DNA of 37,000 nucleotides from Sulfurimonas sp. (GTDB lineage: Bacteria; Campylobacterota; Campylobacteria; Campylobacterales; Sulfurimonadaceae), in NCBI GenBank assembly GCA_027013295.1, contig JALUXP010000111.1, positions 1 through 37,000 on the forward strand, given 5' to 3'. Each line of letters starts with the position of its first letter. The first letter of the stretch is position 1. The position numbers were made by a program, and so were the translations under genes. The notes beneath the pieces are model-generated. The model saw nothing but the letters and a program-made list of their open reading frames with translations, did no database searches and was not told where the DNA came from. Positions 1-37,000 of the stretch are shown one piece after another.

Positions 1-358
1 AGATGCCTTTAAAGTCTGGATGAAAAAAACTTGCGAACTGTGTAGGTAAATCTTGGTTTATGGGTATAGATATGTCAAAAAACTCTACACTGACTCTCTT
101 TCTTATAGATGGGGATAAACTTTTGTAGTATGTAGCAAGAGAAGAAAGTCTTGGGGTGCAGATATCAACGCAACCAGCATATCCAAATAGTACAAGTGCA
201 ATATCTTTTTTATCATTTAAAAGGAGGGGAAGGTGTACCTCTTTTTGTATAGATGCTCTTGAGAGGTCACCTTGAAAATAGCTAGGCAAAATCATAACAA
301 GGAGAGAGAGAAAAATGACGCTTAGGATTAAAAAGGAAGCTAATACTTTTTTTTTCAT
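1..358 (-). CDS. SCO1/SenC family protein, partial (C-terminus outside window)
   Basis: Reading the minus strand from the ATG at 358 gives an open frame of about 119 codons that runs off the left edge. It has a hydrophobic N-terminal anchor (about residues 6-25) and then LFGYAGCVDICTPRL. This is the SCO1/SenC thioredoxin-fold signature with a CxxxC pair (C63, C67). Family members bind copper or handle thiols during cytochrome oxidase or nitrous oxide reductase maturation in the periplasm. The usual distal histidine lies beyond the window. The start overlaps the stop of the upstream response regulator by one base (TAATG), so the two are probably co-transcribed. I see no independent Shine-Dalgarno sequence. 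The family call rests on the motif and anchor only. Confidence 0.7.
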   Translation of the reverse strand, partial: MKKKVLASFLILSVIFLSLLVMILPSYFQGDLSRASIQKEVHLPLLLNDKKDIALVLFGYAGCVDICTPRLSSLATYYKSLSPSIRKRVSVEFFDISIPINQDLPTQFASFFHPDFKGI

Positions 359-1740
359 TATTTGTTGTGTTGTTGTTTTACTTGAAGTATTGCATCAATG
401 TTTTCTAAAAATAGATCTACAAGTTTTGGGTCAAAGGATTTTTCTTTTTCTTCTTTGAGGTACTCTAAGGTTTTATCTATAGTCCATGCTTTTTTATAGA
501 CCCTATCACTTGAAAGAGCATCAAAGACATCAGCAATAGCTGTAATCCTACCAAAGAGATGAATCTGATCCCCTTTAAGTTCTCTTGGATAACCACTTCC
601 ATCCCATTTTTCATGGTGTTCATAGGAGATAAGTGCTGCTGCTTGAAGAAGAGCATGGTTTGATTTATTAAATATTTCAAACCCATAGGTCGTATGTTGT
701 TTCATGATTTCATACTCTTCATCGGTGAGTTTAGCAGGTTTGAGAAGAATTTTATCGGGAATGACAACTTTACCGATATCGTGCATTGGGGAAGCCATCT
801 TCAGGAGATCTACCTCTTCTTGAGTGCATCCATACGCACTTGCAAGAACTTCAGAATATAAAGAGACGCGTTTGACATGATCGCCAGTTTCTTGGGAACG
901 CCATTCTCCTAGTTCACCTAAAGTACGAAGCACCTCCTCTTGTGTGGCGATAATATCATTTTTAAGCTCTATCTCCTTAGTAATATCTGTTCGGATGCTG
1001 ATATATTCAAGTATGTTGTTATCTACATCAAGTATGGGGATAATAGTAGCTTCAAAATAATAATAGTCTCCATATTTAGTTATGTTCTTTACGAGACCAT
1101 TCCATGTTTTTTTGCTCTGGATAGTATCCCATAAATCTTTATAAACAGCATCAGCAACATCAGGGCTCCTAAAAATCCTATGATTTTGCCCTATAAGTTC
1201 TTCTCGAGAGTATTTACAAAGTTCACAAAATTTATCATTGACATAAGTGATGTTTCCATCTAAGTCTGCTTTAGAAACAGAAGCTCCAGCATCTACGGCT
1301 AACTTATATTGTTCAAGCAATACTTTTGTGTTGTTAACTTCGTATTGCAGTGCTTGTTTTGCTTGGAAAAGTTCAACATGAGTTTTAACTCTATTGATCA
1401 GTTCTGATTCATCAAAGGGTTTTGTGATATAGTCTTTGCCTCCATATTCAAACCCTTTTTTGATGCTCTCTTTATTTGCATTTGCTGAGAGAAATATGAT
1501 GGGAATATGGCAGGTACTCTCATCTTCTTGGATAATCTTAGCAGTTTGATATCCATCAAGACCGGGCATGTTTATGTCTAAAAGTATGAGAGAATATGAC
1601 TCTTGAACTAAGAGGTCGATAGCTTTTTGACCACTTGTGGCAAAAAATATATTGTATCGATCAGTAGATTTTAGCACATTTGCCACAAGTTGAATATTTT
1701 TGGCATTATCATCGACTATCAATATATTTGATTTTTTCAT
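358..1740 (-). CDS. Response regulator with REC, PAS and HD-GYP domains (c-di-GMP phosphodiesterase-like)
   Basis: A 460-residue cytosolic signalling protein. Residues 1-125 form a receiver domain with acidic pair D10/D11, phospho-acceptor D55 and K107. A coiled linker leads to a PAS domain (about 145-255), followed by an HD-GYP domain. The HD-GYP domain has H288, the H320-D321 pair, H375-H376 and the G383-Y384-P385 motif. All hallmark HD-GYP residues appear present, so c-di-GMP hydrolysis is plausible. The PAS domain suggests a redox or ligand input besides phosphorylation. No histidine kinase is adjacent. A TATAAT sits five bases before the ATG and no Shine-Dalgarno is visible, so the mRNA may be leaderless. 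It is divergent from the molybdoenzyme operon and overlaps the SCO gene by one base. The function is inferred from domains. Confidence 0.9.
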   Translation of the reverse strand: MKKSNILIVDDNAKNIQLVANVLKSTDRYNIFFATSGQKAIDLLVQESYSLILLDINMPGLDGYQTAKIIQEDESTCHIPIIFLSANANKESIKKGFEYGGKDYITKPFDESELINRVKTHVELFQAKQALQYEVNNTKVLLEQYKLAVDAGASVSKADLDGNITYVNDKFCELCKYSREELIGQNHRIFRSPDVADAVYKDLWDTIQSKKTWNGLVKNITKYGDYYYFEATIIPILDVDNNILEYISIRTDITKEIELKNDIIATQEEVLRTLGELGEWRSQETGDHVKRVSLYSEVLASAYGCTQEEVDLLKMASPMHDIGKVVIPDKILLKPAKLTDEEYEIMKQHTTYGFEIFNKSNHALLQAAALISYEHHEKWDGSGYPRELKGDQIHLFGRITAIADVFDALSSDRVYKKAWTIDKTLEYLKEEKEKSFDPKLVDLFLENIDAILQVKQQHNK

Positions 1741-1745
1741 AACAA

Positions 1746-1751
1746 ATTATA
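1746..1751 (-). promoter_or_regulatory. Candidate -10 box for the HD-GYP regulator
   Basis: TATAAT on the minus strand, five bases upstream of the ATG at 1740. There is no clear -35 and no Shine-Dalgarno between box and start. If it is used, transcription would begin at or next to the start codon. Confidence 0.4.
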
Positions 1752-1977
1752 AACAAAAAAATCTAAATTTAATATTAAGCAACATACACTCAATTTTACT
1801 CACGAACTGAGAGTTATCAAAAAAATATCACTTATTTATAGCTTTTTTAAGTTTCACTTGGATAACATTTGCCTACTAAGAGTGCTCTTGTTAAAGACAT
1901 AAGGGCATCTTAATTAAAAGATAATTCATGGTTATAAAACTTAAATTTGCCCGATAAATGAGGCTGAAGGAGTATAT

Positions 1978-2613
1978 ATGCAATTAGGTTTCCTGGTTGA
2001 TTTACATCTATGTATGGGATGTAAAGGATGTGAGATAGCATGTAAAGTGGAAAATGAAGTTCCTCTAAGTACATGGAGATTACGAGTTAAATATGTAGAT
2101 GTAGGGACATTCCCTGAGACAAAGAGGACTTTTACACCTCTTCGTTGTAACCACTGTGAAAATGCTCCTTGTGTGAGAATTTGTCCAGTATCTGCACTTC
2201 ACTATATAGATAACGGTATTGTAAATATTGACAAAGAGCGTTGTATTGGTTGTGCTGGTTGTGTTATGGCTTGTCCATATGGAGCAATCTATATAGACCC
2301 AGAGACACAAACTGCAGACAAATGTACATATTGTGCACACCGTATTGCATCATCTATGATGCCAGCTTGTGTTGTTGCTTGTCCAGTAGAAGCAAATATT
2401 TTTGGTGATTTAGAAGATCCTAAGTCAAATATATCAAAATATATCCAAAGTCATACTGATGTTCAAGTTCGTAAACCTGAAAAGGGTACTAACCCTCATC
2501 ATTTTTATGTTGGAGCTTCTCAAGTACACCTTAATCCTCTTGCATCAAAAAGAGAAGAAGGTTACAACTTGTTTAACAAAATCACAAAACTTCCACTAGG
2601 AGGGCATCACTAA
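1978..2613 (+). CDS. Four-cluster ferredoxin subunit of a molybdoenzyme complex (PsrB/NrfC/TtrB-like)
   Basis: A 211-residue iron-sulfur electron-transfer subunit. It carries four cysteine groups typical of this family: CMGCKGCEIAC near the N-terminus, CNHCENAPCVRIC, CIGCAGCVMAC, and a split CTYC...CVVAC group. Each should bind a [4Fe-4S] cluster. It would carry electrons between the NrfD-type quinone-site subunit and the molybdopterin subunit encoded next. It has no signal peptide of its own, so it is probably exported as a hitchhiker on the Tat-bearing catalytic subunit. An AAGGAG ribosome site lies at 1967-1972, giving a secure ATG at 1978. The stop overlaps the next gene's ATG by one base. 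The order FeS, membrane, catalytic is the same as in ttrBCA. The substrate cannot be read from this subunit. Confidence 0.9.
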   Translation: MQLGFLVDLHLCMGCKGCEIACKVENEVPLSTWRLRVKYVDVGTFPETKRTFTPLRCNHCENAPCVRICPVSALHYIDNGIVNIDKERCIGCAGCVMACPYGAIYIDPETQTADKCTYCAHRIASSMMPACVVACPVEANIFGDLEDPKSNISKYIQSHTDVQVRKPEKGTNPHHFYVGASQVHLNPLASKREEGYNLFNKITKLPLGGHH

Positions 2614-3536
2614 TGGTACATGAAACTTTAGCTGCAACAAATGCAGTAGTTACTTTGGATGTGGCTTTACCAGACGTATTTTGGGGCTGGTTTGTTACGA
2701 TGAATATGTGGGCAAAAAGTATAGGTACAGGTCTTATCTTTATGCTTTTCCTATTGCTTAGAAAAAATTCTAGTGATATGAGTGGACTTAGAACTCCTGC
2801 AATAATTGTCTCATTTGTTATGATGAATGTTTTCTTACTGTTCACATTGGCTGACCTACATCAACCATTTAGAATGTGGCATATCTTTTTCTATCCTCAT
2901 TGGACTTCAGCAATTACTGTTGGTGCATGGATGGCAACAGTTTTTGTTGGTCTTGAGTTTGTAATGGTTGCTATGATGATTAGAAAAGATAAATGTTTAT
3001 TAACAAACAATGCAATAGCATCTTTTGACAAATTACTTTTTTGGGTAACACTTTTGGCGATTCCTGTCACTCTTTATACTGCGGGCATCATGGCAGAAGC
3101 AACAGCAAGAGAACTATGGCAAATGCCAACTGAATCAGTACAGATGATTTTAGCAGCTACTCTTAGTGGTTCTGCAGCTATTATCTTACTTGGCGGATCT
3201 AAGCTTAGTGAAGAATCGCAAAGATTTTTTGGTGCTATTTTAGGCTTAAGTGCTTTAATGGCATTTGTTATCTACATGTCAGAGTATATCTTTGGTGCTA
3301 TGAAATCTGAAGAGGTAGCAGTAATCTTAGGATATGTAAAAGGTAATGGAGAGTATGCAACTATGTTCTGGATAGGGCAATGGGTAGCTTATATCTTACC
3401 AATGGTACTTGTAGCTTTAAGCAGAACAAGTGGTAGTGCTAGTATTTTAAAATTGGCAGCAATTTTAGCAATAGTTGGTTTATGGATAGTTAAGCATGTT
3501 TGGCTAGTTATACCACAATTATTACCACTAAGTTAG
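2613..3536 (+). CDS. NrfD/PsrC-type integral membrane subunit (quinone-interacting)
   Basis: A 307-residue protein consisting almost entirely of hydrophobic segments, with roughly eight to nine predicted helices. It sits between the ferredoxin and the molybdopterin subunits. This arrangement and composition fit the NrfD/PsrC family, which anchors periplasmic molybdoenzymes and exchanges electrons with the quinone pool without haem. The ATG at 2613 overlaps the previous stop by one base, and the stop is 11 bases before the catalytic subunit's start. Direction of electron flow (reductase or dehydrogenase) cannot be deduced. The family assignment rests on hydrophobicity plus operon position, so it is firm at family level only. 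Confidence 0.87.
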   Translation: MVHETLAATNAVVTLDVALPDVFWGWFVTMNMWAKSIGTGLIFMLFLLLRKNSSDMSGLRTPAIIVSFVMMNVFLLFTLADLHQPFRMWHIFFYPHWTSAITVGAWMATVFVGLEFVMVAMMIRKDKCLLTNNAIASFDKLLFWVTLLAIPVTLYTAGIMAEATARELWQMPTESVQMILAATLSGSAAIILLGGSKLSEESQRFFGAILGLSALMAFVIYMSEYIFGAMKSEEVAVILGYVKGNGEYATMFWIGQWVAYILPMVLVALSRTSGSASILKLAAILAIVGLWIVKHVWLVIPQLLPLS

Positions 3537-3547
3537 GGAGAAAATTA

Positions 3548-6500
3548 ATGTATTTAGAAAGTAGAAGAATATTTTTAAAAGGTGCAGCGTTTACAGTAGC
3601 TGGTGCCGCTATAGCAAGAGGCGTATTTGAAGCTGATGCTGTTGCAGAATCTGTAACAGATTCAAAATTTACGAACACACCAGCTTCATTATCATTTTAT
3701 CCTGATCAATCTGAATGGGATAGTTTTAAAGAATTAGATGGTTCAGATTGGAAACGCGGTGGTATTGAACGCCATGGTGTAAGATCTGCAAGTAACCCTG
3801 ATGGTATACAGGTGAATGACTATACAATCGTTCCAACAGTTTGTTCAAACTGTGAAGCTGGTTGTGGTCTTACTGCATGGGTAAATACAAATGAGTTTAA
3901 AAAAGGGATCTTAACGGTTCGTAAATATATGGGTAATCCACTACATACAGGTTCTCGCGGTAGAAACTGTGCAAAAGGTTATGCTGTAACTTCTCAAATG
4001 TATGATCCAGATCGTATACCATTCCCAATCAAAAGAGCTCCTGGAAGTAAGCGTGGTGAAGGTAAATGGGTTCGTGTAACTTGGGATGAGGCTATGGCCG
4101 CTATCGGTAAGAAAATGCACGATACACTCGCTAAAGGTGATGAGATCTCTAAAAAATCTATCATGTATCATGTTGGTCGTCCAAATGAAAATGGTTTTGG
4201 TCCTCGTGTACCGCAATCTTTAGGTATTGATGGATACAACTCACATACAAATATCTGTTCAGCTGGTGCTCGTGAGGGTACAATCCAGTGGGCAAATGAT
4301 GATAGAAATTCACCAGATTGGGCTAATGCTGATCTTATTTTCTTACAATCATCTCACGCTGCAGATGCAGGACACTATTTTCAACAATCAGCAGGTCTTA
4401 TTGCTGATGCAAGAAAACGCGGTGCAAAAATGGTTGTTATTGACCCTAGAATGAGTAACTCAGCAGGTATGGCTGATTTATGGATTCCTACATGGCCAGG
4501 AACTGAAGCAGCACTTTATCTGTATCTAGTAAACAGAATTGTACATGAAAAAAATATAGATGGAAAAGATTTAGTTCACCATGAATTTGTTAAAGAGTGG
4601 GTTAACTGGGATCGTCTTATGGCAAATAAAGCATATCTTCAAAAGATGATAGGCTATGGTTATATCTCTAAAATGCCAAAAGATGATTCTTATGAGTCAT
4701 TTATTGAAGTGCTTAAAGAGTTATATGCTCCTTATACTAAAGAATTTGTTGTTAAAGAGTGTAAGCTTGAAGGGATGGAATATAAACTTGACCAACTCTG
4801 GGAACTATTTGTTCCAGCAGGTGCAAAAATAGCTAGTTATCTATGGCGTGCAGGAGCAATTGGTCACCGTGGTGGTTGGATGAACACTCGTACTGGTTTC
4901 TTACCATTAGCTCTTGTAGGTGCTATGCGTGGAGATATCGGTGGTGTTGGTATGCACCACTGGCATGAGATTTCCGTAGCAGGAAAAGGTGATAAGGCAA
5001 CAGTTGCTGGAAAACACCCTGCTAAAACTGATGTATGGAATGAACTCGCTTGGCCACCAGAGTACCCAATCTCAACTTATGAGATGGGCTATATGTTGCC
5101 TCAAATTATGATGGATGATGAGTGGCATGCTAAGTGGACAAAAAGAGGTCTTAAGATTCCAAAATCAATGGCTGTATATGTTCCAAGAATGCACAATCCT
5201 TTATGGATTAATCCAGATGGTTTCAGATGGATTGAAGCACTTAAACGAGAAGATAAATTTGAATTATCATTCAACTTATCTCCAACTTGGTCTGAGACTA
5301 ACTGGTATTGTGATTATGTACTTCCAGTTGGACTTGCAGGTGAGAGAAATGATCAACAATCAACTCCATCTAAACCAGAACAGCGTATAGAATTCCGTCA
5401 AGCTGTTCTTCGTGTGGCAGCTGAAAAATCTGGTTGGAAAGCTAAAGATCCAACTCGTGCTACACTAGAAGCTCATATGAAATTTGGTCTTGGTGAAGTT
5501 TGGGAAGAGTCTGAATTTTGGCCAAACCTTATTTTCCACTATGTAGATAAAGATGGTTCACTAGGTATTAGAGATTATTGGGCAAGTAAAAAAGACCCAT
5601 CTCGTTGTGTTAGTGTGCCAGAATACTTTGATGCGGCTCTAAGTTTATTGCCTAGACTTAAAGAGACAGCAACAAAAATGTACAAAGATGAAGAGTATCC
5701 AGTATATTCTTACATCAGAGATCATGGTGCTTGGACGGAAAAAACTAATGTATACAAGCCTCAAGAGGAGGAACTTGAATTTGATGGGACTTATTACCAT
5801 GCACATGGTCATAAGTACAGTAAAAATGAAGTTACTAAAGATGAATTTGGTGCATTATGGGTTAAAGATGGTGAGTTCAAAAAATCAATAGGTGTAGATA
5901 TTGATGGTGAATTGCATGAAGGTTTCCATACATTAAGTAAGAAACTTGAATTTTTCTCAGAATGGTTAGCTGAAGAGTGGAAATGGCCAGAATATGCTAT
6001 CCCTATCTATCCAAGGGATGAAAAAGAAAATGATAAAATGGTACACTTAGTTACTCAAGTTCACCATAAGTACATGAAAGCTGATAATGAATTTGCTTTA
6101 AATACAATTTATCGTTTGCCATACAATATCCATACTCGTTCGGTGAATTCTAAACATCTTATGGAAATCTCTCAAAATCATAATCCTATTTGGATCTATA
6201 CAAAAGATGCTGAGAAACTTGGAATCAAGCGTGGGGATGCTGTTAAAGTACAAATTGAAGATACTCTTTCAGGTATTAAAAGTGGTTACTTTATTGCTAT
6301 GGCTGTACCAACAGAGGCTACTCGTCCTGGCGTACTTGCATGTTCACATCATGCTGGTCGTTGGAAACTACAAGACTCTGTAAAAATTCCTGGTTTTGAA
6401 CATCAACTAGGTGTTATGAGTCTTGGTTCTCCAAAAGTATCTATGACAAATGATGGTAAAAAAGGAACTATGACAACTACTGAGGGGATTAAACCTCATA

Positions 6501-6838
6501 AAGTATGGCAGTTCAAAGAGTACAATAGGGATCTTGATTTTATCTGGTGGGATGGACTTAGTGGTGCATGGCAAAATGCAGTTGCACCTTGTCATCCAGA
6601 TCCAATCGCTGGTAATCATGGTTGGCATCAAAAAGTTATTATAACTAAGGCAACACCAAATGAGAAAATCGGTGATATATCAGTAGATTATGAAGGTAAC
6701 TTCAAAGTTTATCAAGCATGGCGTGATCAACTAACTCGACCACTTAATGCTAGTGATAAACTGCGTCGTCCTTATCACATTAAGCGTCCAGTGAAACCAA
6801 GCCAAAAAGCTTATAGAGTTGAAATAAAAGACGTTTAA
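3548..6838 (+). CDS. Tat-exported molybdopterin oxidoreductase, catalytic subunit (PsrA/TtrA/SreA-like, DMSO reductase superfamily)
   Basis: A 1096-residue catalytic subunit starting at the ATG at 3548. A longer frame open from 3500 overlaps the upstream gene and would hide the signal. The N-terminus has a Tat motif (ESRRIFLKGAA). C99, C102, C106 and C141 supply a [4Fe-4S] cluster, with the conserved lysine K143 beside it. C237 in HTNICSAGAREG is the likely cysteine ligand of molybdenum, as in the polysulfide, thiosulfate and tetrathionate reductase branch. The final 200 residues resemble a molydopterin-dinucleotide-binding domain (LNTIYRLPYNIHTRSVNS). It is longer than typical PsrA or PhsA (about 750-800 residues) and nearer TtrA or SreA. 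Periplasmic location is inferred from the Tat signal. It could also be a sulfite- or arsenic-linked enzyme. The substrate remains open. Confidence 0.88.
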   Translation: MYLESRRIFLKGAAFTVAGAAIARGVFEADAVAESVTDSKFTNTPASLSFYPDQSEWDSFKELDGSDWKRGGIERHGVRSASNPDGIQVNDYTIVPTVCSNCEAGCGLTAWVNTNEFKKGILTVRKYMGNPLHTGSRGRNCAKGYAVTSQMYDPDRIPFPIKRAPGSKRGEGKWVRVTWDEAMAAIGKKMHDTLAKGDEISKKSIMYHVGRPNENGFGPRVPQSLGIDGYNSHTNICSAGAREGTIQWANDDRNSPDWANADLIFLQSSHAADAGHYFQQSAGLIADARKRGAKMVVIDPRMSNSAGMADLWIPTWPGTEAALYLYLVNRIVHEKNIDGKDLVHHEFVKEWVNWDRLMANKAYLQKMIGYGYISKMPKDDSYESFIEVLKELYAPYTKEFVVKECKLEGMEYKLDQLWELFVPAGAKIASYLWRAGAIGHRGGWMNTRTGFLPLALVGAMRGDIGGVGMHHWHEISVAGKGDKATVAGKHPAKTDVWNELAWPPEYPISTYEMGYMLPQIMMDDEWHAKWTKRGLKIPKSMAVYVPRMHNPLWINPDGFRWIEALKREDKFELSFNLSPTWSETNWYCDYVLPVGLAGERNDQQSTPSKPEQRIEFRQAVLRVAAEKSGWKAKDPTRATLEAHMKFGLGEVWEESEFWPNLIFHYVDKDGSLGIRDYWASKKDPSRCVSVPEYFDAALSLLPRLKETATKMYKDEEYPVYSYIRDHGAWTEKTNVYKPQEEELEFDGTYYHAHGHKYSKNEVTKDEFGALWVKDGEFKKSIGVDIDGELHEGFHTLSKKLEFFSEWLAEEWKWPEYAIPIYPRDEKENDKMVHLVTQVHHKYMKADNEFALNTIYRLPYNIHTRSVNSKHLMEISQNHNPIWIYTKDAEKLGIKRGDAVKVQIEDTLSGIKSGYFIAMAVPTEATRPGVLACSHHAGRWKLQDSVKIPGFEHQLGVMSLGSPKVSMTNDGKKGTMTTTEGIKPHKVWQFKEYNRDLDFIWWDGLSGAWQNAVAPCHPDPIAGNHGWHQKVIITKATPNEKIGDISVDYEGNFKVYQAWRDQLTRPLNASDKLRRPYHIKRPVKPSQKAYRVEIKDV

Positions 6839-6845
6839 TTTTTAA

Positions 6846-6875
6846 ATTAAAGCCCACTCCAAGTGGTGCTTTAAT
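6846..6875 (+). terminator. Strong hairpin after the molybdopterin subunit (terminator, attenuator or processing site)
   Basis: A 13-bp stem with a single T bulge and a CCA loop: ATTAAAGC plus CCACT pairs with AGTGG plus GCTTTAAT. It begins eight bases after the stop codon. No run of T follows, so full termination is doubtful. It may protect the upstream transcript or set lower expression of the chaperone and accessory genes. Confidence 0.5.
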
Positions 6876-6880
6876 ATAAT
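6875..6880 (+). promoter_or_regulatory. Candidate -10 box for the accessory half of the molybdoenzyme operon
   Basis: TATAAT directly at the 3' edge of the hairpin, about 40 bases before the TorD-like start. A second TATAAT at 6893-6898 would leave no room for the ribosome site. No clear -35 is present. It could give the accessory genes their own transcript. Confidence 0.35.
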
Positions 6881-6920
6881 CCCCCAAACATTTATAATAT
6901 CCAAAGAAGGTACTTCGTTA

Positions 6921-7571
6921 ATGAATAATGATCTAAAACAACAACAAATTGCTCGTATAAATATATATGCACTACTATCAAGATTGACTATGAATGAAGT
7001 TGATGAAGGGCTATTAAAATCAATAGAAGAAGATGAAAATATTTTATCTTTTTTCCCAACTTATGATAAATGGAAAAAAAGAGATGAATACAATAGAGCA
7101 GAACTTATAGAGCAGTATCTCAATGTTGATTTTACTAACCTTTTCTTACTACATCTTATCCCTTATGAGTCTTTTTATACTAGAGAGGATCAAATGATGG
7201 AGACAGGTGGAGACAACCCTGTTCAAGCTATTTTTAATGCCTTTGAATTTAATGTAGCTCTCGATAAAGCTCGTGTAATGAGTGCAGATCATATTGGTAT
7301 AGAACTAGAGTTTATGTATGAACTGTGTAGAGCAGAACTAAAAGCACTCGAAGCTGATGATATGATAATGGCTACACAGCTCTCACAACTACAACATGGA
7401 TTTATGAAAGACCACATAGTAGAATGGGCACCAATGTACTTACTTAGTGTAAAAAATGAGGCTGGTACTGCATTTTATTTTGATTTAGCTGATTTTGCTT
7501 TAGAGTTTATTCTAAGTGACTTTGAGGGTCTTAACCAACTAAAAGAGAATGAGTATAAATATACAGTATGA
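6921..7571 (+). CDS. TorD/DmsD-family molybdoenzyme chaperone
   Basis: A 216-residue, mostly helical, soluble protein. It shows the TorD-family pattern: an acidic DFTNLFL stretch followed by PYESFYTRE, then DHIGIELEFMYELCRAE, and later GFMKDHIVEWAPMYL. Such chaperones bind the Tat signal of a partner molybdoenzyme and hold it until the cofactor is inserted. The obvious client is the Tat-bearing catalytic subunit just upstream. An AAAGAAGG ribosome site ends ten bases before the ATG. The stop overlaps the following ferredoxin gene by four bases (ATGA). It is not close enough to a named member to give a specific symbol. Confidence 0.8.
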   Translation: MNNDLKQQQIARINIYALLSRLTMNEVDEGLLKSIEEDENILSFFPTYDKWKKRDEYNRAELIEQYLNVDFTNLFLLHLIPYESFYTREDQMMETGGDNPVQAIFNAFEFNVALDKARVMSADHIGIELEFMYELCRAELKALEADDMIMATQLSQLQHGFMKDHIVEWAPMYLLSVKNEAGTAFYFDLADFALEFILSDFEGLNQLKENEYKYTV

Positions 7572-8665
7572 GTTTGCTTACACTTGATGTTTCAAAATGT
7601 GTACATACATCAAATAAATTTGCAATATGTAATAAATGTGTAGAGGTATGCCCAGTAGAGACTATTAAAATAGATGAAAATATAGTTTCTTTTATTCCAA
7701 ATGACTGTGTAGGTTGTGGTGGTTGCGATGCCGTGTGTCCTACTTCTGCATATGATTTAGATGATTTTAAAGCTATAGATTTTGTTTTTACTTTTTTAGA
7801 AAATAACTTAGAGATTTTAAGCTGTAAGAGTGAACTTCCTTGCATAGTAGCTTTAAGTGTAGAAGAGTTATTAAGTTTAGCTTTAATATCTCCAAATAAT
7901 ATCATAGCAGATATTGGAGCTTGTAAAGATTGCTCTATAGGGACAAAAAACCTACCTCTTATAGAAAATCGTATAGAAGAAGTAAACTTTCTCTTAGAGG
8001 CGCTCGAACAAGATAAGAAAATAGCACTTGAAGAGTTAAATAGTGAGATTGAGTTGACTCAAGATGCTTTGAGCAGAAGGAAACTACTCTCAAAAGAGGG
8101 CTTGAAAAAAGTTGTCTCCATCAAAGAACAACTTGATAATGAAGTACTAGCAAGTGATGATGCCCTTAAAGTACATACTGTTACTACTAAAGACATCATC
8201 AAAATAAAACAAAAGAGTATTCCAGATAGAAGAGGTTTACTTCTTATGGCTATGAAAAGGTCTAAGATACCTGAAGTTTATCATACGATAGATATAGACA
8301 ATATTAGTTTTATTAGTCAAAAAGACTTAGATGAGGATACTTGCACAAACTGTCAAATGTGTTATAGAATCTGTCCTACAGGAGCTCTTAGTTCAGATGC
8401 AAAAGGTTCTGTTATTAACTTTAACCCACTCTCTTGCGTTCAGTGCCATAGCTGTCATGATGTGTGTGAGCCAAACTCATTGACTAAAAGGGAGAGCTTT
8501 TCACTTGCTTCTTTTTATGAACCACAAATAGAAACTTTAGTACGATTTACTATTAAGCGATGTGATGAGTGTGGGCTACCTTTTGCGTATAGAGGTGGAG
8601 AGATGATGTGTGATAGATGTCGTGTAGAAGAGGAAGAAGCACATGAATTATGGGGGATTAAGTAG
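7568..8665 (+). CDS. Cytoplasmic polyferredoxin with four [4Fe-4S] motifs and a C-terminal zinc-ribbon-like end
   Basis: A 365-residue soluble protein without a signal sequence. The N-terminal half has two ferredoxin motifs: C11 with C21/C24/C28, and C47/C50/C53/C57. The C-terminal half has two more (CTNCQMCYRICP and CVQCHSCHDVCE). A final CDEC...CDRC pair looks like a zinc ribbon. The middle (about 130-215) is charged and probably helical. A CKDC pair lies near residue 118. It is linked to the chaperone by an ATGA overlap and directly abuts the next ORF. It may deliver electrons or clusters during maturation, or link the complex to cytoplasmic carriers. Polyferredoxin genes are known beside some sulfur reductase operons (sreD), but I cannot show orthology. 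Confidence 0.8.
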   Translation: MSLLTLDVSKCVHTSNKFAICNKCVEVCPVETIKIDENIVSFIPNDCVGCGGCDAVCPTSAYDLDDFKAIDFVFTFLENNLEILSCKSELPCIVALSVEELLSLALISPNNIIADIGACKDCSIGTKNLPLIENRIEEVNFLLEALEQDKKIALEELNSEIELTQDALSRRKLLSKEGLKKVVSIKEQLDNEVLASDDALKVHTVTTKDIIKIKQKSIPDRRGLLLMAMKRSKIPEVYHTIDIDNISFISQKDLDEDTCTNCQMCYRICPTGALSSDAKGSVINFNPLSCVQCHSCHDVCEPNSLTKRESFSLASFYEPQIETLVRFTIKRCDECGLPFAYRGGEMMCDRCRVEEEEAHELWGIK

Positions 8666-9091
8666 ATGGCTGTTGGTTTAGATAGTGTAGAGACAATGAA
8701 TGTAGATGATAAGATAAAAAATGAGACAAAACTTTATGGACTTATAGCTGAACATGCTAGTACCAATCGTCTTTTTGTGATGTTGAACAAAATCATTAAA
8801 GAAAATAGTAGTGATGCAATGATGATCCCTATGAATATACGGGAGGATGATTTCTATTTTACCTTGGTAAATATGAAAAAATCCCATGTCAATGGCGCAT
8901 ATATAGCTGAGGAATATCAAAAAAGTACAGTAGAGCTTTTAGATGAAGCTGATGAGTTTGTTCAAGTATACAATAGATGTGATTTTATAGTGCGTGATGG
9001 TGAAAAATTAGTGGGTACTTATTTGGAAAAAAATGGTAATCTTCTAGGCGAAGATTTAGCTAAAGAGATATACAAACAATTTATAAAATAG
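8666..9091 (+). CDS. Conserved-looking hypothetical protein of the molybdoenzyme operon (141 aa)
   Basis: I do not recognise this protein. It is acidic, soluble and 141 residues long, with no signal peptide, no membrane segment and a single cysteine in YNRCDFI. A mixed alpha/beta pattern is likely. The ATG directly follows the TAG of the polyferredoxin gene (TAGATG), so translation is probably coupled. The next gene begins 11 bases after its stop. Position implies a role in maturation, cofactor handling or regulation of the upstream complex. The sequence itself gives no catalytic motif. Confidence 0.7.
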   Translation: MAVGLDSVETMNVDDKIKNETKLYGLIAEHASTNRLFVMLNKIIKENSSDAMMIPMNIREDDFYFTLVNMKKSHVNGAYIAEEYQKSTVELLDEADEFVQVYNRCDFIVRDGEKLVGTYLEKNGNLLGEDLAKEIYKQFIK

Positions 9092-9102
9092 AGGAGTATG
9101 AT

Positions 9103-9567
9103 ATGGATATGAAAGATTTAAATGAATTAAGAGGCGAATTTGAGCAGATGCAAAAACGAGCAATGGATCAAGCTTGTGTAGATGATAGTTGCGTAACAGA
9201 GGCTTCAGAAGATTATCCAGACTATTTAAGAGCTATATATGCTGAGATTATGCCACCTGCAAAAAGTGGTATCTACTTTTCAAGATGGGACATGAAAAGA
9301 ATGGCATCTGAACTTGATGAGTCTTTTGCTATTGATGTCAGAGAACGCATGTTTAAAAACTTTATGCAGTGGGTTGCTACACCTGATGATTTCCGTTTAG
9401 TTATTGAACAATTTTCAAAAAACATGGATATGAAATGTGATATGTATAAAGAATATAGTGAAAAATATCCATCAACAAAAGAGATCTTTGATACTAAAAT
9501 TAACAAAGTTGAAAATTCAAAAAAATATTTTGAAAAGGTTTATCAAGAATTCTTTACAGAGGATTAA
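9103..9567 (+). CDS. Hypothetical protein at the end of the molybdoenzyme operon (154 aa)
   Basis: Unrecognised, 154 residues, soluble and probably largely helical. It has two nearby cysteines (ACVDDSC, near residues 24-29) and one later cysteine. Charged helices fill the C-terminal half. A GAGGAG ribosome site at 9091-9096 supports the ATG at 9103. An ATG at 9098 is out of frame and stops within five codons. The gene ends in a convergent three-base overlap with the cytochrome gene on the other strand. It could be another TorD-like or redox-linked maturation factor, but that is only context. Confidence 0.68.
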   Translation: MDMKDLNELRGEFEQMQKRAMDQACVDDSCVTEASEDYPDYLRAIYAEIMPPAKSGIYFSRWDMKRMASELDESFAIDVRERMFKNFMQWVATPDDFRLVIEQFSKNMDMKCDMYKEYSEKYPSTKEIFDTKINKVENSKKYFEKVYQEFFTED

Positions 9568-9932
9568 AAATCTACTCCAAGAAGGTCCTCTTCTATATCA
9601 TACTTTTTTGATGTATCCTTTTTTAACTTTGAGAGATATATTGATAGATTTTTAAAATCTTTTTGATTTAATGATTTTACAAATGTAAACATAATCTCTT
9701 GCTTTTGTGTCATAGCTATCCCTTTTTTAAAATTGTTTAATTTTTGCATTAAATCATCTTGTTTTTGATGTGCTAATCGTGGGTAGTAACTACTCCCTTC
9801 ACCATTTGTACCATGACAATTACTGCATCCATGTTCAAAATAAAGATTTTTTCCAAGTTCATAAGTATCCGCACTAGCAGCATAAACGACATACTGCAAC
9901 AATAAAAATAGTGATAATCCTTTGGGTATCAT
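9564..9932 (-). CDS. Monohaem class I cytochrome c (c553-like), exported
   Basis: 122 residues with a hydrophobic signal segment (about 4-20) and a single haem-binding motif CSNCH (C36, C39, H40). A later Met (M74 or M81) is a candidate axial ligand. The G-x-x-YYPRLAHQ region after the haem is typical of small c553/c4-like electron carriers in the periplasm. It is the last gene of the minus-strand Bat cluster. Its ATG overlaps the BatD stop by four bases (ATGA). The last 25 residues are charged and lysine/acid-rich. The electron partner is unknown. Confidence 0.85.
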   Translation of the reverse strand: MIPKGLSLFLLLQYVVYAASADTYELGKNLYFEHGCSNCHGTNGEGSSYYPRLAHQKQDDLMQKLNNFKKGIAMTQKQEIMFTFVKSLNQKDFKNLSIYLSKLKKDTSKKYDIEEDLLGVDF

Positions 9933-11071
9933 GACAATTCCTTCAATATTTTAGTTTTGATCTTTTCAAAGTTATGTGAAGCTTTATTATATACTATATC
10001 TTCCAATATTTCTGCTTCTTTGGAAAAATTATTTTTATGTTTGCTTACAAGGATGAACAATAGCTTTTTAGCTGTTTTAGCATCTTTTACATCTAAAAAA
10101 TCTTTAGAGTGCTTTTTTCTTTTAAAAGAAAATGATTGAAATTTTGCACTGATAAATCCACTCATAAAGATGATAATATATATCAAAAACTCTTTGAGGG
10201 CATCTATATTTATGAGTGGTGTCGTTTGAGGATATTCCTCTTTGTCTAAAAGTAGTGCAGTATCAATCTTCGTAACTTGTATAGTATGTCCTTTGGTGGT
10301 TAGGGTATAGTATTTACCTGTTTTGGGAGAGTAGGCTCGGAAGATCACTTTAGGTATCGTAAAATTTTCTTTTGCACTTAGGGCATAAATATATTCTCTC
10401 TTGAATGCATCTCCTTGTTGCATATATTTAGAGTAAATATCATTAATCTCAGAAAATATAGTGACATTTTTGATGCTTGTGATAGGTTTTAAATGTGCAT
10501 CTTCATAACCAACTCCCTCAAGAGTATAGGATATATTGATGGATTCATATTGATTTATCTTTGTTTTTTCTATATGCTCTTTGAGGGTAAAATCACCAAC
10601 TAAGTCAACCTCTTTTTGAAGTTTTTTTACCATGATATTAAAGGGCTTAATCTTTACTTTTGTATTGTAAGTTTGTATAGCAATACTATCATCATGATCA
10701 TCTACATAACTATTGGCAATAGCTTTGTTGCTTGCCGTTCGTATGGTGAAGTTAAAATCTACAGATATTTTTTTTGCTTTTAAAGGAAATACCAAGTAAG
10801 TATAAGATGTTTTTGTATCATGATATTTTTTATCATTAATTTTTTTATTGAGGAGTATTATTTTATAGTCATCACTCTTTTTTGGTGCTACTAAAAACAT
10901 CATATTATCTGTGTGATCTTTTTGCTTTGCATAGAAGGTTATTGTAACTGCTTCTTTCTCATAGACTTTAGTTTTATTTGATGTTATAAAATACGAAGCA
11001 AGATCTTTTGCATCGGCGTTTGTTATAAATAATAAAAATACTAAAAGTATATTACCACGGCTCTTTTTCAT
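9929..11071 (-). CDS. batD: BatD-like protein with signal peptide and C-terminal membrane helix
   Basis: 380 residues from the ATG at 11071. A longer frame from 11275 would overlap the previous gene deeply and would bury the signal peptide ([20 protein letters not shown]). The mature part is rich in beta strands, and one membrane helix lies near residues 315-335 (FLIYIIIFMSGFISA). That layout fits the BatD family of the Bacteroides aerotolerance cluster. The first 20 bases overlap the 3' end of the BatB gene. The downstream cytochrome c overlaps by four bases. BatD is thought to work with the von Willebrand A-domain proteins BatA and BatB in the periplasm, but its biochemical role is not settled. 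Confidence 0.7.
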   Translation of the reverse strand: MKKSRGNILLVFLLFITNADAKDLASYFITSNKTKVYEKEAVTITFYAKQKDHTDNMMFLVAPKKSDDYKIILLNKKINDKKYHDTKTSYTYLVFPLKAKKISVDFNFTIRTASNKAIANSYVDDHDDSIAIQTYNTKVKIKPFNIMVKKLQKEVDLVGDFTLKEHIEKTKINQYESINISYTLEGVGYEDAHLKPITSIKNVTIFSEINDIYSKYMQQGDAFKREYIYALSAKENFTIPKVIFRAYSPKTGKYYTLTTKGHTIQVTKIDTALLLDKEEYPQTTPLINIDALKEFLIYIIIFMSGFISAKFQSFSFKRKKHSKDFLDVKDAKTAKKLLFILVSKHKNNFSKEAEILEDIVYNKASHNFEKIKTKILKELS

Positions 11072-12608
11072 CAGTGTATCCTTTGTTGATTTTCTCATAT
11101 GCTTTATAGGTAAATTTATAATGAGATTTTTTTGTATTGTTCTTTTTGATTTTAGCGAGAGTTTGTTGAGAACTTTTACTAGATCCGCTTCCGTTTGAAT
11201 GTTTATTACCTGATCTGTTGGAACTTTTTTTAGACTTACCATTTTTTTTATTTTTTTTATTTTCTTTTTTGACATTACTTTTTTGCTTTGTGATTTTATT
11301 TTTAGTTGGCATTATTTTTGAAATATCTTGAGCATTTTTAAGTTTTAATTTTCTGATGAGAGAAAGATTGTATAGGGCATCAGCATCATAACCAAAGGCT
11401 AGCGTATTGACATAGTATTGTTTAGCCTCTTCATAGTGTTTGAGTTTGGCGGCACAGTTACCTAGGTTATATAAAATTTTCTGTTTTAGTTGAGGGCTTT
11501 GTGTCTGAATTTGAGTATAAAATTTTACAGCATCTCTGTAGTAACCAGCTTTATAGTAAGCCGAAGCTATATCGTAATAACTTTTAGTGGAGGGTTCAAT
11601 CTTTTCAAAGAGATAGGCTGCTTTTTTATAGTGCTTTTGTTCATATTGTTTGTGTGCTTCTTTGAGATAGTAAAAGTCAAAAAGAGATGCTTGAGTTTTG
11701 TTTGGCATCAAGACAAATAAAGGGATGAGATAAAGAAATCTCTGTGCTATTTTTGTTATAGATAGAAAGTAGAGCACTATGGCAAGGCTAAGGGGTATAT
11801 AAAAAAGCTCTCGATAAGTTCTTACGCGTATTTGCTCTTTATCTGTTTTTTTAGATGCTATATCGTTTGAGAGTTGGTCTATGCTATTTAAAGAGGTAAG
11901 TTCATAGTATTTTCCACCTGTTGCATTGGCTAAATCTACTAGCATTGGGTTAATTTTGGATATGACTATCGATTCATGCACATCCTTAATGTACCTTCCA
12001 TCTTTTTTGAGTGCTGTGCCTTTTTGAGTAGCAGTCGCTACAATATAAAGAATAATATTGTTTCTTTTGACAATCTTAGCAAGAGAATGAATATCATGCT
12101 CATCTCCCCCATCACTAAAGATAATAAGGTTTTTTTCTTTTTGTGAGAGTGTAGCAATACGCTTTAAAAGATTTTTTAAGTTTGTACTTTTTGTTAATAT
12201 ATACTTAGGATTGAGTGCATCAAGGGCTAAGAGACTTATCTCTGTATCTGTAGTAGGTGGCGATATTAAAAGGGTAGATGATGTAAATGCAAAGAGTGTA
12301 AATCTGTCTTTTGGATGTTGGTGTATGAGCCTTTTTATCGCTTCTTTAGAGAGGATGTATCTACTTGGCTTGAGGTCATCTGCCTGCATTGAGTAAGAAG
12401 CATCAATAGCAATGATATAGTCACGGGAATTGAAATTTTGTTTTACATAACTGTTTTCATAAGCTGGCCTAGCGATAGCTAAAAACATTAAAGCGAGACT
12501 TATGTACAGAAGTTTTGTTTGTTTATGCTTTTGAGTAGATTGCTGCTTGTTGTAGATAAGGTAGATAGGTATTAACCCAAAGAGTATCCATCCGTTAAGC
12601 AAAGTCAT
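11052..12608 (-). CDS. batB: BatB-BatC fusion: von Willebrand factor A domain plus TPR repeats
   Basis: 518 residues. Two N-terminal membrane segments (about 4-19 and 34-47) precede a VWA domain whose metal-binding MIDAS motif reads DASYS (69-73), with a later SDGGDEHD motif. A third hydrophobic stretch (about 270-300) is followed by a TPR-like region (about 325-430). The C-terminal tail of about 75 residues is very rich in lysine, serine and asparagine. In other bacteria the VWA part (BatB) and TPR part (BatC) are separate genes, so this is a natural fusion. The ATG directly follows the stop of batA. It probably forms a membrane complex with BatA and BatD. Confidence 0.8.
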   Translation of the reverse strand: MTLLNGWILFGLIPIYLIYNKQQSTQKHKQTKLLYISLALMFLAIARPAYENSYVKQNFNSRDYIIAIDASYSMQADDLKPSRYILSKEAIKRLIHQHPKDRFTLFAFTSSTLLISPPTTDTEISLLALDALNPKYILTKSTNLKNLLKRIATLSQKEKNLIIFSDGGDEHDIHSLAKIVKRNNIILYIVATATQKGTALKKDGRYIKDVHESIVISKINPMLVDLANATGGKYYELTSLNSIDQLSNDIASKKTDKEQIRVRTYRELFYIPLSLAIVLYFLSITKIAQRFLYLIPLFVLMPNKTQASLFDFYYLKEAHKQYEQKHYKKAAYLFEKIEPSTKSYYDIASAYYKAGYYRDAVKFYTQIQTQSPQLKQKILYNLGNCAAKLKHYEEAKQYYVNTLAFGYDADALYNLSLIRKLKLKNAQDISKIMPTKNKITKQKSNVKKENKKNKKNGKSKKSSNRSGNKHSNGSGSSKSSQQTLAKIKKNNTKKSHYKFTYKAYEKINKGYTDEKEPW

Positions 12609-13535
12609 TTAAACTCTCCTTTTTGAGAGCAGATACAAAAGCAATAAAATAGCAAAAGCCAATGGATAGGTAAAGAGCATCTGTTTGTTAAGATAATGTT
12701 GTGAACGGATAGAACTTGGTTCGAGTGCATCTAGTTTTTGATAAACATCTTCTAGTGCATCTTTGTTTTTAGCACTAAAAGAGACTCCACCTGTATCTTT
12801 TGCGATTTTTTGCAAAAGTTTTTTGTCATAGTCCTTTTCATCTCCAAGTCCAATCGTATATATCTTTACACCAAGCTTTTTAGACTCATTTACAGCATCT
12901 TTGATTTTGGTTGAGCCACTGTTTTGGTAACCATCTGTTATGAGTATTATAATTTTATTTTTTGCCTTTGATTTTGTAAGTAGATCTAAAGATTGTTTTA
13001 GTCCATCGCCTATGGCAGTAGAACTTCCAGCCATCCCAACTTCCAAAAAATCTAACATATATACCAATGAATGCATATCGTAAGTAATAGGTACTGGACT
13101 AAAAGCGTAGGAGCCAAATACTACTACTCCAACATTGTCATCATATCTACTTGTAACAAATTTTTTAAGAAGGTTTTCCAAAATGCTAAATTTACTTTTT
13201 TTGTATGTCTCATCACTAAATCCACTCTCATTCATAGAGCCACTTGTATCAAGAGCAAAAACTAGGTCTCGACCTTTTCTTTGTTGAGACTCTTTAGAAT
13301 CATAGCTGATAGGTGAAGCTAAGGCCGTGATGAGTAGCGTTAAAATAAGCGAATAAAATAGTTTTTCTTTGTTGATCCAATTGGTTTGTTTTGAAAAAAG
13401 ATGGATATGAGGAAAAATAATTCTTTTTATACTCAGAGGGCATTTATAGATGCATATAATGAGAACTAAGAGTAGAAATGCAAGGGGGTATTCAAATTCA
13501 AAATGCACTAGGAAGCCCACCACATTCTCAGCCAT
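12609..13535 (-). CDS. batA: BatA-like membrane protein with von Willebrand factor A domain
   Basis: 308 residues from the ATG at 13535, with GGGG four bases upstream. A TTG three codons earlier is less likely. Membrane segments lie near 17-30 and 58-74, and a C-terminal helix near 285-303. The VWA domain has an intact MIDAS site, D96-T-S98-G-S100, plus the STAIGDG and ITDG motifs. BatA proteins partner BatB in the aerotolerance/Bat cluster, often with a MoxR ATPase. No moxR or DUF58 gene is adjacent here. The 5' end overlaps the preceding thioredoxin gene by 28 bases. The protein probably displays its VWA domain on the periplasmic side. Confidence 0.83.
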   Translation of the reverse strand: MAENVVGFLVHFEFEYPLAFLLLVLIICIYKCPLSIKRIIFPHIHLFSKQTNWINKEKLFYSLILTLLITALASPISYDSKESQQRKGRDLVFALDTSGSMNESGFSDETYKKSKFSILENLLKKFVTSRYDDNVGVVVFGSYAFSPVPITYDMHSLVYMLDFLEVGMAGSSTAIGDGLKQSLDLLTKSKAKNKIIILITDGYQNSGSTKIKDAVNESKKLGVKIYTIGLGDEKDYDKKLLQKIAKDTGGVSFSAKNKDALEDVYQKLDALEPSSIRSQHYLNKQMLFTYPLAFAILLLLYLLSKRRV

Positions 13536-14002
13536 AATCCCCAAAGACTTGTATAACCAACTTCAGAAAAAACTAACTCACCCTTTGTGTTGTAGATAAA
13601 AGTAGTCGGGTAGGCGGGTACTTTATACTCCTTTGCCAAAGAGCCATCATTATCATTATAAATTTTATATGAGAGTTGATGGGCATTCATATATTGCTCC
13701 AATGAAGCATCTGAACCTGATTTTACTGCGATAGTGAGTAGATCGTAATGTTTTGCTATGGTTTGGATATTTGGGGCTTCTAATTTGCATATAGGACACC
13801 AAGTAGCCCAAAAGTGGATTAGTAAAGGTTTCTTACGAGGAAATGTATAGTGTGTGCCATCTATAAGTGTGAGGTTTATCTGTTTTAATGGGGTTTTGCT
13901 CAAATCGCGAGACTTGTAGAGACTTATAACATTGGCAAAGATAGTTATCATTACTGCAGTGAGAACTATCTCTTTAAAATATTTTATCAGTTTTAGTTTC
14001 AT
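13508..14002 (-). CDS. Membrane-anchored TlpA/ScsD-like thioredoxin-fold protein
   Basis: 164 residues. An N-terminal anchor (about 10-27) leads to a thioredoxin domain with the active site WATWCPIC (C69, C72). A cis-proline motif (VPAYPT) comes later. These features fit periplasmic TlpA, ResA or ScsD-type disulfide reductases or oxidases. The ATG at 14002 is 18 bases after the Pit gene stop. The 3' end overlaps batA by 28 bases, so the two are translationally linked. It may keep cysteines of exported partners, such as the cytochrome c at the end of this cluster, in the right redox state. The partner is inferred from neighbourhood only. Confidence 0.82.
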   Translation of the reverse strand: MKLKLIKYFKEIVLTAVMITIFANVISLYKSRDLSKTPLKQINLTLIDGTHYTFPRKKPLLIHFWATWCPICKLEAPNIQTIAKHYDLLTIAVKSGSDASLEQYMNAHQLSYKIYNDNDGSLAKEYKVPAYPTTFIYNTKGELVFSEVGYTSLWGLWLRMWWAS

Positions 14003-14020
14003 AAATAATCTCTAATAAAC

Positions 14021-15667
14021 TTATAGCATTATCCCTTTAATCATAAAAAATAAAACAGCAGCTATCACTGCTGCAGCAGGTACTGTGATGATCCAAGCTG
14101 CTATAATCTTTTTGATAGCATCTCTTTTGACATATTCAACTTTTTTAACTTTTCGGATATGCTTTTTAGTTGTTTTGATAATTTTCTGTTCATCTTTTAT
14201 CATTTTGTAAAGTGTAGCTATGCGTTGAAAGTCTTGAGGTGTTTTCTCCTCTTTAGCCTCTAAAGTGCTCAATTCTAACTTGTAGGCAATTTTTGTTTGT
14301 CTTTCATCTTTGATAATCTCTTTATCTTCTTCTATGGAGTTGCCATCATCTCGTAGATGGAGCCACTCTCTTAAAAAACCAACACCAAATATACCACCAA
14401 TAGCAATATGAGTTGAACTTACTGGAAGTCCAAGTTGAGAAGCGATGATAACAGTGATAGAGGCTGCCATGGCTATGGAAAAAGCTCTTATCTGGTCTAG
14501 TTCTGTTATCTCTGAACCAACGGTTCGTATCAGTTTAGGTCCATAGAGTGCTAGCCCTAAAGCGATACCAAGTGCACCAACGCCCATAACCCATAAAGGG
14601 ATAGAAGCTTTAGAAGAGATGCCACCGTTGACCACTGCATCGTTGATAGCAGCTAAGGGACCTATAGCATTTGCTACATCATTAGCACCATGAGCAAAAC
14701 TTAGAAGTGCCGCAGAAAAGATCAGTGGAATAGTAAAAAGGGTATTGACTGATGCTTTATTGTTCTCAAGCATAGTGATGCTCTTAGCCATTTTAGTTTT
14801 TACAAACAGATACACAATAATGCTAACCGCACCACCAAGGATAAGTGCAGTAGTAAAGCTAGGTTTTTTCGTCATCTCTAGTGTTACTAATGGGATAAAA
14901 TTAAGTATTTCAACCACCTGTGGCCAAATCTTTTTAAGACCTTTTAGTGTAAGATATGTTACAAATGCCCAAGACATAATGGCAACAAAAAAAGGTACAT
15001 ATGTTTTAGCCGCTTGTATTTTATCTTCTTTAAAAAGGATAGACTTTTTGATGGAATAAAGAAAGATTGCTGCAATAACTCCTCCTAAAACAGGTGAAAT
15101 AACCCATGAAGCAGCAATCTTTGCCATGGTTGACCAAGAGACAATGCTAAATCCAGCGGCAGCAATCCCAGCTCCCATAACACCACCAACAATAGAGTGT
15201 GTTGTAGATACAGGTGCACGCATTGCAGTTGCAAAATTAAGCCATAAGGCGGCAGCTAAAAGAGCAGCCATCATAGCCCAAATAAATGGATCGGGATTTC
15301 CACCAAATGCAGAGATGTCGATGATCCCTTTTTTGATGGTTTTGACAACTTCACCACCAGCGATGAGTGCACCAGCAGCTTCAAATATTGCTGCTATAAC
15401 AATAGCCATAGCCATAGTCATAGCACGAGATCCAACTGCTGGACCTACATTGTTAGCTACATCATTTGCTCCTATGTTCATAGCCATATAAGCACCAATA
15501 AGTGCTGCAATAGCTAAAAACATATTGTTAGAAACACCGCCATTATCTAGAAAACTAAATGTTAAAACTCCAATCATAAAAAAAAGAGCAAAACCTAAGC
15601 GGATAAAATCAGTACCATTCTTTTTTAATGCTTCACGCTCTAGTTTTTCTATAGTTGAAATTTCCAT
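14021..15667 (-). CDS. pitA: Pit-family inorganic phosphate (or sulfate) transporter
   Basis: A 548-residue inner-membrane transporter. The two inverted Pit signatures are present: GANDVANNVGPAVGSR (starting at residue 66) and HGANDVANAIGPLAA in the second half. Many hydrophobic helices surround them. A long charged, coiled-coil-like loop (roughly residues 435-515) precedes the last helix. Pit proteins use a proton or sodium gradient to import phosphate, and some relatives move sulfate. No PhoU-like gene (DUF47) is beside it. The ATG directly follows the stop of the cyclophilin gene (TAG then ATG), so it is part of the same operon. Substrate is by family only. Confidence 0.88.
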   Translation of the reverse strand: MEISTIEKLEREALKKNGTDFIRLGFALFFMIGVLTFSFLDNGGVSNNMFLAIAALIGAYMAMNIGANDVANNVGPAVGSRAMTMAMAIVIAAIFEAAGALIAGGEVVKTIKKGIIDISAFGGNPDPFIWAMMAALLAAALWLNFATAMRAPVSTTHSIVGGVMGAGIAAAGFSIVSWSTMAKIAASWVISPVLGGVIAAIFLYSIKKSILFKEDKIQAAKTYVPFFVAIMSWAFVTYLTLKGLKKIWPQVVEILNFIPLVTLEMTKKPSFTTALILGGAVSIIVYLFVKTKMAKSITMLENNKASVNTLFTIPLIFSAALLSFAHGANDVANAIGPLAAINDAVVNGGISSKASIPLWVMGVGALGIALGLALYGPKLIRTVGSEITELDQIRAFSIAMAASITVIIASQLGLPVSSTHIAIGGIFGVGFLREWLHLRDDGNSIEEDKEIIKDERQTKIAYKLELSTLEAKEEKTPQDFQRIATLYKMIKDEQKIIKTTKKHIRKVKKVEYVKRDAIKKIIAAWIITVPAAAVIAAVLFFMIKGIML

Positions 15668-16210
15668 CTATTTCCTTTTTATAAGATAAGCCTTGATGAT
15701 TTCTTGACGCTCTAAAGGTCTATCACCACCAGCATGACCTAGCGTTGCAACATCGTTAAGCTTGTTGAGTGTAGCAAGTGATTCTGGCGTTATATGCCCA
15801 AAAATAGTGTGTTTTCCATTGAGCCATGAAGTTGGTGCTGTCGTGATAAAAAATTGACTACCATTTGTAGCAGGACCACGATTTGCCATAGCTAAAACGC
15901 CCGCTTTACTAAATGTTTTGTCTTTAAACTCATCTTTAAAATCTTTTTTCCAGATACTCTCTCCACCCCTGCCAGTTTCAGTAGGATCTCCACCTTGAAT
16001 CATAAAGTTATGAATGATTCTATGAAAGGCGACATGATTGTAGTAGCCCTCTTTAACATGTGTTATAAAATTTTCAACAGCAAGTGGAGCAACATCGGGA
16101 TAAAGTTCAAACTCAAGTTTACCTTGTGTTGTTTCAAAGACCACATCTTGGTGTTTCATCTGAGCAAATAAGCTTAAGGTTAGAGCCATAATTAGCAATA
16201 TTTTTTTCAT
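15668..16210 (-). CDS. ppiA: Exported cyclophilin-type peptidyl-prolyl isomerase
   Basis: 180 residues with a short signal peptide (MKKILLIMALTLSLFA). The cyclophilin fold is recognised from VAFHRIIHNFMIQGGDPT (catalytic Arg-Ile-Ile and Gln-Gly-Gly-Asp), GVLAMANRGPATNGSQFFIT and HTIFGHI. It isomerises proline peptide bonds in the periplasm. The start overlaps the previous gene's stop by four bases (ATGA), and the Pit gene starts immediately after its own stop. The symbol is by analogy with exported cyclophilins and is tentative. The family is clear. Confidence 0.9.
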   Translation of the reverse strand: MKKILLIMALTLSLFAQMKHQDVVFETTQGKLEFELYPDVAPLAVENFITHVKEGYYNHVAFHRIIHNFMIQGGDPTETGRGGESIWKKDFKDEFKDKTFSKAGVLAMANRGPATNGSQFFITTAPTSWLNGKHTIFGHITPESLATLNKLNDVATLGHAGGDRPLERQEIIKAYLIKRK

Positions 16211-17136
16211 TTTTTTCCTTGAAGTATTTTTTTTAAGTTTGTAATTTTATCACACTTTGACTCATAAATAATATAAATAAGGTTTTTTCCGATACTAAGA
16301 GCATCTTGGAGTTGAAGCTCATCAACTTCATCTACATCAAGGAGGATAATGATGTCAGCTTCTTTTGTAGAGAGAGTCTCATAGTCACTTAAAACAACAT
16401 GGGCATTCTCTTTAACAAAAAATTTTAAATCTTCCTCTAGATTTATTTTATGTAAACGATTTGAGATGCACACTATAGTCTCGTTAAGGTTATGTTCAGA
16501 GTGAGTTGAAATGAGTTGCATAGCTGTTGCTATGGGGTGTGCTTGTATAAACTTTATATCTTTTATCTGTTGATGAGAGATAAGGTACTGAGAAAAAATC
16601 TTTTCTAATATCTCATTTATTTGTGGCATTGAATCATCTATGGGTGTACAATCGTTAAATTTTGAGAGTATCTCTTCTTGAGTTGAATCACTAAAAATCA
16701 TTCTTTCATAGGGAAGATAAGTCTGTACATCAAAATGGAGATTGTCATACTCTTCAAAAGTTAAATTTTGAGTGAGAAGAAAATTAAATATCTTAATCTT
16801 AGGATGTTTTTTTTTGATGAGATCTCGTATATTGTCGTATGCTAGAGTATTGTTTGCATGAGGTGCATGAGAAGAGTTTTGTATCTTAGCAAGTTTGAGC
16901 ATCTCAAAAGACCATTCTTTACATTCAAAAAGATAGATTCCTCGTTGGGGGTCAAATATAAGTAAAGGTATGATAATGCTTTTGTTTTCATGAGCGAGAC
17001 TTAGATTTTTAAAAAAGTAAAAGTTGTTTTTTTGAGAGATTAGTCGCAATAAATCTATGATTTTACAAGAGAGGATAGATTGTTTTGACTTTTTTGACTG
17101 TTTATCAAATAAAGAGGCAAAAAAATTAAAATTCAT
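16207..17136 (-). CDS. Hypothetical protein with a possible NERD/PD-(D/E)xK nuclease-fold domain
   Basis: 309 residues if translation starts at the ATG at 17136. An alternative TTG at 17175 lies inside a hairpin and has no ribosome site. An N-terminal region contains LLIFDPQRGIYLFECKEW, where D62, E71 and K73 match the D...ExK pattern of the NERD nuclease-related fold. The C-terminal part (VVLSDYETLSTKEADIIILLDVDE) recalls the distal motifs of superfamily I helicases but has no Walker motifs. No signal peptide is seen. It begins 15 bases after the hairpin behind the HU gene and overlaps the cyclophilin gene by four bases. I cannot name its function. The domain call is by eye. Confidence 0.5.
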   Translation of the reverse strand: MNFNFFASLFDKQSKKSKQSILSCKIIDLLRLISQKNNFYFFKNLSLAHENKSIIIPLLIFDPQRGIYLFECKEWSFEMLKLAKIQNSSHAPHANNTLAYDNIRDLIKKKHPKIKIFNFLLTQNLTFEEYDNLHFDVQTYLPYERMIFSDSTQEEILSKFNDCTPIDDSMPQINEILEKIFSQYLISHQQIKDIKFIQAHPIATAMQLISTHSEHNLNETIVCISNRLHKINLEEDLKFFVKENAHVVLSDYETLSTKEADIIILLDVDEVDELQLQDALSIGKNLIYIIYESKCDKITNLKKILQGKK

Positions 17137-17150
17137 AAGGAAAGGATGCT

Positions 17151-17178
17151 TGATTGTCGCATAAAGTAGCGACAATCA
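17151..17178 (-). terminator. Perfect 10-bp hairpin after the HU gene
   Basis: TGATTGTCGC and GCGACAATCA form a perfect 10-bp stem around an eight-base loop, six bases after the HU stop codon. There is no T run on the minus strand after it. It may terminate only partly and allow some read-through into the next gene, 15 bases on. Confidence 0.6.
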
Positions 17179-17184
17179 GAGGTG

Positions 17185-17469
17185 TTATTCACCAGCTGCA
17201 ACGCGATCTTTAAGACCTTTACCAGCTTTAAATTTAGGAACCATTTTATCTTGAGTAGTGTAAGTTTTATCAGTACCAGGAATTTTACCACTTTTACCCT
17301 TTTGTAATCCAGCAGAAAAACTACCGAACCCTACTAAAGAAATATCATCTTTTTTTACAAGTGCAGTTGTAACCGCATCTGTAAATGCTTTAATAGCTGC
17401 TTCAGCTTCTATCTTTGTTTTATACTCACCGCTAGTTTGAACTAGTGCAACGAACTCCGCTTTATTCAT
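17185..17469 (-). CDS. hup: HU family nucleoid DNA-binding protein
   Basis: 94 residues. The sequence follows the HU/IHF fold: two N-terminal helices, then LVGFGSFSAGLQKGKSGKIPGT with the family GFGSF signature, and the basic arm and C-terminal helix (MVPKFKAGKGLKDRV). It bends and compacts DNA as a dimer. An AAGGG ribosome site lies upstream of the ATG at 17469. Two copies of a 10-base direct repeat stand 46-68 bases upstream of the start, and a strong hairpin follows the stop. HU rather than IHF is chosen from general length and the lack of IHF-specific features. That distinction is soft. Confidence 0.9.
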   Translation of the reverse strand: MNKAEFVALVQTSGEYKTKIEAEAAIKAFTDAVTTALVKKDDISLVGFGSFSAGLQKGKSGKIPGTDKTYTTQDKMVPKFKAGKGLKDRVAAGE

Positions 17470-17514
17470 AAATCGACCCTTGAATTAATAAAATTTTTCC
17501 GAAATTATTTATAA

Positions 17515-17537
17515 AGTTACTTTAGGCAGTTACTTTA
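17515..17537 (-). promoter_or_regulatory. Direct repeat upstream of hup (possible regulator or promoter region)
   Basis: AGTTACTTTA occurs twice (17515-17524 and 17528-17537) with a 13-base period, 46-68 bases upstream of the HU start. A TTATAAAT that could serve as -10 lies just inside it on the minus strand. Confidence 0.3.
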
Positions 17538-17564
17538 AATAATTCAGCTAAGACACTTTATTAT

Positions 17565-17771
17565 TTATTTGCTTAAACTTTTCTTCTTTTTAGAGAAAAT
17601 AAGTATAAATTTATGAAACTTACTCTTTTTAGCCCCTATTTTAGCTACTTTGAGTAGTTTCATAAAGGGGACAACAGTATGTTGTATAATGTTATCATTT
17701 CTATTTCTACTACTGATTGATGAAAATATATCCTCTAAAGCTTGTCGTTCTTTTGAAGAGAGTGTACCCAT
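17565..17771 (-). CDS. Small basic hypothetical protein paired with the HTH regulator
   Basis: 68 residues. The N-terminal half is acidic and helical, and the C-terminal 25 residues are strongly lysine-rich (IGAKKSKFHKFILIFSKKKK). It starts two bases after the stop of the HTH gene (TAA, AA, ATG), so the two form a small operon. I do not recognise a family. A nucleic-acid or membrane interaction is possible from its charge, but nothing proves function. Confidence 0.5.
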   Translation of the reverse strand: MGTLSSKERQALEDIFSSISSRNRNDNIIQHTVVPFMKLLKVAKIGAKKSKFHKFILIFSKKKKSLSK

Positions 17772-17773
17772 TT

Positions 17774-18013
17774 TTAGTCCTGTAGTTTATTAATTTTTCT
17801 TACAGCTCGTATGATCTCTTCATCATCTAGTTGACCAAGCATTTTTATGACAACTGCAGCTGCCTGCGGTTTTGCTCGTCCTAACTTCCAATCCTGATAT
17901 GTTCGCATAGATATACCTAGTGATTTAGCCATATCTTTTAAAGATATTTTTGCACCATTTTTTTGCGACTCAAGAGAGTTGTGAAGAATATTAAAGAGAT
18001 CTTTGATTTGCAT
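17774..18013 (-). CDS. Small helix-turn-helix protein
   Basis: 79 residues. Residues about 22-55 (SLKDMAKSLGISMRTYQDWKLGRAKPQ) form a classic helix-turn-helix resembling the XRE or plasmid-repressor type. The short flanking helices may mediate dimerisation. A TATAAT lies seven bases before the ATG with no Shine-Dalgarno, so the transcript may be leaderless. A perfect 10-bp inverted repeat 46-73 bases upstream is a candidate operator, possibly for autoregulation. It is followed two bases later by the basic 68-residue ORF. The target genes are unknown. Confidence 0.75.
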   Translation of the reverse strand: MQIKDLFNILHNSLESQKNGAKISLKDMAKSLGISMRTYQDWKLGRAKPQAAAVVIKMLGQLDDEEIIRAVRKINKLQD

Positions 18014-18019
18014 TTGTGG

Positions 18020-18025
18020 ATTATA
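18020..18025 (-). promoter_or_regulatory. Candidate -10 box of the HTH gene
   Basis: TATAAT on the minus strand, with its last base seven positions before the ATG at 18013. No ribosome site lies in between, so transcription would start at the ATG itself. Confidence 0.45.
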
Positions 18026-18058
18026 CGGAATATAAACTTAAATATACATATAATTGAT

Positions 18059-18086
18059 TATAATATGTGAGTAATTACATATTATA
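18059..18086. promoter_or_regulatory. Perfect 10-bp inverted repeat, candidate operator
   Basis: TATAATATGT, eight bases, ACATATTATA. It lies in the 147-base AT-rich gap between the FapA-like gene and the HTH gene, upstream of the HTH -10 box. Its symmetry and spacing suit a dimeric helix-turn-helix repressor. Confidence 0.45.
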
Positions 18087-18127
18087 TATTATAAAAATTA
18101 TATTGAGTGTAGTTTATATCATTTAAC

Positions 18128-18143
18128 ACACGGTTTTCCGTGT
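18128..18143 (-). terminator. Short hairpin downstream of the FapA-like gene
   Basis: ACACGG and CCGTGT form a 6-bp GC-richer stem around a four-base loop in very AT-rich DNA, 17 bases after the FapA-like stop. No long T run follows, so termination is uncertain. Confidence 0.3.
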
Positions 18144-18160
18144 ATTATTTAGAAATTTTT

Positions 18161-19825
18161 TTAAGAAAGTTTAAGGGTCTTTTTTGTAGGTTTGAGAGTT
18201 ACTATCTCATTGGACACCTCTAAGTAAAAATCATCATATTTTTCTGCTTGAGTTTTATAAGAAATATTCAGGTTTTCTTTTAGAACAAATGTCACGGTGT
18301 TAAGACCTCTGAGTGGTTTGAGGATTTCTATGGAAGCATTATAAACTGACTTGTATATCAGATCTTTAGAATTTTTAAGTCTATGTATTTGATCCTCTAT
18401 GTTTTTAACTTTTTCTGGATGATGCCTTTGAGCTTCTTCCAAATCAAATTTAAGGTCTTCTATATCATTGTCTATATATTCTATTCTTTTTTCGAGTATT
18501 GGGATTGCTTTTGGGTCGATTGTGAAGAAATTATCTTCACCACTCACTAAATCTATCTTGATGGAGTTAGAAGCGTAGATTTTAACTTTGTTTTTCACAT
18601 TTTTAATTTTTACATTTTCTCCATAGACACTGCCTCCATGACAGGAGTCGATATTTACAGTTGTTGCATGAACTTCTCCCCCCTCAAGGAGTTTTATCTC
18701 TGCTTTATGACAACGAAGTGTTCCTTTATGTCTATTGATAGTTGCAAATTTTGCAAATTGTTTAGACTTTTGATGTGTCGCTCCATCGATAAAAAGATTT
18801 GTTGCATTGAGCATCGAGTTAGAACCGACAAAGCCTTCTACATGAATAGTCTCACTTGTAAGTTCAACACCCTCCCCAATGCCATCTTTAGTAGAATCGT
18901 GCTCTCTTAAAATTACTTCAATATTGTTGGCTTCATTATTGGCTAATATCTCTTGTGTTCGTGAAATTTTCTGCATTCGTATTTTATGGTCAATAGATAT
19001 TCCATCCTCTTCAACATTAATATAACCTTTCTCTTTTGCTATATAGAGTTTCTTTTTATCATTTTGTTCGATCTTAATAGTTTGCAAATCTATACTTTTA
19101 TTATAATCTTTTGCATTGTTATATGAGGCAGCATCTATAATCTCACCAAAGGCATTGAGCCCATTTGAGCCAAATATAGGTTTGATATATTCCATAATAA
19201 TAGCACCTACATCTACTTCGCTGATGCCATACTTATTCTTGTTCTTTTCATAGTGCATAATTAGTTTGCTTTTTTGTGTAATATTTGGATGGATAGCACG
19301 AATCAAGGGAAGTTTGAGTGACTTTATGAATTTTTTATCCAAGATATGTTTTGTAAAAGCCTTGAGTTTATGAATATAAAGCTCATCGAAGAGGTTAAGC
19401 AGTATTCCCTCTTTAGCTTTAATTTTGTCAAATTCACTCAGAAGCAGTTGGTATAGATCTTTTGCCTTATAGTTTTCGTAAGGTATAATGGAAGTTTTTG
19501 AAAGGATTATATCTACATCAGTGTTGTACTCATCATATTGAACTTTATAGTTTAGTTGGATGTTTTTATTTGTTTTTTTAAATATCTCTACAATATAGAG
19601 TTGTTTGAATTGTACATGTTCATTAATGATCTGTTCATCGTATTCGTAAGCCTTGCTTATATCTTCATTATAATAAGAAAACTCTTTATCTTGTATTGTT
19701 TTGATATGCGTTTCAATCTTAAGTAAATTAAAATCAAGAATATCAACGGAGACTGCATTGTCTTGTGCATACCTTTGCAGTGATTTTAGAATATTTCTTG
19801 TTTTTATTTTTCTAGGTTTCATCAT
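18161..19825 (-). CDS. FapA/DUF342 family protein
   Basis: 554 residues. The central and C-terminal part (about 215-435) is a repetitive beta pattern with GGEVHATTVNIDSCHGGSVYG and KVKIYASNSIKID, typical of the right-handed beta-helix of DUF342/FapA proteins. A coiled coil follows near 445-490 (RIEYIDNDIEDLKFDLEEAQ). The N-terminal 200 residues are less conserved. FapA proteins in other proteobacteria affect polar flagella and cell-surface signalling and share a MinC-like helix, but no flagellar gene is near here. It starts ten bases after the preceding DUF3972-like gene, forming a two-gene operon. Family is likely; role unknown. Confidence 0.75.
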   Translation of the reverse strand: MMKPRKIKTRNILKSLQRYAQDNAVSVDILDFNLLKIETHIKTIQDKEFSYYNEDISKAYEYDEQIINEHVQFKQLYIVEIFKKTNKNIQLNYKVQYDEYNTDVDIILSKTSIIPYENYKAKDLYQLLLSEFDKIKAKEGILLNLFDELYIHKLKAFTKHILDKKFIKSLKLPLIRAIHPNITQKSKLIMHYEKNKNKYGISEVDVGAIIMEYIKPIFGSNGLNAFGEIIDAASYNNAKDYNKSIDLQTIKIEQNDKKKLYIAKEKGYINVEEDGISIDHKIRMQKISRTQEILANNEANNIEVILREHDSTKDGIGEGVELTSETIHVEGFVGSNSMLNATNLFIDGATHQKSKQFAKFATINRHKGTLRCHKAEIKLLEGGEVHATTVNIDSCHGGSVYGENVKIKNVKNKVKIYASNSIKIDLVSGEDNFFTIDPKAIPILEKRIEYIDNDIEDLKFDLEEAQRHHPEKVKNIEDQIHRLKNSKDLIYKSVYNASIEILKPLRGLNTVTFVLKENLNISYKTQAEKYDDFYLEVSNEIVTLKPTKKTLKLS

Positions 19826-19835
19826 TGAGAGGCAC

Positions 19836-20456
19836 TTACAGAGCTAGTAAATCACTGTAATCATATCTGGTAAAATCTAAATAAAGTTTTCCATTTTGTT
19901 CAATTATTCTTATATCTTTTTTTGCGACATTTTCAAATCTTTTTCTGATGGCTCTTCTTTGTTGTTGCTTTAAATCTAGTGTTTTTAAGTATGATTTGAG
20001 TTCAGTGATTTGCTCATACTCTTTATGTTCAACTTCTAAGATATCTTCATTTTGTTGGAGTTCATGTTGCATCTTTGCATTGATGAGTTCAAGGATATGC
20101 TGGAGTTGTTCATCTTTATTTGAATAGATTTGCTCTATTTTATCCCTTTCATCTCGAAGCATCTGTTCTTTGTCGTTTATGAGTTTATCTACCTTTTCTT
20201 CGAGTTGATTAATCTTTAGTTTTAGATAATGATTTTCTCTTTTGTAAAGAGCAAGAATAGTTGCTACAGTAGTTGTGGATTTTTCCCTAGAAAGGGTGGA
20301 AACAGTTTTTACCTGTTTTCTTTGTGGGTCTTTTAGAAGGATGAATGTTTGCGAATCTTCGATGATATAGTCGAGTTTTTTTGCTTTTATCTTTGAGTGA
20401 ACCATCTCTTTGCTCATCTTAAATTTTTTGGAATACTCTTCAACGGTTAATTTCAT
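19836..20456 (-). CDS. Coiled-coil protein with N-terminal HTH-like segment (DUF3972-like)
   Basis: 206 residues from the ATG at 20456. A GAGG ribosome site eight bases upstream favours this start over the ATG at 20501. Residues 1-45 (LTVEEYSKKFKMSKEMVHSKIKAKKLDYII) look like a small DNA-binding winged or MerR-like helix pair. Residues about 70-165 are a long coiled coil rich in E, K and Q. From memory this resembles the Campylobacterota-specific DUF3972 family. It is co-transcribed with the FapA-like gene. A role as a nucleoid or membrane-linked adaptor is possible but unsupported. Confidence 0.65.
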   Translation of the reverse strand: MKLTVEEYSKKFKMSKEMVHSKIKAKKLDYIIEDSQTFILLKDPQRKQVKTVSTLSREKSTTTVATILALYKRENHYLKLKINQLEEKVDKLINDKEQMLRDERDKIEQIYSNKDEQLQHILELINAKMQHELQQNEDILEVEHKEYEQITELKSYLKTLDLKQQQRRAIRKRFENVAKKDIRIIEQNGKLYLDFTRYDYSDLLAL

Positions 20457-20527
20457 CACTACCTCAAACTTTTTCTTTATTTTAACATAAATATTATTCA
20501 TAAAGTTGTATTAAAAGAACACTCTAG

Positions 20528-20533
20528 TATAAT
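20528..20533 (+). promoter_or_regulatory. Candidate -10 box for fructose-bisphosphate aldolase
   Basis: TATAAT about 28 bases before the ATG at 20562, with an AAGGTG ribosome site at 20551-20556. No good -35 is seen, which is common in this phylum. Confidence 0.55.
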
Positions 20534-20561
20534 TGCACATATTAAATGTTAAGGTGTATCT

Positions 20562-21641
20562 ATGAGTAAAGGTATTTTAAGTATCGTTGAACCTGGTGTA
20601 TTGTTTGGTGATGATGTAATAAAAGTGTATCAATATGCAAAAGAAAATGGTTTCGCAATACCTGCGGTTAATGTAGTAGGTACAGACTCTGTCAATGCAG
20701 TTATTGAGGCTGCTGCTCAGGTTAACTCTCCAGTTATCATACAGTTTAGTAATGGTGGAGCTTCTTACTATGCTGGAAAAGGTTTGAGTAATGAAAACGA
20801 GAGAGCAGCTACCATCGGTGCGGTAAGTGGAGCTATCCATGTTCATATGATGGCTGAAGCGTATGGTGTACCTGTCATACTCCATACCGACCATGCAGCA
20901 AAAAAACTGCTTCCTTGGATAGATGCACTCATAGAAGCGAGTGAAGAGTATTATAAAACAAATCAAAAGCCACTTTTTTCCTCTCATATGCTAGACCTTT
21001 CAGAAGAAACCCTTCTTGAAAATGTACTTACTTGTAAAGCATACTTAAAAAGAATGGAAAAAATTGGTATGAGCATCGAGATAGAACTCGGCTGTACGGG
21101 TGGTGAGGAAGATGGTGTTGACAACACTGAGGTAGATAATGCACTTTTATATACACAGCCTGAGGATGTAGCTTATGCTTATGAAGAACTTATGAGTGTT
21201 TCTTCACGCTTTACTATTGCCGCATCATTTGGAAATGTACATGGAGTATATAAACCGGGCAATGTAACTCTTACTCCAAAAATTTTAGATAATTCCCAAA
21301 AATTTATAGAAGAAAAATTCAAAACTTTAGAAAAACCAGTAAACTTTGTATTTCATGGTGGAAGCGGTAGCCAAAAGTCTGAGATAGAAGAAGCGATTGG
21401 TTATGGTGTCATCAAGATGAATATAGATACAGATACACAATGGGCTACTTGGAAAGGTGTCAAAGCGTATGAAGAAAAATACCACGATTACCTCCAAGGT
21501 CAAATAGGCAATCCAGAGGGTGAAGATAAACCAAACAAAAAATACTATGACCCTAGAAAATGGCTTCGTGCTGGACAAGAAACTTTGGTTGATAGAGTTG
21601 TAGAAGCCTTTAAAGATTTAAACGCGATGGATAGAAATTAA
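20562..21641 (+). CDS. fbaA: Class II fructose-bisphosphate aldolase
   Basis: 359 residues, the normal length for the zinc-dependent class II (FbaA) type. Catalytic and metal residues are visible one position later than in the E. coli enzyme: D110 and H111 (LHTDHAAK), E175 (ELGCTGGEEDG), H227 (NVHGVYKPGN) and H265 (FHGGSGS). It cleaves or forms fructose-1,6-bisphosphate from dihydroxyacetone phosphate and glyceraldehyde-3-phosphate in the cytoplasm. In an autotroph it mainly serves gluconeogenesis. It stands alone with its own promoter, and an AT-rich hairpin followed by T residues lies downstream. Confidence 0.97.
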   Translation: MSKGILSIVEPGVLFGDDVIKVYQYAKENGFAIPAVNVVGTDSVNAVIEAAAQVNSPVIIQFSNGGASYYAGKGLSNENERAATIGAVSGAIHVHMMAEAYGVPVILHTDHAAKKLLPWIDALIEASEEYYKTNQKPLFSSHMLDLSEETLLENVLTCKAYLKRMEKIGMSIEIELGCTGGEEDGVDNTEVDNALLYTQPEDVAYAYEELMSVSSRFTIAASFGNVHGVYKPGNVTLTPKILDNSQKFIEEKFKTLEKPVNFVFHGGSGSQKSEIEEAIGYGVIKMNIDTDTQWATWKGVKAYEEKYHDYLQGQIGNPEGEDKPNKKYYDPRKWLRAGQETLVDRVVEAFKDLNAMDRN

Positions 21642-21689
21642 ATTTTAGTTTATTGCTATCTTGTGCGAGATAAAAAAATCTAGATATTT

Positions 21690-21715
21690 TTTATCATTAT
21701 TAGTGATAAATTTTT
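21690..21715 (+). terminator. AT-rich hairpin with T run after fbaA
   Basis: TTTATCA, seven bases, TGATAAA, then TTTTT, about 50 bases after the aldolase stop. The left arm also takes part in an alternative stem (GATAAAAAA at 21669 with TTTTTTATC ending at 21695). Low GC makes it a weak terminator. The gap 21642-21800 holds nothing else I can identify. Confidence 0.4.
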
Positions 21716-21800
21716 AATTCTGAATACTCAGTCTTAAAGTTGAATCTATCTTTAACAATAAGACCATTAAGTCTCTGAAAATAATAGATGCACAGCTATT

Positions 21801-22118
21801 TTATTGAGAATGAGATACTAGCCCTTTTATGTGAAGAGACTTAAGCAGTTGATTTGATTTGTTTTGGTTAAATCTCCAAAAGTGTTCTTTATCAAACTCA
21901 TCATGATTGATAATGGCTTCATAAAGTTCAACTTGAGTAATATTTTCATTTTCTTGTATTACCTTTATTGCGATGATTTGTAGTTTTTTTTGTGCTTGTT
22001 CTGTTGTGTCATCATCGTGAAGCTGTTTTTGTGGTAAAAACTGGCGAATTTTATAGAAACTTATTGCTACTAAAAAGATAAAAAATACCATCATTATGGT
22101 TTGTGTGTCAAATGTCAT
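21801..22118 (-). CDS. Small membrane-anchored hypothetical protein
   Basis: 105 residues. One N-terminal membrane helix (about 8-23, [16 protein letters not shown]) leads to a soluble domain. The C-terminal 60 residues ([10 protein letters not shown]... [20 protein letters not shown]) have a helix pattern like a winged-helix or FeoC-type domain. It is divergent from cmoA with 36 bases between the starts. No ribosome site is strong. I do not recognise the family. The coding frame is supported by composition and by the lack of any competing gene. Confidence 0.55.
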
Positions 22119-22127
22119 GAGGTATCT

Positions 22128-22133
22128 TATAAT
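22128..22133 (+). promoter_or_regulatory. Candidate -10 box for cmoA
   Basis: TATAAT 21 bases before the cmoA ATG, inside the 36-base divergent gap. The same bases read as TTATAA on the other strand and may serve the divergent small gene. Confidence 0.4.
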
Positions 22134-22154
22134 AATTTAGATAAAATTTCTGTT

Positions 22155-22859
22155 ATGAATGATAAAGTATTTACAAAATCGATAAAAAAACAGTTTGAGT
22201 TTGATGAAGAGGTAGCAGTAGTCTTTGACGACATGCTCTTGCGTAGTGTACCTCACTATGAAGAATCACAAAAGATTACTGAGTTTTTTGTTCTCAAAAA
22301 CTTAGAAAATGGTAGTGTTCTCTATGACCTTGGATGTTCCACTGCATCTCTACTCATCAACCTTGCAAAAAAAACAGAAGATGCACAACTTATAGGCCTT
22401 GACAATTCAGAAGCGATGCTCTCTCAAGCTAGAAAAAAGGCTGATGCCTTTGGTGCAAATATAGATCTCATTAATGGTGATATTTTAAAGTATGACTATA
22501 AAAAGGCAAGTGTCTTTGTGAGTAATTATACTCTACAGTTTATTCGTCCACTTGTTCGCGAAAAATTAGTTAAAAAAATAGCCGATGCATTAAAAAAAGA
22601 TGGAGTATTTATCTTTAGTGAAAAGATAATTTCACACCATGCAAAGTTAAATAAAGAACTTATAGAGTTTTATTATGATTTTAAAAAATATAATGGATAT
22701 AGTGAGTTTGAAATAGCACAAAAACGAGAGGCTTTAGAAAACATCTTGATCCCTTATAGTGAAGAGGAAAATATTCAAATGGCTAAAAATAATGGTTTTA
22801 GCCATTGTGAGCTTATCTCACGCTGGGCAAACTTTGCTACTTTTATAGCTATAAAGTAG
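22155..22859 (+). CDS. cmoA: Carboxy-S-adenosyl-L-methionine synthase
   Basis: 234 residues from the ATG at 22155. The frame is open from 22101 but the extension overlaps the divergent gene and is not family-like. The methyltransferase fold shows [15 protein letters not shown] (motif I, SAM binding), GLDNSEAML, and NYTLQFIRP, a CmoA hallmark. CmoA converts SAM and prephenate to carboxy-SAM, used by CmoB to make cmo5U34 in tRNA wobble positions. No cmoB is in the window. It ends one base before the convergent small repeat-protein gene. Confidence 0.9.
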
Positions 22860-22860
22860 C

Positions 22861-23217
22861 CTAATTCCCCTTAGGTTTTTCCTCTGGTTTTTTTAAAGTT
22901 TTCTTTATCTCTTTGGAGATGATGATATCTTCTTTGCCACACTCCTTATGGTAGTAACCTTGCAGATCGTAGTACTCTTCGCAGTCGCTATAGTATTTTG
23001 CCGAGATGTCATGCTTGTTGATACCGCCTGCAAATTTGTAGATGATGATATCTTCTTTGCCACACTCCTTATGGTAGTAACCTTGCAGATCGTAGTACTC
23101 TTCGCAGTCACCATAGTCTTTTACTGAGATGCCATCCTTGTTGATATCGCCTGTAAAACTGAGTGCAGTTAATGGGAGGATAAGCAAAAGTATTATTTTT
23201 ATGGTGATATTGAGCAA
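22861..23217 (-). CDS. Small secreted protein with two 41-residue tandem repeats
   Basis: 118 residues with a signal peptide (about 1-20). Two tandem 41-residue units follow, each holding (G/A)GDINKDG-like or GGINKHD, then DCEEYYDLQGYYHKECGKEDIII with two cysteines. The first unit's GDINKDG recalls a dockerin or EF-hand loop. The tail is lysine/proline-rich. The start is TTG at 23215-23217, supported by AAGGA seven bases upstream that overlaps the stop of the Rpn gene. No ATG is available in frame at the N-terminus. It is therefore translationally coupled to that nuclease gene. No family is recognised. Confidence 0.6.
   Translation of the reverse strand: MLNITIKIILLLILPLTALSFTGDINKDGISVKDYGDCEEYYDLQGYYHKECGKEDIIIYKFAGGINKHDISAKYYSDCEEYYDLQGYYHKECGKEDIIISKEIKKTLKKPEEKPKGN
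22918..23109. repeat. 123-bp tandem duplication with a 69-bp perfect core
   Basis: Bases 22918-22986 recur exactly at 23041-23109, with a period of 123 bases (41 codons). The rest of each unit has diverged. In-frame duplication inside the small secreted protein. Confidence 0.9.
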
Positions 23218-23227
23218 AAAATGTTCC

Positions 23228-24175
23228 TTAGATTAAATTTTTTATCTCTTTCTCCGTTAGTCCAGTGATGGCTTGGATCAGTTCTGCATCTAATCCTTGT
23301 TTTAAAGCTTTTAAAGCTATTTCGATCTTTTCCGTTTTGATGCCTTTGTGTAAGCCTTCCTCTAAACCTTTTTCCATCCCTTTTTCCATCCCTTTTTCCA
23401 TCCCTTTTTCCATCCCTTTTTCCATCCCTTTTTCCATCCCTTTTTCCATCCCTTTTTCCATCCCTTTGCGTTCTGCAGTTTTGAGTGCATTGAATTCATC
23501 AAACTCTTTGAGAGAGATATACTCATAGACCTCTAGCTCTTTTTTGTCCCAAGTGGTTTGAGTGGCTATATCGAAGGCATCTTTGAACTCTTGTATGGTG
23601 CTGTACTCTTTTGGTATGAGTCTAAGATCTTGTGCATGTTTTAAAAAGTATATCCATTTGTCTAAAGAGGTGCTTATCTCTTGAAGCTCTTTAGTAAACT
23701 TTGGAAGCTCTATAAAACTAAACTCAAAGTCATCAAGATCTTGTTTGTTTGTCTCTTGGTTGATGATGAGGTGTCTTGATATATAGTTTTTATTTTCAAA
23801 TATGTTGAAATTTAAAATCCCTATAAAATAGACTTTTTTGAGTGATGTATAGTCTTTTCCTTTAGGGAGTTGAGATACATAGGCTTTAGAGGTATAGTAG
23901 AGACTCCGTTTAGTAAAGTTACCAAGATCTTTTTTCTGCATCTCTACTATGAAACTCTCCCCTTTTTGATTGGTAGCGTTGATATCTAAGATGGTCTCTT
24001 TGAGTTCTGGGATTTTAGGGATCTGATAGGAGTTTGCTAAAGAGATATCGACAATAATTCTTTCATCTTGAAAATCTAAAACACTGTTTAAAAAAGATAT
24101 GAGGATGTGTTTGTGGTGAATGTCACCAAATATCTTTTTAAATGCTAAGTCATTCTTTGGGTCTGCAAATTTCAT
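23228..24175 (-). CDS. Rpn family PD-(D/E)xK nuclease with GMEK repeat tail
   Basis: 315 residues. The N-terminus (KFADPKNDLAFKKIFGD) and ETILDINATNQKGESFIVEMQKKD show the Rpn/PDDEXK_2 nuclease fold, with D and E...Q at the active site. Older annotations call such proteins putative transposases, but they are recombination-promoting nucleases and some act as anti-phage toxins. Residues about 238-269 are eight GMEK repeats encoded by an exact 12-bp array. The C-terminal tail (AELIQAITGLTEKEIKNLI) is the usual Rpn ending. GGAGG precedes the ATG. The small secreted-protein gene follows ten bases after the stop. No transposon ends are visible. Confidence 0.85.
   Translation of the reverse strand: MKFADPKNDLAFKKIFGDIHHKHILISFLNSVLDFQDERIIVDISLANSYQIPKIPELKETILDINATNQKGESFIVEMQKKDLGNFTKRSLYYTSKAYVSQLPKGKDYTSLKKVYFIGILNFNIFENKNYISRHLIINQETNKQDLDDFEFSFIELPKFTKELQEISTSLDKWIYFLKHAQDLRLIPKEYSTIQEFKDAFDIATQTTWDKKELEVYEYISLKEFDEFNALKTAERKGMEKGMEKGMEKGMEKGMEKGMEKGMEKGMEKGLEEGLHKGIKTEKIEIALKALKQGLDAELIQAITGLTEKEIKNLI
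23369..23464. repeat. Eight perfect 12-bp tandem repeats inside the Rpn gene
   Basis: TTTTTCCATCCC occurs eight times in a row on the plus strand and encodes GMEK on the minus strand. The unit is a multiple of three, so copy-number change keeps the frame. No spacers are present, so this is not a CRISPR. Confidence 0.97.
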
Positions 24176-24215
24176 GGTGTCCTCCCTTTTTGTGGGGTAA
24201 TTTTAGCATAAATAT

Positions 24216-24857
24216 CTATACTTTAAAAGTTTTTGTTGTTTTACAAAGATCATTTAAAAAGCACTCATCACATTTAGGACTTTTAGCTGTGCAGATGTAA
24301 CGACCAAAAAGAACCATCCCTTGGTGTAAAGCGTGAAGATTGTTTTTAAATTTCTTTACTAAGGTTGCTTCAGTCGCAATAGCAGTTTTGTCATCACTTA
24401 AACCAAGGCGGTGTGAGACACGAAATACATGGGTATCAACTGCCATTAAGTTTGCTCCTGTATATTCTATCATCACTACATTGGCAGTTTTTTGTCCAAC
24501 TCCAGCAAGAGATTGGAGGTCTTTCTCGTTCATTGGTATCTCACCACAAAAGACATCTTCAACCCGTTGTGCCATGTTAAGAAGGTTTTTTGCTTTGTTG
24601 TTAAAGAATGAGCAGGAGTTTAGCAAGGCTTTGAGATCTTCTAGGTTTGCACAACTTAGTGCATCTGTATCTGGATATGCCTCAAAAAACTTCGGAGTGA
24701 TAAGGTTGACTCTCTTGTCTGTACATTGTGCAGAAAGGGCAACTGCTACAACTAACTCATAAGCATTTTTGTACTTTAGTTCAGTTTGAGCATCCCTATA
24801 TCTGTCTATAAACCTTTGGTGAATCTCTTTTATTTCTATCTTTGTTGCTTTTTTCAT
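24216..24857 (-). CDS. nth: Endonuclease III (DNA glycosylase/AP lyase)
   Basis: 213 residues, standard length. The helix-hairpin-helix LAGVGQKTANVV carries catalytic K123, and VDTHVFRV carries catalytic D141. The C-terminal cluster motif C189-x6-C196-x2-C199-x5-C205 matches the [4Fe-4S] spacing of Nth exactly. It removes oxidised pyrimidines and nicks abasic sites in base excision repair. It is divergent from the parvulin gene with an 87-base gap. Start is the first ATG. There is no doubt about the family. Confidence 0.97.
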   Translation of the reverse strand: MKKATKIEIKEIHQRFIDRYRDAQTELKYKNAYELVVAVALSAQCTDKRVNLITPKFFEAYPDTDALSCANLEDLKALLNSCSFFNNKAKNLLNMAQRVEDVFCGEIPMNEKDLQSLAGVGQKTANVVMIEYTGANLMAVDTHVFRVSHRLGLSDDKTAIATEATLVKKFKNNLHALHQGMVLFGRYICTAKSPKCDECFLNDLCKTTKTFKV

Positions 24858-24944
24858 AGTGAAAGTTTACACTAAAATTAAGTCTGTTAATTAACCGTTA
24901 GTTAAATACTACTAAAATTGTCACATTTAAACATAGGACTTTAT

Positions 24945-25772
24945 ATGAAAATAGTTACAAAAGTAGTTATATCCTTAGCTGTTTTATCAACATTGGTGAT
25001 GGCTCAAACTCTTGTTACGGTAAATGGTAAAGCTATTACAGACCAAGAGGTAAACTCAGAACTTATGCAGGCAACTCAAGGAAGATTTAATCAAGTGCCA
25101 CCTGAGAAGCAACAACAATTTAGACAGCAGGTGCTAGAGCAGTTAGTTGCAAAAGAGTTGATTTATGGTGATGCAAAAAAAACAGGTGTTATGGACTCTA
25201 AACAATTTAAAGATGAGTATAAAAAAGTTCAAGAGAGAGTAAAAAAAGAACTTGCAATCCAAGTATGGCAAAAACAACTCTTAGACAAGATTAAAGTCTC
25301 TCCAAAAGAGTTAAAAAAATATTATGATGAAAACAAAGAAGAGTTTAATGAAAAAGAGTCTGTACATGCTCGTCATATCCTAGTGAAGACAAAGGCTGAA
25401 GCAAAAGCTATTGAAAAACAACTCAAAGGTTTAAAAGGTGATGCTCTTAAGGCTAAGTTTATCCAACTTGCAAAAGATAAATCTACAGGACCAAGTGGAC
25501 CAAAAGGTGGAGATTTAGGTTTCTTTTCACAAGGTCAAATGGTTCCAGAATTTAATGCGAAAGTATTTTCTATGAAAGTAGGAACTGTCTCTGCTCCTGT
25601 AAAAACTCAGTTTGGGTATCATATAATCTACCTAGAAGATAAAAAAGCGGGTAAAACAAGAGCCTTTACTGAAGTGAAATCTTTTATTGAACAGCGTTTA
25701 AAAATGGAAAAATTCAAATCTGTAATGCAAGCAAAAATGTTAGCACTTAAAAATAAAGCTACTATCAAATAG
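24945..25772 (+). CDS. Exported parvulin-type peptidyl-prolyl isomerase (SurA/PEB4-like)
   Basis: 275 residues from the ATG at 24945. The frame from 24918 puts extra residues before the signal peptide. Signal MKIVTKVVISLAVLSTLVMA is followed by a SurA-N-like helical chaperone region with KAITDQEVNSEL. A rotamase domain follows (ARHILVKTKAEA, GPKGGDLGFFSQGQMVPEF, TQFGYHIIYL). This layout matches the Campylobacter PEB4/Cbf2 and SurA-type periplasmic chaperones that assist outer-membrane protein folding. The PLP enzyme gene begins directly after its stop. It may serve porins such as the OprD-like protein further right, but that is inference. Confidence 0.9.
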   Translation: MKIVTKVVISLAVLSTLVMAQTLVTVNGKAITDQEVNSELMQATQGRFNQVPPEKQQQFRQQVLEQLVAKELIYGDAKKTGVMDSKQFKDEYKKVQERVKKELAIQVWQKQLLDKIKVSPKELKKYYDENKEEFNEKESVHARHILVKTKAEAKAIEKQLKGLKGDALKAKFIQLAKDKSTGPSGPKGGDLGFFSQGQMVPEFNAKVFSMKVGTVSAPVKTQFGYHIIYLEDKKAGKTRAFTEVKSFIEQRLKMEKFKSVMQAKMLALKNKATIK

Positions 25773-26663
25773 ATGTCTCCAACTCCCATCTCTAACTTTG
25801 TTTTGGAGGGGAGAGAGTTTCTTGTCAAGCGTGATGACCTAGTTGATGTCTATCTAGCTGGAAACAAATTTCGTAAACTTCATACTCTTTTAAACACCCC
25901 AAAGCATCACTATAAAAAAATCATCTCTTATGGTGGAACACAATCCAATGCAATGCTTGCTATAGCAGCATTGTGTAAGCAAAAAGATTGGGAATTTGTG
26001 TACTACTCAAAGCCAATATCTGCTGTTCAAAAAGAGGAAAAAATAGGCAATTATTTTCTTGCAAAGTCTCTTGGTATGCAACATATAGAGCTTGAACATA
26101 GATTGTATAAAGAGTTTATACCCTCTTTGCAACTCAACCTTGATAAAACTTCTTTTGTTATAGACCAAGGTGGAGCTATAGATGAAGCAAAAGCCGGATT
26201 GAAAGTTTTAGCTGATGAACTAGAGATGCAAAATCCCCAAGTAAAGTCACTAGCCACCCCCTCTGGAACAGGCACAACAGCGCTTTTTTTAGCGCAAAAT
26301 CTGCCTCACTATAGAGTTTATACAACTCCATGTGTTGGGGATGAAGAGTATTTGAAATCTCAGATGCTCTCTTTGTGTCATGCCTTGCCAGAAAACCTTG
26401 TGATTTTAAAACCTAAAAAAAAGTATCATTTTGCAAAACCTTATGAAAATTTTTACAAAATGTATAAAAAAACACTTGAAGCTGGAATAGAATTTGACTT
26501 GCTTTATGCTCCATCAATGTGGGAATGCTTACTTGCTCAAACAAGTGAGAAAGTTTTATATATCCATAGTGGTGGGGTTACGGGTAATATGAGTATGAAA
26601 TTGCGATATGAAAAAAAAACTCTCTTAAAGACATCTCTAAATAAAAGTAACACTTTCATCTAA
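25773..26663 (+). CDS. PLP-dependent enzyme of the ACC deaminase/D-cysteine desulfhydrase family
   Basis: 296 residues. Motif LAGNKFRKLHTLL places the pyridoxal-phosphate lysine at K32. SYGGTQSNAMLAIA binds the cofactor phosphate or substrate carboxylate. SLATPSGTGTTALFLA completes the fold. Members deaminate aminocyclopropane carboxylate or cleave D-cysteine to sulfide, pyruvate and ammonia; the second is more usual in bacteria like this. The ATG directly follows the parvulin stop (TAGATG), so they are co-transcribed. The 3' end overlaps the convergent nitroreductase gene by 27 bases. The exact substrate cannot be read from the sequence. Confidence 0.83.
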   Translation: MSPTPISNFVLEGREFLVKRDDLVDVYLAGNKFRKLHTLLNTPKHHYKKIISYGGTQSNAMLAIAALCKQKDWEFVYYSKPISAVQKEEKIGNYFLAKSLGMQHIELEHRLYKEFIPSLQLNLDKTSFVIDQGGAIDEAKAGLKVLADELEMQNPQVKSLATPSGTGTTALFLAQNLPHYRVYTTPCVGDEEYLKSQMLSLCHALPENLVILKPKKKYHFAKPYENFYKMYKKTLEAGIEFDLLYAPSMWECLLAQTSEKVLYIHSGGVTGNMSMKLRYEKKTLLKTSLNKSNTFI

Positions 26664-27314
26664 ATTAACACGCTTAGGTTGGTAGGAGTTGATTTTTGCA
26701 TCCTCATCAGGATAACCTATCACTATACTATAAAGCAGTGCAAGATTATCAGGAACATTGAGCTCTCTTGCTATAATTTTTCCAAACTCAGTTGTAGAGC
26801 CTTGAGGACAAGTGTGTAGATCGTATTCTCGTGCTAGAAGCATGATGCTTTGCATATAAGCACCACAGTCTAGGAGTAAACCCTCTGCTCCATCTATGTT
26901 TGCTTTGTCAGTAAAAACAAAAAAGACAGTCTGTGCACCAAACCATCTAAAGTTGTCTTTCCACATCTCTAAACGCGTTGCATCATCTTTTCTATCAACT
27001 TCCATAAGTTTGTAAAGTCCAGAACCAGTAACTATGCGTCTTTTTTTGTATGGATTTGTCCAGTTTACTGGATAATACTGAATAAATTGGTCATTGATGA
27101 CACCTTCATCCATCGCTTTTATGATAGCGCCTCCAACTTTGTCAAGTGTTGCTTTATCACTGATTGCATAGGTTACCCATGGTTGCATATTTGCCCCACT
27201 TGGAGTCATAGCTGCTGCTGCTAAGATCTTCTCTTGGATATCTCTTGGTACAGGTTTTGGTAGGTATGCTCTTTTTGATGAGCGTGATTTTAGTGCTTGC
27301 GTTACTGTCAACAT
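26637..27314 (-). CDS. Nitroreductase family flavoprotein
   Basis: 225 residues. The N-terminus (LTVTQALKSRSSKRAYLPKPVP) and MTPSGANMQPWVTYAI are the FMN-binding signature of the nitroreductase fold. GLLLDCGAYMQSIMLLAREYDLHTCPQGS and a late IVIGYPDEDA complete the family pattern. The enzyme would use NAD(P)H to reduce nitro or quinone compounds in the cytoplasm. The native substrate is unknown. It is divergent from clpB with 146 bases between starts, and convergent with the PLP gene. Confidence 0.88.
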   Translation of the reverse strand: MLTVTQALKSRSSKRAYLPKPVPRDIQEKILAAAAMTPSGANMQPWVTYAISDKATLDKVGGAIIKAMDEGVINDQFIQYYPVNWTNPYKKRRIVTGSGLYKLMEVDRKDDATRLEMWKDNFRWFGAQTVFFVFTDKANIDGAEGLLLDCGAYMQSIMLLAREYDLHTCPQGSTTEFGKIIARELNVPDNLALLYSIVIGYPDEDAKINSYQPKRVNLDESVTFI

Positions 27315-27401
27315 ATATTAAATTTCCTCAGTATCCCTTTTAGATTTGTAATTATATAGTAATAAAGTAAAATCTATCATATTGCCTATAGACTAAGATA
27401 A

Positions 27402-27422
27402 CTTGACAATCATACACTCAAC
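27402..27422. promoter_or_regulatory. HAIR-like element, candidate HspR operator
   Basis: CTTGACA, seven bases, ACTCAAC. The HspR (HAIR) consensus is CTTGAGT-N7-ACTCAAG, so 11 of 14 positions match and the spacer is exact. It overlaps the -35 of the clpB promoter, which suits repression. No CIRCE element is seen. Confidence 0.5.
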
Positions 27423-27432
27423 TTGCTATAAT
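27403..27432 (+). promoter_or_regulatory. Strong sigma-70-type promoter of clpB
   Basis: TTGACA (27403-27408), 18 bases, TATAAT (27427-27432), the last preceded by TGC as in an extended -10. It lies 28 bases before the ATG at 27461. It is the only promoter in the window with both consensus hexamers. Confidence 0.8.
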
Positions 27433-27460
27433 ATTGAAATTAAACAAAAAAGGATTTCCA

Positions 27461-29989
27461 ATGAACAATAATATATTTGAAAAATTAACACATAATATGA
27501 CAGAAGCGATAGAATCTGCATTATCTTTAGCGCTACACAATAAGAATCAGGAGGTTGAGTCTTTACACTTTATCTGGGCACTTTTAGCTAACTCAAACTC
27601 TGTTCTCAATCAGATGTTTAACAAAATGAATATAGATAAAACAGCGATAGAATTAGATGTGCGAAGTTTAGCCCAAAAACTTCCTAAGTCTTCTTCTGTA
27701 AATAAAGAGAACATAAAACTATCTCGTACATTTATCCAAACACTTGAGAGTGGGGCAGGTTTGATGACGAAAAATGGTGATAGTTTTTTAGCAGTTGATA
27801 TTTATATACTTGCAAACTTAAACAGTGAACCATTTAGTAGTATTTTTAAAAAATATATAGATATTAATGAGTTAGCAAAAAATATAGAAGCCTCTCGTGG
27901 AGGTGCAAAAGTTGACTCTCAAAGTGCAGATGAGACACATGAAGCCTTAGAAAAATACGGGATTGATTTAACAGCACAGGCACATGATGGAAAGCTTTCA
28001 CCTGTAATAGGGCGTGATGAAGAGATAAGTCGTATGATGCAGATACTTATCCGTAAAACTAAAAATAATCCTATGTTACTTGGTGAACCAGGTGTTGGTA
28101 AAACTGCTCTTGTTGAGGGTTTAGCACAGCGTATTGCAGATAATGATGTTCCAACATCACTACAAAATAAAAAGTTAATAGCCCTTGATATGAGCGCACT
28201 CATAGCTGGTGCAAAATACAGAGGTGAGTTTGAAGACAGACTTAAAGCTGTTATAGATGAGGTACAAGAGAGTGGTAACATTATCCTCTTTATAGATGAG
28301 ATTCATACCATTGTAGGTGCTGGTGCATCAGAGGGTAGTATGGATGCAGCAAATATCTTGAAACCTGCACTTGCTCGTGGTGAACTTCATACTATTGGAG
28401 CGACAACACTCAAAGAGTATAGAAAGTATTTTGAAAAAGATGCTGCACTTCAAAGAAGATTTTTACCTATTAACTTAGATGAGCCAACGGTAAATCAATC
28501 ATTGCAGATTCTTCGTGGTATCAAAGGGAGACTTGAGACGCACCACAATGTAACCATCACAGATAGTGCACTTGTAGCTGCTGCAAAGTTGAGTGACAGA
28601 TACATTGCAGATAGATTTTTACCAGATAAAGCGATAGATCTTATTGATGAAGCTGCAGCTGAGCTTAAGATGCAGATAGAGAGTGAACCTCATGCACTCA
28701 GTGCTGCAAAAAGAAAAAGTAGTGAGCTTCATGTAGAACAAGAAGCCCTCAAGATGGAACGCACTCCAGCAAATGAAAAACGCCTAGAAGAGATCATAAA
28801 AGAGTTAGCAGATGTAGATGAAAAAGTGCGTGATTTAGAAGCACAATTTGCAACAGAAAAAGATGTGTTTGATAAAATATCAAGCATAAAATTAGAGATA
28901 GAATCAAAACGACGCGAGGCACAAAGTGCTAAAAATAGTTCTGATTTTAACCGTGCTGCTGAGATAGAGTATGGGGAGATTCCTAAACTTATAGAAGAGG
29001 AGAAAAGCATTAATAAAAACTGGGATAAGTTGCAAAAAGAGGGTACTTTACTTAAAAATAGTGTAGATGAAGAGTCTATAGCGAGTATCATCTCAAGATG
29101 GACAAATATACCAGTCAACAAAATGTTAGAGAGTGAAAAACAAAAAGTGCTCCATGTTCAAGCTGAGTTAGATAAAGAGGTCGTGGGACAAAGAGATGCA
29201 ACTTTCGCTGTTAGCAGAGCGATTAAAAGAAACAAAGCTGGACTTTCTGATGGCCAGAGACCAATAGGTAGTTTCCTATTTTTAGGACCAACTGGTGTTG
29301 GTAAAACACAAACAGCAAAAACACTAGCAAAATTCTTATTTGACTCTCAAGATGCAATGATACGCATAGATATGAGTGAGTATATGGATAAAGCATCTGT
29401 TTCTCGCCTTGTAGGTGCTGCACCTGGATATGTGGGTTATGAAGAGGGTGGACAACTCACCGAAGCTGTACGCAGAAAACCATATAGTGTAATCCTCTTT
29501 GATGAGGTAGAAAAAGCACATCCAGATGTTTTCAATATCCTACTCCAAGTGCTCGATGATGGACGCTTGACGGACAACAAAGGGGTGACAGTTGATTTTA
29601 CAAATACTATCATTATCTTGACATCAAATATCAAAGAAGATGAGGTGAAAAGTGCTTTTAAACCAGAGTTTATCAATAGACTTGATGATATTGTTGTGTT
29701 TAATGAACTCTCACAAGATAATATCCGAGGTATTGTTGATATATTTTTTAAAGAGATAGCAGATAAACTAGCTACGCGTGATATAGAGTTAAGTTTGAGT
29801 GCTAGTGCATCTGAGTATATCGCAGAGGCAGGATTTGACCCAGTTTATGGTGCAAGACCATTGAAACGAGCACTTTATGAGATCGTTGAAGATAGATTGG
29901 CGGACTTGATTCTTGAGGGTAAAATAGAAGAAGGTGCAAAAGTTCTTTTTGATATGAAAGATGGTGAGGTAGATGTTAGTATCTCCTAA
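27461..29989 (+). CDS. clpB: ClpB protein disaggregase (AAA+ chaperone)
   Basis: 842 residues from the ATG at 27461, which has AGGA upstream. The frame is open nine codons earlier, but those lie within the leader. A Clp N-domain is followed by the first AAA+ module (GEPGVGKT at 208-215, [13 protein letters not shown]), a coiled-coil middle domain (about 400-530), and the second AAA+ module (GPTGVGKT at 609-616, [11 protein letters not shown]). The C-terminal D2 small domain ends with [20 protein letters not shown]. It resolubilises aggregated protein with DnaK after stress. Its promoter is overlapped by a HAIR-like element, and clpB is a known HspR target in Campylobacter. The tetrahaem cytochrome gene follows within 20 bases. 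Confidence 0.97.
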
Positions 29990-30006
29990 GATATGAAAGA
30001 TATAAT

Positions 30007-30366
30007 ATGTTTATGAAATATATATTTATCTCTTTATTTTTTGTTTCCTCTTTGTTTGCGTGTACAGGAGACTGTCTTACTTGTCATCCAAAACTTCTCC
30101 CTACGATAGAGACTGATACTCGGCACAAACCCATGCTCGGATGCATTAAGTGCCATTCAGCTGAGCCAAATGCTATGGCGGAGTGTGGGGATGACTGCTT
30201 TTCTTGTCATCCTATGTCTAAGATAAATGGAGCAAATGTAAGGCAACATGATGTGATTCAAACTTGTGTGGATTGTCATGTCAACGCAGATAAAAAGACG
30301 CTTGATATCTCCTCCTCGCATGGGCAATCTCAAAGTGATTCACTGAAAGAGTTTTTAAATTATTAG
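30007..30366 (+). CDS. Small tetrahaem cytochrome c, possibly lipoprotein
   Basis: 119 residues. Four CxxCH haem sites are visible: CLTCH, CIKCH, CFSCH and CVDCH. Extra histidines (DTRHKP, RQHDV, SSHGQS) could provide the second axial ligands. The signal ends in SLFAC, which resembles a lipobox, so the protein may be lipid-anchored as well as exported. A start six bases later (MKYIF) is also possible. It begins 17 bases after clpB and may share its transcript. I cannot tie it to a specific enzyme. Periplasmic electron transfer is the likely role. Confidence 0.82.
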   Translation: MFMKYIFISLFFVSSLFACTGDCLTCHPKLLPTIETDTRHKPMLGCIKCHSAEPNAMAECGDDCFSCHPMSKINGANVRQHDVIQTCVDCHVNADKKTLDISSSHGQSQSDSLKEFLNY

Positions 30367-30374
30367 TAAGAAAC

Positions 30375-31292
30375 TTAGAGTTTGTCAATAATGAGCATAT
30401 ACTCACCTGCTAATTTATAATTTTTTGGATTTTTAGGTGGTTTTTTATAGGGATGAATCCATGAACCATTTTTGTAAAGATGCTTAAAAAATACAAGGTT
30501 GTTATCGAGAAATTTGTTGAGAGCGTTACTCATTCTTATGCACCCATGAGAGGCAGGAATGCCAAAAGGTTTTTTAGATATATGTGTGTGAATTGCGAAG
30601 TTTAATTTGTCTGTGATGAGTTTGTAGTCTTTTTTATTTTTTATTTTTTTGCCATTTTTAAAAGTGTTGTACCTTATACTTTTTTGTACCCCAAAGAAAA
30701 ATACAAATCTATCTTTTTTGCCATAAGGCATCGTATAGTTATCATCATATATTTTTCCTTTAGAACGCCATCCACTAACTATTGGAAAAAAACCTGTTGG
30801 CGTTTTCAGGTAATGGTCATCACCTTTTTTGACCTCTTTTTCCCTCTCCATATTTCCACTAGAAATAAAGTCAAAACCAATAGGTTCAAGTGTTTTTGTG
30901 TCATTGTTCCAAAGAAGTAGTAAAAAAACTTGTTTTGATAGATCAACTGCAGTGATAAACTGGGATGAAGTAAGACGATATATCTCTTTGCGAATGTGCA
31001 ATTGCAGTTGCGTTATGTATTTGTCATCTAAAATAAATCTTGCATTACGCTTTTTAATCGCATTTTTAACATATTTTTTTTGCTTAAAATTGAAAAGGCG
31101 AAGACCGTAACATTTTTCTCCTTTATCTTTACATGCTTTTTCTAAAGATTTCACATAGTATTTATTGTAGAGTGGTTCAAGAAAAACTTTATTGTAAAAA
31201 TCTTCTTGAATCTGTTTTGTATTGAAACTTGATGCATTGATAATAGCTGATATAAATAAAAAGATAAATAATATTTTTTGTAAGCCAAACAA
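30375..31292 (-). CDS. L,D-transpeptidase (YkuD/ErfK family), exported
   Basis: 305 residues. An N-terminal signal (LQKILFIFLFISAIINA) is followed by a long helical spacer, then the YkuD catalytic part: AIHTHISKKPFGIPASHGCIRM with H235/H237, H249 and nucleophile C251. Such enzymes crosslink peptidoglycan or trim peptides; in Campylobacter relatives they influence cell shape. The start is TTG at 31290-31292 with AAAGG seven bases upstream. No ATG gives the signal peptide. It is divergent from the thioredoxin gene and convergent with the cytochrome gene, with eight bases between the latter two stops. Confidence 0.85.
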   Translation of the reverse strand: MFGLQKILFIFLFISAIINASSFNTKQIQEDFYNKVFLEPLYNKYYVKSLEKACKDKGEKCYGLRLFNFKQKKYVKNAIKKRNARFILDDKYITQLQLHIRKEIYRLTSSQFITAVDLSKQVFLLLLWNNDTKTLEPIGFDFISSGNMEREKEVKKGDDHYLKTPTGFFPIVSGWRSKGKIYDDNYTMPYGKKDRFVFFFGVQKSIRYNTFKNGKKIKNKKDYKLITDKLNFAIHTHISKKPFGIPASHGCIRMSNALNKFLDNNLVFFKHLYKNGSWIHPYKKPPKNPKNYKLAGEYMLIIDKL

Positions 31293-31426
31293 TTCTAAAC
31301 CTTTGCAACAATAAACTTTTTTGGAATTATAGCGTATTTATGGAGAGGCACTTATCTCCAAAAACAAGATTTAGATGGCATACTGTCAAGTTTCATAATT
31401 TAATGTGGATTAGTATACAATACCGT

Positions 31427-31747
31427 ATGCAAACAATAAAAAATATACAAAATACAATCAAAGAAAACTTGGCGGTGATGGTTTATTTCTCAGCACCAAC
31501 TTGCAATGTGTGCCATGCACTTAAACCCAAACTTTTAGATGCTCTTAAATCTAACTTTAGTGACTTTAAAGTTGAGAGTGTGGACATCTCGGTTGAGGAA
31601 GATATAGCTCCACACTTCGGTGTCTTTGCCATCCCTACTGTGCTTATATTTCTTGATGGTAAAGAGTTTTTGAGAAAGTCTCGTCATATGAGTGTTGATG
31701 AGGTGATAAGGGAGATAAAAAGACCCTACGAGATTATGACATCTTAA
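31427..31747 (+). CDS. Thioredoxin-fold protein (CNVC active site)
   Basis: 106 residues from the ATG at 31427. The frame is open from 31340, but the extension is not thioredoxin-like, and a start at 31403 also exists. The active site APTCNVCHALKP has C26 and C29, and AIPTVLIF gives the cis-proline. The pair CNVC differs from canonical CGPC, so it may be a specialised thioredoxin rather than the general one. It is cytoplasmic, with no signal. No clear ribosome site is seen. A TATAAT for the next operon lies after its stop. Confidence 0.8.
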   Translation: MQTIKNIQNTIKENLAVMVYFSAPTCNVCHALKPKLLDALKSNFSDFKVESVDISVEEDIAPHFGVFAIPTVLIFLDGKEFLRKSRHMSVDEVIREIKRPYEIMTS

Positions 31748-31770
31748 CTTAGCCTACTCTAAAATTACTT

Positions 31771-31779
31771 TGGTATAAT
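31771..31779 (+). promoter_or_regulatory. Extended -10 promoter of the porin-mod operon
   Basis: TGGTATAAT matches an extended -10 (TGnTATAAT), 31 bases before the porin ATG. No clear -35 and no ModE-type palindrome are visible around it. Confidence 0.55.
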
Positions 31780-31810
31780 TTCAGACAAAATTTAGATACA
31801 AAGAGCGTTT

Positions 31811-33283
31811 ATGATCCCTACTTTTTTTCATATGATAATTACTACACTTCTCTTAGCTTTGCTTAGTTCTATTTTGGATGCAAGAGAGAGTGTAAGATCT
31901 GCACTAAAATCCAATGGTCAGTTGGTCTATAACATCAAACAAAAAGATGTTCAAAGTATCAAAGGGATGTTTGATGAGGCTGAGATTTATAGCCGTTTTA
32001 GAAATAACAACTTCTACTATGCTTATGTGAAGCCAGATTCAAGCCATGAAACACAGTTGATATCAGCAGTGGGAGCGAGTTTCGTCTATAAGTCTGCATC
32101 TTTGAATGGTTTTGATTTTAACCTTGCTCTTTATGGTTCTCAAGCTTATTTTGATGCATCTCGTTTAGGTAGTATATCGCATCTCAAACCAGGTAAGGAT
32201 GTTTTAAGCAGATACAAGTACGCAAATGGTGGTTCAACCTCTTTATTTGCATTTGGACAAGCAAATATGCGTTATAAACTTTCTAAGACTCAGCTTACTT
32301 TAGGTCGTCAGCTTGTAGAGAGCTTTTATGCAAAAAGTAATGACACAAAAATGATACCAAATACTTTTGATGGCGTTGTCGTGCAAACTAAAGATATACC
32401 AAATACTTACTTGAGTTTAGCCTACCTCACAAAGCAAAAACTTCGTGATCATGAAAAGAGTCATTCTGTTTTTATGTATGGTGATAGCAACTCCACTTCG
32501 GGGGTAAACAGAGCCGAGTGGACACAAAATGATGATAGTGCTATGCATAAAGGTTTAACTTATACAGCTTTAAAAGCAGCAGGGAAACCAACAGATGCAC
32601 CACTTATCTTAGTAGATTTGAAAAACAATTCCATAACGAATCTGAGTCAAAACTATTCTTCCTATGTAGTCCCAGAACTTCTAGCACAGGTGATGGCTGA
32701 ACTTAACTACAAGATAGATTTTGGTGGCTTTAGTGTAAGTCCTGGAATGAGATATATACAGCAGTTTGACAACGGTGCTGGTGCGGTTGGTGGTGCATCT
32801 ATTAAGCTTAAAGGACTCTCTGGTTATAAAAATCAAAATTCTCTAAATTCCTCTATGCTTGGACTTAGGCTTGTGACTCGTTTTGACAAATTTAAAATCA
32901 ACTTAGCCTATACTGGAGTAGCAAATAAGTCTGACTTGGTTACACCTTGGCGTGCCTTTCCTACAAATGGCTATACGCGTTCTATGGGTGTGTACAACTG
33001 GAGAGCAAATGTTAAAAGTTACCGCTTAGAGTTAGTGTATGGAGCAAACTCTAAAGGGATGTATAAGGATGGTTTTATCCAAACATCTGTCCTCTATATG
33101 AATGGAGATAGTGCTAAAGATGAAACAGATAGCATGCTATATTATCTTGGCTATATAAAAAATCTCAAATCAACTCCAGAATTTCAATACAGAGTTCGTT
33201 TAGGCTATAGAGATTTTATTGGGAATTCAGAAGCTATTTCCTCTTATCTTGACTCTCGTTTTGAGTTAGATTATCTTTTTTAG
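31811..33283 (+). CDS. OprD-type outer-membrane porin
   Basis: 490 residues. A signal peptide (about 1-24) leads to a mature protein rich in alternating aromatic and polar beta strands (FYYAYVKPDSS, LTLGRQLVESFYAK). It ends in FELDYLF, the terminal phenylalanine expected of an outer-membrane barrel. The RQLVES and NLSLAYLTKQ-like segments fit the OprD/Opr family. Its gene is eight bases before modA, with an AGGA ribosome site shared with the porin stop. A role as the outer-membrane entry port for molybdate or tungstate is suggested by that linkage but not proved. Confidence 0.8.
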   Translation: MIPTFFHMIITTLLLALLSSILDARESVRSALKSNGQLVYNIKQKDVQSIKGMFDEAEIYSRFRNNNFYYAYVKPDSSHETQLISAVGASFVYKSASLNGFDFNLALYGSQAYFDASRLGSISHLKPGKDVLSRYKYANGGSTSLFAFGQANMRYKLSKTQLTLGRQLVESFYAKSNDTKMIPNTFDGVVVQTKDIPNTYLSLAYLTKQKLRDHEKSHSVFMYGDSNSTSGVNRAEWTQNDDSAMHKGLTYTALKAAGKPTDAPLILVDLKNNSITNLSQNYSSYVVPELLAQVMAELNYKIDFGGFSVSPGMRYIQQFDNGAGAVGGASIKLKGLSGYKNQNSLNSSMLGLRLVTRFDKFKINLAYTGVANKSDLVTPWRAFPTNGYTRSMGVYNWRANVKSYRLELVYGANSKGMYKDGFIQTSVLYMNGDSAKDETDSMLYYLGYIKNLKSTPEFQYRVRLGYRDFIGNSEAISSYLDSRFELDYLF

Positions 33284-33291
33284 GATGACTC

Positions 33292-34035
33292 ATGAATAAA
33301 TTCATAGTGATATTATTTTTATCAACAATGCATCTTATGGCTGGTGTTATTCAGATTGCTGTCGCTGCAAATGTAAGTTATGCCATAGATGCACTGCGTG
33401 AGGAATTTCATAAAAACAATCCAGATACAAAGGTTATCGTCATTTTAGGAAGTAGCGGTAAATTGACTGCTCAAATATCCCATGGTGCACCCTATGGTCT
33501 TTTTATGTCTGCAAATATGAAATACCCAGAAGCACTCTATGCTCAAAATATAGCGATGACAAAACCTGTTGTTTATGCACAAGGGGCTTTAGCACTTTTT
33601 AGTGTAAAAAAAAGAGATTTTAGCGTAGGGATGGAACTTTTAAAAGATCCAAGCATAAAAAAAATTGCTCTTGGAAATCCAAAAACAGCCCCTTATGGGA
33701 AGGCAGCACTTCAAGCCATTAAAAACGCCAAACTCTACGAGGCTGTAAAATCAAAACTAATCTTCGGGGAGTCGATATCGCAAACTCTCTCTTACGCTAT
33801 CTATGGGGCAGATATAGGGATAGTAGCAAAGTCTGCTCTACTGAGTTCAAAAATGGCACAATATAAAGAAGATGAAAATTTTTATGAACTTGATGCAACA
33901 CTCTATACCCCCATCAAACAAGGGATAGTTCTACTCAAATCAGCAACGAATACTCAAGAGTACAAAGCCTTTTATGATTTTATTTTAAGTCAAAAAGCAA
34001 AAAAGATTTTTCTTGCGTATGGGTATAGTTTCTGA
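33292..34035 (+). CDS. modA: Molybdate ABC transporter, periplasmic binding protein
   Basis: 247 residues with a signal peptide (about 1-18). The ModA pattern is clear: VAANVSYAIDALREEFHK near the N-terminus, GSSGKLTAQISHGAPYGLFMSAN for oxyanion binding, and GNPKTAPYGKAALQ. It captures molybdate or tungstate in the periplasm and hands it to the ModB permease. AGGATGACTC precedes the ATG. The stop overlaps the next gene by one base (TGATG). It sits third in no other pathway; its immediate partners are the TOBE protein, modB and modC. Tungstate preference cannot be judged. Confidence 0.92.
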   Translation: MNKFIVILFLSTMHLMAGVIQIAVAANVSYAIDALREEFHKNNPDTKVIVILGSSGKLTAQISHGAPYGLFMSANMKYPEALYAQNIAMTKPVVYAQGALALFSVKKRDFSVGMELLKDPSIKKIALGNPKTAPYGKAALQAIKNAKLYEAVKSKLIFGESISQTLSYAIYGADIGIVAKSALLSSKMAQYKEDENFYELDATLYTPIKQGIVLLKSATNTQEYKAFYDFILSQKAKKIFLAYGYSF

Positions 34036-34430
34036 TGAATCATATAGAAGCCAAAGTGATCAAGATAGAACAAAAAGACAATATTACACTTGTTTCATTT
34101 GCATCACAAGGGCAAAATCTAAGAATGATGTCACTAGGTTTAAATACTCCCATAAAAGAAGGCTCTCAAGTCACTCTCGGGGTTAAGGCTACAAGTATAG
34201 CTCTGGCTAAAAATCTCTCAGGAGAGATAAGCATGTCCAATCAACTCCCCTGTAAGATAGAAGCTCTTAATAAAGGGGAACTTTTGTGTAGCATCACTCT
34301 AAGATTTGGAGATGCACTTATAGAGAGCATCACCACTTTAAAGTCGGCAAATACTATGAACCTAGAGCTTGAAGATGAAGTGATAGCCCTCATTAAAGCA
34401 AGTGAACTCTCTATTTTGGAAGTAAGGTGA
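34035..34430 (+). CDS. Di-TOBE (Mop-like) molybdate-binding protein
   Basis: 131 residues with two tandem Mop/TOBE domains of about 65 residues each ([19 protein letters not shown]... and [19 protein letters not shown]...). Such small proteins (ModG-like) bind and store molybdate in the cytoplasm or buffer it for regulation. There is no DNA-binding domain, so it is not a full ModE. The gene lies between modA and modB, an order I recall from Campylobacter jejuni. It overlaps modA by one base and modB by one to four bases, so all are translated as a unit. Confidence 0.82.
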
Positions 34431-35113
34431 TGATGGGTTTAGATTTTGAGCCATTTTTACTTTCCTTTAAATTAGCTGGTCTCACAACCTTGATTTTGTT
34501 TATTTTTGCGATGCCCGTTGCTTGGTGGTTGAGTCAAACACGCTGTCGATGTAAGCCATTTATCGAAGCAGTTGTTTCTCTTCCTATTGTGTTGCCACCC
34601 TCTGTCTTAGGTTTTTATATACTTTTTGCATTTTCATACAATTCACCAGTAGGTGCTTTTTTTGAAGATGTTTTTGGGATAAAGTTAGTGTTTAGTTTTA
34701 GTGGTTTGGTAGTAGCATCGTGTTTGTACTCTTTTCCCTTTATGGTGCAACCACTTCAAGGTGGCTTCACCTCACTTGATAAAAATATGCTTGAAGCATC
34801 GTATGTAGCAGGTAAAAGTAAGTTACAAACACTGCTGTATGTAGCTCTGCCAAATGTAAAACCAGCCTTACTAAGTGCGATCATCATCACCTTTGCACAT
34901 ACAGTTGGAGAGTTTGGTGTTGTGCTTATGGTGGGTGGTTCTATCCCCGGTGAGACAAAAGTAGCTTCTGTTGCTATCTATGAGATGGTGGAGATTATGG
35001 ACTACTCACAGGCTCATATCTACAGTGCTCTGATGCTCTTGCTCAGTTTTGTTGTCCTGTTGGCTGTATATAGTTTTAACATAAAACATAACAAACGCAT
35101 AGGACTTGGATGA
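34430..35113 (+). CDS. modB: Molybdate ABC transporter permease
   Basis: 227 residues from the ATG at 34430, with a second ATG three bases on and a GTG at 34427. AAGG ends two bases before, so the ATG at 34433 is also plausible. Five or six membrane helices are seen, with the ABC-permease EAA-type loop [29 protein letters not shown] and [11 protein letters not shown]. It forms the membrane channel of the molybdate importer. The stop overlaps modC by four bases. Confidence 0.92.
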
Positions 35114-35961
35114 TGATGAAGATAGATATATCAAAAAAACTTTATGGCATTTCGCAAGATATGAGTTTAGATGTGAAACTAGAGATTAAGGAGGGGGAGT
35201 TTCTTGCTATTTCTGGGGAGAGTGGCAGTGGAAAAACAACCCTTTTGAGGATTTTAGCGGGTCTTGAAGATGCCCAAGGCGAGATAATAGTCTCAGAGAA
35301 AATTTATTTAGATGCTCACAACTCTTTAGCAACACAGGCTAGAGGCATCGGTTTTGTCTTTCAAGATTATGCACTTTTTGCTAACATGAGTGTAGAACAA
35401 AATCTTCTCTTTGTAAAAAAAGATAAAAATTTAGCAGCGCATCTTTTAAGTTTGACAGGTTTAAACACTCTTGCAAAGAGACTTCCACATTCTCTTAGTG
35501 GTGGACAGAAACAAAGAGTTGCTTTATGTAGGGCATTTATGTCTAAACCAAAACTTTTACTGATGGATGAACCACTCTCTGCACTTGACCCTAAAATGCG
35601 TTCTCAGCTTCAAGAAGACATTTTAAAGTTACACAACGAGTTTGCCACTACAACGCTGATGGTTTCGCATGACCCAAGTGAGATATATAAATTGGCTTCT
35701 CGTATGATAGTCTTAGAAGATGGTAAAATCATTAACGATGGAACTCCAAAAGAGATACTTCTTAAAACGCAAGGGAGTCAAAAGTTTTCACTTCGTGGAG
35801 AACTTTTGGAGATAAAAAAAGCAGATATTATTTACATAGCAGTTGTCGCCATCGGTCAACAGATAGTAGAGGTTGTTTTAGATGCTAAAGAGGCAAAGCA
35901 ATTCCAAGTTGGTCAAATCGTGCAAGTAAGCACAAAAGCTTTTGCACCTTCGCTTTCATAA
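35110..35961 (+). CDS. modC: Molybdate ABC transporter ATP-binding protein
   Basis: 283 residues. Walker A GESGSGKT (36-43), Q-loop VFQDYALF, signature [15 protein letters not shown], Walker [13 protein letters not shown] and the switch His in VSHDPSEI are all present. The last 65 residues form a TOBE-like domain. It drives molybdate import with ModB. The first of three consecutive ATG codons (35110) overlaps the modB stop. A perfect 9-bp hairpin directly after the stop should terminate the operon. Confidence 0.93.
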
Positions 35962-35982
35962 TTTGGGTTTAAGCCAAATTAT
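35958..35982. terminator. Bidirectional terminator between modC and the methyltransferase gene
   Basis: ATAATTTGG and CCAAATTAT form a perfect 9-bp stem around a seven-base loop. It overlaps both convergent stop codons. T residues follow on the plus side and AT-rich DNA on the other side, so it can serve both genes. Confidence 0.7.
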
Positions 35983-36728
35983 TTTAAAAAAGCTATAAGT
36001 GAAGCTGTGACAGCAACATTAAGTGACTCTACCCCTCTACTCATCGGGATGGAGATAGAGTCGTTGCAAAGTTTACTTACTTCACTACTAATCCCCTCGC
36101 TCTCATTCCCTAAAACAAAGATAGATTTTTGTGATGCACTGATACTATAAATATCAGTTGAAGCATTGGCATCCAGAGCATATATTTTAGTGTCTTTTAA
36201 CTCAGGTAATATATCGTCTAAAGAGTTACAATAATAAATAGGCAGTTTAAAAAGTGTCCCAGCACTCGCTTTTACAACAAGTGGTGAAAGTTTGGCACTA
36301 CTTTTTTTAGGAAGTATGATGCCATCTACAAACCCTGCTGCACAAGAACGGATAATCATCCCAAGGTTTTGTGGGTTTTGGATGCCATCTAGGGCTATGA
36401 GTTTAAACTCACTGAGTTCTTTGATCTCATCGGCACTTTGATATGTTTTTGCGATGATGTCTATGGCGACACCTTGGTCTTGTTTAGAGTTCTTACTGAT
36501 GCGTGCGAGTGCATTTTTATCGTGCATCACAACGCTGACTTTTCTTGATTTTGCAAGAGAGTTGATGAGTTTTATAGTGTTGTCAATCTGGTTAGAGTTT
36601 GAGAGGTGGAGCTTATGTACCTCAATGTTTTCATCTTGAAGCATCTCCAAAACAACATTACGCCCATAGAGGGTGATAACACCATCAAAAAATGATTTTT
36701 TCTTTTTGTATTCTTGTGAGTCTTGCAT
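35979..36728 (-). CDS. rlmB: SpoU/TrmH-family RNA 2'-O-ribose methyltransferase (RlmB-like)
   Basis: 249 residues. The three SpoU knot motifs are present: NPQNLGMIIRSC, VLGNESEGIS and IPMSRGVESLNVAVTASL. An N-terminal substrate-binding domain (about 18-85, starting with GVITLYGRNVVLEML) precedes the knot. This matches the RlmB or TrmH group that methylates 23S rRNA G2251 or a tRNA ribose. The exact target is uncertain. AAGGA lies seven bases before the ATG, next to the YaaA stop, so they are coupled. The 3' end shares a terminator with modC. Confidence 0.88.
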   Translation of the reverse strand: MQDSQEYKKKKSFFDGVITLYGRNVVLEMLQDENIEVHKLHLSNSNQIDNTIKLINSLAKSRKVSVVMHDKNALARISKNSKQDQGVAIDIIAKTYQSADEIKELSEFKLIALDGIQNPQNLGMIIRSCAAGFVDGIILPKKSSAKLSPLVVKASAGTLFKLPIYYCNSLDDILPELKDTKIYALDANASTDIYSISASQKSIFVLGNESEGISSEVSKLCNDSISIPMSRGVESLNVAVTASLIAFLK

Positions 36729-36737
36729 ACTATATCC

Positions 36738-37000
36738 TTAATTTAATATATTATAAACTATTTCAGTTTTGTTTTTGATGGTTTTAATCTCATGAACGAC
36801 TAAACCTTCTATTTCTAAAGCCATAAACTCTTCCATCGTTTGAATGTTATTAAGTGCTACAGCTCTTAAAACCAGACCACGATAAGCCTTTGCCCAGTGG
36901 CTGACAACCTTGCCACCCTTTAAAAACTTAAGTGTAGTGTAGGGTTTAGTTGTCTTGTAAAATTTATCATAATATCCAGCACGCAAGTCAAGTACTTCAT
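36738..37000 (-). CDS. yaaA: YaaA (UPF0246) family protein, C-terminal part; start outside window
   Basis: The minus-strand frame stays open to the right edge (about 87 codons) and reads EVLDLRAGYYDKFY at its left, then LKFLKGGKVVSHWAKAYRGLVLR. This matches the C-terminal half of the YaaA/UPF0246 family of DNA-binding, iron-handling proteins linked to peroxide stress. A TTG inside the frame at 36986 is not the true start. It ends nine bases before the methyltransferase ATG. The N-terminal part is missing, so the assignment is moderate. Confidence 0.68.
   Translation of the reverse strand, partial: EVLDLRAGYYDKFYKTTKPYTTLKFLKGGKVVSHWAKAYRGLVLRAVALNNIQTMEEFMALEIEGLVVHEIKTIKNKTEIVYNILN

What the first reader, a model, noticed from the sequence alone, without database searches (positions are those of the whole stretch)
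1978..6838. Tat-exported, unusually long molybdoenzyme of unknown substrate in B-C-A order
The catalytic subunit is 1096 residues, longer than PsrA/PhsA, with a Cys molybdenum ligand (C237) and a full four-cluster partner and NrfD anchor. The gene order equals ttrBCA, yet I do not recognise the tetrathionate-specific sequence. It may be a separate branch of sulfur, selenium or arsenic enzymes.
Basis: partly seen in the sequence, partly recalled or inferred. Interest (0 to 1): 0.55.

Follow-up and report, generated by a model that had tools for sequence, protein, structure and literature searches.

The report
Misfiled sulfur enzyme of vent bacteria
The window holds a membrane-anchored molybdenum enzyme that most Sulfurimonas bacteria carry and that papers call "polysulfide reductase", but its sequence belongs to a separate, untested branch of sulfur and arsenic enzymes, and in the draft genome shown here no hydrogenase was found that such a reductase would normally draw on.

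Summary
B (1978-2613), C (2613-3536) and a Tat-signal-bearing 1096-residue A (3548-6838, Cys237) are present. The operon goes on with TorD, an ArxB'-type polyferredoxin, an AroE-like one-domain protein (X) and a new small protein (Y). It is not rare: 76 of 79 good-quality genomes of the window's genus carry it, and 85 of 397 of the phylum.

Genome lengths, Mo-cysteine positions and anchor counts identify it with the literature's "PsrA1B1CDE" of S. hydrogeniphila NW10 and "PsrA1B1C1" of Sulfurovum indicum. Yet it is not a PsrA/PhsA (AU p 0.002 even for sister position), not TtrA (51 of 1750 bits), not SoeA. It forms its own lineage with Tat-less relatives in Thermomicrobium, Rhodococcus and haloarchaea; one of two trees joins it to ArxA (96/92).

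Best reading: a menaquinone-linked periplasmic oxidoreductase of zero-valent sulfur, here mainly oxidising. The own draft shows no NiFe-hydrogenase, Sulfurovum NBC37-1 has the operon behind a sox cluster, and S. indicum does not significantly induce it on sulfur reduction. Substrate and direction are inferred. A plain polysulfide reductase is nearly as likely.

The parts
1978..2613 (+). B: 211-aa four-cluster [4Fe-4S] electron-transfer subunit
   Evidence: best NCBIfam hit TtrB 207.6 bits, cut-off 416 not met. In the B tree it groups with the fused B-C proteins of Thermomicrobium/Rhodococcus/Natrinema (92/93).
2613..3536 (+). C: 307-aa NrfD-type membrane anchor (quinone side)
   Evidence: Pfam NrfD 56.7 bits over cut-off; the only PF03916 match at E 0.001 in the own genome.
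3548..6838 (+). A: 1096-aa Mo-bisPGD catalytic subunit, Tat signal SRRIFLKG, presumed Mo ligand Cys237
   Evidence: separate lineage.
6921..7571 (+). TorD-type assembly chaperone, 216 aa
   Evidence: Pfam Nitrate_red_del 56.5 bits over cut-off; NCBIfam TorD 53.6 of 132.
7568..8665 (+). Fd: 365-aa polyferredoxin of the ArxB' type
   Evidence: HMM of 24 homologues against the ORFs of 17 fetched stretches hits the Azoarcus cluster ferredoxin (E 4.5e-36) and the Sulfuricella arx-cluster ferredoxin (E 3.3e-28); the next best are B subunits from E 3e-7. tblastn against plasmids: E 1e-11 and 2e-7 to the same two.
8666..9091 (+). X: 141-aa lone AroE (shikimate dehydrogenase) substrate-binding-like domain
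   Evidence: NCBIfam shikimate dehydrogenase E 7.4e-6, far below its cut-off; longer homologues in L085 and L099 hit the Shikimate_DH model, and L099 and L084 the Shikimate_dh_N model, all sub-threshold.
9103..9567 (+). Y: 154-aa conserved protein without family match
   Evidence: No Pfam hit at E 0.001 and no NCBIfam hit at E 0.01; homologues at the end of the same cassette in Campylobacterota; no hit in the outside-phylum clusters searched.

Best explanation
A-B-C is a periplasm-facing complex iron-sulfur molybdoenzyme. A (Mo-bisPGD, Cys ligand) is exported folded by Tat with B in tow, B passes electrons over four FeS clusters, and C (NrfD) exchanges them with menaquinone. TorD holds apo-A for cofactor loading. 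The ArxB'-type polyferredoxin has no export signal that I saw and is presumably cytoplasmic, perhaps for maturation. X and Y are helpers of unknown role. The substrate is most likely zero-valent (sulfane) sulfur, that is polysulfide or persulfide. In this organism the net direction is probably oxidation, feeding electrons from sulfur into the menaquinone pool beside Sox, although the same enzyme could run backwards where H2 is available. Shown: genes, export motif, conserved Cys, conservation, lineage. Inferred: Mo ligation, electron path, substrate, direction. A is a separate lineage from PsrA/PhsA despite its name in the literature.
For: A match in nearly every good genome of a genus of sulfur oxidisers (76 of 79). 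The own draft shows no NiFe-hydrogenase (0 matches at E 1e-10, four candidates scored; the six comparison genomes all have matches) but two SoxY and two PF00174 enzymes of SoxC/SorA type. It is present in S. autotrophica OK10 (contig length 2,153,198 = published genome), reported to use only O2 as acceptor and not H2. In Sulfurovum NBC37-1 (identity by recalled length) the operon lies on the same strand behind a cytochrome c (soxX place)-SoxY-SoxZ-SoxA-SoxB-like run, with six genes between (a porin-like ORF, MBL-fold, two cytochrome/thioredoxin proteins, DsrE, DUF302). The distant Rhodococcus homologue likewise sits beside DsrE, TusA, thioredoxin, rhodanese and MBL genes, and two of three haloarchaeal ones beside rhodanese and TauE. 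In S. indicum the homologue is highly expressed (FPKM 2504-17,874) and its 1.21-2.10-fold rise in sulfur reduction is not significant, whereas PsrA-lineage psrA3 rises significantly.
Against: No substrate or direction has been measured for this lineage as far as I saw. NW10 respires S0 with H2 and this is its only PF03916-anchored enzyme; a later paper says its psrA1B1CDE serves sulfur reduction. Four of 15 searched genomes that carry A have no PF00174 (SoxC/SorA-type) enzyme at E 1e-5 (G074, G036, G057, G139), so the link to Sox is not general, and G036 does have hydrogenases. S. autotrophica also carries a PsrA-lineage enzyme and a hydrogenase without respiring sulfur, so gene content and phenotype need not match. 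The window genome is a 134-contig draft (99.35% complete by estimate), so the missing hydrogenase could be an assembly gap. Most of the phylum sample (312 of 397) lacks the enzyme at the E 1e-100 used. ArxA, with which one tree joins it, is an arsenic enzyme.
Confidence: 0.4

Rival explanations
1. It is what the literature calls it in function: a dedicated respiratory polysulfide/S0 reductase, taking electrons from menaquinol (from H2 or other donors) and releasing sulfide, merely of a different lineage than Wolinella PsrA.
For: NW10 (G402, contig 2,342,011) grows on H2 + S0. This is its only PF03916 (NrfD) match at E 0.001 and, with the 949-aa NapA-type protein, one of two of its six PF00384 proteins with a twin-arginine motif. 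PMC10045233 states that NW10 uses periplasmic psrA1B1CDE and cytoplasmic psrA2B2 for S8 reduction (the primary paper was not read). Four of 15 carriers have no SoxC/SorA-type enzyme.
Against: No NiFe-hydrogenase found in the own draft genome. S. autotrophica, limited to O2, has it. S. indicum induces psrA3 significantly, not this one. Lineage distinct from PsrA/PhsA, AU p 0.0019 against sister position.
Confidence: 0.32
2. A sulfite:menaquinone oxidoreductase, doing in the periplasm what SoeABC does in the cytoplasm.
For: Two of three haloarchaeal homologues beside TauE/SafE sulfite exporters and rhodaneses, Rhodococcus homologue beside MBL-fold and sulfur-transfer genes. Quinone-linked sulfite oxidation by a related Cys-ligated enzyme is known (SoeABC; PMC8076601 passages).
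Against: NW10 has the enzyme, is reported to lack SorAB and does not grow on sulfite. Grouping with SoeA is rejected (AU p 0.009, one SoeA-type row named by its xsc neighbourhood). That row lacks a Tat signal and has a DmsC-type anchor.
Confidence: 0.14
3. An arsenic (or selenium) oxyanion oxidoreductase related to Arx.
For: The second tree puts the family with ArxA (96/92; the first tree left this unresolved). The polyferredoxin is ArxB'-like. The Azoarcus KH32C relative lies beside ars genes and an arxXSR-like regulator set.
Against: ArrA model 55 of 1600 bits. No ars genes or arx-type regulators recognised among the window ORFs to 12 kb. Near-universal in a genus of sulfur oxidisers, and the closer Rhodococcus and haloarchaeal relatives mostly have sulfur neighbours.
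Confidence: 0.07
4. A tetrathionate reductase (TtrBCA) with diverged sequence.
For: Same B-C-A order; B scores best with TtrB (208 bits); sister position to TtrA not firmly rejected (AU p 0.057).
Against: A 51 of 1750 bits, B 208 of 416, C 34 of 314. TtrA-type rows, the arsenic-linked one included, form their own clade at 100/100 without it. NW10 does not use tetrathionate as a donor; no ttrRS beside it.
Confidence: 0.03

Closest known systems
PsrA1B1CDE / PsrA1B1C1 / PsrABC of Sulfurimonas hydrogeniphila NW10, Sulfurovum indicum ST-419 and Sulfurovum NBC37-1 (literature names)
   Same: By sequence the same family: 90% (presumed NW10, L192) and 68% (presumed NBC37-1, L131) identity of A, same seven-gene cassette; S. 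indicum by Mo-Cys position 247 and gene spacing.
   Different: The name implies membership of the PsrA lineage, which the trees do not support; PMC10045233 says no twin-arginine motif, but the matching G225 protein has SRRTFLKG.
ArxB'ABCD arsenite oxidase (Sulfuricella denitrificans plasmid, L100)
   Same: Cys-ligated A, TorD, NrfD anchor, related polyferredoxin ArxB'; A groups with it at 96/92 in one tree.
   Different: Gene order B'-A-B-C-D, arxXSR-type regulators; the window A is far below the ArrA model cut-off.
Tat-less A + fused B-C complexes of Thermomicrobium roseum, Rhodococcus jostii RHA1, Natrinema and Halomicrococcus plasmids (unnamed)
   Same: Sister lineage, 35-39% over 91-96% of the length; near-identical SHTN[IV]CS active-site stretch.
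   Different: No Tat signal, B and C on one ORF, no TorD, X or Y hit; aerobic hosts (recalled).
TtrABC tetrathionate reductase
   Same: B-C-A order, similar A length, TtrB-like B.
   Different: All three subunits below equivalog cut-offs; separate clade.
PsrABC / PhsABC (Wolinella/Campylobacterota type)
   Same: Three-subunit plan, Cys ligand, Tat export.
   Different: A about 760-820 aa in the rows used; separate lineage (AU p 0.0019 against sister position).
SoeABC sulfite dehydrogenase
   Same: Quinone-linked, Cys-ligated, similar A length.
   Different: Cytoplasmic, DmsC-type anchor; grouping rejected with the one context-named reference available.

Membership tests
Complex iron-sulfur molybdoenzyme (CISM) | Mo-bisPGD A with Fe4S4 domain, four-cluster B, membrane anchor C | tested here: met
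   (sequence features; cofactors not measured)
TtrABC | Subunits over the NCBIfam equivalog cut-offs | tested here: not met
   A 50.7 of 1750, B 207.6 of 416, C 34 of 314 bits
TtrABC | A nests in the TtrA/SrdA clade | tested here: not met
   Five TtrA-type rows form a 100/100 clade without it. Sister position only weakly disfavoured (AU p 0.057).
TtrABC | ttrRS regulators beside the genes | tested here: not met
   Upstream neighbour is a receiver-PAS-HD protein
PsrA/PhsA | A over the PhsA cut-off / in the PsrA-PhsA clade | tested here: not met
   116 of 694 bits; PhsA and psrA3/psrA4-type rows form a clade without it (98/91); AU p 0.0019
PsrA/PhsA | Polysulfide or thiosulfate reduction | not testable with these tools
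   No assay; literature assignment by transcripts and homology in the passages I saw
SoeABC | Cytoplasmic A, DmsC-type anchor, SoeA clade | tested here: not met
   Tat motif, NrfD anchor, AU p 0.009 with one SoeA-type row
ArxA/ArrA | A over the ArrA cut-off | tested here: not met
   55.4 of 1600 bits
ArxA/ArrA | A nests in the ArxA/ArrA clade | tested here: inconclusive
   One ArxA row: unresolved, joined at 96/92; nesting cannot be judged with one row
ArxA/ArrA | ArxB'-type polyferredoxin in the cluster | tested here: met
   E 3.3e-28 to the Sulfuricella protein
ArxA/ArrA | arxXSR regulators or ars genes beside the cluster | tested here: not met
   None recognised among window ORFs to 12 kb; judged from the ORF list, not every ORF was scanned
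SreA, SrrA, SrdA | Nesting with the characterised proteins | not tested
   Sequences not obtained; PMC10100899 places archaeal SreA and SrrA with PsrA/PhsA, SrdA with TtrA, bacterial SreA with SoeA

The most novel reading that the evidence does not exclude
A fifth lineage of Cys-ligated chalcogen molybdoenzymes: a sulfane-sulfur:quinone dehydrogenase core to Sulfurimonas-type sulfur oxidation, exported and anchored by separate B and C in Campylobacterota but Tat-less with a fused B-C in aerobic actinobacteria, Thermomicrobium and haloarchaea. It has passed as 'polysulfide reductase', so sulfur-cycle surveys that read psrA as sulfur reduction would be reading part of sulfur oxidation backwards.
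Probability: 0.3. Interest if true: 0.65.

Novelty: new variant of a known kind. Interest (0 to 1): 0.45.

Why it matters
The gene is nearly universal in Sulfurimonas, a genus described as predominant at vents and in redoxclines, and at least one field study read Sulfurimonas psrABC transcripts as sulfur reduction (whether those transcripts are this lineage was not checked). If the lineage oxidises sulfane sulfur instead, such readings change sign. The family also gives a testable link between Arx-type arsenic enzymes and sulfur enzymes (shared ArxB'-type polyferredoxin), and a natural pair of exported and Tat-less versions of one enzyme. The isolates identified here make a knock-out and an assay directly possible.

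Tried and rejected
Structure prediction failed to help. A with 7 rows gave mean pLDDT 32.3, X with 5 rows 41.8; no fold search was run on either. Rfam over the window: no match. tRNA: none. ArrA model in eight Campylobacterota genomes: nothing rang, controls included, so it shows nothing. The sulfite idea looked attractive from the SOR activity of S. autotrophica until its genome showed two PF00174 enzymes, which with the published sorAB can explain the activity. X and Y were not found in the Azoarcus, Sulfuricella, Thermomicrobium, Rhodococcus or haloarchaeal clusters. NBC37-1 'Cys-257' in PMC10045233 does not match the 251 I get from the first ATG of G264; unexplained. The literature search listings and the passages opened showed no paper that separates this lineage from PsrA; the primary NW10 (2021) and NBC37-1 (2010) papers were not read. 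Wells 2023 (passages) mentions seemingly novel lineages without naming this one in what I saw.

Rows dropped before trees: the fragmentary S. mangrovi and Caballeronia ORFs, two own-genome DMSORs and five close Campylobacterota rows; the second tree used 36 chosen rows. The AU groups were named after seeing the first tree.
Full report
Observation. The three genes are present as described. A starts at ATG 3548 and has 1096 aa, with SRRIFLKG at its N-terminus, the Fe4S4 cysteines and Cys237 in SHTNICSAGAR. B has 16 cysteines in four groups. The operon continues on the same strand with TorD, a 365-aa polyferredoxin (Fd), X and Y to 9567.

Distribution. A search of 397 genomes of the phylum found the protein in 85 at E 1e-100, from 18 of 68 genera. 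Of the 52 genomes of the window's own family (f1) in that search, 50 have it. In the genus, 114 of 135 genomes match, and 76 of 79 at 90% completeness or more and 5% contamination or less. Of 28 fetched Campylobacterota stretches (27 distinct; L011 and L082 are one locus), 16 (15 distinct) show all seven genes by tblastn; others are cut by contig ends, lack X or Fd, or (L095, L097, L098) show only B-C-A. Of eight further stretches, three have all seven and five only B-C-A. Two versions of A exist: one aligned over its full length (62-98%), one with a different last 150 residues or so (about 62-67% over residues 1-950).

Which named organisms carry it. G129 has one contig of 2,153,198 bases, the published length of S. 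autotrophica OK10. G402 has 2,342,011 bases; the NW10 paper prints 2,432,011 in its text and 2.34 Mb in its table, so I take G402 as S. hydrogeniphila NW10. In G225 the published four Mo-cysteine positions of S. indicum ST-419 (171, 247, 183, 195) all occur: 171, 183 and 195 in three PsrA-like proteins and 247 in the window-type protein; an 842-aa protein of G225 also has 183. The distance from A to soxY1 (34 kb) also fits the locus tags of PsrA1 and soxY1, 35 genes apart. So G225 is probably S. indicum or a very close relative, and PsrA1 is the window family. As I map them, the paper's order of the four numbers does not follow its locus tags. Its statement that none has a twin-arginine motif is not what I see: the window-type protein has SRRTFLKG and the psrA3/psrA4-type proteins SRRKFLQG. 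G264 (2,562,277), G328 (2,201,561) and G036 (1,877,931) match lengths that I recall for Sulfurovum NBC37-1, S. denitrificans and Nitratiruptor SB155-2; these rest on recall.

Link to the literature names. NW10 (G402) has six PF00384 matches, of which two have a twin-arginine motif, a NapA-type protein and the window type, and one PF03916 match, the C gene of this operon. Its periplasmic 'psrA1B1CDE' is therefore this cassette by elimination; the primary paper was not held. Han and Perner (passages) report that every sequenced Sulfurimonas has a PSR homologue, with S. autotrophica near Nitratiruptor and a non-vent group near Sulfuricurvum, which resembles my two versions.

Lineage. NCBIfam: PhsA 116 of 694 bits, TtrA 51 of 1750, ArrA 55 of 1600. 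In a 42-row tree the family (with Thermomicrobium, Rhodococcus, haloarchaea) is a 100/100 clade, joined by Azoarcus KH32C at 97/98, apart from TtrA (100/100), PhsA (100/100), SoeA and ArxA, whose mutual order is unresolved. In a 36-row tree that adds the psrA2, psrA3 and psrA4 types, psrA3/psrA4 types fall with PhsA (98/91), while the window family falls with Azoarcus, an 842-aa protein of G225 and ArxA (96/92). AU tests: with PsrA/PhsA p 0.0019, with SoeA p 0.0091, with TtrA p 0.057. The groups were chosen after the first tree, SoeA and ArxA have one row each, the SoeA row is named by its xsc neighbourhood, and treekit warned of long branches. The B tree agrees on the sister relation to the fused proteins (92/93) but is weak deeper down.

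Relatives outside the phylum. A plasmid search gave ten records, one of them Sulfurovum. Thermomicrobium, Rhodococcus, Natrinema and Halomicrococcus have A without a Tat motif and B and C on one ORF. Rhodococcus has DsrE, TusA, rhodanese, thioredoxin and MBL-fold genes around it; two of the three haloarchaeal regions opened show rhodanese and TauE, the third does not, nor does Thermomicrobium. Azoarcus KH32C has B-C-A-TorD and an Fd next to ars genes and an arx-like regulator set. The window's Fd family is ArxB'-like; arxAB on the Sulfuricella plasmid is stated in PMC6397845 (passages).

Function. Sulfur is favoured by genus-wide presence in sulfur oxidisers, by the sox neighbourhood in NBC37-1 (cytochrome c, SoxY, SoxZ, SoxA-type, SoxB-like, then six genes with MBL, thioredoxins and DsrE, then B-C-A), and by the sulfur-handling genes beside the Rhodococcus and two haloarchaeal relatives. 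Direction: the own draft has no PF00374 match at E 1e-10 while the six others searched do; it also shows no PhsA/PsrA at E 1e-80 and a single PF03916 match. S. autotrophica uses only O2 and not H2, yet has one hydrogenase and a PsrA-lineage enzyme, which weakens the argument from that strain. S. indicum: psrA3 is significantly induced on S0; this one is high in both conditions, with a 1.21-2.10-fold rise that is not significant. Against: NW10 reduces S0 with H2 and has no other PF03916-anchored candidate. Four of 15 searched carriers have no SoxC/SorA-type PF00174 enzyme, so the Sox partnership is not general. Sulfite and tetrathionate are disfavoured because NW10 grows on neither as donor although it is reported to lack SorAB. 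I rank a sulfane-sulfur:menaquinone oxidoreductase, net oxidative here, slightly over a one-way polysulfide reductase.

Papers. Passages only unless noted: PMC10045233 (also section 22 whole), PMC4584964, PMC12998232, PMC9751629, PMC12403661, PMC7331816 (also abstract and outline), PMC10100899, PMC6397845, PMC9948710, PMC3035374 (also abstract), PMC7952632 (also section 8 whole), PMC9122950, PMC10066037, PMC7174374, PMC8076601. Lifestyles of the plasmid hosts, the naming of the Arx regulators and general CISM mechanism are from general knowledge.

Noticed in passing
8666-9091; L085:11596-12435; L099:2916-3746: X is a lone AroE substrate-binding-like domain. In two other genomes the same operon slot holds 277-280-aa versions that still show a Rossmann glycine motif, so the window form looks like a shikimate dehydrogenase paralogue reduced to one domain.
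   Followed up: partly
G000 (own genome): No NiFe-hydrogenase match at E 1e-10 in a draft rated 99.35% complete, unlike six compared Campylobacterota genomes.
   Followed up: partly
358-1740: Divergent receiver-PAS-HD regulator upstream of B; a similar gene also lies divergently upstream of B in L098.
   Followed up: no
L189:8777-11900: An 842-aa Tat-type molybdoenzyme with its own B and no C gene beside it in the presumed S. indicum genome, grouping with Azoarcus KH32C and the window lineage; not obviously among the four Psr enzymes of the paper.
   Followed up: partly
L050 (Azoarcus KH32C plasmid): B-C-A-TorD and Fd cluster flanked by ars genes and a substrate-binding protein/histidine kinase/sigma-54 set like arxXSR: a possible arsenic enzyme of a sister branch.
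   Followed up: partly
L075 (Citrobacter freundii plasmid): TtrBCA-like genes next to ars genes; A scores 663 of 1750 bits against TtrA.
   Followed up: no
L048 (Sulfurovum mangrovi plasmid): The A gene is matched in two pieces and only a 713-aa ORF is recovered, so this copy may be broken or misassembled.
   Followed up: no
window B 1978-2613 versus A: B is more conserved than A in the two strains looked at: 94% versus 90% in presumed NW10, 89% versus 60% in presumed S. denitrificans.
   Followed up: no
9564-9932 and 9929-12608, minus strand: Convergent small c-type cytochrome-like gene (CSNCHG) and large ORFs that look like a BatA/von Willebrand-type set behind the cassette (recognised by eye, not scanned).
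   Followed up: no
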